DNA of 64,000 bases from Jatrophihabitans cynanchi (GTDB taxonomy: Bacteria > Actinomycetota > Actinomycetes > Mycobacteriales > Jatrophihabitantaceae). Shown here piece after piece: positions 1 to 64,000 of this stretch. The notes beneath the pieces are model-generated. The model was not told the origin of the DNA, did not search any database, and saw only the letters and a list, made by a program, of their open reading frames with translations. The DNA lies in assembly GCF_027247405.1 (NCBI RefSeq), contig NZ_CP097463.1, forward strand, positions 124,001-188,000. The letters are read 5' to 3'. Every line of letters starts with the position of its first letter. Within the stretch, counting starts at the first letter, position 1. The position numbers were made by a program, and so were the translations under genes.

Positions 1-478
1 GGCCGGTCAGCGACATCAGTCCGGCCTCCCCCTGCGCGATCTGGTCGTACCCGGCGCGGCCGCCCTCGGGGCCGTCGTGACCGAACCCGCTTATCGACAA
101 GACGACCAGGCGCGGGTTCAGCGCGTGCAGCCGGTCGGTGTCGAAGCCGAGCCGATCCAGGACCCCCGGCCGGAAGTTCTCGACGAGCACGTCGGCGCGT
201 TCGATCAGCGCGGTCAGCGTCTCGCGGCCGTCGTCGCTCTTGAGGTCGAGCGCGATCGACTCCTTGTTGCGGTTGCACGACAGGAAGTACGTCGAGTGGC
301 GCTCACCGTCACTGCCCTGGATGAACGGCGGTCCCCACGATCGGGTGTCGTCGCCGCCGGACGGTGACTCCACCTTGATCACGCGAGCACCCAGATCGCC
401 GAGCATCATCGCCGCGTGCGGCCCGGCGAGCGCCCGGGACAGGTCGACGACTAGGACGCCGTCCAGCGGACCGCTCAC
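1..478 (-). CDS. CaiB/BaiF CoA-transferase family III protein (3' end outside window)
   Basis: The N-terminal ~159 residues of a family III CoA-transferase are visible. The gene starts at GTG 478 and is cut by the left window edge. After a short lead come the family hallmarks: [18 protein letters not shown] (strand 1 and CoA-binding loop), [11 protein letters not shown], then [18 protein letters not shown] and [16 protein letters not shown]. Family members move CoA between acyl-CoA and free carboxylates through an aspartyl-CoA thioester; the catalytic Asp lies beyond the edge. Its start overlaps the stop of the PhzF-like gene by 4 bases (GTGA), so it is the last visible gene of the hyuA-hyuB-phzF operon and probably activates an acid released by it. 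The substrate cannot be deduced. Confidence 0.88.
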
Positions 479-1266
479 AGTTCGATCGTCCCGTCCAGCA
501 CGGTCACGGCCGAGCCGGTCAACACGACCCGGTCGCCCGCCACCCGGGTGCCGACCCGGCCACCGCGCCGGGAGGCCTGGTAGCCGAGGAGCGTGTCGCG
601 TCCCAGCTTCGCCGACCAGTACGGCGCAAGCACGGTGTGTGCGCTGCCGGTCACCGGGTCCTCGTTGACGCCGACGCGCGGCGCGAAGAACCGTGACACG
701 TAGTCGTATCCGCTGCCGGGTTCGGCGGCCGCGGTGACGATCACGCCGCGCGCCTCGACAGCGGCGAGTGCGCCGATGTCGGGACGCAACTCGCGCACCG
801 TCTGCTCGTCCGCGAGCTCGCACAGCAGGTCGTCGGTGCCGCCGCGTCCCACCCAGCGAGGCGTGCCGCCGAGCGCGGCGGACAGTCCGGGCGGCTCGGC
901 GCACTCGGTGGCCGGCCGGGCCGGGAAGTCCAGCGCGTACTCCTCGCTCGAGCGGTTCACGGTGAGGGTGCCGCTGCGGGTGTCGAACGCGACGGGCGAC
1001 GGGACACCGTCGGCGAACAGGCAGTGCGCGGTGGCCAGGGTCGCATGTCCGCACAGGTCGACTTCGGTGCCGGGGGTGAACCAACGCAGCCGGTAGCCGC
1101 CGGCGGACGGCACAGCAAAGGCGGTCTCGGACAGGTTCAGCTCGGCCGCGATCGCCTGCAGCACGGCGTCAGCAGGGTACTCGTCGAGCACCACCACGCC
1201 GGCGGGGTTGCCGCTGAACGGCTTGTCGGCAAAGGCATCCACGGTCCTGATTCGCACGCCGTTCAC
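475..1266 (-). CDS. PhzF family isomerase/epimerase-like protein
   Basis: This 263-residue protein is of normal length for the PhzF/diaminopimelate-epimerase-like fold. The N-terminus has [19 protein letters not shown]. The catalytic Glu is in NLSETAF, followed by [22 protein letters not shown]. The second half carries the matching [17 protein letters not shown]. PhzF proteins catalyse acid/base isomerisations; the substrate here is unknown. The GTG start at 1266 gives the canonical [12 protein letters not shown] beginning; longer versions of the frame run into hyuB. It overlaps hyuB by 4 bases upstream and the CoA-transferase by 4 bases downstream, so translation is probably coupled. The context suggests processing of the hydantoinase/oxoprolinase product. 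Confidence 0.88.
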
Positions 1267-3134
1267 CCTAGGTGGTCGAACTCGGACGACGCGGCGCCCC
1301 CGGACAGTCGCGCGTAGCCGGGGCCACGGTCGAAGAACGGCCGTTCCCCGGGACGCTCGGCGCGCAGCCGGGACCGCAGCGCGCCGGTTGCGTCCGGGTC
1401 GGCGGACGGCGCGTCGGCGGGGCCGGTGATCACGACGCCGTAGTCGCGTTCGGCCGCCGCGCGGGACACCTTGCCCCACAGCACGTCCTGCACCACGAGC
1501 TGGACGTCGCGCTCGATCGGGTCGCCCCAGCCGCCGCCGCCGGTGGTGCGGATGCGGATCACCGTGCCGGCCGGGACGAACTCGGCGTCGACCAGGGCGT
1601 CGACGTCGTGCTCCCCCGGCCCGCCCGGGTCGATGGTGACCTGGAACGGCTGCCCCGCCCTGCCGCCGCGCACGCCCCAGCAGGCCAGGATCGAGCGGTC
1701 GGCGATGGACATGAAGTGCGCGTCGCGGCGCATCCGGATGTGCTTCTCGTAACCGAGGCCGCCACGGAACTGCCCGGCACCGCCTGAGTCGACGGCCAGG
1801 CCCAATCGTTCGACGATGAAAGGGAATCGTGACTCGGTGAACTCGGTGGGCAGGTTCCGCGAATCGGGCACGACGTGGATGGTGTCCTCGCCGTCGGCGT
1901 AGTAGCGCCCGCCCGACCCGCCGCCGAGCACCTCGCGCATCAGGTACGGCTCACCCGCGTCGTCGGTGCCGTAGACGCCGGTGTACCGGATCGTCTCCTG
2001 GTCGGCCGGCATCCGCCCGTCCACCGCCTTGGCCACCACCCCGGCGAGCACGCCGAGCAGCCGCAGGATCACGAAGGTGCGCGCGTTGGTGGGTGCCGGG
2101 AAGACCGGCGTGAGCAGCGTGCCCGGCGGCGGGAAGCGCATCTCGATGAGGTCCACGACGCCTTCGTTGACGTCGAGCTCGGCCATCCGCTCCGGGCTGT
2201 CGGCGAGGTTGCGCAGGATCGGTGCGAGCCACTTCTTCAGGAAGTTCCCGTCGGCGTAGTCGCCGCAGTGGTTGATCGGGCCCCTGGCCTGCGGGGCGGT
2301 GCCGGTGAAGTCGACGATCAGCTTGCCGCCGTCCTCGTCGTTCTTGCTCAGCGTGATCCGCTGGGTGTGCAGCCGCGGCTCGTCGACACCGTCGTGCTCG
2401 GCGTAGTCCTCCCAGGTCCACGTCCCGGTCGGGATCTTGGCGAGGATCTCGCGGCGGAACGTCTCGGTGGTGTTGGAGATGATCGCGTCGAAGCAGGCCT
2501 CCACGGTGTCGCGCCCGTACCGCGCGAACAGCTCACCGAGCCGGCGCGAACCCATCAGGCAGGCGGCGCATTCGGCGTCCAGGTCGGCAGCCAGCGACTC
2601 GGGCATCCGCGAGTTGCGCGTCATGATCGTCAGTGCCGCCCGGTTGGGGACGCCCTGGTCCCACAGCCTGATCGGCGGGACCATCAGCCCCTCTTCGTAC
2701 ACGCTCGTCGCGTGGCTGGGCATCGACCCGGGGACCGCGCCGCCGATGTCGTCGTGGTGGCCGAAGGCCTGCACGAAGGCGACCACCTCGTCGTCGTGGA
2801 AGACGGGAACCGTGACGCAGAGGTCGGGCAGGTGCCCGATGCCGCCCTCGGACCGGTACACGTCGTTGTGGAAGAACACGTCACCGGGACGCATCGTCGC
2901 CAGCGGGAAGTCGCGCGCGATCGGGTGCACCAGCGCGCTGTACGAGCGGCCGGTGAGCTTGCGCAGCAGGCGGTCGTGGATGCCGGCGCGGAAGTCATGC
3001 GCGTCGCGGATCATCGGCGAACGCGAGGTGCGGCCGATCGCGGTCTCGACCTCCAGTTCGATGGAGGCCAGGCTGCCGGCGACGATCTCCAGCAACACCG
3101 GGTCGACGTTCCTGGTGCTGGTCAGCGTGCTCAT
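1263..3134 (-). CDS. hyuB: Hydantoinase B / 5-oxoprolinase family subunit
   Basis: The protein has 623 residues, typical for HyuB. Recognisable blocks are DPVLLEIVAGSLASIELEVE at the N-terminus, IRDAHDFRAGIHD, RPGDVFFHNDVYRSEGGIGHLPD, GHHDDIGGAVPGSMP, INHCGDYADGNFLKKWL and the Gly-rich GGAGQFRGGLGYE near the C-terminus, followed by TTGGGGWGDPIERD. HyuB works with HyuA in ATP-dependent hydrolysis of cyclic amides such as N-methylhydantoin or 5-oxoproline; the same family also includes acetone and acetophenone carboxylases. The ATG at 3134 overlaps the hyuA stop (ATGA), consistent with a coupled heterodimer. The exact substrate cannot be assigned from sequence. Confidence 0.93.
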   Translation of the reverse strand: MSTLTSTRNVDPVLLEIVAGSLASIELEVETAIGRTSRSPMIRDAHDFRAGIHDRLLRKLTGRSYSALVHPIARDFPLATMRPGDVFFHNDVYRSEGGIGHLPDLCVTVPVFHDDEVVAFVQAFGHHDDIGGAVPGSMPSHATSVYEEGLMVPPIRLWDQGVPNRAALTIMTRNSRMPESLAADLDAECAACLMGSRRLGELFARYGRDTVEACFDAIISNTTETFRREILAKIPTGTWTWEDYAEHDGVDEPRLHTQRITLSKNDEDGGKLIVDFTGTAPQARGPINHCGDYADGNFLKKWLAPILRNLADSPERMAELDVNEGVVDLIEMRFPPPGTLLTPVFPAPTNARTFVILRLLGVLAGVVAKAVDGRMPADQETIRYTGVYGTDDAGEPYLMREVLGGGSGGRYYADGEDTIHVVPDSRNLPTEFTESRFPFIVERLGLAVDSGGAGQFRGGLGYEKHIRMRRDAHFMSIADRSILACWGVRGGRAGQPFQVTIDPGGPGEHDVDALVDAEFVPAGTVIRIRTTGGGGWGDPIERDVQLVVQDVLWGKVSRAAAERDYGVVITGPADAPSADPDATGALRSRLRAERPGERPFFDRGPGYARLSGGAASSEFDHLG

Positions 3135-5239
3135 CGTGTTGCCTCCACCAGCAGGTTCCCGAAGCTGTCCACCCGGACGGCGAAGCCGGGATGCACCGGC
3201 ACGGTCGAGCCGTACTCCTCGATGACCGCCGGCCCGGCGATCGTGTCGCCGGGTTGCAGATCGGGCCGCCAGTAGACGTCGGCGTCCATGTAGCCGTCGG
3301 CGGCGGCGAAGCACACCGGCCGGTTGCCGGTGCGCGCCCGCCTTGCTGCGCCGTCGCCCGCGGCGCGTTCGCGCAGGTCGGGACGGGTGATCGGGCCGAT
3401 GCCGGACACGCGCAGGTTCACCCACTCGACGTGCTGGCGCTCGTCGTCACGGAAGTCGTAGCCGTAGAGCGCCCGGTGCGCGTCGTGGAACGCGGACGCG
3501 ACGCCATCGGCGACCGCGCTGTCGAGTGCCGTGTCTGGCACCGGCACGCGCACCTCGAACGCCTGGCCGAAGTAGCGCAGGTCGGCGGTGCGGGCGAAGC
3601 GGTGCGTGTCGTCGCTGAAGCCCTCCTTGCGCAGCGCCGCGGCCGCCTCGTCGCGCAGTTGCGCGAAGACCGTCTCGGTCGCCGCGGGGTCGAGTTCGCT
3701 GTGCCGGCGGACGGCGGTGCGCACGTAGTCGTTCTTGACGTCGACGGTGAGCAGCCCGAACGCGGACACGTTGCCCGGGTCGGGTGGGACCAGCACGCCA
3801 CGCAGGCCCAGGATGTCGACGAGCCGGCACAGCAGCAGCGAGCCCGACCCGCCGAACGTGGTCAGGGTGAAGTCGCGGACGTCCAGGCCGCGCTTGACGG
3901 TGATCTGGCGCAGCGCGTTGGCCTGGTTCCACGCGGAGATCTCCAGGATGCCGCTCGCGCATGCCTCGACGTCCAGGCCGAGTCGCGCGCCGAGGCCGGC
4001 CAGCCCGGCCCGCGCGGCGTCGACGTCCAGCGGCACCTCACCGCCGAGCAGGTGCGGCGGGATGCGGCCGAGCACGACATGGGCGTCGGTGACCGTGACC
4101 TCGGTGCCGCCCTTGCCGTAGCACAGCGGCCCCGGGTCGGCGCCGGCCGAGCGCGGGCCGACCTTGAGCGTGCCCTCGGGTGACACCCAGGCGATCGAGC
4201 CGCCACCGGCACCGACGGTGACCACGTCGATCATCGGGATCTTGGACGGGTAGGCGCCGACGGTTCCCTCGGTGGTCAGCGTCGGTTCGCCGTCGAGGAC
4301 GACCGACACGTCGGTGGACGTGCCGCCGCCGTCGCAGGTGAGTACCTTCGCGAAACCGGCGGCGTTCGCGATCAGGGCGGCGCCGAGGGCACCGGCGGCG
4401 GGCCCGCTGAGCACGGTGGTGATCGGCTGGTGCACGACCTCCTCGGCGGACAGCACGCCGCCGTTGGACTTCATCACGTAGAACGGCACTCCCCCACCGG
4501 CTACGCCCTCACTGGCGGGGGGACCCCCAGACCGCGTCGCCACACCGGCCAGCCGTTGGCCGATCGAGCGGACGTACCGTGACACGTTGGGCTTGACCGC
4601 GGCGTCGACGAGCGTGGTCATCGACCGCTCGTACTCGCGGTACTCGCGCAGCACCTGCGAGGAGATGGACACGATCGCGTCCGGGTGCTCGCGCGCCAGC
4701 ACGTCACGCATCCGCTCTTCGTGCTCGGGGTTGGCGTAGGAGTGCAGGAAGCAGACGCCCAGGGTGGTGACGCCGCGGTCCCGGAACCACCGGGCGACCT
4801 CGATCGCGCGGCTCTCGTCGAACGGGCGCAACTCGGCACCGGTGTGGTCGAGCCGGCCGCCGACGGTCTTGACCAGGTGCGCGGGGACGATGCGCGGCGG
4901 CTTGACCCAGAAGTAGGAGTTGCCGTAGCCGTCGGGCACCGACTGGCGGGCGATCTCGAGGATGAACTCGTAGCCCTCGGTGGTGATGAAGCCGAGCTCG
5001 CCGAGCTTGCCCTCGAGCAGCTGGTTGGTGGCAACGGTGGTGCCGTGGCTGACCGCGGTGACGTCCGAGCCGTCCGCGGCGAGCAGGCCGAGCACCTTGC
5101 TTATCCCCTCGACGAAGCCGTCCGCGGGATTGGCCGGTGTGGACGGTGTCTTCGTCGTGGTCAGGGTGCCGGTGTCCTCGTCGAACGCGACGACGTCGGT
5201 GAACGTGCCGCCGGTGTCGATGCCGATGCGGATGCCCAT
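3131..5239 (-). CDS. hyuA: Hydantoinase A / 5-oxoprolinase family ATPase subunit
   Basis: This 702-residue protein begins with the ASKHA-type phosphate loop GIDTGGTFTDVV (residues 6-17). It also has SHGTTVATNQLLEGK, FYVMKSNGG, LSGPAAGALGA, CDGGGTSTDVS and VTVGAGGGSIAW, which is the order expected for HyuA. It binds ATP and acts with HyuB downstream. An oddity is a stretch of about 17 residues (around 232-248, containing RSGGPPASEGVAGGG). It interrupts the usual link between RLAG and VPFYVMKSNGG and coincides exactly with a palindromic DNA element (4491-4541). The insert is in frame, so the protein may stay functional. It is the first gene of a four-gene operon; 129 bp separate it from the upstream HNH gene. 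Confidence 0.93.
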   Translation of the reverse strand: MGIRIGIDTGGTFTDVVAFDEDTGTLTTTKTPSTPANPADGFVEGISKVLGLLAADGSDVTAVSHGTTVATNQLLEGKLGELGFITTEGYEFILEIARQSVPDGYGNSYFWVKPPRIVPAHLVKTVGGRLDHTGAELRPFDESRAIEVARWFRDRGVTTLGVCFLHSYANPEHEERMRDVLAREHPDAIVSISSQVLREYREYERSMTTLVDAAVKPNVSRYVRSIGQRLAGVATRSGGPPASEGVAGGGVPFYVMKSNGGVLSAEEVVHQPITTVLSGPAAGALGAALIANAAGFAKVLTCDGGGTSTDVSVVLDGEPTLTTEGTVGAYPSKIPMIDVVTVGAGGGSIAWVSPEGTLKVGPRSAGADPGPLCYGKGGTEVTVTDAHVVLGRIPPHLLGGEVPLDVDAARAGLAGLGARLGLDVEACASGILEISAWNQANALRQITVKRGLDVRDFTLTTFGGSGSLLLCRLVDILGLRGVLVPPDPGNVSAFGLLTVDVKNDYVRTAVRRHSELDPAATETVFAQLRDEAAAALRKEGFSDDTHRFARTADLRYFGQAFEVRVPVPDTALDSAVADGVASAFHDAHRALYGYDFRDDERQHVEWVNLRVSGIGPITRPDLRERAAGDGAARRARTGNRPVCFAAADGYMDADVYWRPDLQPGDTIAGPAVIEEYGSTVPVHPGFAVRVDSFGNLLVEATR
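4491..4541. repeat. Short palindromic element inserted in frame in hyuA
   Basis: The element starts with a C-rich arm (CCCCCACCGG, 4491-4500), is answered by CTGGCGGGGG (4512-4521, 8 of 10 pairing), and then runs into GGGGGG-A-CCCCC (4517-4528). The surrounding 51 bp encode residues that look extra compared with the HyuA pattern I know. C5/G5 hairpins of this kind resemble small dispersed intergenic palindromes of actinomycete genomes. Whether it is multicopy cannot be seen in this window; I found no second copy. Confidence 0.5.
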
Positions 5240-5368
5240 GTCGAAGAGTCAACTGGCAGGACTAGCCCAACTCGTCGGCAACCCTTGCCGAAAGCTCCGG
5301 CAGCTCGTCGTCATGGGGCGGCGCACCGTGCCAGCCGAACGCGACGGTGATCTTGCCGTCGGGAGGGA
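5240..5368. other. Intergenic region upstream of the hyuAB operon
   Basis: These 129 bp lie between the HNH gene stop and the hyuA start, both on the minus strand, so any hyuA promoter must lie here or in the HNH gene. No clear -35/-10 pair was recognised. One reading frame, running on past the HNH stop, ends with GKITVAFGWHGAPPHDDE and stops at 5262. It reads more protein-like than random but has no start codon of its own. Confidence 0.4.
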
Positions 5369-6730
5369 TCAGGCGGCGGGTCTGGTGCGCCGCAGGTGCT
5401 GGGCGATTCCCCAGACCGCGAGGTCGCGGTCGAGGCGGCTGCCGTCCCAGCGCGTGGTCGCCGCGTCCGCGACGACGTCGTGTTCCTGCTCGACCCACCG
5501 TGCGGTGCCGATCAAGCGAGCTGGGTCGAGGTGCTGTGGCCAGTCGCGGCCGTCGGCGAGGCGGAAGCTGAAGGTCTCGTCGCCGTGCGCGACGATCCGG
5601 AAGGCGCCGTCGTGCAGGGCGCGATGGTGCGCACCGCAGAGCAGGATGAGGTTGGCCAGGTCTGTGGGTCCGCCGTCTATCCAGTGCCGGACGTGGTGCG
5701 CGTGCAGGTGCCTGCGGCGGCGGCAACCGGGTGCGGCGCAGCCGCCGTCGCGCAGCACCAGTGCCCGGAACTGCTTCGTGGAGACGAGCCGGCGGCTGCG
5801 CCCCAGGTCGAGCACCTTGGTCCCGTCCCTGACTGCTGTACGAACGCGCCCGGCGCAAAGCATTCGGCGTACCACGGCGTCGGAAAGACCGGGTCCGTGA
5901 TCGATGCGAGCGACCGGGCGTCGGGCGCGTTCAGCTGAACGCGCCCCACCTGTGTCGTCCGGTGCGTCGGCAGGCAGCCGGTCCACGTCCAGGTGCACCA
6001 CGACGGCGGCGAGTTCGTCCTGCCGCAACTCCCGGGCCCGGGCGTCGCGCACCGCGGCCAGACCGATCTCGGCCAGCCGGACGAGCGCCTCGGCCTGGGT
6101 GAGGCCCGCTCCGGCCGCGACCGCATCGAGCGCCGAGTCCAGCAGCGCCCCCGCCTCGGGATCCAGCCGAGCGGAGATCCGGTACTGGCTCTCGCCGGTC
6201 CAGCCGCGCCGCACGTACTGCTCCCGCCGACCGGCCGGTTCGTCGTTCTGGTCCTCGACGGTGCGCAGGCCGCGTACCGTGTCCTCCAACTGCCCGACGG
6301 TGCCGTTCCTGGCGAGGTTGATCAGGTCGGTCAGCATCGTGTCGTCCCCGAGGTCGGCGACCCGGCTGATCGCACGGACCTGCGAGTAGGACAGCCGGCC
6401 CGCGCGCATTTCCGATGCCAGTGCCGGATGCGCCGCCAGTGACCGGGCGACCCGCACGTGCTCGACAGCCGTTCGGTGCGCCGTGCCGCACGCGTACTGC
6501 AGCCACGCCGCCGTCGAGGCCATGCCGAAGCGGCAGAATCCGTCGCGCGCGTCGAACTCGGCCACCAGCAGCAGGAACCGGCACGTCGCCGCCGCAAGCC
6601 GGCCGGAGAGCGCGACGATGCGCGACCCGAGCTCGTCCGTGGAGAGCGAGGCGTCCGCGATGGACTCGCTCACCGGGCTGAGCAGCGGCGCCGGATCGTC
6701 TACGGGACCAGGAGAATCTGTCATCGCCAT
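5369..6730 (-). CDS. DUF222 / HNH endonuclease domain protein (13E12-type)
   Basis: The protein has 453 residues. The N-terminal half is a helical DUF222 domain (about 25-260) with the typical FDARDGFCRFGMASTAAWL and HVRVARSLAAHPALASEMRAGRLSYSQVRAISR. The C-terminal HNH domain (about 335-385) shows RDGGCAAPGCRRRRHLHAHHVRHW, DLANLILLCGAHHRALHDG. The paired Cys, HAHH and the late HH fit a beta-beta-alpha-metal nuclease. Families of this type are often multicopy in actinobacteria (REP13E12-associated proteins of mycobacteria) and their biological role is unsettled. ATG 6730 and ATG 6724 are both possible starts; no strong SD precedes them. It is monocistronic or read into hyuA. Confidence 0.88.
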   Translation of the reverse strand: MAMTDSPGPVDDPAPLLSPVSESIADASLSTDELGSRIVALSGRLAAATCRFLLLVAEFDARDGFCRFGMASTAAWLQYACGTAHRTAVEHVRVARSLAAHPALASEMRAGRLSYSQVRAISRVADLGDDTMLTDLINLARNGTVGQLEDTVRGLRTVEDQNDEPAGRREQYVRRGWTGESQYRISARLDPEAGALLDSALDAVAAGAGLTQAEALVRLAEIGLAAVRDARARELRQDELAAVVVHLDVDRLPADAPDDTGGARSAERARRPVARIDHGPGLSDAVVRRMLCAGRVRTAVRDGTKVLDLGRSRRLVSTKQFRALVLRDGGCAAPGCRRRRHLHAHHVRHWIDGGPTDLANLILLCGAHHRALHDGAFRIVAHGDETFSFRLADGRDWPQHLDPARLIGTARWVEQEHDVVADAATTRWDGSRLDRDLAVWGIAQHLRRTRPAA

Positions 6731-7015
6731 GTCAGCTAGCCTGCTGCCGCCTTACGACAGTTTCGGCAGCTCACCCGTATTCGGGGATCCGCGTAGCGCG
6801 TTCACGTGAACGCGCCGGCGTGAGCGCCCGGCGCAGGTCGCTGCCGCCATACCTGAGGGCGGCGCAGCATGCTGCTGCTGCCCGTCCTGATCCCGACCGT
6901 GCTCGTCCCCGCCGCGAACGCCCTGGTGACCACACGCTTCGCAGACCGTTGACACCCGTCCCACCACCGGAGTACGCCTGAATCACCCAATTCATGACGC
7001 TTACGGAGCCATGCC
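6731..7015. other. Divergent intergenic region between HNH gene and ggt
   Basis: These 285 bp separate the divergent HNH gene and the gamma-glutamyltransferase gene. They hold a perfect 20-bp palindrome (6796-6815). They also contain a 27-codon open frame (ATG 6869 to TGA 6952, beginning MLLLPVLIPTVLVPAANALV) that would give a short hydrophobic peptide upstream of ggt. Nothing shows that the peptide is made. Confidence 0.4.
6796..6815. promoter_or_regulatory. 20-bp perfect palindrome, possible operator
   Basis: GCGCGTTCACGTGAACGCGC is a perfect palindrome with no spacer. It lies 66 bp upstream of the HNH gene start and about 200 bp upstream of ggt. It is a plausible dimer-binding site for a regulator of either divergent gene. 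No regulator gene is adjacent, so the link is inferred from position only. Confidence 0.4.
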
Positions 7016-8851
7016 ATGAATCGTCCGGTGTTCGCGGTAGCCGCCTGCCTGCTCGCCGCCCCCCTCGCTCTCGCCCCCGCGGCGGATGCGCACCCTCAGC
7101 ACCGCGGCCCGCATTACGTCAAGGAACCGGTCGCCACCGGATCCGGCGGCGCGGTCGCCTCGGCGGAGTTCCACGCCAGCGAGGCAGGCATCGACGTTCT
7201 CCGGAACGGCGGCAACGCGATCGACGCGGCAGTCGCGGTCGCGAGCACGATGGGCGTCACCGAGCCGTTCGTGGCCGGGCCGGGCGGCGGCGGCTTCATG
7301 GTCATCTACCTGGCGCGCACGCACCAGGTCGTCACCATCGACGGCCGCGAGCAGTGCCCGGCCGGCTGCACACCGCAGCTGTTCCTCGATCCGTCGACCG
7401 GCCGGCCGCTCGCGTTCGAGGAGGCGCGCCACTCCGGCCTGTCGGTGGGCGTGCCCGGCCAACCGGCGACCTGGGCCACCGCGGTGAACAGGTACGGCAC
7501 ACGCAGCCTCGCGCACGACCTGGAGCCGGCGATCGACCTGGCGCGGCACGGCTTCACCGTCCAGCCCGACTTCGTGCAGCAGGAGCAGGTGTCGCTTCCC
7601 GACCTGCAGGCGTTCACCACCAGCCGCAAGCTGTTCCTGACGCGCGACGGCCAGCCGCTGCCGGTGGGTTCGTGGTTCCGCAACCCGGACCTGGCGGCCA
7701 CCTACAGCGCACTGGCCCGGCACGGCGTGGGCTACCTCTACGGCGGCCGGCTCGGCAGCGAGGTCGCGCACACCGTGCAGCACCCGCCGGTGTGGAGCGG
7801 GACATCGTTCACGGTCCGTCCCGGCATCATGACCGCTCGCGACCTCGCGAACTTCACCACCCGGATCCAGCCGCCGACGCACGTGTCCTACCGCGGCCTG
7901 GACGTGTACGGCATGCCGACGTCGTCCAGTGGCGGCCTCACCACCGGCGAGGCGCTGAACATCCTCGCCGGCTACGACCTCAGCAGCGAGCCGCGCGCCC
8001 AGGCGCTGTTCCACTACCTTGAGGCGAGCCGGATCGCGTTCGCCGACCGCAACGCGTACATCGGCGACGACCGGTACGTGCCGGTGCCCGAGCAGGGCCT
8101 GCTCGACCCGGCTTTCGCGGCGGCACGGCGCTGCCTGATCGGTGACACCGCGCTGACCTCCCCGGTCGCGCCCGGCGTCCCCTACCCGCCGTACCAGGGG
8201 TGTCCCGCGGCGAGGGCGCAGGCGAACCCGGTGCACGAGGGCACGTCGACCAACCACATCGTCACCGCCGACCGCTGGGGCAACGTGGTCAGCTACACCA
8301 ACACCATCGAGCAGATCGCGGGCAGCGGCATGACCGTGCCGCACCGCGGGTTCCTGCTGAACAACGAGATGACCGACTTCGACTTCGCTGCTGCGACGCC
8401 GACGACGTACGACCCGAACCTGCCGGCGCCGGGCAAGCGACCGCGCTCGAGCATGAACCCGACGATCGTGCTGAAGGACGGCGCGCCCGCCTTCACGCTC
8501 GGCTCCCCCGGCGGCTCGACGATCATCACCACCGTGCTGCAGATCCTGCTCAACCACGTCGACTTCGGCATGTCCCTTCCGGACGCGATCGCGGCGCCGC
8601 GGGTCAGCCAGCGCAACACAGCGACGAGTCTGGCCGAGCCGGCCTTCTACACCAGCGCGCTCGCGCATCAGTTGACGTCGCAGTACGGCGAGCAGTTCAC
8701 CGAGGACACCGGGCCGGTGCTCCCCTTCGACGCGGAGATCGGCAACGCGACCGGAATCGACTTCCTCGGCCACGGGCGGTTCCAGGCGGCAGCCGAACCG
8801 GTGCGCCGCGGCGGCGGCAGCGCGCTGGTGGTGTACCCGGATCAGGGCTGA
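7016..8851 (+). CDS. ggt: Secreted gamma-glutamyltransferase
   Basis: This 611-residue Ntn-hydrolase precursor has a signal peptide (MNRPVFAVAACLLAAPLALAP, cleavage near ADA-H at residue 26). The large-subunit region has GGNAIDAAVAVASTMGVTEPFVAGPGGGGFM and IDGRE. The autocleavage site is in GTSTNHIVTADRWGNVVSYTNTIEQ. By alignment with TTHYSVVD of the E. coli enzyme the nucleophile is most likely Thr412, which would begin the small subunit. SSMNPTIVLKDG and GSPGGSTIITTVLQ complete the small subunit. It cleaves gamma-glutamyl bonds of glutathione and related compounds outside the membrane. It lies near the HyuAB oxoprolinase-like genes but on the other strand. Its end overlaps the convergent CoxG-like gene by 10 bp. 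Confidence 0.94.
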   Translation: MNRPVFAVAACLLAAPLALAPAADAHPQHRGPHYVKEPVATGSGGAVASAEFHASEAGIDVLRNGGNAIDAAVAVASTMGVTEPFVAGPGGGGFMVIYLARTHQVVTIDGREQCPAGCTPQLFLDPSTGRPLAFEEARHSGLSVGVPGQPATWATAVNRYGTRSLAHDLEPAIDLARHGFTVQPDFVQQEQVSLPDLQAFTTSRKLFLTRDGQPLPVGSWFRNPDLAATYSALARHGVGYLYGGRLGSEVAHTVQHPPVWSGTSFTVRPGIMTARDLANFTTRIQPPTHVSYRGLDVYGMPTSSSGGLTTGEALNILAGYDLSSEPRAQALFHYLEASRIAFADRNAYIGDDRYVPVPEQGLLDPAFAAARRCLIGDTALTSPVAPGVPYPPYQGCPAARAQANPVHEGTSTNHIVTADRWGNVVSYTNTIEQIAGSGMTVPHRGFLLNNEMTDFDFAAATPTTYDPNLPAPGKRPRSSMNPTIVLKDGAPAFTLGSPGGSTIITTVLQILLNHVDFGMSLPDAIAAPRVSQRNTATSLAEPAFYTSALAHQLTSQYGEQFTEDTGPVLPFDAEIGNATGIDFLGHGRFQAAAEPVRRGGGSALVVYPDQG

Positions 8852-9477
8852 CGGCGGCGCCCGGCCAGCACCCCGACGAGCACGCCGGCGAGCGCGATGG
8901 CCGCGCCGACCAGCGCGCCGCGGGCGAACTCGCCAGGGCGTCCGGACACTGCCGGGGCAGTGGGCGCGACGAACACGCCGGGCTCGGCCGGCGCCGTCCC
9001 GCCGATCACCGCCGGCCGCACGGCAACGGCGGGCGCGGTGCCGGTGAGCACGTCGTCGACGGCGCGGAAGAACTCGCCGGCCGTCTTCTTGGCGACCGCG
9101 ACCAGCATCCGCTGGCCGACCCCGGCCACGACTCCGCCGACAACGGCGTCCGCGTCGTAGCGGAGCCGGGTACTGCCGTCGCCGGCGTCGGCGAGAGCGA
9201 CCCGCACCTCGGTGCTCACCGTGCCCGGGCCGCCCGCGCCGGACGCGGTCATCAGGAACGAGCTCGGCGCCACCTGGTCGGACAGCTGCACCTGGCCGCT
9301 GTACGTTCCCTTGATCGAGGCCACTCCGGCGGTGACGGTCATCCGGTACGCGTCCGGGCCGGTCGACTCCAGCCGCTCGCAACCGGGAATCGTCCGCACC
9401 AGCACGGCGGGATCGTTCAGTGCCGCCCACACGTCCTGGACGGGTGCATGCAAGGTGGCCTCGCCACTGACTTTCAC
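8842..9477 (-). CDS. CoxG-like SRPBCC protein with C-terminal membrane anchor
   Basis: The protein has 211 residues. The START/SRPBCC fold covers about 1-145 (MKVSGEATLHAPVQDVWAAL, IPGCERLE, GTYSGQVQLSD, RLRYDADAVVGGVVAGVGQRML), which is the carbon-monoxide-dehydrogenase subunit G (CoxG) family. A low-complexity Ala/Pro linker leads to a single C-terminal hydrophobic segment (about 187-206) and an RRR tail, so it is probably membrane-tethered with the domain in the cytoplasm. CoxG proteins anchor or mature molybdenum hydroxylases. The GTG start at 9477 overlaps the stop of the molybdopterin subunit gene (GTGA), making it the last gene of the hydroxylase operon. Confidence 0.88.
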   Translation of the reverse strand: MKVSGEATLHAPVQDVWAALNDPAVLVRTIPGCERLESTGPDAYRMTVTAGVASIKGTYSGQVQLSDQVAPSSFLMTASGAGGPGTVSTEVRVALADAGDGSTRLRYDADAVVGGVVAGVGQRMLVAVAKKTAGEFFRAVDDVLTGTAPAVAVRPAVIGGTAPAEPGVFVAPTAPAVSGRPGEFARGALVGAAIALAGVLVGVLAGRRRQP

Positions 9478-11861
9478 GATCGGTTCCCTTCGGAGTGCTT
9501 GCGGCGCAGCTCGAACAGCTCGCTCGGCGAGATGGGCATGGCGGTGATCGGGAAGCCCTCGGCGTCCTCGATGGCGGCGGCGATCGCGGCCGCGCCGGGG
9601 ATGACGCCTGCCTCGCCGGCGCCCTTGATTCCCAACGGGTTGAGCGGCGAGGGCGTCTCGAGGTGATCGATCTCGATGCCGCGCGGGACCTCGGTCACGT
9701 ACGGCATCAGGAAGTCCATGAACGAGGCGTTCTGCAGCTGCCCAGCTTCGTCGTACGCCATCCGCTCGTACAGCGCCCCGCCGACGCCCTGCGCGACCCC
9801 ACCGTGGATCTGTCCCTCGACGATGCGCGGGTTGATCAGCGGGCCGCAGTCGTGCACCACGCAGTAGCGCAGGATCGTGATCTCGGCGGTGTCCGGGTCG
9901 GTCTCGACGATCACCGCGTGCATGCCGTTCGCGAACGTCGAGCGCATCGGCGAGAAGTAGTCGCGGCCCTCGACGCCCGGCTCGTCGTCCTCGCCCACCG
10001 GCGGCTTGCTGGTGTCGCCCACGGCGAACTGGGTCGCCGCCTGTGCCGAGTCGTCGAACGCGTAGCGCAGCGGGTTGGACAGCACCGCCACCGTTCCGAG
10101 GGAGATCTCCGCACCGGGCGAGCCGACCACGCGGACCACGCCGTCGACGATCTCCAGGTCGTCCGGATCGGCTTCGAGCGCGTCTGCGGCGACGCGCAGC
10201 GCTTTGGCGCGTGCGGCACGCGCGGCCAACGCGATCGCCGAGCCGCTCATCACCGCCGCCCGCGAGGCGAACGTCCCTACCGCGTAACCGAATCGCCGCG
10301 TGTCACCGGTAACCACCTCGACGTCCGACATCGGCACGCCGAGCTCGTCGGCGACGATCTGCGCGAAGACGGTCTGGTGCCCCTGCCCCTGCGTCGTCAG
10401 CCCGGTCGACACCTTCACCTTGCCGCTGGTCTCGACGACGACGTGCGCGCCCTCGTACGGGCCGACCCCGGTTCCCTCGACGTAGCAGGCGAGCCCGATG
10501 CCGACGCGCCGTCCCTCCGCCGCGGCCTGTGCCCGGTAGGCGGCGAACTCGTCCCAGCCGACGAGGTCCTTCAGCTTCGCCAGCGACGCCGGGAAGTCAC
10601 CGGAGTCGTAGATCAGCGGGCGGCCGTCCTGGAAGATCAGCCCGTGGTCGTAGGGCATCTCGTCCGGTCTGATGAAGTTGCGCTCGCGCACCGCGGTGCG
10701 GTCCAGGCCCAGTTCGCGCGCGATCGCGTCCATCACCCGTTCCATCACGAACACACCCTGTGGCCGGCCGGCGCCGCGGTACGGCGTGACGATCAGCGTG
10801 TTCGTGTAGAGCGAGTCGAACTCGACGCGGTACGCGCGCGGTTTGTACGGCCCGAGCAGCTGGGTCGAGGTGATGATCGGGACGATGAGCCCGTACGGGA
10901 TGTACGCGCCGTGGTCGTGCCAGAACCGCACGTCGAGCGCGAGCAGGTGGCCCTCGTCGTCGAAACCGGCCCGGACGTGGTGCTCCTGGGCGCGTTCGTG
11001 CGCGGCGGAGATGAAGTGCTCGCGGCGGTCCTCGACGAACTTGACGGGGCGGCCGAGCTGTCGCGCCGCCCAGGGCACCAGCACCTCCTCCGGCCAGGGG
11101 TGCACGATCTTGACGCCGAAGCCGCCGCCGACGTCCGGGGTGATCACGTCGACGTCCATCAGGGCGAGCCCGAGCTTGGCGGCCACCGCGGCGCGGACCC
11201 CGGTCGAGGTCTGGGTCGAGCTCCACATCCGCAGCCGGTGCGACTCGGTGTCCCAACGCGCGAGCACCCCGCGGCCCTCGAGCGGCGTGGACGCCGAGCG
11301 TTCCACGTGCAGGTCGAGCTCGAGCACGTGCGGCGCGCGGGCGAGCACGCCGTCGACGTCGCCGACCTGCTGCACCAGGTTGGCGGCCACGTTGCCCGGG
11401 ACGTCGGCGTGCACCAGGTGCTCGGCCGCGCGGGCGGCCGGGATGCCGACCACCGGCGGCAGCGGGGTGTAGCTCACCGTGATCTTGCCGGCGGCGTCCT
11501 CGGCCAGGTACCGGTTACGGGCGACGACCATGACGACCGGCTCGCCGACGTGCCGCACGACGTCGCGCGCCAGCGCGTACTGGGTGCGGCCCTGGGTGAG
11601 CGCCGGGTGCGGGATCAGCAGCGGCAACGGCTCGGCCAGCCGGTCGGGCAGATCCTCGTACGTGTAGATCGCGACCAGCCCGTCCACCTCGAGGGCGTCG
11701 TCGACGTCGATGCCGTCGACGCGGGCGTGCGCGTGCGGGCTGCGCACGAAGGCGCACTCGAGCGCGTCGTTGCCGAGGTCGTCGAGGTAGCCGCCGTGCC
11801 CGCGCAGCAGCCGCTCGTCCTCGACCCGCGCGACCGGTTCGCCGAACAGTCGCGTCGTCAT
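9474..11861 (-). CDS. Molybdenum hydroxylase large (molybdopterin) subunit, xanthine dehydrogenase / form II CoxL type
   Basis: This 795-residue protein starts FGEPVARVEDERLLRGHGGYLDD and has GGGFGVKIVHPWPEE, the active-site loop PYRGAGRPQGVF and the catalytic Glu in GIKGAGEAGVIPGAAAIAAAI near the C-terminus. The loop is not the AYxCSFR of true aerobic CO dehydrogenase (form I), so oxidation of CO is unlikely. The AYRGAGR-like loop is found in form II proteins and in xanthine/aldehyde oxidoreductases. It should combine with the downstream-encoded FeS and FAD subunits. The shared operon with an NCS2 xanthine/uracil permease makes a purine or pyrimidine the best guess for the substrate. The ATG at 11861 overlaps the FeS-subunit stop by 4 bases. 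Confidence 0.9.
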   Translation of the reverse strand: MTTRLFGEPVARVEDERLLRGHGGYLDDLGNDALECAFVRSPHAHARVDGIDVDDALEVDGLVAIYTYEDLPDRLAEPLPLLIPHPALTQGRTQYALARDVVRHVGEPVVMVVARNRYLAEDAAGKITVSYTPLPPVVGIPAARAAEHLVHADVPGNVAANLVQQVGDVDGVLARAPHVLELDLHVERSASTPLEGRGVLARWDTESHRLRMWSSTQTSTGVRAAVAAKLGLALMDVDVITPDVGGGFGVKIVHPWPEEVLVPWAARQLGRPVKFVEDRREHFISAAHERAQEHHVRAGFDDEGHLLALDVRFWHDHGAYIPYGLIVPIITSTQLLGPYKPRAYRVEFDSLYTNTLIVTPYRGAGRPQGVFVMERVMDAIARELGLDRTAVRERNFIRPDEMPYDHGLIFQDGRPLIYDSGDFPASLAKLKDLVGWDEFAAYRAQAAAEGRRVGIGLACYVEGTGVGPYEGAHVVVETSGKVKVSTGLTTQGQGHQTVFAQIVADELGVPMSDVEVVTGDTRRFGYAVGTFASRAAVMSGSAIALAARAARAKALRVAADALEADPDDLEIVDGVVRVVGSPGAEISLGTVAVLSNPLRYAFDDSAQAATQFAVGDTSKPPVGEDDEPGVEGRDYFSPMRSTFANGMHAVIVETDPDTAEITILRYCVVHDCGPLINPRIVEGQIHGGVAQGVGGALYERMAYDEAGQLQNASFMDFLMPYVTEVPRGIEIDHLETPSPLNPLGIKGAGEAGVIPGAAAIAAAIEDAEGFPITAMPISPSELFELRRKHSEGNRS

Positions 11862-12334
11862 GCCGACAGCTCCGCCGCGCGCAGCACGGCCTTGACGATG
11901 TTCTGGTAGCCGGTGCAGCGGCACAGGTTCCCGGCGATCATCTCGCGCGCCTCGTCCTCGCTCGGGTCGGGGTTCTCGCGCAACCCGGCCGTGATCGTGG
12001 TGAGGAACCCCGGCGTGCAGAACCCGCACTGCAGACCGTGGCAGTCGCGGAACGCCTGCTGCACCGGCGAGAGCGTGTCACCGGCGGCCAGCCCCTCCAC
12101 CGTGGTGATCCGCGCGCCGTCGACGCTCACCGCCAGCAACAGGCACGAGCGCATCGGCGCGCCGTCGACGAGCACCGTGCACGCGCCGCACACGCCGTGC
12201 TCGCAGCCGACGTGCGTCCCGGTGAGCTCGAGGTCGTGACGCAGGCAGTCCGACAGCAGCCGGCGGGCGGGAACCTGAAGGTCGTGGACCGCGCCGTTCA
12301 CGTCCAGCCGGATCTGGTGAAGTTGCTCGTTCAT
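11858..12334 (-). CDS. Molybdenum hydroxylase small (2Fe-2S) subunit
   Basis: This 158-residue protein carries two [2Fe-2S] clusters. The plant-type ferredoxin cluster is GCEHGVCGACTVLVDG plus a later C in SCLLLAV. The C-terminal helical cluster is GLQCGFCTPGFL and NLCRCTGYQNIVKAV. It passes electrons from the molybdenum centre to FAD. It sits between the FAD and molybdopterin subunit genes with ATGA overlaps on both sides, giving the common M-S-L gene order. Confidence 0.94.
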   Translation of the reverse strand: MNEQLHQIRLDVNGAVHDLQVPARRLLSDCLRHDLELTGTHVGCEHGVCGACTVLVDGAPMRSCLLLAVSVDGARITTVEGLAAGDTLSPVQQAFRDCHGLQCGFCTPGFLTTITAGLRENPDPSEDEAREMIAGNLCRCTGYQNIVKAVLRAAELSA

Positions 12335-13209
12335 GCGCGGCTCCGTTCCTGTGCCTGCCGGTAGGCGCCCTCCAGCGCGCGGGCGGTGAGCACGCCGGCG
12401 AGGTGCAGACGGTAGTCGGCGGTGGCGTGGATGTCGGCCTCCGGCTCGAGCTGCCCGCGCGCGGCGTCGGCGGCAGCCGCGAAGTCCGGCGCGGCCCCGG
12501 AACCCGGCACGGCGGCCTCGGTCAGGTCGAGCACCAGCGGCGTCGCCGAGACCGACAGGTACGCGGCACGTGCCGCCGAAACGGCCCCGGTGGCGTCCAG
12601 TTGGACGAGAGCGGCGACGCCACACACCGCGTAGTCGCCGTGCCGCCGCGCGACCTCGACGAACTCGGTGCCGGCACCCGCAGGCAGCACCGGGAAGCTC
12701 GCCTCGACCGCCAGTTCGCCCGCCTGCACCGCCGACTCCAGCGGCCCGAGGAAGAAGTCGCCGGCTGCCACGTCGCGCGCGCCGCCAGCCGAGGCGACCC
12801 GCACCGTGCCGTCCAGCAGCGCGAGCACGGCGGTCATCTCGCCCGCGGGGTCGGCGTGCGCCAGGCTGCCCACGGTCGTGCCGCGGTTGCGGATCGTCGC
12901 GTGGGCGACCAGCCGCAGTGCGGTACGCAGCAACGGCTGCGCCCGGTAGGCGTCCTCGTCCGCGAGAACGTGCGCGTGCCGGGCCAGTGCGCCGACCCGC
13001 ACCGCCTGCGCGTCGACCCGGACGTAGTCCAGTTCGTGCAGCCGGTTGATGTCGACGAGGTGATGCGGGGCGGCCAGTCGCATGGACAGGATCGGCAGCA
13101 GCGACTGGCCGCCCGCGAGCACCTTGCCGTCGGCACCCAGGTCGGCGAGCGTCGTCAGGGCTTCGGCGACGGACTCCGGCCTGGAGTAGCCGAACGGTGG
13201 CGGTTTCAC
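12331..13209 (-). CDS. Molybdenum hydroxylase medium (FAD-binding) subunit
   Basis: This 292-residue protein has the FAD-binding motifs of the CoxM/xanthine dehydrogenase family: KVLAGGQSLLPILSMRLAAPHHLVDINRL and ATIRNRGTTVGSLAHADPAGEM. The family C-terminal domain follows (VEVARRHGDYAVCGVAALVQLD). The GTG start at 13209 gives VKPPPFGYSRPESVAEAL. It overlaps the permease stop (GTGA), so uptake and oxidation of the substrate are co-transcribed. Confidence 0.93.
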   Translation of the reverse strand: MKPPPFGYSRPESVAEALTTLADLGADGKVLAGGQSLLPILSMRLAAPHHLVDINRLHELDYVRVDAQAVRVGALARHAHVLADEDAYRAQPLLRTALRLVAHATIRNRGTTVGSLAHADPAGEMTAVLALLDGTVRVASAGGARDVAAGDFFLGPLESAVQAGELAVEASFPVLPAGAGTEFVEVARRHGDYAVCGVAALVQLDATGAVSAARAAYLSVSATPLVLDLTEAAVPGSGAAPDFAAAADAARGQLEPEADIHATADYRLHLAGVLTARALEGAYRQAQERSRA

Positions 13210-14690
13210 TCCGGCCCGGAACCCTCCGTCGCGAACGGGGACAGTTCGCCCTCGGGTGTCTCCACGTTGCCCGTCGAGAGCATGGCACCACCCTCGTAGC
13301 CGCGCCCGGCGCCTTGCGGTTCGATGCGCAGGTGCTGCGGTGCCAGCCACCGGACGAAGTGGTAGAAGACGATCGCGAAGATCGTGCCGAGTGCGATGCC
13401 GCTGATCGAGAAGTCGTTGGTGAACTTCAGCGACACGCCGCCGATTCCGGCGATCAGCGCGGCGGCGAGCGGCACCAGGTTCACCGGGTTGGCGAAGTCG
13501 ACGTGGTTCTCGATCCAGATCTTCGCACCGAGCAGGCCGATCATCCCGTACAGCACCACGGTGATGCCGCCGAGCACGCCGCCCGGCGTCGCGCTCACGA
13601 TCGCCCCGAACTTCGGACAGAAGCCGAGCAGGATCGCGACGACGGCAGCCACCCAGTACGCGGCCGTCGAGTAGACCCGGGTGGCCGCCATGACGCCGAT
13701 GTTCTCGGCGTAGGTGGTCGTCGGGGCGCCACCGACCGCGCTGGCGATCGCGGTGCCCACACCGTCGCCGATGAACGCCCGGCCGAGGTACGGGTCGAGG
13801 TTCTCGCCGGTCATCTCGCTGACCGCCTTGACGTGCCCGGCGTTCTCGGCGATCAGCGCGATCACGCTGGGCAGGATCAGCAGGATGAACGTCATCGAGA
13901 AGCTCGGGCCGTGCCAGCCGACGATCTGCTCCTTGCCGTCTGCCGCGAACACCGACTTGTGCGGGAAGCCGAGCCAGTCGGCGTTCTTCACCCCGGTCCA
14001 GTCGATCCGGTGGTGCGGCTTGGGGCCGCTGCCGTCCGGTAGCACCGAGTTGATCTTGCCGAAGATGTGGTCGAACGCCCAGGACAGGCCGTAGCCGAAC
14101 AGCAGGCCGAGGAAGATCGCGATCCGGGACCAGAAGCCCCGGAACAGCACGGCCGCCGCGATCACGAACGCCATCGTGAGCAGGCCGATCCACTCATCCT
14201 GCGGCCAGTACACGCCCGCGACCACCGGCGCCAGGTTGAAGCCGATCAGCATGACCACCGCGCCGGTGACGGCGGGCGGCAGCACCTTCTGCACGATCCC
14301 GCCGCCGGCGAAGTGCACCACGATGCCGACCAGGACGAGCACCACGCCGGCCACCAGGATCGCTCCGGTGACCTCCTTGGAGTTGCCGCCCTGCGCACGC
14401 ACGGCCGCCACACCGGCGACGAACGAGGCCGAGGTGCCGAGGTAGGACGGCACCTTCCCGTTCACGATGAACAGGAAGATGATCGTCGCGACACCGGACA
14501 TCATGATCGCGAGGTTCGGGTTCAGCCCCATGATCACCGGGAAGACGAACGTGGCCCCGAACATGGCCACCACGTGCTGCGCGCCGAGCCCGACGGTGCG
14601 ACCCCACGAGAGCCGCTCGCCGGGGCGTACCACCTCGCCGGGCGGAGGCGTCTTGCCCCCGTACACCAGCTTCCAGCCAAAAGCAGACAT
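13206..14690 (-). CDS. NCS2 family uracil/xanthine permease
   Basis: The 494-residue integral membrane protein has about 12-14 hydrophobic segments. NCS2 signatures are present: QHVVAMFGATFVFPVIMGLNP in TM1, TSASFVAG in the half-helix, AENAGHVKAVSEMTGENLDP in TM8 and GGAPTTTYAENIGVMAATRVYS in TM10. The overall pattern is nearest to UraA-type nucleobase:proton symporters; xanthine or uracil are the likely substrates. It is the first gene of a five-gene operon with the molybdenum hydroxylase. The ATG at 14690 follows a 156-bp region with inverted GCTCAC repeats. Hydrophilic tails at both ends are usual for the family. Confidence 0.92.
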   Translation of the reverse strand: MSAFGWKLVYGGKTPPPGEVVRPGERLSWGRTVGLGAQHVVAMFGATFVFPVIMGLNPNLAIMMSGVATIIFLFIVNGKVPSYLGTSASFVAGVAAVRAQGGNSKEVTGAILVAGVVLVLVGIVVHFAGGGIVQKVLPPAVTGAVVMLIGFNLAPVVAGVYWPQDEWIGLLTMAFVIAAAVLFRGFWSRIAIFLGLLFGYGLSWAFDHIFGKINSVLPDGSGPKPHHRIDWTGVKNADWLGFPHKSVFAADGKEQIVGWHGPSFSMTFILLILPSVIALIAENAGHVKAVSEMTGENLDPYLGRAFIGDGVGTAIASAVGGAPTTTYAENIGVMAATRVYSTAAYWVAAVVAILLGFCPKFGAIVSATPGGVLGGITVVLYGMIGLLGAKIWIENHVDFANPVNLVPLAAALIAGIGGVSLKFTNDFSISGIALGTIFAIVFYHFVRWLAPQHLRIEPQGAGRGYEGGAMLSTGNVETPEGELSPFATEGSGPE

Positions 14691-14846
14691 TCGCGTCGCC
14701 CCTTCTGCGGACCCGCATGATCGTCTCGCCGGCGCGCTCACTGTGAGCACGCTCACCGAGACGGTAGGGCCGCCGTCAACGGCCGATCATTGTGCAAATC
14801 TGACGAAGGCCGAGGGATGTTGCTGGCGCAGATAGGAAAGTGTCGT
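14691..14846. promoter_or_regulatory. Permease/hydroxylase operon control region with GCTCAC/GTGAGC repeats
   Basis: This region lies between the PucR-family gene and the permease. At 14736-14756 it has GCTCAC, T, GTGAGC, AC, GCTCAC: two overlapping inverted repeats sharing the middle half-site, 46 bp upstream of the permease start. It is a plausible operator of the permease-hydroxylase operon, perhaps bound by the adjacent PucR protein. Neither the binding nor a -10/-35 pair is proven by the sequence. Confidence 0.45.
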
Positions 14847-16544
14847 TCACAAACCGCGCATTTGGACGACCCGCAGCGCCAGCGCCACGTCCAGCCGCAG
14901 GTTCGCGTCCGACGTGAACGGGCCGATCATCGTCTCCAGCTTGGTGATCCGGTAGCGCAGCGTGTTGTAGTGGAAATGCAGTGAGCGCGCCGTCTCGGCC
15001 ACGTTGCAGTTGCGGTCGAGCAGCTCCTGCAGCGTGCCGCGCAGGTCCAGCGCGTCGGGCGTGTCCGCGCCCAGCGGCCCCAGCACCTCGGCCGCGAAGG
15101 CCCGCAGCTCGCCGGGATCGCTGACGAGCGAGAGCACCCGGTGCACACCGAGCCCGTCGAAGTGGGCGACCGCGCCGGGTCCGTGCGTCCGCCGCCCGAC
15201 CCGGACCGCAGTGCCGGCCTGCTCGTACGCGGCAGCCAGGTCGGCGATCGAGCCGATCACCCTGCTGACGCCGGTGCTGAACGAGCGCCGCCCGCCGCCG
15301 CGATCGCCCGCGACCGACGACACCAGCTCGGCGACGGTGCGCTGCACGGACTCCGGCTCGGCGGGCACGAGCGCGACCAGTTCGTGGGTGAACCCGACGA
15401 CCGGCACCGCGCGGTCGCGGGCACGCAGTACCTGCTCCCAGGCCGCCGTCAGCCGGTCCATCGGCGTGCGACCTGCCACGCTGGCCGGCCCGGACGACTC
15501 GTCCAGCCGGGCGACGATGACGGCGAGCGGCCGGTCGACGTCCCAGCCGAGCTGCGCGCAGTGCTCGGTCACCAGCTCGGGTGGACCGGCCACGCCGTTG
15601 AGCGCGTCGCGCAGGAAGTCGCCGCGAAACTTCGACTCGACCGCCGACACTGCCAGCTGCTTGGTGATCGCGAGCGCGGCGACGGTGGCGGCCCGCTCCA
15701 GCGCCTGCACGGTGACCGGCCCGAGGCCGCCGTTCGGCCCGTATGCGGCGATCAGGCCGTGGTCGGTGCCGCCGGCGATCACGCGGGCGACGGCGAGCTG
15801 CCCGCCGGTGGCGTCCGGCGCGTCCTGCAGCCCGGCGTGTACCTGCTCGGTGCGGAACCGGCCGGACGGGTCGAACAGCGGCAGCGCCGCGAGGGCCGCC
15901 GAGTTCGCCTCGGCGCCACCGGTGGTCTGCACCCGCCCGTCCGGCGAGCAGATCAGCACGGCGGTGTCGAACAGGGCAGCCACCTCTGCGGCGATCTGCG
16001 GCAGGTCGCCGCCGCCGAGCACGAGCGCGGTCAGCGTGCGGTGCAGCCGGTCGGCGACGTCCAGCGCCCAGGTCTGCCGGTCGACGAGTTGCGTGAACAC
16101 CTCGGACATCACCTCGTCGAAGGCGACGCCCCGAGGCAGCACGAGCACCGGAAAGCCGTGCCGCTCTGCGGTGTCGAGCATGTCCGGCGGGAGCTCGTCC
16201 AGGTAGCGGCCGGTCTTGACGCCGAGCGCGCTGACCCCGCGTTCGGCCAGCCCGTCGACCAGCCGGGCGACCACGGACGGGTCGAAGGTGCCGCCCTGCC
16301 CGCCGTGGCGCAACGGGAAGCCGGTGGTCAGCAGCAGCTCGTTCGGCTTGACCCACGGCAGGATGTCCGGAACCTCCATGACGTTCACCCAGCGCACCAC
16401 GGTGTCCAGGCCGGCAGCGCCCGCAGCCACCTCGGCACCGGCCAGGCTCGGCAGTGCGAGCAGCCCGCGAACCGTGAGGGCGTAGTCGGCGGCCACTGGC
16501 AGATCACGTCGCTGCGGCGGCACAACGTTGGCAACGTTCTCCAT
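14847..16544 (-). CDS. PucR family transcriptional regulator
   Basis: About 565 residues. The N-terminal PucR sensory domain (about 20-150) has LTVRGLLALPSLAGAEVAAG, VNVMEVPDILPWVKPNELLLTTG and LGVKTGRYLDELPPDML. A GGDEF-like middle region follows. The C-terminal HTH_30 domain has LRGTLQELLDRNCNVAETARSLHFHYNTLRYRITKLETMIG. PucR proteins control purine catabolism genes, and the flanking genes (permease, molybdenum hydroxylase, AllFGH-like set) match this role. A GTG at 16553 would add three residues. It is divergent from the DUF2877 gene with only about 36 bp between starts, so one bound regulator could control both directions. The codons just after the start contain AACGTT twice. Confidence 0.92.
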   Translation of the reverse strand: MENVANVVPPQRRDLPVAADYALTVRGLLALPSLAGAEVAAGAAGLDTVVRWVNVMEVPDILPWVKPNELLLTTGFPLRHGGQGGTFDPSVVARLVDGLAERGVSALGVKTGRYLDELPPDMLDTAERHGFPVLVLPRGVAFDEVMSEVFTQLVDRQTWALDVADRLHRTLTALVLGGGDLPQIAAEVAALFDTAVLICSPDGRVQTTGGAEANSAALAALPLFDPSGRFRTEQVHAGLQDAPDATGGQLAVARVIAGGTDHGLIAAYGPNGGLGPVTVQALERAATVAALAITKQLAVSAVESKFRGDFLRDALNGVAGPPELVTEHCAQLGWDVDRPLAVIVARLDESSGPASVAGRTPMDRLTAAWEQVLRARDRAVPVVGFTHELVALVPAEPESVQRTVAELVSSVAGDRGGGRRSFSTGVSRVIGSIADLAAAYEQAGTAVRVGRRTHGPGAVAHFDGLGVHRVLSLVSDPGELRAFAAEVLGPLGADTPDALDLRGTLQELLDRNCNVAETARSLHFHYNTLRYRITKLETMIGPFTSDANLRLDVALALRVVQMRGL

Positions 16545-16580
16545 GGGGCGCACCGTACGCCTGCCGTAGCTTCGCTAACC

Positions 16581-17372
16581 ATGCAGATCCGCGCAGCCGC
16601 CAGCAGCGCGCTGCGCGACCTGCTCGCCGGCCCGCCCGTGCCCGCCCGCCTGCTCGGCTCGGGCCCGTACGCGCTCTACCTCGGCACCGACGACGCCGTC
16701 GTGGCGGTGCTGGCGCGCGACGCCGTGCGCCTGCCCTGTTCCCTCACCTTGAGCACGTCTTCGGCCGAACTGCCGCTGACCTCGCTCGATGTGCGCGATG
16801 CGGTGTCGGTCGGCGAGGGCGCGATCCGCTGGACGGGACGCGCCGGGCCGGGCGCTGTGCTCGTCGCACGGCACTGGGCGCCGGCGCGAGTCCGCAAGGG
16901 GACGAGCATTCCGATCGACAGATGGCGCTCGGCCCTGTCCGCGTTCGACTGCGGCGTGGAAGCCCGGCTGATCGGCGGCCTGACGGTCGGCTCGTGCGAC
17001 CTGGCCGGTTCGCTGTTGGGCCGGGGACCGGGCCTGACGCCGGCCGGTGACGACGTGCTCGCCGGGTTCCTGCTCGGCACCCGAGCCCTCGGGGTCCCCG
17101 CCGGCCCGCTCGGCCGGTTCGTCGCCGAGCAGGCGCCGGCCGCGACGACCGCGCTGTCCGCGCAACTGCTGCGTCACGCGATCCGCGGCGAATGCGTGCC
17201 GCAGGTGGGCGCCGCGCTCGCCTCCCCCGGAGACACGAGCGCGCTCGTCGCGCTGCTCGCGGTGGGCCACACGTCCGGCACCGCCCTGGCACGCGGCCTG
17301 CTGCGGGCGGCCGAGTACGCCGCGGGCGTCGGCGCTGCGACGACGACCGCGGCGACGACGACCGCGGCGTGA
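16581..17372 (+). CDS. allH: DUF2877 protein, oxamate carbamoyltransferase AllH-like subunit
   Basis: This 263-residue protein carries the DUF2877 signature LLGRGPGLTPAGDDVLAGFLLG (about 150-171). DUF2877 is the E. coli YlbF/AllH family, which forms oxamate carbamoyltransferase with AllF (FdrA) and AllG in the last steps of anaerobic allantoin breakdown. Here it is followed directly by FdrA and DUF1116. The C-terminus ends in a low-complexity Ala/Thr tail made by a 15-bp direct repeat. A -10-like TAGCTT lies 8 nt before the ATG and no SD is evident, so a leaderless transcript is likely. It is divergent from the PucR gene. Confidence 0.82.
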   Translation: MQIRAAASSALRDLLAGPPVPARLLGSGPYALYLGTDDAVVAVLARDAVRLPCSLTLSTSSAELPLTSLDVRDAVSVGEGAIRWTGRAGPGAVLVARHWAPARVRKGTSIPIDRWRSALSAFDCGVEARLIGGLTVGSCDLAGSLLGRGPGLTPAGDDVLAGFLLGTRALGVPAGPLGRFVAEQAPAATTALSAQLLRHAIRGECVPQVGAALASPGDTSALVALLAVGHTSGTALARGLLRAAEYAAGVGAATTTAATTTAA

Positions 17373-17386
17373 CGGCGGAGGCGATC

Positions 17387-18850
17387 ATGGCGGTGGAGCA
17401 CGTCGAGGCGCGCCAGGGTGCGTACGCCGACTCGGTCACCCTGATGCAGGTCAGCCGGCGGGTCGCGGCCGCCGACGGCGTCAGCGCGGCCCTGGTCGCG
17501 ATGGGGACGCCGCTCAACCTCGACCTGCTGGACGGGATGGGTTTCGCCACCCCGGCCGGCGCCGGCCCGAACGACCTGGTGATCGCGCTGCGGGCCGAAG
17601 ACGCCGCGGCCATCGCCGGCGCGCTCACCGAGGTGGCCGACGCCCTCGCGGCGCGGCCCGGCGGCGGCGACGGGCCGGTGGCCGCCCTGCCGCCACGCAC
17701 CGTCGGCATGGCGGCGCGCGAGGCCGGAGCGGCTCTCGCCCTGATCTCGGTCCCCGGACAGCACGCGTTCACCGAGGCGATGGACGCGCTCGACGCCGGC
17801 TGCAACGTGATGATCTTCTCCGACAACGTCCCGGTAGAACAGGAGATCAGGCTCAAGGACGTCGCGTCCGACCGCGGCCTGCTGGTGCTGGGCCCGGACT
17901 GCGGGACGGCCGTGGTCGGTGGCATCGGGCTCGGCTTCGCGCACACCGTCGCACCCGGGCCGGTCGGGATCGTGGCGGCGTCCGGGACGGGCGCGCAGCA
18001 GGTGCTCTGCCTGCTCGACGCGGCCGGGGTCGGCGTCACCGCGGCGCTCGGGGTCGGCGGGCGGGACCTGTCCGCCGCGGTCGGCGGCCGCTCCACGCTG
18101 GCCGCGCTGGACGTGCTCGACCGCGACCCGGCCACCGAGCAGATCCTGGTGATCTCCAAGCCGCCGGCCGACGAGGTCGCCGCGACGGTGCGCGCCCACG
18201 CGGACCGGCTCGGCACGCCGGTGCAGTTCGCCCTGCTGGGCCCCGGGCAGCCGGACCTCACCGCGGCGACCGAGGAGTTGCTGCGCGCGCTGAAGGTCGA
18301 CGTACCGCAGTGGCCGCACTGGCCGGGTCGCGAGGTCGCGCCGCGCCGCGGAGCGCTGGTCGGCCTGTTCGCCGGCGGGACGCTGTGCGACGAGGCGATG
18401 CTCATCGCCGGCGAGCGGTTCGGCCCCATCGCCTCCAACATCCCGCTGCAGCCGCAGTGGCGCGTGGACCCCCGCGCCGAGTGGGACGGCCGGCACGTCC
18501 TGCTGGACTTCGGCGACGACGAACTGACCGCCGGCAGGCCGCACCCGATGATCGACCCGTCGTTGCGGCTGGAGCGGCTGGCCGCGTACGGCACCGACCC
18601 GCGCACCGCCGTGCTGCTGCTCGACGTGGTCCTCGGCCACGGGGCGCACCCCGATCCGGCGGCCGAACTCGCGCCGGTGATCGCCGAGTTGGGCGGGCCG
18701 GCCGTCGTCGTCTCGCTGATCGGCGCCAAGGCCGATCCGCAGGACCTGTCCGCGCAGGCCGCCGCACTTCGCGGCGCCGGTGCCCACGTCTACGTCTCGA
18801 ACGCGGCCGCCGCCCGATTCGCCTGCGACCTGATCGGGAGCACCTCGTGA
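17387..18850 (+). CDS. fdrA: FdrA (AllF)-like acyl-CoA synthetase-fold protein, oxamate carbamoyltransferase subunit
   Basis: About 487 residues. It begins MAVEHVEARQGAYADSVTLMQVSRRV, the typical FdrA start, and continues with SVPGQHAFTEAMDALDAGCNVMIFSDNVP, LGPDCGTAVVGGIGLGFAH and VAASGTGAQQVLCLLDAAGVGV. The latter is a succinyl-CoA-synthetase-like CoA-ligase fold with no ATP-grasp domain. FdrA/AllF is a component of oxamate carbamoyltransferase. I prefer ATG 17387 because GGAGG ends 5 nt before it. An alternative GTG at 17369 would overlap the DUF2877 stop by 4 bases. It overlaps the DUF1116 gene by 4 bases, so the three proteins are probably made together. Confidence 0.87.
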   Translation: MAVEHVEARQGAYADSVTLMQVSRRVAAADGVSAALVAMGTPLNLDLLDGMGFATPAGAGPNDLVIALRAEDAAAIAGALTEVADALAARPGGGDGPVAALPPRTVGMAAREAGAALALISVPGQHAFTEAMDALDAGCNVMIFSDNVPVEQEIRLKDVASDRGLLVLGPDCGTAVVGGIGLGFAHTVAPGPVGIVAASGTGAQQVLCLLDAAGVGVTAALGVGGRDLSAAVGGRSTLAALDVLDRDPATEQILVISKPPADEVAATVRAHADRLGTPVQFALLGPGQPDLTAATEELLRALKVDVPQWPHWPGREVAPRRGALVGLFAGGTLCDEAMLIAGERFGPIASNIPLQPQWRVDPRAEWDGRHVLLDFGDDELTAGRPHPMIDPSLRLERLAAYGTDPRTAVLLLDVVLGHGAHPDPAAELAPVIAELGGPAVVVSLIGAKADPQDLSAQAAALRGAGAHVYVSNAAAARFACDLIGSTS

Positions 18851-20238
18851 AGACACTGGACGGCGAGCCGACCCTGATCACCGCCGGCGCCGACCTGTTC
18901 GCCGACGCCGCGCAGGCCCAGGCGGCTCGCGTCGTGCGCGTGGACTGGGCCCCGCCGATGCCCGGCACCGAGGCCGATCTCGCCGCCGTGATGGGCGATC
19001 CGCGCCGCGCCGGCGCGAACGCCGAGGCGCTGCGCCGGGTCGCGTCGGCGCGGGCGCTGCTCGTCGACGTCGTGCCGGCACGCGAGGCGCTCGGGCTGGC
19101 CGACCGGCAGCTGCTGCACGCCGGGCCGCCGATCGAGTGGGCGCGAACGTCGGGCCCGATGCAGGGCGCCCTGCTCGGCGCCGCGGCCTTCGAGGGGCTC
19201 GTGGCCGATCCCGCCGACGCCGCGGCGTACTACGAGCGCGGCGAGTTCACCCTGGAGCCGTGCCACCACCACAGCGCCGTGGGCCCGATGGCCGGCGTGC
19301 TGTCGGCGTCGATGTGGGTGTGGGTGCTGGAGGACCCGCAGACCGGGCGCCGCGCCTACTGCTCGCTCAACGAGGGGCTGGGCAAGGTGCTGCGCTACGG
19401 CGCGTACTCCCCCGAGGTGCTGGACCGGCTGCGCTGGATGGCGACCGTGCTCGGCCCCGCGCTGCAGCTGGCGGTGCGCGGGCACGGGCCGGTGGACATC
19501 ACCGCGATCCTCGCGCAGATGGTGCAGATGGGCGACGAGGCGCACAACCGCAACCGGGCCGGGACGCTGATGCTGCTGCGCGAGCTCGGCCCCGACCTGG
19601 TCGAGGCCGGCCTGCCGTCGGCCGACGTCGCCGCGGTGTTGCGCTTCGTCGGCGGCAACGACCACTTCTTCCTCAACCTGGCGATGCCGGCCTGCAAGCT
19701 CGCGCTCGACGGCGCGCGCGGCATCGCCGGCTCGACCATGGTCGTCGCGATGGCCCGCAACGGCACCGACTTCGGCATCCAGGTCGCCGGCACGGGCGAC
19801 GACTGGTTCACCGGGCCGGCGCAGGTGCCGGACGGGCTGTACCTCGGCGACTACGGCCCCGAGGACGCGAACCCGGACATCGGCGACTCGGCGATCACCG
19901 AGACCATCGGCCTGGGCGGCTTCGCGATGGCCGCCGCTCCCGCGATCGTCCGGTTCGTCGGCGGGACGGTCAGCGACGCGCTGGCCAACACCCGCCGGAT
20001 GTACGAGATCACCCTGGGCGAGCACCCCGCGTTCGCGGTGCCGGTGCTGGACTTCCGCGGAACGCCGCTCGGAATCGACGTCACCAAAGTCGTGCGCACC
20101 GCCATCTTGCCGCAGATCAACACCGGGATGGCCGGCAAGATCGCCGGCACCGGGCAGGTGGGCGCCGGGCTGGTCACCCCGCCCGCCGAGGCGTTCGGCA
20201 CGGCGCTGCGCGCACTCGCGGCTCGCGTCCCGCGCTGA
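18847..20238 (+). CDS. allG: DUF1116 protein, oxamate carbamoyltransferase AllG-like subunit
   Basis: This 463-residue DUF1116 protein contains FTLEPCHHHSAVGPMAGVLSASMWVWVLED, CSLNEGLGKVLRYGAYS, MGDEAHNRNRAGTLMLLRELGPDL, FVGGNDHFFLNLAMPACKLALD and MVVAMARNGTDFGIQVAG. DUF1116 is the YlbE/AllG family and is found beside FdrA and DUF2877, as here. The GTG start is inside the FdrA stop (GTGA). No carbamate kinase gene, which recovers ATP from carbamoyl phosphate in E. coli, is present in the window. Confidence 0.87.
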   Translation: MKTLDGEPTLITAGADLFADAAQAQAARVVRVDWAPPMPGTEADLAAVMGDPRRAGANAEALRRVASARALLVDVVPAREALGLADRQLLHAGPPIEWARTSGPMQGALLGAAAFEGLVADPADAAAYYERGEFTLEPCHHHSAVGPMAGVLSASMWVWVLEDPQTGRRAYCSLNEGLGKVLRYGAYSPEVLDRLRWMATVLGPALQLAVRGHGPVDITAILAQMVQMGDEAHNRNRAGTLMLLRELGPDLVEAGLPSADVAAVLRFVGGNDHFFLNLAMPACKLALDGARGIAGSTMVVAMARNGTDFGIQVAGTGDDWFTGPAQVPDGLYLGDYGPEDANPDIGDSAITETIGLGGFAMAAAPAIVRFVGGTVSDALANTRRMYEITLGEHPAFAVPVLDFRGTPLGIDVTKVVRTAILPQINTGMAGKIAGTGQVGAGLVTPPAEAFGTALRALAARVPR

Positions 20239-20314
20239 GGGTGCCCTGGCGCGGTTCACATGCCACGCTGGGCCGCACTCCGTACCGTGGGTGCGGACGC
20301 GTGAGGAGCAGCCG

Positions 20315-20746
20315 ATGACGACACCGCCACCGGACGACCAGCCGACAGCAGCCGTGCCCGAACCCGAGCCGGCGGGCCCACCACCAGGCCAGCACTACCC
20401 GTTCGGGCCGGCGCCGCAGCCGTACCCGTTCGCCCCGGTCTACCGGGCGCCCCGCGAGCCGTGGGTCAACCCCGCCCGGCGGGCCGGCGTCGCCGGGCTC
20501 GCGGCCGCCGCGCTGCTGCTGGCGATCGGGCTGGGCGTGCTGATCGGCTGGGCCGCGTTCAGCGGCGGCGGCCACGAGCACCGGATGTACCAGGACGGGT
20601 ACGGCCGGATGTACCGCGCGCCGGACGGCTACGCGCCCGGCATCCCGGGGCATCCGCGGCTGCATCCCGGCAAACCTGGCGGAAAGCAGCCCGGCGTGAG
20701 CCCGACCTCGCCTGCCCCGAAACCCTCGCCGACCCGCACCAGCTGA
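20315..20746 (+). CDS. Proline-rich single-pass membrane protein, unknown function
   Basis: A 143-residue protein with a Pro/Ala-rich cytoplasmic N-terminus (about 1-55), one strong hydrophobic segment (GVAGLAAAALLLAIGLGVLIGW, about 60-81) and an external His/Gly/Tyr/Pro-rich tail ending in a Ser/Thr/Pro stretch. The ATG at 20315 has a GAGGAG site 6 nt upstream. No domain is recognised. Similar small Pro-rich membrane proteins are common in actinobacteria. It lies 36 bp upstream of glgX and may be read with it. Confidence 0.72.
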   Translation: MTTPPPDDQPTAAVPEPEPAGPPPGQHYPFGPAPQPYPFAPVYRAPREPWVNPARRAGVAGLAAAALLLAIGLGVLIGWAAFSGGGHEHRMYQDGYGRMYRAPDGYAPGIPGHPRLHPGKPGGKQPGVSPTSPAPKPSPTRTS

Positions 20747-20782
20747 CACCGCCGTCGGGCCGCGGAGCCGATCTGGCAGGCT

Positions 20783-22906
20783 GTGCGGGTGGAGATCTGG
20801 CCCGGCACCGCGTATCCGCTGGGCGCAACCTACGACGGCTCGGGCACGAACTTCGCGCTGTTCAGCGAGGTTGCCGAGCGTGTCGAACTGTGCCTGTTCG
20901 ACAGCGACAACACCGAGACCCGCGTCGTGCTGCCCGAGGTCGACGGGTTCGTCTGGCACGGCTTCGTCCCCGGGCTCGAGCCCGGTCAGCGCTACGGCTA
21001 CCGCGTCCATGCGCCGTACGAGCCGGGCAACGGCCAGCGCAGCAACCCCAACAAGCTGCTGATCGACCCGTACACCAAGGCGATCGACGGCATCGTCGAG
21101 TGGGACGAGTCGCTGTTCGGATACCACTTCGGTGACCCGGACAGCCGCAACGACCTCGACTCGGCCGCGCACATGCCCAAATGCGTGGTGATCAACCCGT
21201 TCTTCGACTGGGGCGACGATCGGCCACCGCGGCACTCGTACGCCGACAGCGTGATCTACGAGGCGCACGTCAAGGGCCTGACCCAGTTGCACCCCGAACT
21301 GCCCGAGCAGCTGCGCGGCACCTACGCCGGCATCGCGCACCCGGTGATCGTCGAGCACCTGCAGCAGTTGGGCGTGACCACGATCGAACTGATGCCGGTG
21401 CACCACTTCGTCAACGACTCGTTCCTCGTCGACAAGGGGCTGGCAAACTACTGGGGCTACAACACGCTCGCGTTCTTCGCGCCGGACTTCAAGTACTCGG
21501 CCGGCACCTCACCGGGCGCACAGGTCCAGGAGTTCAAGGCGATGGTGCGCGCCCTGCACCGCGCGGGGATCGAGGTCATTCTCGACGTCGTCTACAACCA
21601 CACCGGGGAGGGCAATCACCTCGGGCCCACGCTGTCCTTCCGCGGCATCGACAACGCGGCGTACTACCGGCTCGAGGAGGACTCCCTCGCGCACTACACC
21701 GACTACACCGGCACCGGCAACAGCCTGAACGTGCGGCACCCGCACGCGCTGCAGCTGATCATGGACTCGCTGCGCTACTGGGTCACCGAGATGCACGTCG
21801 ACGGCTTCCGGTTCGACCTCGCCGCGACGTTGGCCCGCGAGTTCTACGACGTGGACCGGTTGTCGTCCTTCTTCGACCTGGTGCAGCAGGACCCGATCGT
21901 CAGTCAGGTCAAGCTCATCGCCGAGCCGTGGGACGTCGGCCCGGGCGGCTATCAGGTCGGCAACTTCCCGCCGCAGTGGACCGAGTGGAACGGCAAGTAC
22001 CGCGACACGGTGCGGGACTTCTGGCGCGGCGAGCCGGCCACCATCGGCGAGTTCGCGGCACGGCTCACCGGCTCGGCCGACCTGTACGAGACGTCCGGCC
22101 GGCGCCCGGTCGCCAGCATCAACTTCGTGACCGCGCACGACGGGTTCACCCTGCTCGATCTCGTGTCGTACAACGAGAAGCACAACGAGGCGAACCTCGA
22201 CGGCAACAACGACGGCGAGAGCCACAACCGTTCGTGGAACTGCGGCATCGAAGGACCGACCGACGACCCGGAGATCGTGGCGCTCCGCGCGCAGCAGCGC
22301 CGCAACTTCCTGGCCACCCTGTTCCTGTCGCAGGGCGTGCCGATGCTGTGTCACGGCGACGAACTCGGCCGCACCCAGCACGGCAACAACAACGGGTACT
22401 GCCAGGACAACGAGCTCACCTGGGTCGACTGGGCGCATGTCGACGTCGACCTGCTTGCGTTCACCCGGCGGATGGCCGAGTTGCGCCGCGAGCACCCCGC
22501 GTTCCGCCGGCGTCGCTTCTTCGACGGCCGCCCGGTGCGCCGGCGGCGCGGTGCCGGCGCCGCCGACACGCTGCCGGACATCGAGTGGTTCACCCCGGAC
22601 GGCGCGGAGATGACCGAGGAGGACTGGGATTCCGGCTTCGGGCGCGCGATCGCCGTCTACCTCAACGGGAACGGCATCCCGGGCACCGACCGGCGCGGCC
22701 GCCGTGTCGTCGACGATTCGTTCCTGCTCTGCTTCAGCGCGCATGACGAGCCGATCGAGTTCACCGTGCCGCCCGCCGAGTTCGCCCCCGCGTGGGAGAT
22801 CGTGGTGGACACGATGCGCCCGGACGACGGCGCGGCGATCGTCGAGGCCGGCGGGACGGTGAGTGTCGGCCCCCGGGCGCTCGTCGTGCTGCAACAGGCG
22901 AGCTGA
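20783..22906 (+). CDS. glgX: Glycogen debranching enzyme GlgX/TreX
   Basis: A 707-residue GH13 (subfamily 11) debranching enzyme. An N-terminal CBM48 region (PLGATYDGSGTNFALFSEVAERVELCLFD) is followed by the barrel: VILDVVYNHTGEGNH (region I), DGFRFDLAATL with the nucleophile Asp (region II), LIAEPWDVG with the acid/base Glu (region III) and NFVTAHDGFTLLDLVSYNEKHNEAN (region IV). It removes alpha-1,6 branches to free maltooligosaccharides. treY follows immediately, the usual treX-treY-treZ order for making trehalose from glycogen. The GTG at 20783 was chosen; GTG 20789 is an alternative. Confidence 0.95.
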   Translation: MRVEIWPGTAYPLGATYDGSGTNFALFSEVAERVELCLFDSDNTETRVVLPEVDGFVWHGFVPGLEPGQRYGYRVHAPYEPGNGQRSNPNKLLIDPYTKAIDGIVEWDESLFGYHFGDPDSRNDLDSAAHMPKCVVINPFFDWGDDRPPRHSYADSVIYEAHVKGLTQLHPELPEQLRGTYAGIAHPVIVEHLQQLGVTTIELMPVHHFVNDSFLVDKGLANYWGYNTLAFFAPDFKYSAGTSPGAQVQEFKAMVRALHRAGIEVILDVVYNHTGEGNHLGPTLSFRGIDNAAYYRLEEDSLAHYTDYTGTGNSLNVRHPHALQLIMDSLRYWVTEMHVDGFRFDLAATLAREFYDVDRLSSFFDLVQQDPIVSQVKLIAEPWDVGPGGYQVGNFPPQWTEWNGKYRDTVRDFWRGEPATIGEFAARLTGSADLYETSGRRPVASINFVTAHDGFTLLDLVSYNEKHNEANLDGNNDGESHNRSWNCGIEGPTDDPEIVALRAQQRRNFLATLFLSQGVPMLCHGDELGRTQHGNNNGYCQDNELTWVDWAHVDVDLLAFTRRMAELRREHPAFRRRRFFDGRPVRRRRGAGAADTLPDIEWFTPDGAEMTEEDWDSGFGRAIAVYLNGNGIPGTDRRGRRVVDDSFLLCFSAHDEPIEFTVPPAEFAPAWEIVVDTMRPDDGAAIVEAGGTVSVGPRALVVLQQAS

Positions 22907-22907
22907 C

Positions 22908-25202
22908 GTGTCCGTCCCCACGTCCACCTACCGGCTGCAGGTGCGCGCCGGTTTCGACCTGCACGCCGTCGCCGACCTCAGCGACTACCTCGCCACGCTC
23001 GGGGTCGGCGCGCTCTACCTGTCCCCCCTGCTGCCGTCGGCCAAGGGGTCCGATCACGGCTACGACGTGATCGCCTTCGACCGGGTCGATCCGGCGCGCG
23101 GCGGTCTCGACGGGTGGACGCGGACGCTCGCGGCCGCTCGCGCCCGCGGACTGGGCCTGGTCGTGGACATCGTCCCGAACCACACCGGGGTCGCGGTCCC
23201 GGCCGACAACGTGGCCTGGTGGGACGTGCTGAAGCTGGGCCGCGACTCGGCGTACGCGTCCTGGTTCGACATCGACTGGTCCTACGGCCGGATCCTGCTG
23301 CCCGTGCTGGGCGACGACTTCGCACCGTCGCAGTTGACGGTCGACGGCGGCGAACTTCACTACTGTGCCGACCCGCAGGCACCGCTGGCCGAGCACCGCT
23401 TCCCGATCGCACCCGGCACGGGCGATGCCGGTACTGCCGCCGAGGTGCACGGCCGGCAGCACTACGAACTGGTGAACTACCGGCGCGCCGACAGCGAGCA
23501 GAACTACCGCCGCTTCTTCGCGGTCACCGCATTGGCCGGGCTGCGCGTCGAGGATCCCGCGGTGTTCGCCGCCACCCACGAGCAGATCGGCCGATGGGCG
23601 CGCCAGGACGGCGTCGACGGCATCCGCGTCGACCATCCGGACGGACTCGTCGACCCGCGCGGTTACCTGGAGCAGTTGCGCGAGCTGACCGGGCCGGGGA
23701 CCTGGATCACGGTGGAGAAGATCCTCGAGCCCGGCGAGCGGTTGCCCGCCGACTGGCCGGTCGCGGGCACGACCGGCTACGACGCGCTGGCCGAGGTGAG
23801 CGGGCTGTTCGTCGACCCGGTGGCCGAGCCCGCGTTCGAGCTGGCCTATCGCGAGCTGACCGGCGACACCCTCAGCTACCCGGAGCACGTCGCGGCCGGC
23901 AAGCGCAGCGCGGCGACGACGATCCTGCGCGCCGAGGTGAACCGGCTCGCCAGGCTGGTGCCGGAACTACCCGAGGCGGCCGCGGCGCTCACCGAGCTGC
24001 TTGTCGCGTTCCCCGTCTACCGCTCCTACGTCCCCGAGGGCGCCGAACAGTTGGCCGCCGCGATCGAGACGGCTCGGCGCGCACGCCCCGATCTGGCCGA
24101 GACAATCGGCCGGTTGGCCGGCCGGCTCGCCGATCCCGCCGACGAGTTGTGCGCGCGGTTCCAGCAGACGTCCGGCGCGGTGATGGCCAAGGGTGTCGAG
24201 GACACCGCGTACTACCGGTACACCCGCTTCATCGCCCTGAACGAGGTCGGTGGCGATCCCGCCAGCTTCGGCTCGGACGTGCACCGGTTCCACGAGGCGC
24301 AGCTGCGCCGCCAGCAGTCCGCGCCGGGGTCGATGACCACGCTCGCCACGCACGACACCAAGCGCGGCGAGGACGTGCGCGCCCGGCTCGCGGTGCTGTC
24401 CGAGCTGCCCGCGGAGTGGGCGGCGCTCGTGCGGCTGCTGATGCGCGAGGCGCCCCTGACCGACCGCCCGTTCGGCTACCTGCTGTGGCAGACCTTCGCC
24501 GGCGCCGGCCTGATCGAGCGCGAGCGGATGCATGCCTACGCCGAGAAGGCGATGCGCGAAGCCGCCACCTCGACCACCTGGCTGGACCCGGACGCCGGCT
24601 TCGAGGCGTCCGTGCACGCCGTGATCGAGCGCGCCTACGACGACCCCGCGGTGCACGACCCGCTCGCCGGGTTCATCGCCCGGATCCGGCCGTACGGCTG
24701 GTCGAACTCGCTCGCCCAGAAGCTGGTGCAGCTGACCATGCCGGGCGTGCCCGACGTCTACCAGGGCACCGCGTACTGGGAGGACTCACTCGTCGACCCG
24801 GACAACCGGCGGCCGGTGGACTTCGACGCGGCCCGCGCGGCACTCGACCGGCTGGACGCGGACGTACACGCGCCACCGATCGACGCGAGCGGCGACGCCA
24901 AGCTGTGGGTGCTCTCCCGGACGCTGCGGTTGCGGCGCGACTGGCCGGACCTGTTCACCGGCTACCGTCCGGTCGCCGTCTCGGGCACCGCGGCCGGGCA
25001 CGCGGTGGCCTTCGACCGCGGCGGTGCGATCACGGTTGCCACCAGGCTGCCGGTGGGCCTGGAGCGCGACGGCGGCTGGCAGGACACGGTGATCGACCTA
25101 ACCGGCCAGGCGACCGACGTGATCAGCGGTGTGCGGCACCGCGGCGAGGTCGCGCTCGCCGAACTGCTCGCCGACTACCCGGTGGCGCTGCTCGTGCGCT
25201 GA
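22908..25202 (+). CDS. treY: Maltooligosyl trehalose synthase
   Basis: A 764-residue GH13 protein beginning VPTSTYRLQVRAGFDLHAVADLSDYLATLGVGALYLSPLLPSAKGSDHGYDV, which is specific for TreY. Further marks are VDIVPNHTGV, DGIRVDHPDGLVDP (nucleophile Asp), WITVEKILEPGE (acid/base Glu) and STTWLDPDA / TMPGVPDVYQGTAYWEDSLVDPDNRRPVD. It converts the reducing-end maltose of a maltooligosaccharide into a trehalose unit, which TreZ then releases. The GTG start is 1 nt after the glgX stop. It is followed by convergent ppk2. Confidence 0.95.
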   Translation: MSVPTSTYRLQVRAGFDLHAVADLSDYLATLGVGALYLSPLLPSAKGSDHGYDVIAFDRVDPARGGLDGWTRTLAAARARGLGLVVDIVPNHTGVAVPADNVAWWDVLKLGRDSAYASWFDIDWSYGRILLPVLGDDFAPSQLTVDGGELHYCADPQAPLAEHRFPIAPGTGDAGTAAEVHGRQHYELVNYRRADSEQNYRRFFAVTALAGLRVEDPAVFAATHEQIGRWARQDGVDGIRVDHPDGLVDPRGYLEQLRELTGPGTWITVEKILEPGERLPADWPVAGTTGYDALAEVSGLFVDPVAEPAFELAYRELTGDTLSYPEHVAAGKRSAATTILRAEVNRLARLVPELPEAAAALTELLVAFPVYRSYVPEGAEQLAAAIETARRARPDLAETIGRLAGRLADPADELCARFQQTSGAVMAKGVEDTAYYRYTRFIALNEVGGDPASFGSDVHRFHEAQLRRQQSAPGSMTTLATHDTKRGEDVRARLAVLSELPAEWAALVRLLMREAPLTDRPFGYLLWQTFAGAGLIERERMHAYAEKAMREAATSTTWLDPDAGFEASVHAVIERAYDDPAVHDPLAGFIARIRPYGWSNSLAQKLVQLTMPGVPDVYQGTAYWEDSLVDPDNRRPVDFDAARAALDRLDADVHAPPIDASGDAKLWVLSRTLRLRRDWPDLFTGYRPVAVSGTAAGHAVAFDRGGAITVATRLPVGLERDGGWQDTVIDLTGQATDVISGVRHRGEVALAELLADYPVALLVR

Positions 25203-25211
25203 GCGTGCACC

Positions 25212-25244
25212 ACAGCGCCAATACAGCGTCAATACAGCGTCAAT
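25212..25244. repeat. Three tandem 11-bp repeats at the treY/ppk2 junction
   Basis: ACAGCGTCAAT is present three times in a row, the first copy with one change (ACAGCGCCAAT). The array fills the gap between the convergent treY and ppk2 stops. The last copy overlaps the final codon and stop of ppk2, so repeat expansion or loss could alter the end of that gene. Confidence 0.75.
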
Positions 25245-26082
25245 GCGGCGGCTCGAGCCGTTCGCGGAGCCGGTCCAGGTCCAGGTCGGGTTGTGGGTAC
25301 CGCGGGTCCAGCTCCTCCAGCGTCTCGCGCAGCAGCGCGCCGATCGCCCAGTTGCGGTACGCCTTGTCGTCGGACGGCACCACGTACCAGGGCGCGACGG
25401 TGGTGTTGCACTCCTCCAGCACCGCCTCGTACGCGGCCACGTAGTCCGTCCAGAACGCCCGCTCGTCGATGTCGGCTTCGTTGAACTTCCAGTGCTTGTC
25501 CGGGTCGGCCAGCCGGGCCAGCAGCCGTTCCCGCTGCGTCTCGTAGGAGATGTGCAGGAAGCACTTGACGATGGTGGTGCCGGACCCGGCAAGCTCCGCC
25601 TCGAACGCGTTGATGCGCCCGTATCGTGTCGACCACTCCGATTCCGGGACGAGCTCGTGCACGCGCACCACGAGCACGTCCTCGTACTGCGAACGATCGA
25701 AGACGCCGATGACGCCCGGTGGCGGAACCCGGTTGCCGATGCGCCACAGGAAATCGTGTGCCAACTCCTGCTTCGTCGGCTTCTTGAACGCGGTGTACTG
25801 CACCCCGATCGGTCCGAACGTGCCCACGACGTGCTCGGTCACGCCACCCTTGCCGGCGGTGTCCATGCCCTGCAGCAGCAACAGCACCCGCCGGTTACCG
25901 CCCGCGGTCGATTCGGCCCAGAGCCGCTCCTGCAACCCGGCCAGGTGCTCGGCGTCGGTCCTGAGCTTCTTCGCTTTCCCGCTCTTGTTCACCGGTGCCA
26001 GCGGCCGCGCCGCGGGGTCGTAGCCGGCCAGGTTCACCGGTCCGTCAGGCACGCGCAGGGCGGTGCGCATCGAGTCGGCCAT
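25240..26082 (-). CDS. ppk2: Polyphosphate kinase 2 family protein
   Basis: A 280-residue single-domain PPK2. Walker A is GMDTAGKGG (72-80) and is followed by FGPIGVQYTAFKKPTKQELAHDFLWR. Walker B is GVIGVFDRSQYEDVLVVRVH. The C-terminal lid has DPDKHWKFNEADIDER and WYVVPSDDKAYRNWAIG. These enzymes phosphorylate nucleotides with polyphosphate. The PPK2 class and hence the preferred nucleotide cannot be settled here. It lies on the minus strand between treY and treZ and breaks the trehalose gene set. Its start is 71 bp from the divergent treZ start. Confidence 0.92.
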   Translation of the reverse strand: MADSMRTALRVPDGPVNLAGYDPAARPLAPVNKSGKAKKLRTDAEHLAGLQERLWAESTAGGNRRVLLLLQGMDTAGKGGVTEHVVGTFGPIGVQYTAFKKPTKQELAHDFLWRIGNRVPPPGVIGVFDRSQYEDVLVVRVHELVPESEWSTRYGRINAFEAELAGSGTTIVKCFLHISYETQRERLLARLADPDKHWKFNEADIDERAFWTDYVAAYEAVLEECNTTVAPWYVVPSDDKAYRNWAIGALLRETLEELDPRYPQPDLDLDRLRERLEPPH

Positions 26083-26153
26083 TTCGCCAGGTTAGAGGGC
26101 AACCCCCGGTAGCCGCTGTTTGCCCGGCACGCGCGTCGGGCAGGGTGAGCGCT

Positions 26154-27869
26154 GTGACCGAGATCGTGGTGTGGGCGCCGAGGGCGTCGCGGGTCCGGGT
26201 GCGGACCGGTGGCGACGACCTGCCGATGCGTCCGGCGCCCGACGGTGACGGGTGGTGGCTCGGGCCCGACCTGCCCCCCGGCACCGACTACGCGTTCGTG
26301 CTCGACGACAGCGACCAGGCGCGTCCCGATCCGGCGTCGCGATGGCAGCCGCACGGGGTGCACGGCCCGAGCCGCGTCTACGACCAGGACGCGTACCCGT
26401 GGCAGGACGGCCGGTGGCGCGGCCGCGATCTGACCAGCGCCGTCGTCTACGAACTGCACGTCGGCACGTTCACTCCGGGCGGCACGTTCTCGGCGGCGAC
26501 CGAGCGGCTCGATCACCTGGTGGGCCTCGGCATCACGCACGTCGAACTGTTGCCGGTGAACGCGGTCAACGGGGTGTGGAACTGGGGGTACGACGGGGTC
26601 GGCTGGTACGCGGTGCACGCGCCGTACGGCGGACCGGACGGGCTCAAGCGGTTCGTCGACGCCTGCCACGCGCGCGGACTGGCCGTGCTGCTCGACGTCG
26701 TCTACAACCACCTCGGACCGAGCGGCAACTACCTGCCCGAGTTCGGGCCGTACCTGAAGTCCGGACGCAACACGTGGGGCGAACTGGTCAACGTCGAGGA
26801 GCCGGCGGTGCGCCGGTTCGTGATCGACAACGCGCTGATGTGGTTGCGCGACTACCACGTCGACGGCCTGCGGCTCGACGCGGTGCACGCGCTGCAGGAC
26901 AGCTCGCCGGTGCACCTCCTGGCCGAACTCGCCGGCGAGGTCGACGCGCTGTCGAAGGCTGCGGGAAGGCCGCTGTCGCTGATCGCCGAGTCGGACCTGA
27001 ACGATCCGGTGATGATCACCCCGCCGCCGGCCGGGTACGGGCTGGCCGCGCAGTGGGACGACGACGTGCATCACGCGTTACACGCCGCGCTCACCGGCGA
27101 ACGGCAGGGCTACTACTGCGACTTCGGGCCGCTGTCGGTGCTGGCGAAGACGTTCACCTGCGCGTTCTTGCACGACGGGACGTACTCGACGTTCCGCGGC
27201 AAGGACTGGGGACGGCCGGTCGACCCCGCCGCGACCGCGGGCTGGCGGTTCGTGGTGTGCCTGCAGAATCACGACCAGGTGGGCAACCGCGCGGTGGGCG
27301 ATCGGCTGCCCGAACTGGTCCCTCCCGCGTTGCTGCGTGTCGGCGCGGTGCTGCTGCTCACCTCACCGTTCACCCCGATGCTCTGGATGGGCGAGGAGTG
27401 GGCGGCGTCGACCCGCTGGCCGTTCTTCACCTCCCATCCCGAGCCGGAGTTGGCGAGAATCACCGCCGAGGGTCGCGTGGCGGAGTTCGCCGAGCACGGC
27501 TGGGACGTCCGCCAGATGATCGACCCGCAGGACCCGGCCGCCCATCGCGAGGCGATCCTGGACTGGGACGAGCTGGCTTCGGCGGAGCATCGCGCGATGC
27601 TGGAGCTGTATCGCGCGCTGATCGCGCTACGTGCCGCTGAGCCGGACCTTCACGACGCGGACCTGACCCGGGTCGCGGTCGACTACGACGAGGACGCGCG
27701 CTGGCTCGTCGTGCACCGCGGGCGCTTCCGCGTTGCCGCGAACCTCGGTGACTCATCGGCGCAGCTCGCGCTGGCTGCGCGCGAGGTCGTGTTCAGCACC
27801 GGCGCCGTCGACCTCGCGCTTGACTCGATCACGATCGGGCCGCAGACCGCCGCCATCGTGCGCGTCTGA
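26154..27869 (+). CDS. treZ: Malto-oligosyltrehalose trehalohydrolase
   Basis: A 571-residue GH13 enzyme. An N-terminal CBM48-like region (VVWAPRASRVRVRTG) is followed by YELHVGTFTPGGTFSAATERLDHLVGLGITHVELLPVN, LLDVVYNHLGPSGNYLPEFGPY, DGLRLDAVHAL (nucleophile Asp), SLIAESDLND (acid/base Glu) and CLQNHDQVGNRA (transition-state Asp), then LWMGEEWAASTRW. It cleaves trehalose from the ends made by TreY. GTG 26154 is preferred; GTG 26145 is in frame. One codon (27078-27080) is TTA, very rare in this window, so translation could depend on the scarce leucyl tRNA. Confidence 0.94.
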   Translation: MTEIVVWAPRASRVRVRTGGDDLPMRPAPDGDGWWLGPDLPPGTDYAFVLDDSDQARPDPASRWQPHGVHGPSRVYDQDAYPWQDGRWRGRDLTSAVVYELHVGTFTPGGTFSAATERLDHLVGLGITHVELLPVNAVNGVWNWGYDGVGWYAVHAPYGGPDGLKRFVDACHARGLAVLLDVVYNHLGPSGNYLPEFGPYLKSGRNTWGELVNVEEPAVRRFVIDNALMWLRDYHVDGLRLDAVHALQDSSPVHLLAELAGEVDALSKAAGRPLSLIAESDLNDPVMITPPPAGYGLAAQWDDDVHHALHAALTGERQGYYCDFGPLSVLAKTFTCAFLHDGTYSTFRGKDWGRPVDPAATAGWRFVVCLQNHDQVGNRAVGDRLPELVPPALLRVGAVLLLTSPFTPMLWMGEEWAASTRWPFFTSHPEPELARITAEGRVAEFAEHGWDVRQMIDPQDPAAHREAILDWDELASAEHRAMLELYRALIALRAAEPDLHDADLTRVAVDYDEDARWLVVHRGRFRVAANLGDSSAQLALAAREVVFSTGAVDLALDSITIGPQTAAIVRV

Positions 27870-27953
27870 GCGGTTCCCGGTCCGTGTCGGCGCTACGCGC
27901 GGCGCCTGCGAGCAGCGCAACCGAGAGGCACGCGAGACGGTGTCGGTCGTGCA

Positions 27954-27993
27954 CATCGGGGTCTGCTCGCAATTGTGCTTGCAGACCCCGATG
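27954..27993. terminator. Strong hairpin between treZ and the convergent AI-2E family gene
   Basis: The arms CATCGGGGTCTGC (27954-27966) and GCAGACCCCGATG (27981-27993) are perfectly complementary over 13 bp, with a 14-nt loop. It lies 85 bp after treZ and 44 bp after the convergent permease stop. There is no T-run, as is usual in actinobacterial terminators. It can act in both directions. Confidence 0.7.
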
Positions 27994-28036
27994 GCGGCGA
28001 ACCGGTGTGCCACGCAGGCACGAGCGACCGCTCGGC

Positions 28037-29137
28037 TCAGGCGGTGTCCTGCCGGCGGATCCAGACCTCCCTGGTGAGCAACTGGATCGTCGCTGCGATC
28101 GGCAACGCGACCAGTGCTCCGACCACCCCGCCGAGCGAACCGCCCAGCAGCACCGCGACGATGGTGAGGATCTCCGGGACGTCGACGGACGAGCGCATCA
28201 CCCGCGGGTAGATCACGTAGCCCTCGAGCGGTTCGTAGATCAGGTACACGATCGCGCAGATCAGCCCGACGTGCAGCGACGTCGCGAAGCCGATCAGGGT
28301 GACCGCGGCCGCCCCGGTGACCGAGCCGACCAGCGGGACGAGATCCAGCAGCGCCACGAACAGCGCGAGCGGCAGTGCGTACTTGCCGAGCCCGACACTC
28401 AGCGTCAGGACCGCAGTGACCGTCCCGGCCAGCAGTGCGACCAGCACCGCCCCGATCACGTAGCCACCGACCCGGTGCAAGATCTCGTCCCCCAGCGAGG
28501 CGACCCGCTCGCGGCGCGATGCCGCCACCAACGCGTACCCGGTCCGCTTGAGCATGGGCAGCGCCGCCAGGAAGTAGATCGTCATCACGATGATCAGGAT
28601 CGTGTTCAGCAGCGCCCCGAGCACGCTCAGCCCGACGTCGAATACGCCGCCGAACGTCTTCTCCAGCAGGTTCGGGTCGCGCAGCTTGTTCTCGATCGCG
28701 GACAGGAAGTGGTAGCGCTGGTCCAGGTGGCTGATCGACTTGTGCTGACGCAGGTCGTGGATCAGGTGTGGCGCGTCGTCGACCAGCGAGCCGATCTGGC
28801 TGCCGACCGCGCCGATCAGCACGTAGAGCACCAGGGCGAGCACCCCCAGCCCGCCGGCCGCCACGACGAGCACCGCCCAGCCGCGCCGCAGGCCGCGCCG
28901 GATCATCGCCTCCACCAGCGGGTTGAGCCCCACCGCGAGGAACACCGAGACGAGGACGAGCACCAGCACCGACTGCACCTCGCGCAGCGCCCAGCCGAGG
29001 ACGATCGCGAGCAGGACGCCCAGCGCACCGAGGAAGCCTCGGTAGAACGGCGCGTCGGTCGACAGCCGAGGTCCGGGAGTGCCGTACCGCGCGCTCTCGT
29101 CCGGGACGGGCTCGGCGGGCGGCTCGTAGAGCGTCAC
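28037..29137 (-). CDS. AI-2E family transporter (PF01594-type permease)
   Basis: A 366-residue membrane protein with about 7-8 hydrophobic segments and the family layout. Two N-terminal TMs (LGVLLAIVLGWALREVQSVLVLVLVSVFLAVGLNPLVEAMIRRGLRRG) are followed by a soluble loop (about 110-190). The conserved end is FVALLDLVPLVGSVTGAAAV, YLIYEPLEGYVIYPRVM, VPEILTIVAVLLGGSLGGVVGALVALPIAA. The family name comes from autoinducer-2 export, but members also include Na+/H+ antiporters and many of unknown substrate. The start is GTG 29137. It appears monocistronic. Confidence 0.9.
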   Translation of the reverse strand: MTLYEPPAEPVPDESARYGTPGPRLSTDAPFYRGFLGALGVLLAIVLGWALREVQSVLVLVLVSVFLAVGLNPLVEAMIRRGLRRGWAVLVVAAGGLGVLALVLYVLIGAVGSQIGSLVDDAPHLIHDLRQHKSISHLDQRYHFLSAIENKLRDPNLLEKTFGGVFDVGLSVLGALLNTILIIVMTIYFLAALPMLKRTGYALVAASRRERVASLGDEILHRVGGYVIGAVLVALLAGTVTAVLTLSVGLGKYALPLALFVALLDLVPLVGSVTGAAAVTLIGFATSLHVGLICAIVYLIYEPLEGYVIYPRVMRSSVDVPEILTIVAVLLGGSLGGVVGALVALPIAATIQLLTREVWIRRQDTA

Positions 29138-29203
29138 CGCCTCATCGTGCCGGACGGGTGCCGCCCCGCCCGGGAGGCACGAGCAGATGACACGCCAGCA
29201 GTG

Positions 29204-29905
29204 TCAGGTGACCGGCGGGACGTCGATCACCCGAGCCGGGAACCGATCCGGCGGCGGGCCGAACGCGCGCCGCGCGGCGCCGATCGCCCCCCGTGCCAGT
29301 GCAGCATTGCCCGCGGCCCCGATCCCGGCACCGATCCCCAGCGGCAGCGCCCGGCCGACTAGTAGCGCGCCCTGCCGTGCGCCGAACCGGGTCACCAGCA
29401 GCCGTCCGAGCCGGGAGTTGATCGAGCCGATGCGTCCCTTCGCGTCCGGCCGGTTGATCACCTGCGCCCAGTGCTTGCCGCCCTCGGCGCCGTCCAGCGC
29501 GGCCGCGCCGGAGGAGCCGACGAGCACGCCGAGCACGAGCGCGCGGCGCACCTGCGGGTCGCTCACCGGCACGCTGTGCAGCTCGGCCAGCGCCAGCACG
29601 TACATCGCGGTCGCCGATACGAACCCGGCGATCTCGGCCGCGCCCGTCGCCACCGATGTCGCGGTCCCCACCCCGGGCACGGCGGCGGTACCGCCGGACG
29701 CCGCGCCGATCCCGACGGCCGCGGCGAGGTAACGGCGCTCCAGCTGTTCGACCAGCTGCGCCGGAGTCGCGTCCGGACGGCGCTGGCGGACCCGGTTCAG
29801 GTAGCCGAGCACGACCGGCCGCTGCACGAGCAGCGCCTTGTCCAGCGCGACGTCCAGCGCACGCTCGACCGCTGCCGGGACCGGAACCTTGCGCTTAGCC
29901 AACAC
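29204..29905 (-). CDS. Ala/Gly-rich membrane-associated protein, unknown function
   Basis: A 233-residue protein. A charged N-terminus (VERALDVALDKALLVQRPVVLGYLNRVRQRRPDATPAQLVEQLERRYL) is followed by Gly/Ala-rich hydrophobic stretches (about 58-105 and 120-140) and a Gly/Ala-rich C-terminal part (GALLVGRALPLGIGAGIGAAGNAALARGAIGAARRAFG). The pattern recalls EcsC-like proteins, but no diagnostic motif was seen. The GTG start at 29905 lies 11 bp inside the end of the ZapE-like gene, so they are probably co-transcribed. Confidence 0.75.
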   Translation of the reverse strand: MLAKRKVPVPAAVERALDVALDKALLVQRPVVLGYLNRVRQRRPDATPAQLVEQLERRYLAAAVGIGAASGGTAAVPGVGTATSVATGAAEIAGFVSATAMYVLALAELHSVPVSDPQVRRALVLGVLVGSSGAAALDGAEGGKHWAQVINRPDAKGRIGSINSRLGRLLVTRFGARQGALLVGRALPLGIGAGIGAAGNAALARGAIGAARRAFGPPPDRFPARVIDVPPVT

Positions 29906-30914
29906 CCACTCCTGTCCGGTTCAGCGCCACCAGCCTGCTGATCGCGCGGCGGTACTTCTTGCGGTACCCACCGGAGAGCATGTCCGCATCGAACAGCCGG
30001 TCAAACGGGGCGCCCGACCCGACGACCGGGATCTCGCGGTCGTACAGCCGATCGGCGAACACCACCAGCCGTAGCGCGGCGGCCTGGTCGACCGCGGTGT
30101 GCACGCCGGTCAGGTGCACGGCCGTGACGCCGTCGACGAGGGCGCCGTACCGCGACGGGTGCAGCCGGGCCAGGTGGGTTGTCAGCTCATCGAACGAGTC
30201 GAGGGTCGCGCCCGGGGTCGCCTGCGCCCGCTCGCGAACCTCGTCGTCCCGCAGCGGAGCGGGTGCCTGTGGCAGGCCGCGGTGCCGGTAGTCGGGGCCG
30301 TCCACCCGCACCGCGGTGAACCGCGCGGCCAGGCCCTGGATCTCGCGCAGGAAGTCCTCGGCCGCGAACCGCTCCTCGCCCAACCGGTCCGGCAGCGTGT
30401 TGGACGTCGCCGCGAGCGCCACGCCACGCTCGGCCAGCCGGGCAAGCAGCGTCGACACCAGCACCGTGTCACCGGGGTCGTCCAGCTCGAACTCGTCGAT
30501 CGCGAGCAACCGCATGCCACCGAGCGCCTCGACGACCGCGGCGAACCCCAGGGCACCGGCCAGGTGCGTCAGCTCGACGAAGGTGGCGTACGCCTTGGGT
30601 CCCGGCGCCGCGTGCCACAGCGAGGCCAGCAGGTGCGTCTTGCCCACGCCGAACCCGCCGTCGAGATAGACGCCGCGGGGCGCGCCGCCCGTTGCCCGCC
30701 GGCGCCGCCACCGACCTCGCGGGGCCGGCCGCTGCAGCGACACCGCGAACCCGCGCAGCGCCCCGAGCGCGGCCGCCTGGGTGGGCTCCGCCGGGTCGGG
30801 GCGGTACGTCTCGAACCGCACGCCGCCGAACAGCGGCGGCGGCACCAGCCCGGCGATCAGCGCCTGCGGCGGCACCTGCGGCGAACGATCGACCAGGCGG
30901 GACGGCACGGTCAT
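29895..30914 (-). CDS. zapE: ZapE/AFG1-like ATPase
   Basis: A 339-residue P-loop ATPase of the AFG1/ZapE family. Walker A is GVYLDGGFGVGKTHLLASLWHAAPGPKAY and Walker B is GMRLLAIDEFELDDPGDTVLVSTLLARL. Then come ATSNTLPDRLGEERFAAEDFLREI and the C-terminal LRLVVFADRLYDREIPVVGSGAPFDRLF and YRKKYRRAISRL. In E. coli ZapE acts on the division ring under stress; in actinobacteria the role is not established. ATG 30914 gives a normal N-terminus. It is divergent from the RibD-like reductase 37 bp away. Confidence 0.9.
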   Translation of the reverse strand: MTVPSRLVDRSPQVPPQALIAGLVPPPLFGGVRFETYRPDPAEPTQAAALGALRGFAVSLQRPAPRGRWRRRRATGGAPRGVYLDGGFGVGKTHLLASLWHAAPGPKAYATFVELTHLAGALGFAAVVEALGGMRLLAIDEFELDDPGDTVLVSTLLARLAERGVALAATSNTLPDRLGEERFAAEDFLREIQGLAARFTAVRVDGPDYRHRGLPQAPAPLRDDEVRERAQATPGATLDSFDELTTHLARLHPSRYGALVDGVTAVHLTGVHTAVDQAAALRLVVFADRLYDREIPVVGSGAPFDRLFDADMLSGGYRKKYRRAISRLVALNRTGVGVG

Positions 30915-30951
30915 CGAGCCTACTGACGGCACTCGTGCTGAGATTGGTGTC

Positions 30952-31692
30952 ATGCGCTCGCTACTGCCCGGCCCTGCCACGGACGACGTGGACCTGCACG
31001 CCTGTTACGCCAGGGGCTGGGACGACGCCGGCGGGCTGCGGGTCAACTTCGTCAGCAGCGTGGACGGAGCGGCCACCGAGGACGGCGTGTCCAAGGGCCT
31101 GCAGACCCCGGGCGACAACGCCGTCTTCGCGGCGCTGCGCGATCTCGCCGATGTCGTCCTGGTCGGCGCCGGGACGATCCGCGTCGAGGGCTACGGCCCG
31201 GCCAAGGTGAGCCGGCGCCGGCTGGGCGTGCGCACCGAACGCGGCTATCCGGCGACGTTGCCGACCGCGGTCGTCAGCCGGTCGCTGCGCCTGGACCCCG
31301 CGGCCGCGCTGTTCGCCGCCGCGCCGCCGGACGCCCGCACGATCGTGCTCACCTGCGCCGCGGGCGATCCGGTCGTGCGGGCCGCGCTCGAGCAGGTCGC
31401 CGATGTCGTGGTGTGCGGCGACGACGACGTCGACCTGGTGCTCGCGCGCACCGCCCTCGAAGACCGCGGCCTCACCCGCATCCTCAGCGAGGGCGGCCCG
31501 ACGCTGTTCGCCGACCTGGCGCGTTCCGGCGTGGTCGACGAGCTGTGCCTCAGCGTGACGCCGCTGCTGGCCGGCCCCGGCGCGCGACGCATTGTCGCGG
31601 GCGAGCTGTGGCGCGGCGGCCCACTGCCGCTCACCCTGACCGGCCTGCTCGAGGAGGACGGCGCGCTGTTCTGCCGTTACGCGGTGGGCTGA
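30952..31692 (+). CDS. Pyrimidine reductase family protein (RibD C-terminal / dihydrofolate reductase-like fold)
   Basis: A 246-residue stand-alone RibD_C domain protein: LRVNFVSSVDGAATEDGVSKGLQTPGDNAVFAALRDLADVVLVGAGTIRVEGYGP at the N-terminus and the NADPH-loop ILSEGGPTLFADLARSGVVDELCLSVTPLLAGPGA at the C-terminus. RibD_C proteins reduce the ribosylaminopyrimidine in riboflavin synthesis. Without an attached deaminase domain or rib neighbours, the substrate is open. Its start is 37 bp from divergent zapE. Confidence 0.88.
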   Translation: MRSLLPGPATDDVDLHACYARGWDDAGGLRVNFVSSVDGAATEDGVSKGLQTPGDNAVFAALRDLADVVLVGAGTIRVEGYGPAKVSRRRLGVRTERGYPATLPTAVVSRSLRLDPAAALFAAAPPDARTIVLTCAAGDPVVRAALEQVADVVVCGDDDVDLVLARTALEDRGLTRILSEGGPTLFADLARSGVVDELCLSVTPLLAGPGARRIVAGELWRGGPLPLTLTGLLEEDGALFCRYAVG

Positions 31693-31741
31693 CGCGCCAA
31701 TTCGGGTGCACGCCGCGCGCGAGTGCTGTTTGATCAAGCAC

Positions 31742-32608
31742 GTGGCGATCGAGCTGAGCAGGCCGGGCGCCGACCGGCTCGGCGGCATCGTGGGCGCCCT
31801 GCGCGACTGGCAGCAGGACACCTCGCCGATGCAGGTGCATCCGGGCGACCTGGGCTGGTACTGGCGGTTCGGCGTGGCGCCGATGGCGGCGGCGCTTCGG
31901 ACCTGGAGCCGCGACGGGGAGCTCCTCGCCATCGGTTTCCTGGACGGGCCCGGGGTGTTGCGGATGACCGTCGCCCCCCACCTGTGGCACGACGACGCGC
32001 TCGCCCGCCAGGTGGTCGCGGACGTGTCCGAACCAGAACGTGGCGTCCTTGCGGCAGGAGAGGCGTCAGTGGAGGCGCCGGACGGCACCCGGGTGCAGGA
32101 GCTGCTGGCCGAGGCCGGTTGGGAGGCCGGCGAGCCGTGGACTCCGCTGCGCCGCGACCTGACGGGACCGGCGGACCAAGCGGCGTTGCGCATCGACGTC
32201 GTCGCGCCCGGGCACGAGGCCGAGTTCATCGCCGTCCACCGGTCGGCGTGGGGCAGTTCGCGGTTCACCGCCGAGCTGTGGCGGGCGATGTCGACCGGGC
32301 TGCCGTACACCGACGCGCGGTGCCTGCTGGGTCACGACGATCACGGCGTCGCAGTAGCGGGGGTGACCGTGTGGTCCGCCGGTGCCGGCAAGCCCGGGTT
32401 GCTCGAACCGATGGGCGTCCACGCCGACCATCGCGGTCGCGGCTACGGCGCGGCGATCTGCGTTGCCGCCGCGGCCGAACTCAAGAGCATGGGTTCGTCG
32501 AGCGCGATGGTGTGCACGCCCAGCGCCAACACCGCCGCCGTCGCCACCTACCGCTCGGCCGGGTACCAGCCGATGCCAGAGCGGCTGGACCGAACCCGGC
32601 GAGCCTGA
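31742..32608 (+). CDS. GNAT family N-acetyltransferase
   Basis: 288 residues from GTG 31742 (an upstream GTG at 31706 is in frame). The C-terminal acetyl-CoA fold shows the GNAT motif A: EPMGVHADHRGRGYGAAICVAAAAELKSMG, and then PSANTAAVATYRSAGYQP. The N-terminal half (DWQQDTSPMQVHPGDLGWYWRFG) resembles a degenerate second GNAT-like domain. The substrate is unknown. Confidence 0.85.
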   Translation: MAIELSRPGADRLGGIVGALRDWQQDTSPMQVHPGDLGWYWRFGVAPMAAALRTWSRDGELLAIGFLDGPGVLRMTVAPHLWHDDALARQVVADVSEPERGVLAAGEASVEAPDGTRVQELLAEAGWEAGEPWTPLRRDLTGPADQAALRIDVVAPGHEAEFIAVHRSAWGSSRFTAELWRAMSTGLPYTDARCLLGHDDHGVAVAGVTVWSAGAGKPGLLEPMGVHADHRGRGYGAAICVAAAAELKSMGSSSAMVCTPSANTAAVATYRSAGYQPMPERLDRTRRA

Positions 32609-32639
32609 CCGGCAGCCCGATCGGCAGCCCGATCACGCC

Positions 32640-33734
32640 TCAGCGGGCCGGACCACGCCCGAGGCCGGCAACGATGTCGTCGAGGGCGAACGTGAGCGGC
32701 TGCTCGAGCTGCTCGTAGGTGCACGACTCGGGTGTGCGGTCCTCGCGCCAGCGGACGAAGTGGGCGAGGTGCCGGAACCGGGTGCCCTCCATGTGCTCGT
32801 ACTTGACCTCGAGCACCCGCTCGGGACGCAGCGGTACGAACGAGAGGTCCTTCGTCGCGTTCCAGCGGCTGACGTTGCCCGGCAGCCGCTGGCCCTGGTG
32901 TGCCTCGGCGCTGGCCCACTCCTGCCACGGGTGCGGCTCGCCCTCGCCGAGCAACAGCGGTGCGAGTTCGTCGACGAGTTCGGCGCGGCGCTTGGCGGTG
33001 AACGCGCCGACGACTCCGACGTGCTGCAGCTTCTGCTCGTCGTTGTACAGCCCGAGCAACAGCGATCCGACCAGCGGCGTCGCCTCGGTCGAGGTCTTGT
33101 GCCAGCGCAGGCCGGCGAGCACGCAGTCGGCCGTGCGAACGTGCTTGATCTTGAACATCACCCGCTTGTCCTGCTGGTAGGTGCCGCTCAGCGGCTTGGC
33201 GATCACACCGTCCAGGTGCGCGCCCTCGAGCTCGACGAACCAGCGCTCGGCCAGCTCGAGGTCGGTGGTCGTCGGCGTGAGATGGATCGGCGCGTTCACG
33301 CCGGACAGCGCGCCCTCGAGCGCGGCGCGCCGCTCGGTGAACGGGCGGCCCGTGTAGTCGTCGTCGCCGAGGGCGAGCAGATCGAAGGCGATGAAGGACG
33401 CCGGCGTCTGCTCAGCCAGCAACGTCACGCGCGAGACGGCGGGGTGGATGCGCTGCTGCAGCGCCTCGAAGTCCAGGCCGGAGTCGTCGGCGATGACGAT
33501 CTCGCCGTCGAGCACGCAGCGCTCGGGCAGTTCGGCCCTGACCGCCTCGACCAGTTCCGGGAAGTAGCGCGTCATCGGCCGTTCGTTGCGGCTGCCGAAC
33601 TCGACCTCGTCGCCGTCCCGGAAGCAGATGCACCGGAAGCCGTCCCACTTCGGCTCGTACGACGCTCCGGGCGGGATCGTCGGCACCGACTTGGCGAGCA
33701 TCGGCGCGACCGGCGGCATCACGGGCAGCTTCAT
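32640..33734 (-). CDS. ATP-dependent DNA ligase, LigC-like
   Basis: A 364-residue nucleotidyltransferase. Motif I is YEPKWDGFRC with the adenylated Lys29. Motif III is PASFIAFDLLAL, motif IV is LDGVIAKPLSG, and motif V is VMFKIKHVRTADCVLAGLRWHK. An OB-fold C-terminal domain ends ...PLRPERVLEVKYEHMEGTRFRHLAHFVRWREDR. This layout, without polymerase or nuclease domains, fits actinobacterial LigC-type ligases, which act in DNA repair. It is monocistronic and convergent with the GNAT gene. Confidence 0.92.
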   Translation of the reverse strand: MKLPVMPPVAPMLAKSVPTIPPGASYEPKWDGFRCICFRDGDEVEFGSRNERPMTRYFPELVEAVRAELPERCVLDGEIVIADDSGLDFEALQQRIHPAVSRVTLLAEQTPASFIAFDLLALGDDDYTGRPFTERRAALEGALSGVNAPIHLTPTTTDLELAERWFVELEGAHLDGVIAKPLSGTYQQDKRVMFKIKHVRTADCVLAGLRWHKTSTEATPLVGSLLLGLYNDEQKLQHVGVVGAFTAKRRAELVDELAPLLLGEGEPHPWQEWASAEAHQGQRLPGNVSRWNATKDLSFVPLRPERVLEVKYEHMEGTRFRHLAHFVRWREDRTPESCTYEQLEQPLTFALDDIVAGLGRGPAR

Positions 33735-33850
33735 CGGCTCATTGTCACGTATCCGCGCCGGACGGGCGCGCCGTCCTCGAGCCGCCGGCCGCGACCCGGC
33801 TGCGACTCTGGCGCGGCTGCAACTCCGCTGCGGCCGGTAATCTCGATCAG

Positions 33851-35473
33851 GTGTCCCCCGCTGCCGTAGTGCGTCGTCTTGGCGCAGCGGTCTGCGGGGC
33901 CGCGCTGCTCGCCGGCTGCTCGCAGACCGTGGCCGGCCACGGCACCGTTTCCGCGCTGCCGTCGGCCGGCGCGCCGAAGGCGAGCACCACGGCCACGACG
34001 CCCGCAACCCCGACCGGCAGCCCGGCCGCGCCGGGCACCTCCGGACCGGAACAGCTGCCGATCACCTTCGCGGGCTGTGGCTCGCTGTTCGACTCGTCCG
34101 CGGTTCCGGTGCCGGACGCGCTGCAGGGCAAGATCACCTTCGGCTGCGGCACCATCAAGGTGCCGCTGGACTACGCCGATCCGGGTGGCCAGCAGCTCTC
34201 CATCGAACTGGTCAAGGTCCACGACACCGACAACGGCACGCCGCTCGGGTCGCTGCTGGTCAACCCGGGCGGTCCGGGCGGTTCGGGCTTCGAACTCGCC
34301 CTGGGACTCACCGGCCAGCTGTCCCCGTCGCTGCTCGCCCGCTTCGACCTGGTCGGCTTCGATCCGCGCGGGGTCGGCCTGTCCAGCCCGGTGCGCTGCC
34401 TGAGCGACGCGCAGAAGGACCGCATCAACGCAGCCTCCCCGGACGTGCTCACCACGGCCGGCTTCGCCGCCGCGAAGGACCTCGCCAAGCAGACCGCCGA
34501 GGCGTGCAGCACCAAGTACGGCCCGGCCTTGGCGCAGTACAACACTGTGAACACGGCGCGGGACATGGACCAGATCCGCAAGGCCGTGGGCGAGGAGAAG
34601 ATGAACTACCTCGGCTTCTCGTACGGCACCGAACTCGGCTCGATCTACGCCCACCTGTTCCCGGACCGCATCCGGGTCGCCGTCCTCGACGGTGCGGTCG
34701 ACCCGCTCACGACCGGCATCGCGTCGTGGGCCGCACAGCTGGCCGGGTTCGAATCGGCGTTCGACCAGTTCGCCGCCGACTGCCTCAAGCGCAGCCCGTG
34801 CAAGACGCTCGGCAACCCGCGCGATGTCGTGTACGCCATCGCTCGGACGGCGGCCGCGCACCCGCTCAGCACCAGCGACGCCGGCGAGACGCGGCAGGTC
34901 ACCCGCTCGCTCGTGCTGACCGGTGTCCTCGAGGCGCTGTACGCCCGGTCCGAATGGCCGACGCTCGGCGCAGCGCTGCTTGCCGCCCGCACCGGCGACG
35001 GCTCCGGACTGCTCAAGCTCGCCGACAGCTACAACCAGCGGTACGGCGGCCGGTACAGCAACATCATGGAGGCCAACACCGCGATCTCGTGCAACGACGA
35101 GAAACCCGGCCCGACCGACGAGGCGATCAGGACGACCGCCAGGGCATGGGCCAAGACCTACCCGATGTTCGGCACCTGGTCGGCGATCTCGCTGTTCGGC
35201 TGCCAGCAGTGGCAGCCGCAGCGCACCCCGGTGCCGCTGCCGACGGCCGCCACACCGGTCAAGGTGCTGGTGATCGGCAACCTGCACGACCCGGCGACGC
35301 CGTACCAGGGCGCTGTCGACCTGGCCAAGACCATGGGCAACGCCGAACTGCTCAGCTGGGACGGCGAGGGGCACACGTCATACCTGCAGGGCAGCAGCTG
35401 CGTCGACAACTACGTGAACGCCTACCTGCTGCGGCAGAAGCTGCCACCACCGGACACCACATGCCCGCGCTGA
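33851..35473 (+). CDS. Lipoprotein alpha/beta hydrolase, TAP-like tripeptidyl aminopeptidase
   Basis: 540 residues. The lipoprotein signal has lipobox L-A-G-C with the modified Cys23, followed by a Ser/Thr/Pro linker (about 35-68). The hydrolase core has SLLVNPGGPGGSGF, LVGFDPRGVGLS and the nucleophile elbow GFSYGTELG (Ser257). The TAP-like C-terminal domain holds the other triad residues, Asp480 in GNLHDPATPY and His508 in GEGHTSYL. Streptomyces tripeptidyl aminopeptidases and mycobacterial Hip1-like enzymes share this layout, so it is probably a membrane-anchored exopeptidase. TAATCT sits 7 nt before the GTG with no SD, suggesting leaderless expression. It overlaps the next gene by 13 bp. 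Confidence 0.92.
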   Translation: MSPAAVVRRLGAAVCGAALLAGCSQTVAGHGTVSALPSAGAPKASTTATTPATPTGSPAAPGTSGPEQLPITFAGCGSLFDSSAVPVPDALQGKITFGCGTIKVPLDYADPGGQQLSIELVKVHDTDNGTPLGSLLVNPGGPGGSGFELALGLTGQLSPSLLARFDLVGFDPRGVGLSSPVRCLSDAQKDRINAASPDVLTTAGFAAAKDLAKQTAEACSTKYGPALAQYNTVNTARDMDQIRKAVGEEKMNYLGFSYGTELGSIYAHLFPDRIRVAVLDGAVDPLTTGIASWAAQLAGFESAFDQFAADCLKRSPCKTLGNPRDVVYAIARTAAAHPLSTSDAGETRQVTRSLVLTGVLEALYARSEWPTLGAALLAARTGDGSGLLKLADSYNQRYGGRYSNIMEANTAISCNDEKPGPTDEAIRTTARAWAKTYPMFGTWSAISLFGCQQWQPQRTPVPLPTAATPVKVLVIGNLHDPATPYQGAVDLAKTMGNAELLSWDGEGHTSYLQGSSCVDNYVNAYLLRQKLPPPDTTCPR

Positions 35474-36162
35474 CCGACCCGGCGCTGACGGTCGACCTGC
35501 CGGACGGGGCGGTCCACGCGGTTGCGCTGGTGCTGCACGGCGGCCGCGAGAGCAGCCACGAGCCGACCCGTTCGCTGCAGTTGGCAGTGCTGCGCATGCG
35601 GCCGTTCGCGAGCGCGCTCGCCGGCACGTCCGGGCTCGCCGTCGCCCGGCTCCGCTACCGGGCGCGCGGCTGGAACGGCGATCTGCGCTCACCTGTCGCC
35701 GACACGCGGTGGGCCCTCGCCGAACTGCGCAGCCGGTGCGGTGCGGCACCGGTCGCCCTCCTCGGGCATTCGATGGGCGGGCGCACCGCCCTGTACGTGG
35801 CCGACGACCCGAACGTGCGCGCCGTCGCCGCCCTGGCGCCGTGGATCGAGCGCTCCGACCCGGTAGCGCCGGTCGCCGGGCGGCGGCTGTTGCTGGTGCA
35901 CGGCGACCGGGACCGGATCACCAGCCCGAAACGCTCCGCCGCGTTCGCCCGCGCGGCCGTCGGGGTGGCCGAATCGGTCGGCTACCTCACCGTCCACGGC
36001 GAGCGGCATGCGATGCTTCGCCGCGCCCGGCTGTGGCACCGCGTCGCCGCGGGCTTCGTCCGCTGCGCAGTGCTGGACGACGCGCCCGAGCGCGCCGGCG
36101 ACGAGCTGGTGGCAAACCTCGTCGCCAAGGCACTTGCCGGGGACACCGATTTGCAAGTGTGA
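35461..36162 (+). CDS. Alpha/beta hydrolase
   Basis: A 233-residue small hydrolase: VALVLHGGRESSHEP (oxyanion region), LAVARLRYRARGWNG, nucleophile elbow VALLGHSMGGRTAL, LLLVHGDRDRITSP with the likely acid Asp, and His in VHGERHAML. It starts 13 bp inside the end of the TAP-like gene, so the two are co-translated. The substrate is unknown. Confidence 0.88.
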   Translation: MPALTDPALTVDLPDGAVHAVALVLHGGRESSHEPTRSLQLAVLRMRPFASALAGTSGLAVARLRYRARGWNGDLRSPVADTRWALAELRSRCGAAPVALLGHSMGGRTALYVADDPNVRAVAALAPWIERSDPVAPVAGRRLLLVHGDRDRITSPKRSAAFARAAVGVAESVGYLTVHGERHAMLRRARLWHRVAAGFVRCAVLDDAPERAGDELVANLVAKALAGDTDLQV

Positions 36163-36214
36163 TGTGCAGTAGTGGGCGCCGATTGATCCGTCCCGATCCA
36201 TCCAGGGAGCGTGC

Positions 36215-37483
36215 ATGACACTCGTCGAGTCCGACCGGCCCGCGTCGCAGCGCGGGATCGATCCGGTGCGGTGGCCGGACGTCGCGGTCGTACCCAACCG
36301 GCCGGTCCGGGCCGCGGTCGCCACCCGCATCTTCCGGCGCACCGTGGAGCGGCTCCCACTGCGCGTCGTCGAGGCGGGCGGACGGCGGTACGGCGGCGGC
36401 AGTGCGTCCGACCCGCTGCTGCAGCTGCGCCGGCCCAGCTCGTTCTTCCACCGCCTCGGCGCCGCCGGGACGATCGGGTTCGGCGAGGCCTACATGGCCG
36501 GCGACTGGACGACGGATGACCTGACCGGTGTCGTGGCCGCCTTCGCGTCGCACATGCGCGAGCTCGTCCCGGCAGTGTTCCAGCGGCTGCGTCACGCGGT
36601 GCTGCACCGCCAGCCGGACGCCGACGACAACACGGTCGAGGGCGCGCGCGCCAACGTCCGCCGGCACTACGACCTGTCCAACGACCTGTTCAAGACGTTC
36701 CTGGACGAGACACTGACCTACTCCTCCGCGGTGTTCGACGGCGAGCCCGCGCACAGCCCCGAACTGCTCGCCGACGCGCAGCGCCGCAAGATCGACCGGC
36801 TGCTCGACGCCGCGAACGTGCGCGAGGGAACCCGGCTGCTCGAGGTCGGCACCGGATGGGGCGAGTTGTCGATCCGCGCCGCCCAGCGCGGCGCTCAGGT
36901 CACCACCCTCACGATCTCGATCGAACAGGCCGATCTGGCCCGCGAGCGGATCGAGGCGGCCGGGCTGAGCGAGCGCGTCGACGTCCAGTTGCGCGACTAC
37001 CGGATGGTGCACGGCGAGTTCGACGCGATCGTCAGTGTCGAGATGATCGAGGCGGTGGGCGCGAACCACTGGAGCGAGTACTTCGGCACGCTGGACCGGG
37101 CGTTGCGCCCCGGCGGGCGGGTCGGCCTGCAGGCGATCTTGCAGGACGACGCCATCGTGCGCGCCACGCAGGACACCTACACCTGGATCCGCAAGTACAT
37201 CTTCCCCGGCGGGCAACTCGCCTCGGCCGAGGCGATCAACAGCACGCTGCGCTCGCACACCCGGCTGCACGTCATCGACCGGTACAGCTTCGGACGGCAC
37301 TACGCCGAGACGCTGCGGCGCTGGCGGGACCGCTTCGAGGAGCAGGCCGGCAAGGTGGCCTCGCTCGGCTTCGACGACACGTTCCGGCGCATGTGGTCGC
37401 TGTACCTGGCCTACTCGGAAGCCGGCTTTCGCACCGGTTATCTGGACGTAGCGCAGTTCACCCTCGCCAAGCCGGCCGGATAA
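36215..37483 (+). CDS. cfa: Cyclopropane-fatty-acyl-phospholipid synthase family protein
   Basis: 422 residues. The C-terminal methyltransferase domain has YDLSNDLFKTFLDETLTYSSAVFD, LLEVGTGWGELSIRAAQRGAQVTTLTIS (SAM site), VSVEMIEAVGANHWSEYFGTLDRALRPGGRVGLQAI and TWIRKYIFPGG. The N-terminal lipid-binding part has FGEAYMAGDW. The enzyme adds a methylene or methyl group from SAM to unsaturated acyl chains of membrane lipids. The start has AGGGAG 5 nt upstream. No partner oxidoreductase, as in 10-methyl fatty acid operons, is next to it. Confidence 0.92.
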   Translation: MTLVESDRPASQRGIDPVRWPDVAVVPNRPVRAAVATRIFRRTVERLPLRVVEAGGRRYGGGSASDPLLQLRRPSSFFHRLGAAGTIGFGEAYMAGDWTTDDLTGVVAAFASHMRELVPAVFQRLRHAVLHRQPDADDNTVEGARANVRRHYDLSNDLFKTFLDETLTYSSAVFDGEPAHSPELLADAQRRKIDRLLDAANVREGTRLLEVGTGWGELSIRAAQRGAQVTTLTISIEQADLARERIEAAGLSERVDVQLRDYRMVHGEFDAIVSVEMIEAVGANHWSEYFGTLDRALRPGGRVGLQAILQDDAIVRATQDTYTWIRKYIFPGGQLASAEAINSTLRSHTRLHVIDRYSFGRHYAETLRRWRDRFEEQAGKVASLGFDDTFRRMWSLYLAYSEAGFRTGYLDVAQFTLAKPAG

Positions 37484-37513
37484 ACGCTGACCCCGCTGCC
37501 GATACGGTGAGGC

Positions 37514-38350
37514 GTGTTCGTCGTCGCCTTCGGCCTGCTCGCGGCCGTCAGTTACGGCGTCGGGGACTTCGTCGGCGCCTTCGCCTCGCGACGGCAGAGC
37601 GCGGTGACGGTGCTGCTGCACAGCTATCCGGTCGGCGCCGTGCTGATGTTGCTCATGTTGCCGTTCTTCCCGGGCAGCGTCGACGGCCGGGTGATCGGGT
37701 TCGGGATCGCGGGCGGCCTCGCCGGCCTGGTCGGCGTGGTGATCATGTACGCGCTGATGGTCATCGCGCCGATGAACGTGATCTCACCGGTGACCGCGGT
37801 GCTGGCCGCGATCGTCCCGGTGCTGTTCGGCGTCGCCGTCGGTGAGCGCCCGCGCCCGAGCGCCTGGTTCGGCATCCTGCTCGGCGTGACCGCCGTGTTG
37901 CTGGTGAGCCGCACGACCGAGGACCACCCGCACGGCAAGATCGCCTTCCGGATCCTGGCGTTCGCGACCCTCGCGGGGCTCGGCTTCGGCTTTTACTTCA
38001 TCTTCCTGGCGCGCGCCGGCGACGACTCCGGGCTGTGGCCACTGGTCATCTCGCGGATCGCGTCCGCGCTGGCGATCATCCCGCTGGCGGCGCAGCAGGG
38101 CGCGATGCGGCGGGTGCCGAACCGGCTGCTCGGCTACGTCGTGCTGGCCGGCTGCTGCGACGCGCTGGCGAACATGTTCTTCCTGCTCGCCAGCCGGCAC
38201 GGGCTGCTCTCGCTCGCCAGCGTGCTGACCTCGCTGTACCCCGCGGTCACCGTCATGCTCGCGGTCGGCCTGCTGCACGAGCACACCAGCAAGGTGCAGC
38301 GGGCCGGCCTGGCCCTGGCCGCCGCGTCGATCGTGCTGATCACGGTGTAG
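37514..38350 (+). CDS. EamA/DMT family transporter
   Basis: A 278-residue protein with about 10 hydrophobic segments in two EamA repeats: GLLAAVSYGVGDFVGAFASRRQ in the first, LRILAFATLAGLGFGFYFIFLARAG beginning the second, and ASVLTSLYPAVTVMLAVGLLHEHTSKVQRAGLALAAASIVLI at the end. It is a drug/metabolite-type transporter with unknown substrate. A -10-like TACGGT lies 5 nt before the GTG and no good SD is seen. It may be read with cfa, 30 bp upstream. Confidence 0.9.
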   Translation: MFVVAFGLLAAVSYGVGDFVGAFASRRQSAVTVLLHSYPVGAVLMLLMLPFFPGSVDGRVIGFGIAGGLAGLVGVVIMYALMVIAPMNVISPVTAVLAAIVPVLFGVAVGERPRPSAWFGILLGVTAVLLVSRTTEDHPHGKIAFRILAFATLAGLGFGFYFIFLARAGDDSGLWPLVISRIASALAIIPLAAQQGAMRRVPNRLLGYVVLAGCCDALANMFFLLASRHGLLSLASVLTSLYPAVTVMLAVGLLHEHTSKVQRAGLALAAASIVLITV

Positions 38351-38378
38351 CCGTCCCCGCGACGCCGCGGACGCCGGA

Positions 38379-38516
38379 TCAGTCGGTGCGCTGGCAGCGG
38401 GCCGCGTCCTCGGCGGAGCGGTGATCGAGTGAGCAGGTGCCGTGCCAGAACGGCAGGCCGCGGCGCCGGACCCGCAGTACTCGCAGCGCGCGCTTGGCGG
38501 TCATCGTGATGGCCAT
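38379..38516 (-). CDS. Small basic protein, unknown function
   Basis: A 45-codon frame starting MAITMTAKRALRVLRVRRRG and ending with a Cys-containing GTCSLDHRSAEDAARCQRTD. The start has a G-run (GGGGGG) 9 nt upstream. The Arg-rich front and two Cys suggest a real small protein, but I recognise no family. It is convergent with the EamA gene. Confidence 0.45.
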   Translation of the reverse strand: MAITMTAKRALRVLRVRRRGLPFWHGTCSLDHRSAEDAARCQRTD

Positions 38517-38603
38517 TGGTGTGTCCCCCCGGATCGCTTACCTCACGCTCACTTTACCTTCCCAGGAAGCAATTGTCATCCCCGGGCTCGGCGCGCCCCC
38601 CGC

Positions 38604-38636
38604 GCTGCCCGCCGAGCGTCACGCCCGGCGGGCAGC
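38604..38636 (-). terminator. Hairpin downstream of the 83-residue small protein gene
   Basis: GCTGCCCGCCG (38604-38614) and CGGCGGGCAGC (38626-38636) pair perfectly over 11 bp with an 11-nt loop. It begins 9 bp past the stop of the minus-strand gene at 38645, a typical intrinsic terminator position. Confidence 0.75.
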
Positions 38637-38644
38637 TGAGGCGG

Positions 38645-38896
38645 CTACTTGCGCTTGGCGTTCGGGTAGCCGAGCCACTCCAGGCAGTCGTCGTAGCCGG
38701 GCTTGCCCTTCGCGCCGCTGGTCTCCAGATGCTTCTTGGCCTTCGCCGTGTCGCTGTCGTTGTTGTGGTCGAAGTTCAGCCGATCCTTGCCGATCTGCAG
38801 GTGCGTGTTGTCGCTGACGATGTGGATGTGAATCCCCTTGGGATTACCGACGAACGTGCCTTTCTGACCTGCTGCCTTGGCGCTCTTGATGGGCAT
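38645..38896 (-). CDS. Small conserved-looking hydrophilic protein, unknown function
   Basis: 83 residues from ATG 38896, preceded by a good SD (GAGGGAG, 6 nt). The frame could extend to 38941 but lacks another SD. The sequence is Lys/Gly/His-rich (MPIKSAKAAGQKGTFVGNPK, HIHIVSDNTHLQIGKDRLNF, CLEWLGYPNAKRK). No known domain is recognised. Its own terminator follows, so it is probably monocistronic. Confidence 0.75.
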   Translation of the reverse strand: MPIKSAKAAGQKGTFVGNPKGIHIHIVSDNTHLQIGKDRLNFDHNNDSDTAKAKKHLETSGAKGKPGYDDCLEWLGYPNAKRK

Positions 38897-38987
38897 TGCG
38901 ACTCCCTCTGCGTGCGAACGGACGGTCCCCGCCAACGCCATGCTAGGGAGGACGACCGACGCTGTATAGATCGTTAACCGACACCGA

Positions 38988-40403
38988 TCAGGGCTGCCGC
39001 GTTCGGCGCAGACCGAGGGCCAGCAGCGCGCCGGCGACCGACAGACCTGCCGCGACGGCCAGCGCGGGACGGTAGCCCGCGGTCGCCGCGTCCGCGCCGA
39101 GCAGGCTGCCGTTCGCGTCGAAGACGATCGTCGTGATCGCCACGCCCACCGTCGCGCCGAGCAACTGACTCATGGTCAGCACGCCGGAGGCCTTGCCCAG
39201 CCAGGCCGGCGGGACGCTGTTGAGGCCGGTTGCCGGGATGCACGGCAGCGTGATCGAGATCCCGACGCCGGCGATCACGAACGGCGCGACGAACGCGCCG
39301 TAGCCGCCGTGTGTGCCGGCCAGGTGGATGATCCACACGAACCCGGCGGCCTGCATGAGCAGGCCGGGCACGACCAGTCGCCGTGCACCGACGCGGTCAT
39401 GGACGGCGCCCGCGATCGGCGCGACGAGCAGCGGTGTCGCCGTCCACGGCAGGAAGCGCAGGCCGGTCGCGAGTGGACCGTCGCCGCGACCGAACTGGAA
39501 GTACTCGCTGGTCAGGAAGGCCGCCGAGAAGATCGAGGCTCCGGTGGCCAACTGGGTCAGCGCGGCGATCGCGAAGCGCCCGGACCGGAACAGCCCGAGC
39601 GGGATCATCGGCGCCGCGGCTCCCGCCTGGCGCCGGACGAAGGCCGCCAGCAGCGCGGCGGCCGCCGCGAACGCGAGCAGCACCGGTGCGCTGGTCCAGC
39701 CGTCCTGCGGGCCGTCCACCAGCGCCCACACCAGTACCCCCACGCCCAGCGTCACGCTGACCAGCCCGGGCAGGTCGAGCGGCGCACGGGGTCCGAAGCT
39801 CTCCCGCACCCGCAGCCGCGCGCCCAGGAACACCAGCAGCCCGACCGGAACGTTCACCCAGAAGATCCAGTGCCAGCTGAGGCCCTGGGTGACGCCGCCA
39901 CCGACGAGCGGCCCCGCGGCCACGCCGAGCCCGGCCACACCACCCCAGATGCCGACCACCGCACTGCGCTTCTCCGCGGGGAAGGCAGAGCTGAGCAGGG
40001 TGAGCCCGGTCGGCATGACCGCCGCGGCGCCGAGGCCTTGCACGCTGCGGAACGCGATCAGGGTCGCGGTGTTCGGCGCCAGCGCGCACAGTGCGGACGC
40101 TACCGCGAACAGGACCAGGCCGCCGAGGAACACGCGGCGCCTGCCCAGCCGGTCGCCCAGCGCGGCCGCGGTGAGGATGCCCGCGGCGTAGGTGGTGTTG
40201 TAGGCGCTCACCGTCCATTGCAGGGTGGCCAGGCTGCCGCCGAACTGGCGGTGGATGGACGGCAGCGCGGTGACCACCACGAGCGCGTCCAGCGTCACCA
40301 TGAAATACGCCAGCGAGATGAGCAGCACGGTCAGCGCCGGCATCGCGCCGGCTTGCTCGTCCTGCTCCACGGGTGCCCGGGCGGGCAACTGAAGCTGGGT
40401 CAT
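38988..40403 (-). CDS. MFS transporter, DHA2 (14-TM) drug exporter family
   Basis: 471 residues with about 14 hydrophobic segments. Motif A is AAALGDRLGRRRVFLGG, motif B is IAFRSVQGLGAAAVMPTGLTLL, motif C is AGLGVAAGPLVGGGVTQGLSWHWIFWVNVPVG. These are hallmarks of EmrB/QacA-type exporters. ATG 40403 has AAGGAG 5 nt upstream; GTG 40409 overlaps that SD and is less likely. It is divergent from the ECF sigma gene (133 bp), which may control it. Confidence 0.93.
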   Translation of the reverse strand: MTQLQLPARAPVEQDEQAGAMPALTVLLISLAYFMVTLDALVVVTALPSIHRQFGGSLATLQWTVSAYNTTYAAGILTAAALGDRLGRRRVFLGGLVLFAVASALCALAPNTATLIAFRSVQGLGAAAVMPTGLTLLSSAFPAEKRSAVVGIWGGVAGLGVAAGPLVGGGVTQGLSWHWIFWVNVPVGLLVFLGARLRVRESFGPRAPLDLPGLVSVTLGVGVLVWALVDGPQDGWTSAPVLLAFAAAAALLAAFVRRQAGAAAPMIPLGLFRSGRFAIAALTQLATGASIFSAAFLTSEYFQFGRGDGPLATGLRFLPWTATPLLVAPIAGAVHDRVGARRLVVPGLLMQAAGFVWIIHLAGTHGGYGAFVAPFVIAGVGISITLPCIPATGLNSVPPAWLGKASGVLTMSQLLGATVGVAITTIVFDANGSLLGADAATAGYRPALAVAAGLSVAGALLALGLRRTRQP

Positions 40404-40536
40404 CGTCACTCCTTCGCAGATTCGTGTGCGTAGGTGTGGACCCCGGGGCGCCGGAAAAGTCGTCAGCGCCGCGGCGACGAATTCGGCGCTCGTGCGGTGT
40501 CAGTACCGGCAGGGACTATCTCGATGGAGGTGTGAG
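40404..40536. promoter_or_regulatory. Divergent promoter region, MFS exporter / ECF sigma factor
   Basis: Both genes must be transcribed from these 133 bp. A GGAAAA motif (40454-40459) followed by GTCGTC resembles part of an ECF-type promoter, but spacing to a -10 element is not convincing. The sigma gene SD (GGAGG, 40526-40530) is clear. Confidence 0.35.
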
Positions 40537-41550
40537 GTGAGCGCGGAACTGCTCGAACGGGCCCGTGCCGGTGACCGTGCTGCGTTCGCGGCACTGGTCG
40601 ATCCGCATCGCGGCGAGTTGCAGGCGCACTGCTACCGGATGCTCGGCTCGGTGCAGGACGCCGAGGACGCGGTGCAGGAGACGTTGTTGTCGGCCTGGCT
40701 CGGCCTGGCCGGCTTCGAGGGGCGGTCCTCGGTGCGGACCTGGTTGTACCGGGTGGCGACGAACCGGTGCCTCAACCTGGTGCGCGCGGCCACCCGTCGT
40801 CCGGTCGCCGCCACCCCGCTGCCGATGACGGCACCGGAACCCAGCCGGCACGGCGAGGTCTTCTGGCTTCAGCCGTACCCGGACGTCCTGCTGGACCAGC
40901 TGGGCGACGAGCTGCCCGGCCCCGAGGCGCAGTACGAGTCACGGGAGGCGATCTCCCTGGCCTTCGTGACCGCGCTGCAGACACTCGCACCCAAACCGCG
41001 GGCGGTGCTGCTACTGCGCGACGTGCTCGGCTACCCCGCCGCCGAGGCCGCGGACCTGCTCGGCATCACCGAGGACGCGGTGAACAGTGCCCTGCGGCGT
41101 GCCCGCGCGGCGCTGGACGCGGCCCGCACGGCCGGCGGCGCGACCGACGCCGCGCCGCCACCCGCACCCGGCTCGCCGCAGGAGCGCGAGCTGACCGAGC
41201 GCTTCGTCGCGGCCTTCACCGAACTCGACATCGACGCCATCGTCGACATGATGTCCGAGGACAGCTGGCTGAAGATGCCGCCGCTGCCGTTCGAGTACCA
41301 CGGACCCGAGGCCGCCCGGCGGTTCCTCACTGCGGTGCACGCGCACCGGACCGGCATCGACGCGATGGTGCCGGTCCGGGCCAACGAGCAGCCCGCCTGG
41401 GGGATGTACGTCAGCGACCCGACGAGCGAGGTGCTGCGTCTGACGGGCTTGGTCGTGCTCGGCCTGGCCGGCGACCGGATCTGCGAGATCACCCGGTTCG
41501 AGGCAGCGGTCGGGGCGCACTTCGGCCTGCCCCGCACCCTGCCCCGCTGA
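40537..41550 (+). CDS. ECF-type RNA polymerase sigma factor with C-terminal SnoaL-like domain
   Basis: 337 residues. Region 2 is LLERARAGDRAAFAALVDPHRGELQAHCYRMLGSVQDAEDAVQETLLSAWLGLAGFEGRSSVRTWLYRVATNRCLNLVR. Region 4 is LAPKPRAVLLLRDVLGYPAAEAADLLGITEDAVNSALRRARAAL. A SnoaL/NTF2-like domain follows (about 200-330: LTERFVAAFTELDIDAIVDMMSEDSWLKMPPLPFEYHGPEAARRFL), as in the SigJ/ECF41-like groups where this domain modulates activity. No anti-sigma gene is adjacent, which fits that group. The start is GTG 40537, 6 nt after GGAGG. A probable target is the divergent exporter. Confidence 0.93.
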   Translation: MSAELLERARAGDRAAFAALVDPHRGELQAHCYRMLGSVQDAEDAVQETLLSAWLGLAGFEGRSSVRTWLYRVATNRCLNLVRAATRRPVAATPLPMTAPEPSRHGEVFWLQPYPDVLLDQLGDELPGPEAQYESREAISLAFVTALQTLAPKPRAVLLLRDVLGYPAAEAADLLGITEDAVNSALRRARAALDAARTAGGATDAAPPPAPGSPQERELTERFVAAFTELDIDAIVDMMSEDSWLKMPPLPFEYHGPEAARRFLTAVHAHRTGIDAMVPVRANEQPAWGMYVSDPTSEVLRLTGLVVLGLAGDRICEITRFEAAVGAHFGLPRTLPR

Positions 41551-41619
41551 GCCGCCCGCCGGTCGTGCCTTCGACTCAGTCGTCCCGTCCCGGGTGGGTG
41601 GTGCTGGCCAGGTGGCCCG

Positions 41620-41655
41620 GCTGCCGAACCGCTAGTTCCGCAGCGGCTCGGCAGC
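41620..41655. terminator. Bidirectional terminator between sigma factor and aldo/keto reductase genes
   Basis: GCTGCCGA-A-CCGCT (41620-41633) pairs with AGCGG-C-TCGGCAGC (41642-41655): 13 of 14 positions, loop of 8 nt. It lies in the 118-bp gap between convergent stops, 14 bp from the reductase stop. Confidence 0.75.
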
Positions 41656-41668
41656 GCGGGACAGCTGT

Positions 41669-42667
41669 TCAGTCGCGACGTTCGCTGTCCAGACCGGACA
41701 TCAGCGCCTGCGGGTAGCGGGCGCCGGCCGCGGCACCCGCGGGCAGGGCGCGATCGATGTCGGCGAGGTCCTCGGCCGTGAGCGTGACCGCGAGCGCCTC
41801 GACCGCCGGGCGGATCCGCGACACGGTGCGCATCCCGACCAGCGGCACGATGTCGCTGCCCTGCGCCGCGACCCAGGCGATCGCGAGCTGGGCCACGGTG
41901 ATGCCGTGCCGGGCGGCGACCGGTCCCAGGCCAGCGACGAGCGCGAGGTTGCGGTCCAGGTTGTCGCCCTGGAAGCGGGGCCAGCTCGCGCGGTGGTCCC
42001 CCGGCTCGTACTGCTGCCTGGGCGCGCCGATCAACCCGCGCGACAGCACGCCGTATGCGGTGATGCCGATGCCGAGCTCGCGGCAGGTGTCCAGGACGCC
42101 GTCCTCGATGCCGCGGCTGAGCAGCGAGTACTCGATCTGCACATCGCTGATCGGGTGCACGGCGGCCGCGCGCCGGATCGTCTGCGAGCCGACCTCGGAC
42201 AGCCCGATGTGCCGCACCCGGCCACGTTCGACCTGGGTGGCGATCGCTGCGATGGTGTCCTCGATCGGGACGTCCGGGTCGAGGCGTCCGGGGCGGTACA
42301 CGTCGATGTGCTCGACACCGAGCCGATTCAGCGAGTAGGCCAGGAAGTTGCCCACGGCGGCGGGCCGTGCGTCGAAGCCGACGAACCCGCCGTCGGGGTC
42401 GCGCAGCCCGCCGAACTTCACGCTGAGCTGGTAGTCCTCCCGGTTGCGGCCGCGCAGCGCCGTGGCGAGCAGCTGTTCGTTGTGCCCTGAGCCGTAGAAG
42501 TCGCCGGTGTCCAGCAGGGTGATGCCGGTGTCCAGGGCCGCTCGGACGGTACGGATGCTCTCCTCGTCGTCGGACCGGCCATAGGTACCGGACATGCCCA
42601 TGCAGCCGAGTCCGAGGACGCTGACGGTGGGGCCGGTCTTGCCGAGGGTGGTGGTGGGAATCGTCAT
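41669..42667 (-). CDS. Aldo/keto reductase
   Basis: A 332-residue (beta/alpha)8 NADPH-dependent oxidoreductase. It has TLGKTGPTVSVLGLGCMGMSGTYG, the catalytic Asp/Tyr in ITLLDTGDFYGSGHNE, Lys in QLSVKFGG, and GRVRHIGLSEVG, IEYSLLSRGIED and PLVGMRTVSRIRPAVEAL for cofactor binding. In the usual fourth catalytic position (…YxHRxD…) this protein has DVYRPGRLDPD, so the His is replaced. A group of homologues shares this form. It is divergent from the XRE/MmyB regulator over a clear operator, so it is probably its target. Confidence 0.91.
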   Translation of the reverse strand: MTIPTTTLGKTGPTVSVLGLGCMGMSGTYGRSDDEESIRTVRAALDTGITLLDTGDFYGSGHNEQLLATALRGRNREDYQLSVKFGGLRDPDGGFVGFDARPAAVGNFLAYSLNRLGVEHIDVYRPGRLDPDVPIEDTIAAIATQVERGRVRHIGLSEVGSQTIRRAAAVHPISDVQIEYSLLSRGIEDGVLDTCRELGIGITAYGVLSRGLIGAPRQQYEPGDHRASWPRFQGDNLDRNLALVAGLGPVAARHGITVAQLAIAWVAAQGSDIVPLVGMRTVSRIRPAVEALAVTLTAEDLADIDRALPAGAAAGARYPQALMSGLDSERRD

Positions 42668-42715
42668 GCGTCCACGGTGGCGCGCGCGAACGCCGCGCGG
42701 CAGGCACGCCGGCTC

Positions 42716-42736
42716 CCAGGGATCGCCGATCCCTGG
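42716..42736. promoter_or_regulatory. Operator-like inverted repeat between aldo/keto reductase and XRE regulator
   Basis: CCAGGGATC (42716-42724) and GATCCCTGG (42728-42736) are perfect 9-bp inverted arms around GCC. The site is in the 101-bp divergent gap, 49 bp from the reductase start and 33 bp from the regulator start. Divergent XRE/MmyB regulators commonly bind such sites to control themselves and the neighbour. Confidence 0.65.
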
Positions 42737-42768
42737 CTACCGCGTGGGGGCGTGGCACTGTGGAGGGC

Positions 42769-43614
42769 ATGGACCGCGCCGGACTCGCCGACCTGCTGCG
42801 CCGCCGTCGCGAGCGGCTCGACCCGGCCGACGTCGGCCTGCCGGCCGGCAGGCGCCGGCGCACGCCCGGCCTGCGGCGCGACGAGGTGGCCGCACTCGCG
42901 GCGATCTCGACCGACTACTACACCCGCCTCGAGCAGCGGCGCGGACCGCACCCGTCCCCCGCGGTGCTCGCCGCCCTTGCACGCGCGCTGCGCCTCACCG
43001 AGGACGAGCGTGACCACCTGTTCCACCTGGCCGGCCAGCCTGCCCCGCCGAGGTACAGCACCGGCTCGCACGTGAGTCCGGGCGTGTTGTACCTGCTCGA
43101 CCGGCTCGTCGACACCCCGGCGTTCGTGGTCGACGACCTGGGCACCGCCGTGGTGCAGAACCGGATGTCCCAGCTGGTCTCCGGTGATCATTCCGCCCGC
43201 ACCGGACGCGACCGCAACCACACCTGGCGCTGGTTCACCGACCCCGAGGCCCGCTCGCGAACTCCGGAGCAGGACTGGGCATCGCATTCGCGCACCCACG
43301 CGGCGGACCTGCGTGCGACGGTCGGTCGCCGCGGACAGGACGCCGACGTGCAGGCGCTGCTCGCGGACCTGCTCGCGGCCAGCCCGGAGTTCGCGGCACT
43401 GTGGGCCGAGCACCAGGTCGCCGTGCGGCGCTCGGACGCCAAACGCATGATCCATCCCGAGGTGGGCCTGCTCGACCTGCTCTGTGAGCACCTCACCAGC
43501 GCCGTCGACGCGTCCACCCTGGTCGTGTTGCACCCTCGCCCGGGGACGGACTGCCGCGAGAAGCTCGACCTGCTGTCGGTGATCGGCACGCAGGAACTAC
43601 GCCCGGTCACCTGA
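42769..43614 (+). CDS. XRE family regulator with MmyB-like ligand-binding domain
   Basis: 281 residues. The HTH covers about 1-75 (LADLLRRRRERLDPADVGLPAGRRRRTPGLRRDEVAALAAISTDYYTRLEQRRGPHPSPAVLAALARALRLTEDERDHLFHLAG). The C-terminal MmyB-like domain has VLYLLDRLVDTPAFVVDDLGTAVVQNRM, NHTWRWFTDPEAR and VGLLDLLCEHLTSA. Such regulators are thought to sense fatty-acid-like ligands and to repress a divergent oxidoreductase gene, here an aldo/keto reductase. The ATG at 42769 follows GGAGGG. Confidence 0.9.
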   Translation: MDRAGLADLLRRRRERLDPADVGLPAGRRRRTPGLRRDEVAALAAISTDYYTRLEQRRGPHPSPAVLAALARALRLTEDERDHLFHLAGQPAPPRYSTGSHVSPGVLYLLDRLVDTPAFVVDDLGTAVVQNRMSQLVSGDHSARTGRDRNHTWRWFTDPEARSRTPEQDWASHSRTHAADLRATVGRRGQDADVQALLADLLAASPEFAALWAEHQVAVRRSDAKRMIHPEVGLLDLLCEHLTSAVDASTLVVLHPRPGTDCREKLDLLSVIGTQELRPVT

Positions 43615-43682
43615 CGCCATCCGGTCGGCAATCGCCCTGCTTTAGGGTCAGGGCGACACCGGACGATCGAGAGGTGGACGAC

Positions 43683-44306
43683 GTGGGCTGGTACGGCACG
43701 CATGTCCTGCCCCACATCGTCGACAAGGCCTGCGGTATCCAGGGCAACCGCCGCAACCGCGAGCGGGTCTGCGCAGGCCTTTCCGGCGATGTCGTCGAGA
43801 TCGGGTTCGGCTCGGGTAACAATGTCGGCCTCTACCCGGGCGCGGTGCGCCGGGTCGTCGCGGTCGAGCCGTCCGACGTGGCGTGGAAACTGGCCCGCAG
43901 CCGGGTCGCCACGAGCAGCGTCCCGATCGAGCGCGTCGGGCTGGACGCGCAACGTCTGCCCTTGGCCGACGACACGTTCGACGCTGCGGTGTCGACCTGG
44001 ACGCTGTGCACGATCCCGGATGCGGTGGCCGCGCTGCGGGAACTGCACCGGGTGCTCAAGCCGGGCGGGCGGCTGCACTTCATCGAGCACGGCCTGGCGC
44101 CGGACCCGGCGGTGCAGCGTTGGCAGCACCGCCTCAACGGGATCCAGCGACGGCTGGCCGGTGGCTGCAACCTGAACCGGCCGATCGCCGACCTGCTGAG
44201 CTGCGGCGGTTTCACGATCGCCCGGATGGAGGAGTTCTACGACAAGGGCGCTCCGAAGTTCCTCGCCGCCGAATCGCTCGGGACCGCCATCGCCGACCAG
44301 CACTGA
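43683..44306 (+). CDS. Class I SAM-dependent methyltransferase
   Basis: 207 residues. It starts GWYGTHVLPHIVDKACG. SAM motifs are VVEIGFGSGNNVGLYP, VVAVEPSD, LPLADDTFDAAVSTWTLCTIPDAVAALRELHRVLKPGGRLHFIEHGLAP. The Leu/Pro motif and C-terminal NLNRPIADLLSCGGFTIARME resemble membrane-associated UbiE/COQ5-like or METTL7-like enzymes. The substrate is unknown. GTG 43683 was chosen; GTG 43674 would add three residues. Confidence 0.87.
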   Translation: MGWYGTHVLPHIVDKACGIQGNRRNRERVCAGLSGDVVEIGFGSGNNVGLYPGAVRRVVAVEPSDVAWKLARSRVATSSVPIERVGLDAQRLPLADDTFDAAVSTWTLCTIPDAVAALRELHRVLKPGGRLHFIEHGLAPDPAVQRWQHRLNGIQRRLAGGCNLNRPIADLLSCGGFTIARMEEFYDKGAPKFLAAESLGTAIADQH

Positions 44307-44424
44307 TGCGCGCGCGGGTCGGACCGGCCGCGGAATAATGGGGATGCACGCGCGGCTGGGACGAACGGTGCCGGTCGGGGTACCCCCTATGAAGAGCCAC
44401 TCCCCCGTCGAAGGAAGTTTTGCG

Positions 44425-45288
44425 ATGACCACCGCCACCACTGCCGGCCGGTCCGGGACGTTCGATCTCGGCGACACCACTGTCACGCGCCTCGGCTACG
44501 GCACCAAGCAGCTGACCGGTCCGGGCGTGTGGGGCGACCCGAAGGACCCCGACGAGGCGGTGCGGGTGATCCGACGCGCGTACGAACTCGGCGTCACCTT
44601 CTACGACACCGCCGACTCGTACGGTCCGGCCGTCGCCGAGCAACTGCTCAAGACGGCGCTGCACCCGTACCCGGCCGACGTCGTGATCGCCACCAAGGCC
44701 GGCCTCACCCGGCAAGGCCCGGGCAAGTGGACGCCGGTCGCGCGGCCGGCCTACCTGCGGCAACAGTGCGAGATGAGCCTGCGGCACCTCGGCCTCGAGC
44801 AGATCCCGCTCTACCAGCTGCACCGCATCGACGCGCACGTCCCGCTCGCAGACCAGCTCGGTGAGCTGCACGCGCTGCAGAGCGAGGGCAAGATCCGGCA
44901 CATCGGCCTGTCCGAGGTGACGGTCGACCAGCTCGTCGAGGCGCAGCAGTACGCCACCATCGTCTCGGTCCAGAACCTGTTCAACCTGACGGACCGCAGC
45001 GCCGAGCCGCTGCTCGATCACTGCACCGAGCACGGCATCGGGTTCATCCCGTGGTTCCCGCTCGCGACCGGCAAGCTCGCCGAGCGCGGCGGCCCGCTGG
45101 CCGACATCGCGCAACGGCTCGACGCCTCCCCGTCCCAGGTGGCGCTCGCCTGGCTGCTGCGCCGCTCGCCCGTGATGCTGCCGATCCCCGGCACGTCCAG
45201 CGTCGCGCATCTGGAGGACAACGTCGCCGCCGCCGGCCTCGAGCTGTCCGACAGCGACCTGCAGGCCCTGGACGACCTGTCGGCCTGA
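44425..45288 (+). CDS. Aldo/keto reductase
   Basis: A 287-residue NADPH-dependent oxidoreductase: VTRLGYGTKQLTG, VTFYDTADSYGPAVAEQLLK (Asp, Tyr), VVIATKAGL (Lys), IPLYQLHRIDAHVPLADQLGEL with the catalytic His in YQLHRID, IRHIGLSEV and PIPGTSSVAHLEDNVAAA for NADP. All four catalytic residues are present, unlike in the reductase at 41669. AAGGAAG lies 7 nt before the ATG. It lies 65 bp upstream of the alditol-oxidase-like gene and may be co-transcribed. Confidence 0.92.
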   Translation: MTTATTAGRSGTFDLGDTTVTRLGYGTKQLTGPGVWGDPKDPDEAVRVIRRAYELGVTFYDTADSYGPAVAEQLLKTALHPYPADVVIATKAGLTRQGPGKWTPVARPAYLRQQCEMSLRHLGLEQIPLYQLHRIDAHVPLADQLGELHALQSEGKIRHIGLSEVTVDQLVEAQQYATIVSVQNLFNLTDRSAEPLLDHCTEHGIGFIPWFPLATGKLAERGGPLADIAQRLDASPSQVALAWLLRRSPVMLPIPGTSSVAHLEDNVAAAGLELSDSDLQALDDLSA

Positions 45289-45353
45289 CCACCGACCAGG
45301 TCCCTCGCGGGCCGGACCGAATGCCTCGGCGGCCGGTACGGGATGATCGCGGC

Positions 45354-46577
45354 ATGGTGCTGCGGAACTGGGCCGGAAACGTCACCTACTCGGCGGACCG
45401 GCTGCACGAGCCGCGCACCGTCGAGGAGCTGCAGGAGATCGTGGCGCGCAGTCCGCGGCTGCGCGCCCTGGGTACCGGCCACTCGTTCAACCGGATCGCC
45501 GACTCGGACGAGCTCGTCACGGTGCGCGGCCTGCCCGCTACCACCGACATCCGGGCCGACCGTGTCGTGGCCCCGGGGGGCGCGCGGTACACCGAACTGG
45601 CCGCGGCGCTGTATGCGCGCGGGCTCGCGTTGCACAACCTCGGGTCGCTCCCGCACATCTCACTCGCCGGCGCCTGCGCGACCGGTACGCACGGCTCCGG
45701 AGACCACAACGGTTCCCTGCCGACAGCCGTCACCGCCGTGGAGTTCGTGCGCGCCGACGGCGAACTCATCACGATCGACGAGGCAGATCCCGACTTCGGC
45801 GGTTCGGTGCTCGCGCTCGGCGCGCTCGGCGTGGTCACTCGGATGACACTGGCCGTCGAACCGGCATACCAGATCGCGCAGGACGTCTGGGTCGACGCGC
45901 CGCTGCGCACCGTGCTCGAGCACTACGACGAGATCACGGCATCCGGTTACAGCGTCAGCATGTTCAGTTCCGGCGCGCCGGATCGCATCGACCAGATCTG
46001 GATCAAGCGGCGCGGTGCGCAGGCGACCGACGGAACGCCGTGGGGTGCGCGCCCGGCCGAGCACGCGATGCACCCGATCCGGCACATGGATGTGCGAGCG
46101 GCCACCGAACAGGGCGGGCTACCCGGCCCGTGGCACGAGCGGCTGCCGCACTTCCGCGCGAGCTTCACGCCGAGCGTCGGCGACGAACAGCAGAGCGAGT
46201 ACCTGATCCCCCGGGTCCACGCTCCCGCCGCGATCGCCGCCGTGCACCGCTTCGACCTCGGCGAGCTGCTGCAGGTTGCCGAGTTCCGCACCGTCGCCGC
46301 CGACGAGCTGTGGCTCAGTCCCGCGCACGGGCGGGCGACGGCGGCGCTGCACTTCACCTGGCGCAACGACCCGGACGCGATCGCGGTAGCCGTTACCGCA
46401 CTGGAGAAGGCACTCGCGCCGTTCGACCCGCGGCCGCACTGGGGCAAGGTGTTCGCGATGAGCCCCGACCAGGTGCAGCGCCACTATCCGCGACTCGCCG
46501 AATTCCGGGCGCTGATGGCGCGGCACGACCCGAACCGCAAGTTCGGCAACCCGTTCCTCGAGCGGTACGTGTACTGA
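45354..46577 (+). CDS. FAD-binding oxidoreductase, alditol oxidase-like
   Basis: A 407-residue VAO-family flavoprotein very close in layout to Streptomyces alditol oxidase. The FAD-linking His is His43 in RALGTGHSFNRIAD, followed by LHNLGSLPHISLAGACATGTHGSG. The C-terminal active site is AEFRTVAADELWLSPAHGRATAALHFTW and RPHWGKVF (Arg and Lys of the polyol site). Alditol oxidases turn xylitol or sorbitol into aldoses with release of H2O2. The protein ends in the family signature NPFLERYVY. The stop lies inside a 16-bp tandem duplication. Confidence 0.9.
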   Translation: MVLRNWAGNVTYSADRLHEPRTVEELQEIVARSPRLRALGTGHSFNRIADSDELVTVRGLPATTDIRADRVVAPGGARYTELAAALYARGLALHNLGSLPHISLAGACATGTHGSGDHNGSLPTAVTAVEFVRADGELITIDEADPDFGGSVLALGALGVVTRMTLAVEPAYQIAQDVWVDAPLRTVLEHYDEITASGYSVSMFSSGAPDRIDQIWIKRRGAQATDGTPWGARPAEHAMHPIRHMDVRAATEQGGLPGPWHERLPHFRASFTPSVGDEQQSEYLIPRVHAPAAIAAVHRFDLGELLQVAEFRTVAADELWLSPAHGRATAALHFTWRNDPDAIAVAVTALEKALAPFDPRPHWGKVFAMSPDQVQRHYPRLAEFRALMARHDPNRKFGNPFLERYVY

Positions 46578-46599
46578 GGTCTGCGTGTACTGAGGTCTG
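46568..46599. repeat. 16-bp tandem duplication at the alditol oxidase stop
   Basis: CGTGTACTGAGGTCTG is repeated exactly twice without spacer. The first copy contains the last codons and TGA of the flavoprotein gene. The duplication carries the stop with it and does not change the protein. Confidence 0.85.
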
Positions 46600-46628
46600 C
46601 CTCGGCGCGCTGTGCGAGCATCGACGCC

Positions 46629-47219
46629 GTGCTGACCGAGCGACGCATCCCGACGCGCACACCCGAGTGGCGCGCGATCCATGACCGCATCCAGGTCGCG
46701 ATGGACCTGACCTCGCGCCTGAACGCGCTGCGTTTCAGCGACACCGACTCGCGCGATGCTCTGTTGAGCGAGCTACTGGGCAAGCCGCTGCCCGCGACGG
46801 CTCTCGTGCACCCGCCGTTCTACAGCACCTACGGCCTCGGCATCGACCTCGGCGAGCGGACCTTCGTGGGGCAGGCCTGCTCGTTCCTGGACCTGGGCGG
46901 GATCACCATCGGCGACCGGGTGATGATCTCGCCGAAGGTCACCCTCGTCACGGAAGGACATCCCGTCGAGCCCGCCGAGCGGTACGACTTCATCACCGTG
47001 GCGCCCATCGTCATCGAAGCGAACGTGTGGATCGGAGCCGCCGCCACAGTGCTCCCCGGCGTGAGGATCGGACACGACGCGGTGATCGGCGCAGGCACCG
47101 TCGTGGCCAAGGACGTTCCCCCGCTGACGGTCGTCACGGGAAACGGATACGTCGAGCGCAGGCGCCTGGCGCCTGGCGTAGCAGCCCCGCGCCAACCCGA
47201 TCAGTCTTATCGCGCTTGA
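46629..47219 (+). CDS. Sugar O-acetyltransferase, left-handed beta-helix (NodL/LacA/Maa) family
   Basis: 196 residues. The N-terminal Mac-type segment (SRLNALRFSDTDSRDALLSELLGKPLP) is followed by hexapeptide repeats: GIDLGERTFVGQACSFLDLGGITIGDRVMISPKVTLVTEGHPVEPAER with the catalytic His in EGHP, then IVIEANVWIGAAATVLPGVRIGHDAVIGAGTVVAKDVPP. It acetylates a sugar or related compound using acetyl-CoA and is trimeric in the family. The start is GTG 46629 without a clear SD. Confidence 0.88.
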   Translation: MLTERRIPTRTPEWRAIHDRIQVAMDLTSRLNALRFSDTDSRDALLSELLGKPLPATALVHPPFYSTYGLGIDLGERTFVGQACSFLDLGGITIGDRVMISPKVTLVTEGHPVEPAERYDFITVAPIVIEANVWIGAAATVLPGVRIGHDAVIGAGTVVAKDVPPLTVVTGNGYVERRRLAPGVAAPRQPDQSYRA

Positions 47220-47243
47220 CTTATATCGGGTCTCACTTATATT
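47216..47243 (+). promoter_or_regulatory. Consensus promoter and repeated ACTTATAT, leaderless ArsR gene
   Basis: TTGACT (47216-47221), a 16-bp spacer and TATATT (47238-47243) form a near-consensus sigma-A promoter. The -10 ends 6 nt before the ATG at 47250, so transcription should start at or very near the start codon. ACTTATAT occurs twice (47219-47226 and 47235-47242), start-to-start 16 bp, overlapping both promoter boxes, which would suit autorepression by the encoded ArsR protein. The stretch is strikingly AT-rich for this genome. Confidence 0.72.
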
Positions 47244-47249
47244 TGTCGG

Positions 47250-47588
47250 ATGCACGCGTTCGACGTCCTCGGTGACCCCGTCCGGCGGCGGATTCTCGAG
47301 CTGCTCGCCGCGAGCGAGAAGTCGGCCGGCGACCTGGTCCAGGCGATCGGCGACGAATTCGGGATCAGCCAGCCGGCGGTGTCCCAGCACCTGAAGGTGC
47401 TCCGGGACGCGGGGTTCGCGGTGGTGCAGCCGGACGGAGCGCGCCGGGTGTACGCGCTGGACCCGGCACCCCTGCGCAGCGTCGACGAATGGCTCGACCC
47501 GTTCCGGCAGTTCTGGGCGCCACGGTTGGACGCGCTCGCGACCGAGATCGCCCGAGGCAAGAGATCACGACGACACACGACCCACTGA
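47250..47588 (+). CDS. ArsR family winged-helix regulator
   Basis: A 112-residue protein with the compact ArsR wHTH: FDVLGDPVRRRILELLAASEKSAGDLVQAIGDEFGISQPAVSQHLKVLRDAGFAVVQPDGARRVYALDPAPL. No metal-binding Cys cluster is seen, so it belongs with the non-metal members that are paired with an SRPBCC/AHSA1 gene, which is the next gene (15 bp). It probably represses its own two-gene operon. No SD precedes the ATG; see the leaderless promoter. Confidence 0.93.
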   Translation: MHAFDVLGDPVRRRILELLAASEKSAGDLVQAIGDEFGISQPAVSQHLKVLRDAGFAVVQPDGARRVYALDPAPLRSVDEWLDPFRQFWAPRLDALATEIARGKRSRRHTTH

Positions 47589-47603
47589 CGAGGAGCAACA
47601 GCC

Positions 47604-48260
47604 ATGCCGCAGACCCCCGACGACGTCATCGCCGCACAGCCCGCGCAGGTACGGCGCGGCCTGACGATCGACCGCGAGGGCAACACACAGCGCACCGTCC
47701 AATCGATCAGCCAGTCCTACCCGACCACGATCGAAGATCTCTGGCAGGCGTGCACAGCGGCAGAGCGGCTCGGCCGCTGGTTCGCGCCGGTGAACGGAGA
47801 CCTGCGCCTGGGCGGGCACTACCAGGTCGAGGGCAACGCCTCCGGCACAGTTGTCGCCTGCGACCCGCCGCGATCGTTCGCGGTGACCTGGGAGCTCGGT
47901 GGCGACTCCAGTCAGCTGACGGTTCGCCTGACGTCGGAGCAGGACGGGTCACGGCTCACCATCGAGCACGAGCACACCGGCGAGGCGGACTCGCCGTTCT
48001 GGGCGCAGTTCGGGCCGGGGGCGACCGGGGTGGGGTGGGACCTCGCGCTGCTCGGCCTGTGCCTGCACCTGCGCACCGGTGAGGACCGCCCGGACGATCC
48101 CGAGGCCTTCGTCCGAACCGCGCCCGCCCAACAGTTCGTCCGCGCCGCGAGCGAGCACTGGGCCGAGGCGTCCATCCGTGCCGGAACCCCGCGAGATGAC
48201 GCTTCCGCGGCCGCGCGGCGCACCACCGCGTTCTACCTCGGCGAGCAGGCGGAAGCCTGA
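47604..48260 (+). CDS. SRPBCC / AHSA1 domain protein
   Basis: 218 residues. A START-like fold with AHSA1 signatures: YPTTIEDLWQACTAAERLGRWFAPVNGDLRLGGHYQVEGNASGTVVACDPPRSFAVTWELGGDSSQLTVRL, then LTIEHEH and GPGATGVGWDLALLGL. The ATG follows GAGGAGCA. The ArsR-SRPBCC pairing is common in actinobacteria; the ligand is unknown. Confidence 0.9.
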   Translation: MPQTPDDVIAAQPAQVRRGLTIDREGNTQRTVQSISQSYPTTIEDLWQACTAAERLGRWFAPVNGDLRLGGHYQVEGNASGTVVACDPPRSFAVTWELGGDSSQLTVRLTSEQDGSRLTIEHEHTGEADSPFWAQFGPGATGVGWDLALLGLCLHLRTGEDRPDDPEAFVRTAPAQQFVRAASEHWAEASIRAGTPRDDASAAARRTTAFYLGEQAEA

Positions 48261-48261
48261 C

Positions 48262-48942
48262 GTGACCGAAACCGCGGTGGCGGAGGTGATGGCCGAACTG
48301 GCCGCACTCGAGGATCGCAAGATCCGTCTGGCGAACCAACGGCACGGCGACGACCACGGGGTGAATCTCGGCAGGCTGCGGGACCTCGCGAAGCGTCTGA
48401 AGACGCAGCATGAGCTCGCCCGCCGGCTCTGGACCACCGGCGACAGCGCGGCGCGGTTGCTGGCGATCCTGATCTGCCGACCGAAGGCCTTCGAGCGCGG
48501 AGAACTGGACGCGATGCTCCGGGCAGCGCGCAGCCCCAAGGTGCAGGACTGGCTCGTCAACTACGTGGTGAACAAGAGCCCGCACGCCGAACAACTGCGC
48601 GTGGCGTGGTCCGCCGATCCCGACCCGGCGGTCGCGAGTGCCGGGTGGGCGCTGACCACCGAGAGGGTGATCAGGAATCCGGACGGCCTCGACCTCGCCG
48701 CCCTTCTGGAGGCCATCGAGGCGAACATGAAGGCTGCCCCGCCGCGCCTTCAGTGGGCGATGAACGAGTGTCTCGGGCAGATCGGCATCGAACACGCTGA
48801 ACATCGCGACCGCGTGATCGACATCGGCGAGCGCCTGGGCGTGCTCAAGGACTACCCCACGCCCCCCGGTTGCACCTCACCGTTCGTGCCGATCTGGGTC
48901 GGCGAGATGGTGCGCAGGCAGGCGGCCCGCGCTGGAGGGTGA
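48262..48942 (+). CDS. HEAT-like repeat protein, AlkD-type DNA alkylation repair family
   Basis: 226 residues of mostly helices: VAEVMAELAALEDRKIRLANQRHGDDHGVNLGRLRDLAKRLKTQHELARRLWTTGDSAARLLAILI, then SPKVQDWLVNYVVNKSPHAEQLRVAW and LQWAMNECLGQIGI. The layout matches AlkD-like proteins, whose repeats bind damaged duplex DNA. Glycosylase activity is not assured. The GTG start is 1 nt after the SRPBCC stop, so it is part of the ArsR-SRPBCC operon. Confidence 0.82.
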   Translation: MTETAVAEVMAELAALEDRKIRLANQRHGDDHGVNLGRLRDLAKRLKTQHELARRLWTTGDSAARLLAILICRPKAFERGELDAMLRAARSPKVQDWLVNYVVNKSPHAEQLRVAWSADPDPAVASAGWALTTERVIRNPDGLDLAALLEAIEANMKAAPPRLQWAMNECLGQIGIEHAEHRDRVIDIGERLGVLKDYPTPPGCTSPFVPIWVGEMVRRQAARAGG

Positions 48943-49031
48943 CGCTGGCGGGTGAGGCAGGTTGGCGCACGAGTCCCGCACGGCTACCGTGCTCACAGGT
49001 GTGTGCCGTAGTCGTCCGAAGGGCAGCGCGC

Positions 49032-49907
49032 ATGTTCGAGTCTGCGGACGAACTCGAGCCGTCGGTTCGCGCTGCCTACCTGCAGCGCCTCGGAGTCCAG
49101 GCCCGCCCGCCGTCCGTCGACGACCTGTTCTCGCTCGTCCGGCGACACGCCGAGCGGGTGCCGTACGAGACGTTGTGGATCGCTGCGGGCGAGCGGTGGA
49201 CGATCGATCCGGCTCAGGCGGCACGGCGGATCGCTTTCGCCGGTCGGGGCGGGTACTGCTACCACCTCAACGGCGCGCTCGGCCTGCTGCTGCGCTCGCT
49301 CGGCTATGCGGTGCGCGGACACGTCGGGGGTGTGCACGGAGCCGTGGCGACCCCGGACGAGCGGGGCAACCATCTCGTGCTGACCGTGGCCGAACTCCCC
49401 ACCGATGCCAACCCCGCTGGGCACTGGTACGTGGACACCGGTCTCGGCGATGCTCTGCACGAGCCGCTGCCGCTGATGCCCGGGGCCTACGTGCAGCACC
49501 CGTTCCGGCTGACCCTCGAGCTGCTGGCCGACCGAACGTGGCAGCTGACTCACGACCCCGCCGGCGGATTCGGCAGCATGACCTGGACGACCACCCCGGC
49601 AGTACCCGCCGACTTCGTCGCCAAGCACGAGTGGCTGTCGACCTCGCCCGAATCCGGATTCGTGCAGGTGCCGATGGCCGAACGGCGTGACGCGACCGGT
49701 GTGGACGTCATCCGCGGTCTGGTGCTCGCGCGCATCGGCGGGGACGCGTTCACCGCCGAGCCGATCACGCGGCAGGCGGACTGGTTCGACGCGCTCGCGG
49801 ACGTCTTCGACCTGCGCTTCGACGCGGCGCCGCCCGAGACGCGCCGTCGGCTGTGGGACGCCGTCCTGGACTCGCACCGCGCCTGGGAGGCACGCCAGCG
49901 GTCGTAA
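49032..49907 (+). CDS. nat: Arylamine N-acetyltransferase
   Basis: A 291-residue NAT with the full catalytic triad: Cys76 in GRGGYCYHLNGAL, His114 in GNHLVLTV and Asp135 in WYVDTGLGD. The N-terminus has YLQRLGVQARPPSVDDLFSLVRRHAERVPYETLWI. It transfers acetyl or propionyl from CoA to arylamines and hydrazines; in mycobacteria it sits in sterol-degradation clusters, but no sterol genes are near here. The ATG at 49032 lies in a long open frame; the start gives the family-typical length. Confidence 0.93.
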   Translation: MFESADELEPSVRAAYLQRLGVQARPPSVDDLFSLVRRHAERVPYETLWIAAGERWTIDPAQAARRIAFAGRGGYCYHLNGALGLLLRSLGYAVRGHVGGVHGAVATPDERGNHLVLTVAELPTDANPAGHWYVDTGLGDALHEPLPLMPGAYVQHPFRLTLELLADRTWQLTHDPAGGFGSMTWTTTPAVPADFVAKHEWLSTSPESGFVQVPMAERRDATGVDVIRGLVLARIGGDAFTAEPITRQADWFDALADVFDLRFDAAPPETRRRLWDAVLDSHRAWEARQRS

Positions 49908-49992
49908 TGCCTTGCCGTCAGCAGTTGCAGCATGGCGATCCGGAGTAGCTTCGTTGTCCTTGGCGGCAGCAACCCCCGGGGGGGGTAGGGCG

Positions 49993-50853
49993 ATGGGCGA
50001 CGACGACATCCGGGACGCCCAGCGGGCGGCGTGGGCCGGGCTGTCCGCCGGCTGGGACAAGTGGGACGCGCTGATCGGCGATCAGTTGCGTCCGGTGGGC
50101 ACCGCGATCATCGAGCGTCTCGCCATCGCCGACGATCAGCACCATCTCGACGTCGCCGCGGGCACGGGCGAGCCGGGTCTGAGTATCGCCAAGCTGGCGC
50201 CGCGGGGACGTGTCGTGCTCGCCGACCTCGTCCCGCAGATGCTGGACGTAGCCGCTCGGCGAGCCAGGACGGAGGGGCTGACCAACGTCGAGACGGTGGT
50301 GTGCAGCGCGGACGAGCTGCCGTTCGACGACAACACGTTCGACAGCGTCTCGATGCGCTTCGGGTACATGTTCCTGCCCGACCTGGCCGCGGCGACGGCC
50401 GAGTTCGTGCGCGCGTTGCGGCCGGGCGGACGGCTCTGCTCGTCGGTATGGGTCAAGCCCGAAGCGAACCCGTGGACCTCGATCGCGCTGCAGGCCATCG
50501 CGACCGAGGTGACCCCGGCGCCGCCTAACCCGGACCGGCCCGGCATGTACCGCTGCGCCGCACCGGGACTGGTGAGCGCGTTGCACGAGCGGGCGGGGCT
50601 GCGCGAGATTGCCGAGTGGGACGTCGGCATCGAGCTCGTGACGCGATCGGCCGAGGAGTACTGGGCGGTGATCAGCGAGCACGTCTCGCTCGCCGTGGCG
50701 GCGCTGAGGCAGGTGGACGTAGCCGCACGCGAGCGGATCCGGGCGCAGGCGATCGCCGAGGTGAGCGCGTTCGAGGAGGACGGCGCGATACGGGTGCCCG
50801 GACTGGCCCGCTGCATAGTCGGGACGAAGCCAGAAGCCCGAAGCACGCCGTAA
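49993..50853 (+). CDS. Class I SAM-dependent methyltransferase (UbiE-like)
   Basis: A 286-residue protein: AAWAGLSAGWDKWDALIGDQLRPVGTAIIERL, SAM loop HLDVAAGTGEPGLSIAKLAPRGRVVLADLVPQML, LPFDDNTFDSVSMRFGYMFLPDLAAATAEFVRALRPGGRLCSSVW. The order fits the UbiE/COQ5-like class. The substrate is unknown. A G-rich SD precedes the ATG. It appears monocistronic. Confidence 0.88.
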   Translation: MGDDDIRDAQRAAWAGLSAGWDKWDALIGDQLRPVGTAIIERLAIADDQHHLDVAAGTGEPGLSIAKLAPRGRVVLADLVPQMLDVAARRARTEGLTNVETVVCSADELPFDDNTFDSVSMRFGYMFLPDLAAATAEFVRALRPGGRLCSSVWVKPEANPWTSIALQAIATEVTPAPPNPDRPGMYRCAAPGLVSALHERAGLREIAEWDVGIELVTRSAEEYWAVISEHVSLAVAALRQVDVAARERIRAQAIAEVSAFEEDGAIRVPGLARCIVGTKPEARSTP

Positions 50854-50914
50854 CCGGAAGTCGCCGGGCCGGTGCGCCTGAGCATCGCCGCCCGCGCGCC
50901 ACGGTGGCGCGTGC

Positions 50915-51274
50915 TCACCTTCGACGGCCGCCCTGGTCGGCGCACGTCACGCACAACGGTGTCGCAGGGAGCGCCTCGAGCCGCGCGTCGCCGATCGGGT
51001 TACCGCACCTTTCGCAGCGGCCGTAGTGACCGTGACGCAGCCGCTCGAGCGCGGCGTCGATGTCACGAAGACGATCCTGGACGCGCGCGCGAAGCCCGGC
51101 GAGTTGCTCGCGTTCGAAGGCGATCGTCGACCCTTCCGGATCGTGTTCGTCGTCGACGTTGCTGCCGGCGGCGGCCGCCGCGACGGCGTCCAGGTCGGCG
51201 CCCATCGAGGTGAGCTGCTCCATGGCGGCCGTCCGTTCGGTCAGCAGTCTTGCCTCTGCCTCACGCGCGTCCAT
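50915..51274 (-). CDS. TraR/DksA C4-type zinc finger protein
   Basis: 119 residues. An N-terminal coiled coil (about 1-75) carries MDAREAEARLLTERTAAMEQL and ends LRARVQDRLRDIDAALERL. The zinc finger CERCGNPIGDARLEALPATPLCVTCA has four Cys. DksA-like proteins enter the RNA polymerase secondary channel; actinobacterial versions lack the acidic DxxDxA tip and their role is less clear. An in-frame TTG at 51292 would add six residues. It is convergent with the methyltransferase gene. Confidence 0.9.
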   Translation of the reverse strand: MDAREAEARLLTERTAAMEQLTSMGADLDAVAAAAAGSNVDDEHDPEGSTIAFEREQLAGLRARVQDRLRDIDAALERLRHGHYGRCERCGNPIGDARLEALPATPLCVTCADQGGRRR

Positions 51275-51386
51275 ACGGAGATCATCGCTCAATCAGGCCG
51301 ATACGCGCTGACTGTCGTTCACACCACAGCATTAGGAGCCCGCATTCGCCGCAATCGACGTGGTCGTCGGCAGCGCCACGGCGAAG

Positions 51387-51761
51387 ATGTGGCGAGCGGA
51401 GTTGAGCGCAGCCCCTGTGCTTCTCGACTCAAGCGAGATCAACGCTATCTGGAACCATCTCCGGACGCAGGCCGCGCGCACAGACGAACGTGAGGCGACC
51501 GAGCCGCCACCGCCGACACTCGCGCGGCTGTACTGGAACGCGTCAGCCTCGCTCGTCGCGGCCCTGGTCAGTGTGCTTGCCGTTCTCTACACGATCAGAT
51601 GGACCGGAACCGCGTGGAGCGGCTATGCGACCGCAGGTGTAGCGCTCCTGCTCGGAAGCGTGGCGCGTCGCACTGCATGGCTGCGATATCCCGCGCTCGG
51701 CTGGTTGACGGGCAACGTCGTGATCACGATCGCTGTGATCGCGATGCAACTACTCGGCTGA
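51387..51761 (+). CDS. Small membrane protein, unknown function
   Basis: About 124 residues from ATG 51387 (an in-frame GTG lies at 51360). A hydrophilic N-terminus (about 1-52) is followed by three hydrophobic segments: SASLVAALVSVLAVLYTI, AGVALLLGSVARRTAWL and LGWLTGNVVITIAVIAMQLL. No domain is recognised. Codon use fits the neighbours. Confidence 0.65.
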   Translation: MWRAELSAAPVLLDSSEINAIWNHLRTQAARTDEREATEPPPPTLARLYWNASASLVAALVSVLAVLYTIRWTGTAWSGYATAGVALLLGSVARRTAWLRYPALGWLTGNVVITIAVIAMQLLG

Positions 51762-51888
51762 CATCGCATGCGTCACGTACGAACGCCGGAAACCTGCGTG
51801 CCCGTACGAACCGGGACCGCGGTCCCTGTCGGTCGGGACACCTCGCCGACCACGCTCGCAGCGCCGCCACATCGAGGGAGTCGCTGCC
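51762..51888. promoter_or_regulatory. Upstream region of the surface protein gene with palindrome and direct repeats
   Basis: CGTACGAAC occurs twice (51776-51784 and 51803-51811), and immediately after the second copy is a perfect 14-bp palindrome GGGACCGCGGTCCC (51813-51826). GAGGGAG lies about 8 nt before the GTG start. The repeats suggest regulated expression; no factor is identified. Confidence 0.45.
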
Positions 51889-54800
51889 GTGCCCACTCAT
51901 CCGCTGCGCGCCTGCGCACTGCTCGCCGTTCTGTCCTGCATGTTCGTCCTGACGCAGTCGGCGCCAGAGGGCATCGCGGCACCCTCGGGTTCAGCGCGGC
52001 CGATCGTGACGCCGTTGAGCGCGTCACCGACCGGAGTGGACGTCGACCCGAGCACCCATCTGGTGTACGCGGTCAGCAACGGCGGCGCGGGCTACCTCGA
52101 CGTGATCGACGGCCGTGACGGCACGCTCGTCAAGTCCCTGACCTTGTCGGGGATCGTGACGGCCGGGGTCGTCGTCGATCCGAGCACGCACATCGTCTAC
52201 GTGAGCGATGACGACGACGCGATCGTGCTTGCGCTGGACGGTGCCACCCTCGCGACGAAGGCCGTGATCGATGTCGGCGCGAATCCCGCCGGCATGGCCG
52301 TGGACCCCTCCCGGCACCGCCTCTACGTGGCCGACACCAACCGGTACGGCACCGACTCCGACGCCGGGGTCACGGTGATCGACACCCAGACGAACACGGT
52401 CCTCGCCACCACCGAAACGCCGCCCGAGCCGTGGGGTGTGGCCGTGGATCCGAACAGCCACGAGGTGTACGTCGCGGTGCGCGACGCCGGCAACTTCGGC
52501 CCGGGCGTGGTGGAAGTGCTCGACGGCACCACCTACGAGCAGACGAGCGAGATCACGGTCGGGCTCAACCCCACCGCGGTCGCCGTCGACGCCGCCCTGC
52601 GCAGCGTGTACGTCGCCAACTACGACTCCGCGGCCGCCCACAGCTCCGACCCGGCCGGCCCCGTGCAGACCGTCTCGATCATCAACACCAGCACGCATGC
52701 GGTGACCGGGACGTTCGCCGTCGGACACAACCCCGGTGCGGTCGCCGTCGATGCCACTGCCCGCCGGGTCTACGTGGCCAATGCCGACAGCACGATCTCG
52801 GTCTTCGACGAAACCAGCCGGACCGTGGTGCAGACACTGACGATCACCGCACCCGACTCCGGGACTGCTACACCGCGGCCCGCGGGAGTCGCGGTCGACC
52901 CGGGCCTCGGCCGGGTGGCTGTCGCGGCCGGCTCGTTCAGCTCCTCCGCTGCCGACGAGCTGCTCATCTACGGCACCCCCTCGCCGCCGACCGGGCTCAG
53001 CGCGCACGCCGACGGCGGGCAGATCAGCTTGACCTGGCAGGCCCCTGCGAGCACTGCCGGTTCGCCGGTGAGCGGCTACACGATCCTGCGCGGCACCAGC
53101 GCCGCCGACCTCAGCGTCATCGCCAGCGACGTCACAGCTAGGACCTACTCGGACAGCGACGTGACGGCCGGCTCGATCTACTACTACCAGGTGCTCGCGA
53201 CGAACGGGTTCGGGTCATCCGCCGTCTCCGGCACGGCTTCGGCCACCGTCGCGCTCGCACAGTCCGTGCCGGGACGTCCCGGCGACGTCCACGTCAAGGC
53301 AGGGGACGCGAGCGCGACCGTGACGTGGTCGCCGCCTGCGTCGGACGGCGGCTCGGCGATCACGGGCTACGAACTGCTCCGCGGCACCAAGCCGGGCGCG
53401 GAGTCCGGCACTCCGATCGCGACCGGCGTGGCGGCCTTGACCTACACCGATCACGGGCTCGCCAACGGCCACCGGTACTACTACCAGGTCCGCGCGGTGA
53501 ACGCCGCCGGGACGTCCGCACCCTCGTCCGAGGTGCACGCGCTGCCGTCGGCGGCCGCGGGCGGCCCGTCGGCGAGCATCGCCTCGTGCGACGTGACCGA
53601 CCTCGCGACTGCCGCCGCGCGGGGCGGCACCATCACCCTCTCCTGCCCCACCGCGATCGGCTTCACGGCGCCGATCACGATCACCAAATCGGTGACCCTG
53701 GTGGCGGACTCGCCGGTCGTGCTGGACGGTCAGGGCAGCACCGCGCTGTTCTCGGTGAAGGCCGGCGCGACCCTGACGCTGGCCGGGCTGTCCGTCCAGA
53801 ACGGCTCGGCGAGCAGTGACGACGGGCTGGACTCCCCCGACGGCGCACAGGGGGCCGACGGCGTCGCCGGTACCCCCGGCTCGCCCGGAGGGCCGGGGAC
53901 CGCCGGTACGGACGGCACACCCGGCAAGCCGGGAACCGCGGGCTTCGCCGGCGGCAAGGCGGGCACGGCAAAGGGCGGCGCCATCAGCGTCGCGGCCGGA
54001 TCGGCGCTCGTCGTCACGGGCAGCACGTTCCGCGACAACACCGCGCAGGGCGGTGACGGCGGCGCGGGAGGCAACGGCGGGCCCGGCGGCGACGGCGGGC
54101 CCGGCGGCAAGGGCGGCATGGGCGTGGTGGCCGCCGGCGGCAACTCCGGCAAGTCCGGAGCTGCCGGTGCCGGTGGTAAGGGCGGTAAGGGCGGTGCAGG
54201 CGGCAGCGCGTTCGGCGGTGCGATCTACAGCGCCGGCGACGTGGCGATCAGCGATACCAGCTTCGACGGCAACCAGGCACTCGCTGGCTCGGGCGGAGAC
54301 GGCGGTAGCGGTGGCAAAGCGGGCACGGGCGTCGTCGGTGCGGACGGTGGGAACAGCACGCCCGACGCCAAGGCCCAGGGCGGCGGGCACGGCGGTGTCG
54401 GCGGCGCCGGTAGCGCCGGCGGTGCCGGTGGCAGCGGCGGTGCGGGCGGGTCCGGCGGCGATGCCCGCGGCGGCGCGATCTACGTCGACGGCGGCAAACT
54501 GAGCATCGACGGCTCGACGTTCACGACGAACGCGGCCATCGGCGGCAACGGCTCGTCCGCGGGCGACGGCGGCGAAGGAACCGATGGTTTCGGTGGCGGC
54601 GGTGGCGGCGCCGGGTTCTTCGCGAAACCCGCCGCCGGCGGCGCGGGTGGCAAGGCCGGTGCCGGCGGCAAGGGCGGTACAGCAGGCAAGGCCGGCGCGG
54701 CCGAGGGCGGCGGCTTCTACGCGACGGGCACGGTCACGGCGACGTCGAGCAGCTTCGGGTCCAACCTCGTCGTCGCCGGCAACGGCGCGGACGGCGGGCA

Positions 54801-56100
54801 GGGAGCAGCCGCCGGATCGGGCCGCAAGGGTTCGTCCGGCTGGTTCTGGTACTGGCAGGATCCCAGCGACCGACCCAGCGTCGGCGGTGACGGCGGGGCG
54901 GGCGGTAGCGGCGGCAACGGCGGCAACGGCGGTGCCGCCAGCGGCGGCGGAAGCGCGGTAGGGGCGGCCGGCTTCAGCGTCCATACGCCTGACCTGTCCG
55001 CGCTCACGCTCGGCTCGAACGCGGCGACGGGCGGGTTGACCGGAGAGCCCGGTCAACCCGGCAAGGGCGGATCGGCCGGGACCGGTGGGCTCGGCGCGCG
55101 GGGTGCCCAGCCCAGCTGGCCCAGCATCGGGGCGACCGGCGCGACGGGCACGCCGGGGGTGGACGGCCTCGCCGGCACGCAGAGCGCTGACGGCATCGGG
55201 ATCGTGCCCGGCATCTACCAGCCCGGGGCGGACAGCATCGACCCCGCAGCTCCGTCGGCACCCCGGCGGGTCCTGGCCTCGGTCGCCGGGGTACGCACCA
55301 TCGAGGTGACCTGGGCACCTCCGAAGACGGACGGCGGTACCGCGGTCACCGGCTACCGGATCACGGCGCACGACGCGACGACCGGGCTCACCGCCCGTGC
55401 CGTGACAGCCGGCGGGGACAGTGCGTCGTTCCCGGTCACCGGACTGTCGGCGGGAGACAAGTACACGTTCACGGTCGTGGCAGTGAACTACGCCGGGCGG
55501 ACGGGTCCGGCGGAAGCGTCCAATCCCGTCGTCCCGGTGAACGAGCCGTTGGAGGCGTCGGCGAGCGGCATGAGCCCGTCTGCGACCGGCATCGCGACGG
55601 CGACGGTCGGGACGCCCGGCACCAGCGAGTACGTCAAGGCCACGGCTCATGGCGCGGGCACCGTCACGATCGGTACCTATCACTCCTCCCCGTTGGGCGG
55701 GTTCACCACGGGGATCGCCTATTACGACGTGGCGATCGCCCCCGGAAGCGCGTTCACGTCGCTCACATTCACGGTCTGCGGCCAACCCGACGGCGCCACG
55801 ATCCAGTGGTGGGACCCGGTCAAGCACCTGGCCGTCGAGGCGTCCAAGCAGAAGCGGGACGCCGATTGCATCACGGTCACCGTGAACGCCACCACCTCAC
55901 CGTCCCTTTCGGACATGTACGGCACGGTCCTCCGCACGATCCGGACGGCCACGCACGTCACGGCCGCCGGCGGCGCCACGTTGGCGACGACCGGCACGCC
56001 GGATCGTGCGATCGCAGGGTGGGCGCTGTTTCTGCTCGCTCTGGGCACGGTCATGCTCGTAGGCGGGCGATCCTCAAAGCGTTGGACGAGCGCCGAGTGA
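51889..56100 (+). CDS. Sortase-anchored surface protein: YVTN beta-propeller, fibronectin III, Gly-rich repeats, LAxTG
   Basis: 1403 residues. A signal peptide covers about 1-31. Residues ~35-360 form a YVTN-type propeller with repeats such as PTGVDVDPSTHLVYAVSN, PAGMAVDPSRHRLYVADT and PGAVAVDATARRVYVANA. Two fibronectin III domains follow (~363-458 and ~459-557), then a beta-helix start (ASIASCDVTDLATAAARGGTITLSCP). The Gly-rich region (~645-1105) has GGxGG and collagen-like GxP repeats with inserted GGAIY...TSFDGN beta-helix rungs. A third fibronectin III domain (~1117-1214) and a C-terminal domain precede LATTG (1365-1369), a TM (~1374-1394) and a basic tail. LAxTG is the class E sortase signal, so the protein is probably fixed to peptidoglycan. 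Adhesion or matrix roles are plausible but unproven. Confidence 0.9.
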   Translation: MPTHPLRACALLAVLSCMFVLTQSAPEGIAAPSGSARPIVTPLSASPTGVDVDPSTHLVYAVSNGGAGYLDVIDGRDGTLVKSLTLSGIVTAGVVVDPSTHIVYVSDDDDAIVLALDGATLATKAVIDVGANPAGMAVDPSRHRLYVADTNRYGTDSDAGVTVIDTQTNTVLATTETPPEPWGVAVDPNSHEVYVAVRDAGNFGPGVVEVLDGTTYEQTSEITVGLNPTAVAVDAALRSVYVANYDSAAAHSSDPAGPVQTVSIINTSTHAVTGTFAVGHNPGAVAVDATARRVYVANADSTISVFDETSRTVVQTLTITAPDSGTATPRPAGVAVDPGLGRVAVAAGSFSSSAADELLIYGTPSPPTGLSAHADGGQISLTWQAPASTAGSPVSGYTILRGTSAADLSVIASDVTARTYSDSDVTAGSIYYYQVLATNGFGSSAVSGTASATVALAQSVPGRPGDVHVKAGDASATVTWSPPASDGGSAITGYELLRGTKPGAESGTPIATGVAALTYTDHGLANGHRYYYQVRAVNAAGTSAPSSEVHALPSAAAGGPSASIASCDVTDLATAAARGGTITLSCPTAIGFTAPITITKSVTLVADSPVVLDGQGSTALFSVKAGATLTLAGLSVQNGSASSDDGLDSPDGAQGADGVAGTPGSPGGPGTAGTDGTPGKPGTAGFAGGKAGTAKGGAISVAAGSALVVTGSTFRDNTAQGGDGGAGGNGGPGGDGGPGGKGGMGVVAAGGNSGKSGAAGAGGKGGKGGAGGSAFGGAIYSAGDVAISDTSFDGNQALAGSGGDGGSGGKAGTGVVGADGGNSTPDAKAQGGGHGGVGGAGSAGGAGGSGGAGGSGGDARGGAIYVDGGKLSIDGSTFTTNAAIGGNGSSAGDGGEGTDGFGGGGGGAGFFAKPAAGGAGGKAGAGGKGGTAGKAGAAEGGGFYATGTVTATSSSFGSNLVVAGNGADGGQGAAAGSGRKGSSGWFWYWQDPSDRPSVGGDGGAGGSGGNGGNGGAASGGGSAVGAAGFSVHTPDLSALTLGSNAATGGLTGEPGQPGKGGSAGTGGLGARGAQPSWPSIGATGATGTPGVDGLAGTQSADGIGIVPGIYQPGADSIDPAAPSAPRRVLASVAGVRTIEVTWAPPKTDGGTAVTGYRITAHDATTGLTARAVTAGGDSASFPVTGLSAGDKYTFTVVAVNYAGRTGPAEASNPVVPVNEPLEASASGMSPSATGIATATVGTPGTSEYVKATAHGAGTVTIGTYHSSPLGGFTTGIAYYDVAIAPGSAFTSLTFTVCGQPDGATIQWWDPVKHLAVEASKQKRDADCITVTVNATTSPSLSDMYGTVLRTIRTATHVTAAGGATLATTGTPDRAIAGWALFLLALGTVMLVGGRSSKRWTSAE
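53824..55200 (+). repeat. Gly-rich repeat-coding region of the surface protein
   Basis: About 1.4 kb of GGC/GGT-rich imperfect short repeats that encode GGxGGxGG and GxxGxP motifs. It resembles PGRS-type DNA of mycobacteria in composition. Such DNA is prone to in-frame length change and to assembly error. Non-Gly beta-helix rungs (GGAIYSAGDVAISDTSFDGN, GGAIYVDGGKLSIDGSTF, GGGFYATGTVTATSSSF) recur roughly every 80-95 residues. Confidence 0.8.
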
Positions 56101-56159
56101 TCGATTCTCCTGTACGGGCGGTGCCGATGAGATTCGCCGGTGACCGTCGTCAGAAGGGC

Positions 56160-56702
56160 ATGAGTCGAATCACGCTCCAGACGATGATCACCCTCGACGG
56201 CGTCATCGAGTCGCCGCCCGAGGTGCTTGTTCCGTACATGAGCGACGAGGGGCGGCAGTCCACGCTGGAGCTCGCGCTTGCATCTGACGCGCTGTTGCTC
56301 GGCCGGGTCACGTGGCAGCACCTCGCCGTGGCCTGGCGGGACCAGACCGGCTCGATGGCAGAGCGGATCAACGCCATGCCGAAGTACGTCGTGACCTCGA
56401 CCATCAGCTCTGCCACTGAGTGGGGCAACTCCGCGCTCGTCACCTACGGCGAGGTCGCGGCCCTTCGCGAGCACCTCGACCTGCTCTCCTACGGCTGTGG
56501 GGCGCTCGCCCGCGATCTGCTGCGCGACGGGCTCCTCGACGAGATGCACCTCAACATGACGCCTGTTGTCGCAGGCCGGGGAAGGCGCCTTTTCGACGAG
56601 CCGTCGAGCTTGCTGGCATTCGACCTCGTCGAGAGCCACACCTATCCGACTGGGGCCGTCCGCCTCGTCTGCCGGCCGCCGGGCCGGGCGCAGGACGCGT
56701 AG
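56160..56702 (+). CDS. Dihydrofolate reductase family protein (RibD C-terminal-like)
   Basis: A 180-residue DHFR-fold protein: MSRITLQTMITLDGVIESPPEVLVPYMSDEG at the N-terminus, LLLGRVTWQHLAVAW in the middle, MPKYVVTSTI, and a C-terminal LLSYGCGALARDLLRDGLLDEMHLNMTPVVAGRGRRLF. These stand-alone proteins bind NADPH; the substrate is not known. The ATG has AAGGG 5 nt upstream. Confidence 0.88.
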   Translation: MSRITLQTMITLDGVIESPPEVLVPYMSDEGRQSTLELALASDALLLGRVTWQHLAVAWRDQTGSMAERINAMPKYVVTSTISSATEWGNSALVTYGEVAALREHLDLLSYGCGALARDLLRDGLLDEMHLNMTPVVAGRGRRLFDEPSSLLAFDLVESHTYPTGAVRLVCRPPGRAQDA

Positions 56703-56778
56703 CACGCACTGCACTGCGTTGAGTTTGTGCGCTCGCTGATCGTGCGCCTGTCTGCCAGCCGCTGGTTTAGGTCGCGGT

Positions 56779-57419
56779 ATGACGATTCGGGAGCGCGTCC
56801 TCGTGGGCGTGTCGAGGCAACTTGGTCGACCCACGGGCGTGGTAGGGCGAGTTGTCGGGCGAGCCCTCAAACCCTGGCAACAGATCCGTCATCCTCGCCG
56901 CTGTCGAGGCCGTGGAGGTTCGGAAGGGTTGCACCGTGGCCGAGGTCGGCTTCGGTGGCGGTGCGGGGCCAGCCCTGCTTCTCGACCAGGACGGACCGAG
57001 CGGCGTTGTGCACGGCATCGAAATCGCTCCGACGATGCTCGCCGCGGCGCGACGTCACTTCGAGAACCAGGTCACGATGGGGAGCTTGCACCTGCACGAG
57101 GCCACCATGCAGCTACTGCCGCTACCGGACGGCTCCGTTGATGCCGCGATATCCACGAACACGATCTACTTCGTGGACGGGCGCGGCCATGTCGAAGCTG
57201 GCTCGAGTGCTGCGCCCAGGTGGTCGGCTGGCGCTCGGCGTCGGCGATCCAGCAGCGATGGCCAAAATGCCGTTCACCAAGCACGGGTTCATAGTTCGAC
57301 CCGTCAGCGAAGTCATCGAGTCTCTTCGCCTGGCGGGATTCACCCTCACCGAGGATCGACGTGTCGGGGACGGTCCGGATGCGTTTCACGTTCTCGCCTG
57401 CGAGCGCGCCTCCTCCTAG
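56779..57419 (+). pseudogene. SAM-dependent methyltransferase broken by two frameshifts
   Basis: One methyltransferase sequence is spread over three frames. The start (MTIRERVLVGVSRQLGRPTG...ALKP) is in the first frame to about 56873. The next frame carries GNRSVILAAVEAVEVRKGCTVAEVGFGGGAGPALLLDQDG, SAM motifs and ISTNTIYFVDG to about 57180. The third frame ends it with AAMSKLARVLRPGGRLALGVGDP and ESLRLAGFTLTEDRRVGD to the TAG at 57417-57419. Both shifts are of +1 type. Either the gene has decayed or the sequence has two errors here; joined, the parts give a normal ~212-residue enzyme. Confidence 0.8.
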
Positions 57420-57495
57420 CCCCCACATCGGCAGAATGTGTCCATGGTCTTCGGAGCACACTCGTCCTCTACAGCAAGGACGCTGAAGGGCGCGG

Positions 57496-58623
57496 TTAGC
57501 TTCGAGTTCCGAGGTGTGCTTCCAGCCGGCTTACGGCGCCGTCTACGTCGGTGAGCTTGTCGAGGCCGAAGAGCCCGACCCTGAAGGTGGAGAGGTCGTC
57601 TCTTTCACCGCACATCAGCGGTACTCCGGCAGCCACCTGGAGACCACGCTGCTTGAACTTTGCGCCGCTGCGAATCTCGGGATCGTCCGTGAATGCCACC
57701 ACCACGCTGGGTGCGGCAAATCCGTCGGACGCGACCGAGGCGAATCCGTGCTCGGCGAGCATGGCGCGCACTCGCGTGCCGAGGGAGATCTGAGCCATGC
57801 GCAGCTCGCTGAGCCCGGCGGCGCGGGTCTCGAGCATGAGCGCGGCGTCGTGCGCGAGGGTGTCCGTCGGCATCGTTGCGTGGTAGGGCGTCTGCCCCTG
57901 GGTGTAGGCCTCGGTGATCGTCATCCACTTCTGCAGGTCGACCGCGAAACTGGTCGAGGTCGTCGACATGACCTGTGCCTGAGCCGCCTCGCCGAGCATG
58001 ACGTAACCCGCGCACGGTGAGCCGCTCCATCCCTTCTGCGGGGCGCTGAGCAAGACGTCAATGCCGAGCTCGGTCATGTTCACCCACAGCGCCCCCGACG
58101 CGATGCAGTCCAAGACGAACAGCCCACCGACGTCATGCGTCGCGGCGGCGACGGCGCGGATGTAGTCGTCCGGCAGCACCATGCCCGCAGCAGTCTCCAC
58201 ATGCGGCGCGAAGACGACCTCGGGACGGACCCGCGCGATCGTCTCGACGACCTCACTGACCGGCGCAGGGATCCACGCAGCGTGCCGCTCATCGGACACC
58301 GGCCGGGCACTGCAGACAGTCGTCTCACCGGCCACCGACCCGGCATCGAAGATCTGCGACCAGCGGTAGGAGAACAAGCCGTTGCGCACGACCAGGCATC
58401 GCCGGCCCGTTGCCAGTTGCCGGGCTACAGCTTCCATGGCATAGGTGCCGCCACCGGGCACGACCGCGACCGTCTCTGCACCATAGGTCGTGCGCAGAAC
58501 CTCGACGATGTCCTGCATCACCCCGACAAAGCGTCTGGACATGTGGTTCAACGACCGGTCGGTGAAAACGACCGAGTACTCAAGAAGGCCATCAGGATCG
58601 ACGTCGCGGCGCGGAAGACTCAC
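57496..58623 (-). CDS. Class V aminotransferase (alanine-glyoxylate/serine-pyruvate type)
   Basis: A 375-residue PLP enzyme of fold type I. It has SLNHMSRRFVGVMQDIVEVLRTTYGAETVAVVPGGGTYAMEAVARQL, FAPHVETAAGMVLPDDYIRAVAAATHDVGGLFVLDCIAS with the PLP-binding Asp, and the Schiff-base Lys in DVLLSAPQKGWSGSPCAGYVML. The C-terminus has FKQRGLQVAAGVPLMCGERDDLSTFRVGLFGL. The donor and acceptor are not deducible. GTG 58623 gives VSLPRRDVDPDGLL; GTG 58641 is possible. Confidence 0.9.
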   Translation of the reverse strand: MSLPRRDVDPDGLLEYSVVFTDRSLNHMSRRFVGVMQDIVEVLRTTYGAETVAVVPGGGTYAMEAVARQLATGRRCLVVRNGLFSYRWSQIFDAGSVAGETTVCSARPVSDERHAAWIPAPVSEVVETIARVRPEVVFAPHVETAAGMVLPDDYIRAVAAATHDVGGLFVLDCIASGALWVNMTELGIDVLLSAPQKGWSGSPCAGYVMLGEAAQAQVMSTTSTSFAVDLQKWMTITEAYTQGQTPYHATMPTDTLAHDAALMLETRAAGLSELRMAQISLGTRVRAMLAEHGFASVASDGFAAPSVVVAFTDDPEIRSGAKFKQRGLQVAAGVPLMCGERDDLSTFRVGLFGLDKLTDVDGAVSRLEAHLGTRS

Positions 58624-58798
58624 CCCCGCAGACTGCCACACGCCGGCGCAGCGTGTGGGGGTCTATCCGATCAACGGTGCAGTAGAGCCGCGGCGGCCGC
58701 GCAGAGCCGCTCTGCACCTACTCGGCGTTCTGCGGGTTCAGGCGAACGCGGCATAGAAGAGTCCTGACACACAGGTTGCGTGTCCGGGACGTCGCGGC
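58624..58798. other. Intergenic region between methyltransferase and aminotransferase genes
   Basis: These 175 bp lie between two minus-strand genes and must hold the aminotransferase promoter. GC-rich short inverted repeats are present (e.g. GACAC at 58764-58768 and GTGTC at 58778-58782), with no convincing promoter or operator. Confidence 0.3.
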
Positions 58799-59530
58799 TC
58801 AGATTGAGCGGCGCTGGGCGAGGACGACGAATTCGCGGCCGGGTCGGTCGGGTGCTTCACGGATCTCGCGGATGCCGAGGCCTTCCGCCTCCAGGGAGGT
58901 CGTGAGTTCGTCTTCGTCGCGGAAGCGCAGCGTGGAGTCTGAGGTGAGTGTGGTGTTGTCGTTGAGCAATCGGTAGGTGTAGCGAAAGGAGACGAGCGGC
59001 AGGTCGACAGTGGTGAGTTCCCTGCGTTGCTCGACGGGCCCGAGGCCGGGGACGTCGGCTGTGACGGGCGCGGTATCCACGGCCCACTCCTCCCATGCTC
59101 GGCGCTCGGGGCGTCTGGTCTCGAAGGTGAAGCAGCCACCGAGCGCGAGTGAGCGTCGGACGTGACGCAGCATGGCGGTCCAGTCGTGGTCGGTCAGCAC
59201 TGCTTGCGCGGCGTTGCCGGTCATGACGATGAGGTCCGCCTGCGCGCCGGCGGGGATGGCGGAGGCGTCGCCCTCGATCCAGGTCACCTGGTCGGCGCCA
59301 GGCTTCGCCCGGGCGACATCGAGGGATGCTCGGGCTGGGTCGACGGCGATGACCTGCCGGTCGGGTGCTAGCAGCAAGGCGAGGCAGCCGGTGCCGCACC
59401 CAAGATCGACGATGCGGCGAGCCGCGAGTTCGTCGGCGATGGCGAGGTAGGCGGCGAGGTCGTCACGTGGCCCGTCGAAGGTGTCATAGGCGAGCGCGAG
59501 ACGAGGATGTGCATATATCGGATCGGGCAC
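58799..59530 (-). CDS. Class I SAM-dependent methyltransferase
   Basis: 243 residues from GTG 59530, giving VPDPIYAHPRLALAYDTFDGPRDDLAAYLAIADELAARRIVDLGCGTGCLALLLAPDRQVIAVDPARASLDVARAK; this start matches the family pattern. A longer form from 59581 is possible. Later motifs are DLIVMTGNAAQAVLTDHDWTAMLRHVRRSLALGGCFTFETRRPERRAWEEW and VSFRYTYRLLNDNTTLTSDSTLRFR. The substrate is unknown. Confidence 0.88.
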   Translation of the reverse strand: MPDPIYAHPRLALAYDTFDGPRDDLAAYLAIADELAARRIVDLGCGTGCLALLLAPDRQVIAVDPARASLDVARAKPGADQVTWIEGDASAIPAGAQADLIVMTGNAAQAVLTDHDWTAMLRHVRRSLALGGCFTFETRRPERRAWEEWAVDTAPVTADVPGLGPVEQRRELTTVDLPLVSFRYTYRLLNDNTTLTSDSTLRFRDEDELTTSLEAEGLGIREIREAPDRPGREFVVLAQRRSI

Positions 59531-59623
59531 CGCATGATCGTAGAAACGCGCGGACAACGAGGTGACCGAGTTACTCCGCACGACGGCCGAAGTGGGGCCG
59601 ACTCAGGTGATCACCCGCACCGG

Positions 59624-60406
59624 TCAGCTGCTCGCAGCCCCGGGGTCGGCCAGGACGTCGCGCCAGGAGTGACGCGGGGCGAAGCCAAGTAGGGTGCGCG
59701 CCTTGGCGATGGCGTAGAAGGTTTCGTCGCGGACCATCTCTCGGCGCAGCTCTACTCCCTGGTAGAAGCGGTCCTGGATCTGCTGGGACGTCGCCGCCAC
59801 GGACCTGTCGGCGTTCGCGACGTTGAAGACCTCGTACTCGTGTGGCTCGATGACGTTGTTGATCCGCAAGCCGTACACGTCCGCTCCGGTGCGCGCCTGG
59901 AACGAGCGCGCCGTCACCTCGCCGGAGATCGACATGGCGTAGGCGTCCTCGGGAACGGTCGGATGGTCCTCGTCGACCGGCACGTATAGGGGGCGCCGCT
60001 CCCCCTGGGCGAAACAGATCCCGTAGGTCGTCTCGGAGGACGCGAACACGATCTTGCGCACCCCCAGCCGGGTCGCGGCCTCGAGCACATTGAAGGTGCT
60101 GAGCACATTCGTCGCGTAGGTCGCCGTGTCGGACTCGCGCAGGATCGCCGGTATCGCAGCGAAGTGCACGACAGCGTCGTAGCTGGGCTTGGACGGCAGG
60201 TCCAGTTCCTCGAAGGTCGCCAGCCCGGCGAGCGCCGAGTAGGTCTCACCCGCATCGGTGAGATCGACGCGCAGGTCAGCGACCGCCGAGTTTCCCAACG
60301 GGACAAGATCGGCATTGGTGACCTGGTGACCGCGCTCGGCAAGATACGGCGCGACGTGTCTGCCGGCCTTTCCACTGCCACCGGTGAAGAAAACGCGCAT
60401 AGACAT
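59624..60406 (-). CDS. NAD-dependent epimerase/dehydratase family protein, probably catalytically impaired
   Basis: A 260-residue Rossmann protein with MRVFFTGGSGKAGRHVAPYLAERGHQV, DAVVHFAAIPAI, VLEAATRLGVRKIVFASSETTYG and LRINNVIEPHEY. Two oddities stand out. First, the catalytic YxxxK is replaced: the sequence reads DAYAMSISGEVTARSF, with no Lys, where homologues usually have YALSK. Second, after EPHEY the sequence jumps straight to EVFNVANADRS. About 45 residues that usually carry the FSYIDARDLG segment seem missing, and the protein is shorter than the usual ~300. The C-terminus (DETFYAIAKARTLLGFAPRHSWRD) is intact. It may be a decayed or altered enzyme. Confidence 0.82.
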   Translation of the reverse strand: MSMRVFFTGGSGKAGRHVAPYLAERGHQVTNADLVPLGNSAVADLRVDLTDAGETYSALAGLATFEELDLPSKPSYDAVVHFAAIPAILRESDTATYATNVLSTFNVLEAATRLGVRKIVFASSETTYGICFAQGERRPLYVPVDEDHPTVPEDAYAMSISGEVTARSFQARTGADVYGLRINNVIEPHEYEVFNVANADRSVAATSQQIQDRFYQGVELRREMVRDETFYAIAKARTLLGFAPRHSWRDVLADPGAASS

Positions 60407-60479
60407 TTCCTACCGCGGACGTTGAGGGGCAGGTCCACCGGCACCAGCGTCATCGCGATCCCGGGCGCCGTCGCTGAGA

Positions 60480-62027
60480 TCAAGCTGGTGATTCAGTTCG
60501 CTGGTGTGGGCGGGTGCCGAGCCAGGTGCTCAATGCTTCGCGCAGGGTGCGCAGGGCGGTCTGGACGGCTGTTTGGCTGGTGGCGGCCCAGGCGATGTGC
60601 GTGTCTGGCCGGATCAGTAGTGCGTCGGCGGGCGGTGGGTCGATCGTTGCGCGAATGACGTCGACGTGCTCGCCCCAACGACCGGCGAGCTCTCGCAGGT
60701 CGGGTCGGTCCGCGAGGTCGAGCAGTACCAGGCGACCGGTGCGCAGCATCCCCGCGAATCGCGGGTCACCCTGTTGGACGCTCAGGGCTCGACTTGTCAG
60801 GAACGTGCCGACGAGCGGGTGCACCTGCGATTTCGGCGCCCCCGCATCGGTGCCGGCCATGAGGGCACCGAGACGTCGAAGCGGTTGCTCGTCAGCAGTC
60901 AGTTCGAGAACGAGCGCTCTGAGTGCGTCACCGTCCGGACCGTATCCGCGGCGCAGCGCCACCTGGGCGCGGGTGTGCAGCAGGGTCCGCTCGGCGGCGG
61001 CGCGCCGTTCGTCGGAGTACGTGTCGAGCAGATCGGGGGGCGCCCAGCCATGAATGGTGCCGGCGAGCTTCCACGCAAGGTTGGCTGCGTCGAGCATGCC
61101 GGCGTTGACGGCGACCCCGCCCGCAGGGAACAAGTGCGCCGCATCGCCGGCCAGAAATATGCGCCCGTGGCGATAGGTGTCGGCTTGCTTGGCGGAGTAG
61201 CCGAACCGCGTCATGCGAAGGGGCTCTCCCAGCGGCAGGTCGACACCGAGCACTCGGTTCACACTCGCGCTCAGCTCCGCGATGGTCATCGGCGCGTCGT
61301 CGTACTCGCGCGCTTCTACTTCGGCGGTGTAGACGGAAAGCCTGCCCTCCAGGCCTGAGCACGCGAACACGCCACGTTCGGTTGCGGTGTAGCCGAACGG
61401 AATCCTGCCGATTCCGTCTACTTGAAGACCTCCGTCGTCGAGCAGGGTGACCGACTCGGGCACCGTGACCGATGCCAGCCGCTCGATTTCAGGCAGAGAC
61501 GTCCCCCGAAACGGGATACCGGCCAGGTCGCGGACTCGGCTCCGGCCTCCGTCGCAGCCGACCACGAACTGGGTGGCCATCTCGTACCGCCCCTGCGGGC
61601 CACGCACCTCGACTTTGACCACGCCGTCCTGCTGCTGCAGGCCGATCACCTCGTGTCCGCGGCGTATCTCGCTGCCGCGCTCGCTCGCGCGATCGGCAAG
61701 GGCAGCTTCCAGTTGTGGTTGCGGAAGCCGCAGCACCTGCATCGGTGGATCCGGGATCTGCGAGAAGTCCAGCTGAAGCCCGCCAAACGGAAGGCTCGGA
61801 ACCGCCTCCGGACCCTTGCTCCCGCCCGCCTCGCAAAATCGGTCCAACTCGCCACGGAAATGCAGCAGCTCCAAGATCTGTCCCGCGAGGCCGCCCGCCT
61901 TCGCGACCTCGGACGGCTCCGCCCGCCGCTCGAGCAATAGCGTTCGCACCCCTGCCTGGCCTAGTTCGCCGGCGAGCATCAGCCCGGTCGGTCCAGCGCC
62001 CACAACGACTGCATCCACCGTCAACAA
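60480..62027 (-). CDS. FAD-dependent monooxygenase, PheA/TfdB family; candidate rifamycin monooxygenase
   Basis: A 515-residue group A flavoprotein hydroxylase. It has the dinucleotide fold VDAVVVGAGPTGLMLAGELGQAGVRTLLLERRAEPSE, the central motif FVVGCDGGRSRVRDLAGIPFRG, and GRIFLAGDAAHLFPAGGVAVNAGMLDAANLAWKLAG for FAD ribityl binding. A thioredoxin-like C-terminal domain follows (GRLVLLDLADRPDL...DALLIRPDTHIAWAA). The family hydroxylates aromatics, including antibiotics such as rifamycin (Rox) or tetracyclines. The 19-bp palindrome 68 bp upstream resembles the rifampicin-associated element, which supports a Rox-like role. A TTG start at 62027 has AGGAAGAG upstream; GTG 62018 is an alternative. 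Confidence 0.87.
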   Translation of the reverse strand: MLTVDAVVVGAGPTGLMLAGELGQAGVRTLLLERRAEPSEVAKAGGLAGQILELLHFRGELDRFCEAGGSKGPEAVPSLPFGGLQLDFSQIPDPPMQVLRLPQPQLEAALADRASERGSEIRRGHEVIGLQQQDGVVKVEVRGPQGRYEMATQFVVGCDGGRSRVRDLAGIPFRGTSLPEIERLASVTVPESVTLLDDGGLQVDGIGRIPFGYTATERGVFACSGLEGRLSVYTAEVEAREYDDAPMTIAELSASVNRVLGVDLPLGEPLRMTRFGYSAKQADTYRHGRIFLAGDAAHLFPAGGVAVNAGMLDAANLAWKLAGTIHGWAPPDLLDTYSDERRAAAERTLLHTRAQVALRRGYGPDGDALRALVLELTADEQPLRRLGALMAGTDAGAPKSQVHPLVGTFLTSRALSVQQGDPRFAGMLRTGRLVLLDLADRPDLRELAGRWGEHVDVIRATIDPPPADALLIRPDTHIAWAATSQTAVQTALRTLREALSTWLGTRPHQRTESPA

Positions 62028-62094
62028 CTGTCAGCTCTTCCTGTGAGTCGCTCGGCTCAATCGGACTGCGACCGCCGATTGTGCGGGACCACCC

Positions 62095-62113
62095 GGGCCT
62101 TGCCGCAAGGCCC
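62095..62113 (-). promoter_or_regulatory. 19-bp palindrome resembling the rifampicin-associated element (RAE)
   Basis: On the minus strand the site reads GGGCCTTGCGGCAAGGCCC: perfect 8-bp arms around CGG. From memory, the RAE found ahead of actinomycete rifampin-resistance genes (rox, rph, arr, helR) is a 19-bp inverted repeat with the same CTTGCGGCAAG core. It lies 68 bp upstream of the flavoprotein start and just downstream of an AT-rich patch that could be its promoter. Confidence 0.65.
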
Positions 62114-62151
62114 CCACTGCCGTATATCTTGAAAATGGAAGGACATCCGAT

Positions 62152-62174
62152 ACGTCCGATCCGCCTACGGACGT
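62152..62174. promoter_or_regulatory. Inverted repeat ACGTCCG/CGGACGT
   Basis: Perfect 7-bp arms (62152-62158 and 62168-62174) with a 9-nt loop, in the divergent gap. GGACATCC just before it gives related half-sites. It could be an operator or a weak terminator; the data do not decide. Confidence 0.4.
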
Positions 62175-62453
62175 GACGAGGCACAGCCACCGATCATTCG
62201 GAGCCGCGGAAAAGAGTGCGCAAGCGAGCAAGAACCGTCGATATGCGTGGCCCGGTCGGCTGGTCGGGGCGCGCGGACGAATCGATAGCGCACACACCGG
62301 ATGTCGAATTGATTGGTGCCTGTTTACCGATCATCTTACGGCCGCGCTGAAGGAGATCGGTGGGTGTCTGCGTGAGCGGCGGCTCGGGGATGCGCGAGCT
62401 AGCGCGCTTGCGACCTGACGCAAAACGTCGGAGTCCCCAGCTATCTTGTCGCC

Positions 62454-64000
62454 GTGAAGACTAACCGCGGCAAGTTGGAAAGGAGCGGGGCTCTCGCCGG
62501 CCACTACCGGGTCGGGAAGACGTACTCCCCGCCGTTCATGGCGATGGATCAGACCGTCCTGGTCGATTGGGTACGCGATGACCTTCCAGACCTCGTATGG
62601 CCGGGATTCCTGATTGGCCTAGGCGGCGAGGCCGGCCTGAGCCGGTTCATCGGGTGGCAGCAGCGCGCTCACGCGATACTCGCGTCGGCTGGGATCGAGC
62701 CAGCTGGCGTGCTGCTCGACGGTCGGTTCACGTCCCTTGAGGCAACCCGGGTGGAGGTCCGGCAACGGGTTGTCGATGCGCTGAGTTCGACGATCGAGGA
62801 CGCGGATGTTCTGCCAGATCCGTTGCTCGCCGTGCTTCGACTGTACGAAGACCTACCAGGAAGATGGCTCCTGGTAGATCCTTGGTTAGAGCGAGATGTA
62901 GCGGTTTCTTCGGAAGACGCATGGAGCATGCTTACGCAATCGGTCGTTGCCTGCGTAGGCGACGGGCACCAGGAAGCGATGTTGAAGTTCGTGGGCATCA
63001 CCTGGGCGGTGATCACCAAGAAGTTCCGCGCTGACTCCGCCATGATCGAGTTGCTGAAGACCTATCCCCGCGATCCGGCGACCGTCGGCGCAGCGGATTC
63101 CGTAGTCCGTGCCTCGTTCGGGGCATCGAAGGGTGCGGAGTATTACCGAGATCCGGCGCTGCGAGATCGACATCGCGCATGGGCCGAGCTATTTTGGCGG
63201 TCAGCCTGGCGACTCACGCCATGCTTACTCCGCGAAGATCCTGAGCCGGCCGCATCCGGCTCCGCCGGAAGCGGCGGCGAGAATGATGTCGCGGGTGATC
63301 ATGTCGAAGCAGTCCACCAGCTGTACCGCGACTTTCTCGACGGATTCTTCCGAGCGGATCTCGACCTGCATGAGCCGGCGCGGCATGAAGTTATCGCCGG
63401 CCTCCTTACCCGCGCTGTGAGATCAACCGTCGCCTACCTTCGCAGCCCCCATCTCTGGTCCGGCGAACACGGTTCAGGTTTGACGCGTCTGCTCGCGGAA
63501 ACGGAGATTTCGCTCTCGTGGCTCGCCCAAGGCGGCACGGAGAGGTATGCGCAGTACCAGGAATATGGACGAGGCAAGGCCAAGTTGATGAAGGCGCACA
63601 TGGCCAACTTGGCCGAGCAGTTCGACGACGCGCCGCCAGAGATGCTCGCCGAGGCGATTGAGCACTTGAACAAGGGGCTCGGCGGTGATTGGGGCGAGGA
63701 GTTCGTCACCGTAAATCTTGATTCGACGTTTTCCGGCGTGACAGTTCGCGCGATGGCGAATGAGACCGGCCTCGACGATCTCTATCGTCACATCTACCAG
63801 TCGGCAAGCGGAGTCACGCATGGCGAGTGGTGGGCGGTCCAGGACTACGCGATGCAGCGATGCATGAATCCGCTGCATCGCTTTCACTGGGTTCCGTCGA
63901 TGGAGCCGGTCGGCGGCAATGAACCACTCCTCGCTCAGTACTGGGTCACCAAGGTGGCCGAACTTGTCGGCTTGGCGCTCGACGAACTGCGCCGCGAAGA
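62454..64000 (+). CDS. DUF5677-like protein, 3' end outside window
   Basis: The frame is open from TAG 62400 to the window end, giving at least 515 residues from GTG 62454 (VKTNRGKLERSGALAGHYRV). Later segments are PFMAMDQTVLVDWVRDDLPDLVWPGFLIG, FVGITWAVITKKF and, near the edge, DDLYRHIYQSASGVTHGEWWAVQDYAMQRC followed by NPLHRFHWVP. The last block recalls DUF5677 proteins, whose function is unknown and which often sit in genomic islands. A -10-like TATCTT lies 6 nt before the GTG, suggesting a leaderless transcript. Codon use is unlike the rest: TTA at 62886 and 63225, several AGA, GTA and ATA. This suggests recent transfer. Confidence 0.75.
   Translation, partial: MKTNRGKLERSGALAGHYRVGKTYSPPFMAMDQTVLVDWVRDDLPDLVWPGFLIGLGGEAGLSRFIGWQQRAHAILASAGIEPAGVLLDGRFTSLEATRVEVRQRVVDALSSTIEDADVLPDPLLAVLRLYEDLPGRWLLVDPWLERDVAVSSEDAWSMLTQSVVACVGDGHQEAMLKFVGITWAVITKKFRADSAMIELLKTYPRDPATVGAADSVVRASFGASKGAEYYRDPALRDRHRAWAELFWRSAWRLTPCLLREDPEPAASGSAGSGGENDVAGDHVEAVHQLYRDFLDGFFRADLDLHEPARHEVIAGLLTRAVRSTVAYLRSPHLWSGEHGSGLTRLLAETEISLSWLAQGGTERYAQYQEYGRGKAKLMKAHMANLAEQFDDAPPEMLAEAIEHLNKGLGGDWGEEFVTVNLDSTFSGVTVRAMANETGLDDLYRHIYQSASGVTHGEWWAVQDYAMQRCMNPLHRFHWVPSMEPVGGNEPLLAQYWVTKVAELVGLALDELRRE

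Follow-up and report, generated by a model that had tools for sequence, protein, structure and literature searches.

A candidate gene set for oxidative uracil breakdown through barbiturate in Jatrophihabitans cynanchi and other actinobacteria

Which compound is broken down by a locus that encodes an NCS2 permease, a three-subunit molybdenum hydroxylase and a CoxG-like protein on one strand and, across a PucR-family regulator gene, homologs of AllF, AllG and AllH on the other? Such a locus lies in a 64,000-nt stretch of the Jatrophihabitans cynanchi genome (positions 124,001-188,000, hereafter the window). A sequence-only reading had assigned it to purines, with AllFGH as an oxamate carbamoyltransferase, and had considered carbamate kinase absent. 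Our analysis indicates that the locus probably serves the oxidative breakdown of uracil (a pyrimidine) via barbiturate, with a second half that would split its substrate with phosphate and yield ATP.

Gene layout of the locus

All the genes named in the sequence-only reading, from that of the CoxG-like protein through allG, were found in their places by profile matches (Table 1), and the tight spacing it described was confirmed, as neighbors overlap by 4 bases from the CoxG-like gene through the permease gene and again from allH through allG. Neither a terminator nor a promoter was found 3' of allG in a scan of positions 20150-20800. The window cuts the locus, the minus-strand run continuing past its left edge, and this is why carbamate kinase had seemed to be missing: its gene, matched at genome positions 120841-121761, lies 2.2 kb to the left of position 124001, about 22 kb from allG, and is counted as linked to it.

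Table 1. Predicted features of the locus (window positions unless marked as genome positions; start codons are our choice; AllG and AllH are the present Pfam names of PF06545 and PF11392)
Feature	Position	Strand	Profile match
Amidase	genome 118275-119693, outside window	- (same run)	
Barbiturase	genome 119698-120810, outside window	- (same run)	
Carbamate kinase	genome about 120835-121761, outside window	- (same run)	
Carboxyltransferase-like protein	genome 121846-123333, outside window	- (same run)	
CoA-transferase family III (CaiB type)	1-478 (genome 123330-124478), cut by left edge	-	Pfam CoA_transf_3, 216.6 bits (in-window part)
PhzF-family protein	475-1266	-	Pfam PhzC-PhzF, 221 bits
HyuB, ATP-dependent hydantoinase/oxoprolinase family, beta part	1263-3134	-	Pfam Hydantoinase_B, 465 bits
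HyuA, ATP-dependent hydantoinase/oxoprolinase family, alpha part	3131-5239	-	Pfam Hydantoinase_A, 289.5 bits
Gamma-glutamyltranspeptidase	7016-8851		above TIGR00066 cut-off
CoxG-like protein	8842-9477	-	Pfam COXG, 86 bits
Molybdenum hydroxylase large subunit, proposed uracil dehydrogenase	9474-11861	-	MoCoBD domains; NCBIfam CODH_aero_grp5, 1510.6 bits
Hydroxylase 2Fe-2S subunit	11858-12334	-	Fer2 + Fer2_2
Hydroxylase FAD subunit	12331-13209	-	FAD_binding_5 + CO_deh_flav_C
NCS2 permease, proposed uracil importer	13206-14690	-	Pfam Xan_ur_permease, 253 bits
PucR-family regulator, proposed for both directions	14847-16553	-	PucR, GGDEF_2, HTH_30 domains
AllH (DUF2877), carbamoyltransferase-like enzyme subunit	16581-17372	+	Pfam AllH, 70.9 bits (cut-off 25)
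AllF (FdrA) subunit	17369-18850	+	Ligase_CoA; FdrA subfamily model, 393 bits (cut-off 433)
AllG (DUF1116) subunit	18847-20238	+	Pfam AllG, 325 bits

A candidate route from uracil

In the proposed pathway, uracil would be imported by the NCS2 permease and oxidized to barbiturate by the hydroxylase, aided by the CoxG-like protein, presumably an assembly factor of this enzyme. Barbiturase would open the ring to ureidomalonate (N-carbamoylmalonamate), an analog of oxalurate longer by one carbon, which AllFGH would split with phosphate to malonamate and carbamoyl phosphate; the latter would give ATP, CO2 and ammonia through carbamate kinase, and an amidase would hydrolyze malonamate, giving malonate and ammonia. 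Malonate may, in some lineages, be carried on through malonyl-CoA to acetyl-CoA by a CoA-transferase and a carboxyltransferase-like protein, and PucR may control the whole set. The barbiturase, carbamate kinase, AllFGH and hydroxylase subunits, and their linkage, are assigned by sequence, while we infer the substrates of the hydroxylase (uracil), AllFGH (ureidomalonate) and the amidase (malonamate), as well as the fate of malonate and the control by PucR.

The hydroxylase is the candidate uracil dehydrogenase of this scheme. Its nearest solved structure is quinoline 2-oxidoreductase (1t3q, 439 bits), which hydroxylates a nitrogen heteroaromatic ring, the difference being that the substrate proposed here is uracil; the best xanthine dehydrogenase structure scores 164 bits, and the XdhA model is matched with 403 bits, below its cut-off of 780. 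In a search confined, among urate-oxidizing families, to uricase (PF01014), the window's genome gave no match, while 2 of 14 controls were positive. The absence of uricase, together with a hydroxylase resembling quinoline oxidoreductase and not xanthine dehydrogenase, points to pyrimidine chemistry. The best NCBIfam profile of the permease is RutG (pyrimidine transport), at 356 bits and under the cut-off of 759; of the distant-run permeases, the one scanned (G343) comes closest to the xanthine permease model, with 234.7 bits against a cut-off of 414.

The ring-opening enzyme of the run appears from its sequence to be a barbiturase rather than a cyanuric acid hydrolase: it scores 681 bits against the solved barbiturase 5hwe, which we take to be from Rhodococcus erythropolis, and at most 326.5 bits against cyanuric acid hydrolases. 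It also passes the NCBIfam cyanuric acid hydrolase model (482 bits, cut-off 360), NCBIfam being listed without any barbiturase model. According to the accessible text of PMC4051656, cyanuric acid is not a substrate of barbiturase; the enzyme is therefore not a general ring opener, and its presence indicates barbiturate, the oxidation product of uracil. This closeness to the solved enzyme is shared with the oxidative pyrimidine pathway of barbiturase and ureidomalonase, as outlined in the available parts of PMC3758960 and PMC4051656, whereas the locus would replace hydrolysis to urea and malonate by phosphorolysis to carbamoyl phosphate and malonamate, and it also supplies putative genes for the initial oxidation step.

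We compared 33 barbiturase regions, part of them selected by carbamate kinase, on account of which a Fisher value for AllG against carbamate kinase was discarded; among the 19 not selected for that gene, 16 contain it, and in a set of 47 AllG genomes 46 have a carbamate kinase match above 300 bits. An amidase, belonging to one of three unrelated families depending on the lineage, occurs in 22 of the 33 regions; of the other 11, eight are truncated where a contig or the compared stretch ends, and three (G117, G316, G367) are uncut. The amidase of the J. cynanchi run comes closest to GatA and to acylamidases. Its identification as a malonamidase was dropped, as this name is borne by none of its nearest solved relatives and by not one of the 27 matches at E 1e-40. 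Two further hints of pyrimidines are a cytosine permease above cut-off that adjoins a small deaminase in the run of G264, and, in four of the 33 regions, amidohydrolases resembling cytosine deaminase, whose scanned members stay below the cut-off. HyuAB and PhzF are left unexplained by the barbiturate route; PhzF was found in none of the 32 other regions. The gamma-glutamyltranspeptidase was considered as an HpxW-like oxamate amidohydrolase and rejected, as it scores 339 bits against the transpeptidase 4y23 and 50 against 5hft, presumably HpxW (its record says gamma-glutamyltranspeptidase); among the matches listed for 80 AllG loci, none spans 30% of its length.

Conservation of the gene set and of AllFGH

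The association of the hydroxylase with AllFGH exceeds chance. A search with AllG as bait gave 80 named actinobacterial loci, the best 80 of 581. Among these best 80, 58 hold at least 9.9 kb to the left of AllG; a related hydroxylase is represented by its FAD subunit in 54 of the 58, and in 56 permease, FAD or FeS matches were present and all on the strand opposite AllG. In 396 genomes of the phylum, the barbiturase family was found in 25, AllG in 50 and the hydroxylase family above cut-off in 25; AllG accompanied barbiturase in 23 of 25 and the hydroxylase in 25 of 25, and barbiturase accompanied the hydroxylase in 21 of 25 (Fisher p 2.5e-21, 4.9e-26 and 3.8e-27, respectively, with kinship ignored). 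Barbiturase and AllG lie on one contig in 19 of the 23 genomes, 3.3-44 kb apart. In four distant genomes (G066, G171, G313, G081), the genes for barbiturase, permease, carbamate kinase, AllH, FdrA, AllG, the FAD, FeS and molybdenum subunits and CoxG form a single same-strand run, and three more (G343, G328, G323) keep this order up to the contig ends. In the window's order, AllG was found in 75 of 80 tested genomes with a barbiturase match.

AllG and carbamate kinase are lost together in three genomes (G613, G611, G568): these retain barbiturase, the hydroxylase and HyuAB and lack AllG, no carbamate kinase was found in them at E 1e-30, and two of the three have urease. Exceptions were also observed. 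G301 has AllG with no carbamate kinase found, G021 a weak carbamate kinase match, and G002 (470 contigs) barbiturase and carbamate kinase with no AllG found. In G089, G187 and G207 a hydroxylase (53% identical) and AllFG lie beside HyuAB, with no barbiturase.

Escherichia coli AllFGH converts oxalurate and phosphate to oxamate and carbamoyl phosphate, as an oxamic transcarbamylase acting with the carbamate kinase AllK (PMC11326118, in its accessible text). The actinobacterial set resembles it in having three subunits together at the locus, a linked carbamate kinase and near-invariant polar residues, with 18 of 20 such positions in AllG and 30 of 32 in FdrA unchanged in E. coli; where the two align, the window's AllG and E. 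coli YlbE have 50% identity. It differs in two ways: barbiturase and molybdenum hydroxylase genes, instead of allantoin genes, are linked to it, and in a tree of 66 AllG sequences the chromosomal E. coli protein falls outside the clade of actinobacterial barbiturase-linked AllGs. A 43-row group of this tree holds 24 of the 26 barbiturase-labeled rows, with support of 94/93, just under the program's mark of 95/80, and of 99/97 when G316 and G367 are left out. The 26 rows need eight changes because the bait-search rows, read at most 10 kb out, mostly bear no label; the argument therefore rests on the 43-row group. Entry of the 80 bait loci into the tree was restricted to locus numbers that are multiples of four and to AllG pieces of 330 residues or more; the tree is midpoint-rooted, contains one long branch (G225) and has its E. 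coli rows flagged for letter make-up.

The gene context suggests ureidomalonate as the substrate of the actinobacterial AllFGH. The analogy with succinyl-CoA synthetase would suggest a phospho-histidine in FdrA, which is not proposed here, since E. coli has GFGATADP in place of the stretch GHGAHPDP. Two proteobacterial plasmids also carry AllFGH-carbamate kinase sets, next to cyanuric acid hydrolases. In comammox bacteria and ammonia-oxidizing archaea, allFGHK lies beside biuret and triuret genes, likewise downstream of ureide chemistry and outside complete allantoin loci; there oxalurate is proposed as the substrate, and the accessible text of the paper does not contain "molybd" and is not found under "barbiturase" (PMC12625717).

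Alternative readings and significance

Aerobic carbon monoxide oxidation beside unrelated neighbors seems scarcely credible, although the large subunit passes NF040766 (CODH_aero_grp5, aerobic CO dehydrogenase; cut-off 950 bits) and has a CoxG neighbor. Residues 360-366 read PYRGAGR where CoxL has YRCSFR in the alignment to 1n5w, the CoxL cysteine being missing; PYRGAGR occurs in 74 of 76 aligned sequences, the window's included, and PYRGFGY in the other two, while the CO dehydrogenase active-site motif (A/S)YRCS(F/L)R is absent from all of them. In form II enzymes with AYRGAGR, CO activity is not resolved, going by the accessible part of PMC13240472. The window's hydroxylase resembles the form II, group 5 enzymes in passing their model but differs in lacking the active-site cysteine and in its linkage to barbiturase and AllFGH, and all 25 above-cut-off carriers of the phylum sample have AllG. 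The purine reading, in which a purine is imported and oxidized and AllFGH ends allantoin breakdown as oxamate carbamoyltransferase, draws on the homology of AllFGH and on the PucR family and NCS2 permeases, which are common in purine loci. We consider it very improbable, given the barbiturase in the run, the lack of uricase, the distance of the hydroxylase from xanthine dehydrogenase, the placement of AllG outside the E. coli branch, and the absence of allantoin genes among the scanned genes of the run. Of the sequence-only interpretation, the conserved unit of hydroxylase, permease, PucR gene and AllFGH therefore stands, and the purine and oxamate chemistry and the missing carbamate kinase do not.

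Other readings keep more of the barbiturate route. The hydroxylase and permease could serve mainly another pyrimidine (thymine, a cytosine-derived base or 4-hydroxypyrimidine) or wider cyclic ureides, with an unchanged downstream pathway and HyuAB opening rings that barbiturase refuses; HyuA and/or HyuB do occur in 18 of the 33 regions and take the place of barbiturase in G089, G187 and G207. We think this unlikely while giving it real weight, as the barbiturase in the run points to barbiturate from uracil and, by its inactivity on cyanuric acid (PMC4051656, accessible text), is no general ring opener. A smaller probability is given to a route in which HyuAB, the amidase or a CN-hydrolase cleaves ureidomalonate to urea and malonate, the published end products of ureidomalonase (PMC3758960, as far as its available text goes), and AllFGH acts on another ureide; indeed, were HyuAB able to open the ring or split ureidomalonate, AllFGH would have another job. 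The CN-hydrolase is weakly similar to N-carbamoyl amino acid hydrolases (79 bits), and the three genomes without AllG and carbamate kinase suggest that a route without AllFGH probably exists. Those genomes, however, lost AllFGH and carbamate kinase together; of the genomes matched by the barbiturase family, 23 of 25 in the phylum sample and 75 of 80 in the order possess AllG, and a search of the window's genome found no urease alpha subunit.

The conserved unit seems to be undescribed. Among titles and abstract starts, with most subscription papers outside the search, no paper describing it was found, nor any in which barbiturase is connected to FdrA/DUF1116 or to a hydroxylase of the molybdenum type, a coverage that does not prove priority. 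A broader reading is, in our judgment, evenly balanced: AllFGH would be a general ureide-splitting module behind ring-opening hydrolases, the opened ring being split with phosphate and a partner carbamate kinase collecting ATP (in actinobacteria it would serve uracil behind barbiturase; on proteobacterial plasmids it would follow cyanuric acid hydrolases and serve cyanuric acid, the last s-triazine herbicide ring), and group 5 CO dehydrogenases would be the missing uracil dehydrogenases.

To our knowledge, the first oxidation of oxidative pyrimidine breakdown and the step after barbiturase are known as activities and not as genes. If the barbiturate route through AllFGH is true, the locus provides candidate genes for both and adds a reaction, ureidomalonate phosphorolysis, by which an ATP is gained at the point where urea is made in the published route. 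Proteins called aerobic CO dehydrogenase by one NCBI model may in that case be something else, which would bear on surveys of CO uptake in soil. The pathway would be present in many actinobacteria: in the window's order, a sample of 347 genomes includes 86 with a barbiturase at least 76% identical, whereas a 2012 survey, cited in the accessible text of PMC3758960, placed the barbiturase/cyanuric acid hydrolase family in 3% of 6423 genomes. It would belong to soil bacteria in which the energy from breakdown of the RNA base uracil is partly kept as ATP.

Gene layout and the ring-opening enzyme

Family searches recovered all nine genes named by the sequence-only reading, in the order it described. 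Genes for a CoxG-like protein, the Mo, 2Fe-2S and FAD subunits of a hydroxylase, an NCS2 permease and a PucR family protein run leftward, and those for AllH (DUF2877), FdrA (AllF) and AllG (DUF1116) run rightward, with 4-base overlaps between neighbours from CoxG through the permease and from AllH through AllG. An HNH/DUF222 gene and a gamma-glutamyltranspeptidase gene left of CoxG (5369-8851) look like insertions; the pair was not seen in the other regions of one mapping set. Beyond it the minus-strand run resumes with HyuA, HyuB, PhzF and a CoA-transferase gene of family III, which the left window edge truncates. Outside the window (fetched stretch L102) the run continues with a carboxyltransferase-like fusion whose two halves resemble AccD and AccA; next comes carbamate kinase, then a ring-opening amidohydrolase and finally a protein with an amidase signature. 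Carbamate kinase, previously taken to be absent, is located 2.2 kb outside the window in the same run. The glycogen/trehalose-type genes right of AllG, which we take to resemble glgX and treY (the second with a Pfam alpha-amylase domain), are apparently unrelated to the AllG locus.

Positions of features in the window and of gene runs on plasmids
Source	Feature	Position	Strand	Location
Window	HNH/DUF222 gene	5369-6730		between CoxG gene and HyuA
Window	gamma-glutamyltranspeptidase, ordinary type	7016-8851	opposite to its leftward neighbours	between CoxG gene and HyuA
Window	Mo subunit of hydroxylase	9474-11861	leftward	
Window	two glycogen/trehalose-type genes	20783-25202		right of AllG
Aminobacter sp. 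SR38 plasmid pSR8 (L179)	FdrA to carbamate kinase	8972-14065		
Citrobacter freundii plasmid (L177)	cyanuric acid hydrolase-like gene to carbamate kinase	10040-17681		
E. coli plasmid (L180)	annotated cysteine hydrolase to carbamate kinase	4816-10374		

Against the solved barbiturase 5hwe, the ring-opening enzyme left of the window scored 681 bits; no cyanuric acid hydrolase gave more than 326.5. Enzymes of other genomes that reach 680-687 bits against this one share 84-85% identity with it. It also passes the NCBIfam model for cyanuric acid hydrolases, at 482 bits against a cut-off of 360; no barbiturase model was listed in NCBIfam. With a barbiturase-type enzyme in the run, the ring chemistry of the pathway is a known one, that of barbiturate.

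Hydroxylase and its substrate

Among solved structures, the hydroxylase matched quinoline 2-oxidoreductase best (439 bits), followed by 6-hydroxypseudooxynicotine dehydrogenase (428), CO dehydrogenase (374) and, at a wide distance, xanthine dehydrogenase (164). The NCBIfam label of its Mo subunit, NF040766 (aerobic CO dehydrogenase large subunit, group 5), is probably a naming error affecting many actinobacteria, because the active-site cysteine is missing: PYRGAGR replaces the cysteine motif in 74 of 76 aligned sequences. According to PMC13240472, no CO activity has been resolved for form II enzymes whose motif is similar. Matches to the group 5 model split into those of at least 1129 bits and those of at most 719 bits; the upper group (n = 25) is accompanied by AllG in all 25 cases and by a barbiturase-family gene in 21.

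The natural reading is that the hydroxylase would be a uracil dehydrogenase, in place of the purine role proposed from sequence alone. The NCS2 permease of the window is best matched by the RutG model, below its cut-off. The run in compared genome G264 contains a cytosine permease above cut-off (387 bits, cut-off 326) adjoined by a small deaminase (nearest model TadA, below cut-off), and four regions (G043, G313, G328, Embleya) have an amidohydrolase, the two scanned being nearest to cytosine deaminase models, below cut-offs. These genes support a pyrimidine substrate; on the contrary side, the G343 permease, the sole distant-run permease scanned, is best matched by xanthine permease, below cut-off.

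Distribution and arrangement in other genomes

Of 581 AllG relatives from named genomes, the best 80 were actinobacterial. In 58 of these the sequence extends 9.9 kb or more to the left of AllG, and there the FAD, FeS and Mo subunits were each found in 54/58, the permease in 55/58, and a PucR gene in 51/58. A sample of 396 genomes from across the phylum includes 25 with a member of the barbiturase/cyanuric acid hydrolase family, 50 with AllG, and 25 with an above-cut-off member of the hydroxylase family. The overlaps, with kinship ignored (n = 396), are 23 genomes for barbiturase and AllG (Fisher p 2.5e-21), 25 for hydroxylase and AllG (p 4.9e-26), and 21 for hydroxylase and barbiturase (p 3.8e-27). 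Barbiturase and AllG share a contig in 19 of the 23 genomes, spaced by 3.3-44 kb; barbiturase-family genomes lacking AllG are G106 and G238 (39 and 42% identical to the gene of the window's genome). Within the window's order, a barbiturase match was obtained in 87/347 genomes (identity of at least 76% in 86), and 75 of the 80 tested among these 87 contain AllG. The window's genome is in one family with a Jatrophihabitans genome bin (G003, whose matches equal those of G028, the source of L024), and it probably belongs to the Jatrophihabitantaceae.

AllG and carbamate kinase appear to be lost jointly. G613, G611 (each one contig) and G568 retain barbiturase, hydroxylase and HyuAB; genome searches found no AllG there, and no carbamate kinase at E 1e-30, either in these three or in G106, G238 and G555, which have distant barbiturase-family genes. 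The same search detected carbamate kinase in 9/10 AllG-bearing genomes (exception G301); a separate one gave matches above 300 bits in 46/47, one genome being counted under two handles, with a weak match in G021. The exception to joint loss is G002 (470 contigs), with barbiturase and carbamate kinase, but without AllG. In one search the urease alpha subunit was present in 2/3 of the AllG-less genomes (G613, G611, G568) vs 9/27 AllG-bearing ones; it was not found in the window's genome.

We mapped 33 actinobacterial barbiturase regions, all from AllG-bearing genomes (the G106 and G238 regions and two plasmids were excluded); 14, the window's own among them, were picked for nearby carbamate kinase and 19 by barbiturase and AllG, and the tallies describe arrangement, not frequency. 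Carbamate kinase occurs in 30/33 regions (16/19 of those not picked for it), a hydroxylase subunit in 29, FdrA or AllG in 25 (the remaining 8 are cut short), HyuA or HyuB in 18, CoA-transferase in 15, a carboxyltransferase-like gene in 5, and PhzF in 1. One of three unrelated amidase types (amidase signature, carbon-nitrogen hydrolase, asparaginase type), differing by lineage, is present in 22; 8 of the 11 amidase-less regions are cut short. In G066, G171, G313 and G081, distant from the window, a single run holds barbiturase, permease, carbamate kinase, AllH, FdrA, AllG, FAD, FeS, Mo and CoxG, with 1-4 other genes interspersed, and G343, G328 and G323 follow this order as far as contig ends. 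The shortest run (G316, G367; L131, L132) comprises barbiturase, FdrA and AllG, with a distant hydroxylase (29-31% identical, motif PYRGFGY); a thiolase gene follows it in G316. Six additional regions (G633, G678, G576, G507, G463, G655) all have barbiturase, carbamate kinase, FdrA and AllG. By eye, an isochorismatase-like gene lies close to AllG in G095, G119 and G347, and a more distant AllG subfamily (L160, L161, L164; G085, G146, G226) has conserved neighbours of its own.

HyuAB is kept close to the window's lineage and was not seen in several distant runs. In G207, G187 and G089 (L151, L152, L153), one run contains hydroxylase (53% identical), HyuA, HyuB, FdrA and AllG, and the genomes gave no barbiturase-family match; in these, HyuAB may open the ring in place of barbiturase. 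HyuAB may also act on a second ring type, e.g., the 5-methylbarbiturate formed from thymine. Regulation by PucR and the malonate steps are tentative assignments from annotation.

AllFGH chemistry and plasmid-borne sets

E. coli AllFGH converts oxalurate and phosphate to oxamate and carbamoyl phosphate, according to PMC11326118. Ureidomalonate, the barbiturase product, is one carbon longer than oxalurate and otherwise the same molecule. The E. coli row shares 18/20 (AllG) and 30/32 (FdrA) of the polar residues at least 97% constant in the alignments, in agreement with the same chemistry for AllFGH here.

AllFGH genes also adjoin other hydrolases on plasmids. On pSR8, FdrA, DUF1116, cyanuric acid hydrolase (810 bits to 5t13, presumably TrzD) and carbamate kinase are consecutive, possibly forming the phosphorolytic end of s-triazine breakdown. 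In the Citrobacter run, the first gene resembles cyanuric acid hydrolases (582 bits to 6bum vs 327 to barbiturase), and genes for an NCS2 permease, DUF2877, FdrA, DUF1116 and carbamate kinase follow; further out the run is flanked by an IS26 copy on each side, with mercury-resistance genes nearby. The E. coli plasmid carries an annotated cysteine hydrolase, DUF2877, FdrA, DUF1116 and carbamate kinase.

In a midpoint-rooted tree of 66 AllG sequences, a single group of 43 (support 94/93) contains 24 of the 26 rows labelled with a barbiturase. The other 19 rows of this group come from loci read no further than 10 kb out, and the AllG of the E. coli chromosome lies outside it. This grouping supports, rather than shows, a ureidomalonate-splitting branch within the AllG family. 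The two remaining labelled rows, the Aminobacter and Citrobacter plasmid AllGs, are outside the actinobacterial group and separate from each other, which suggests that AllFGH and carbamate kinase joined ring-opening hydrolases more than once.
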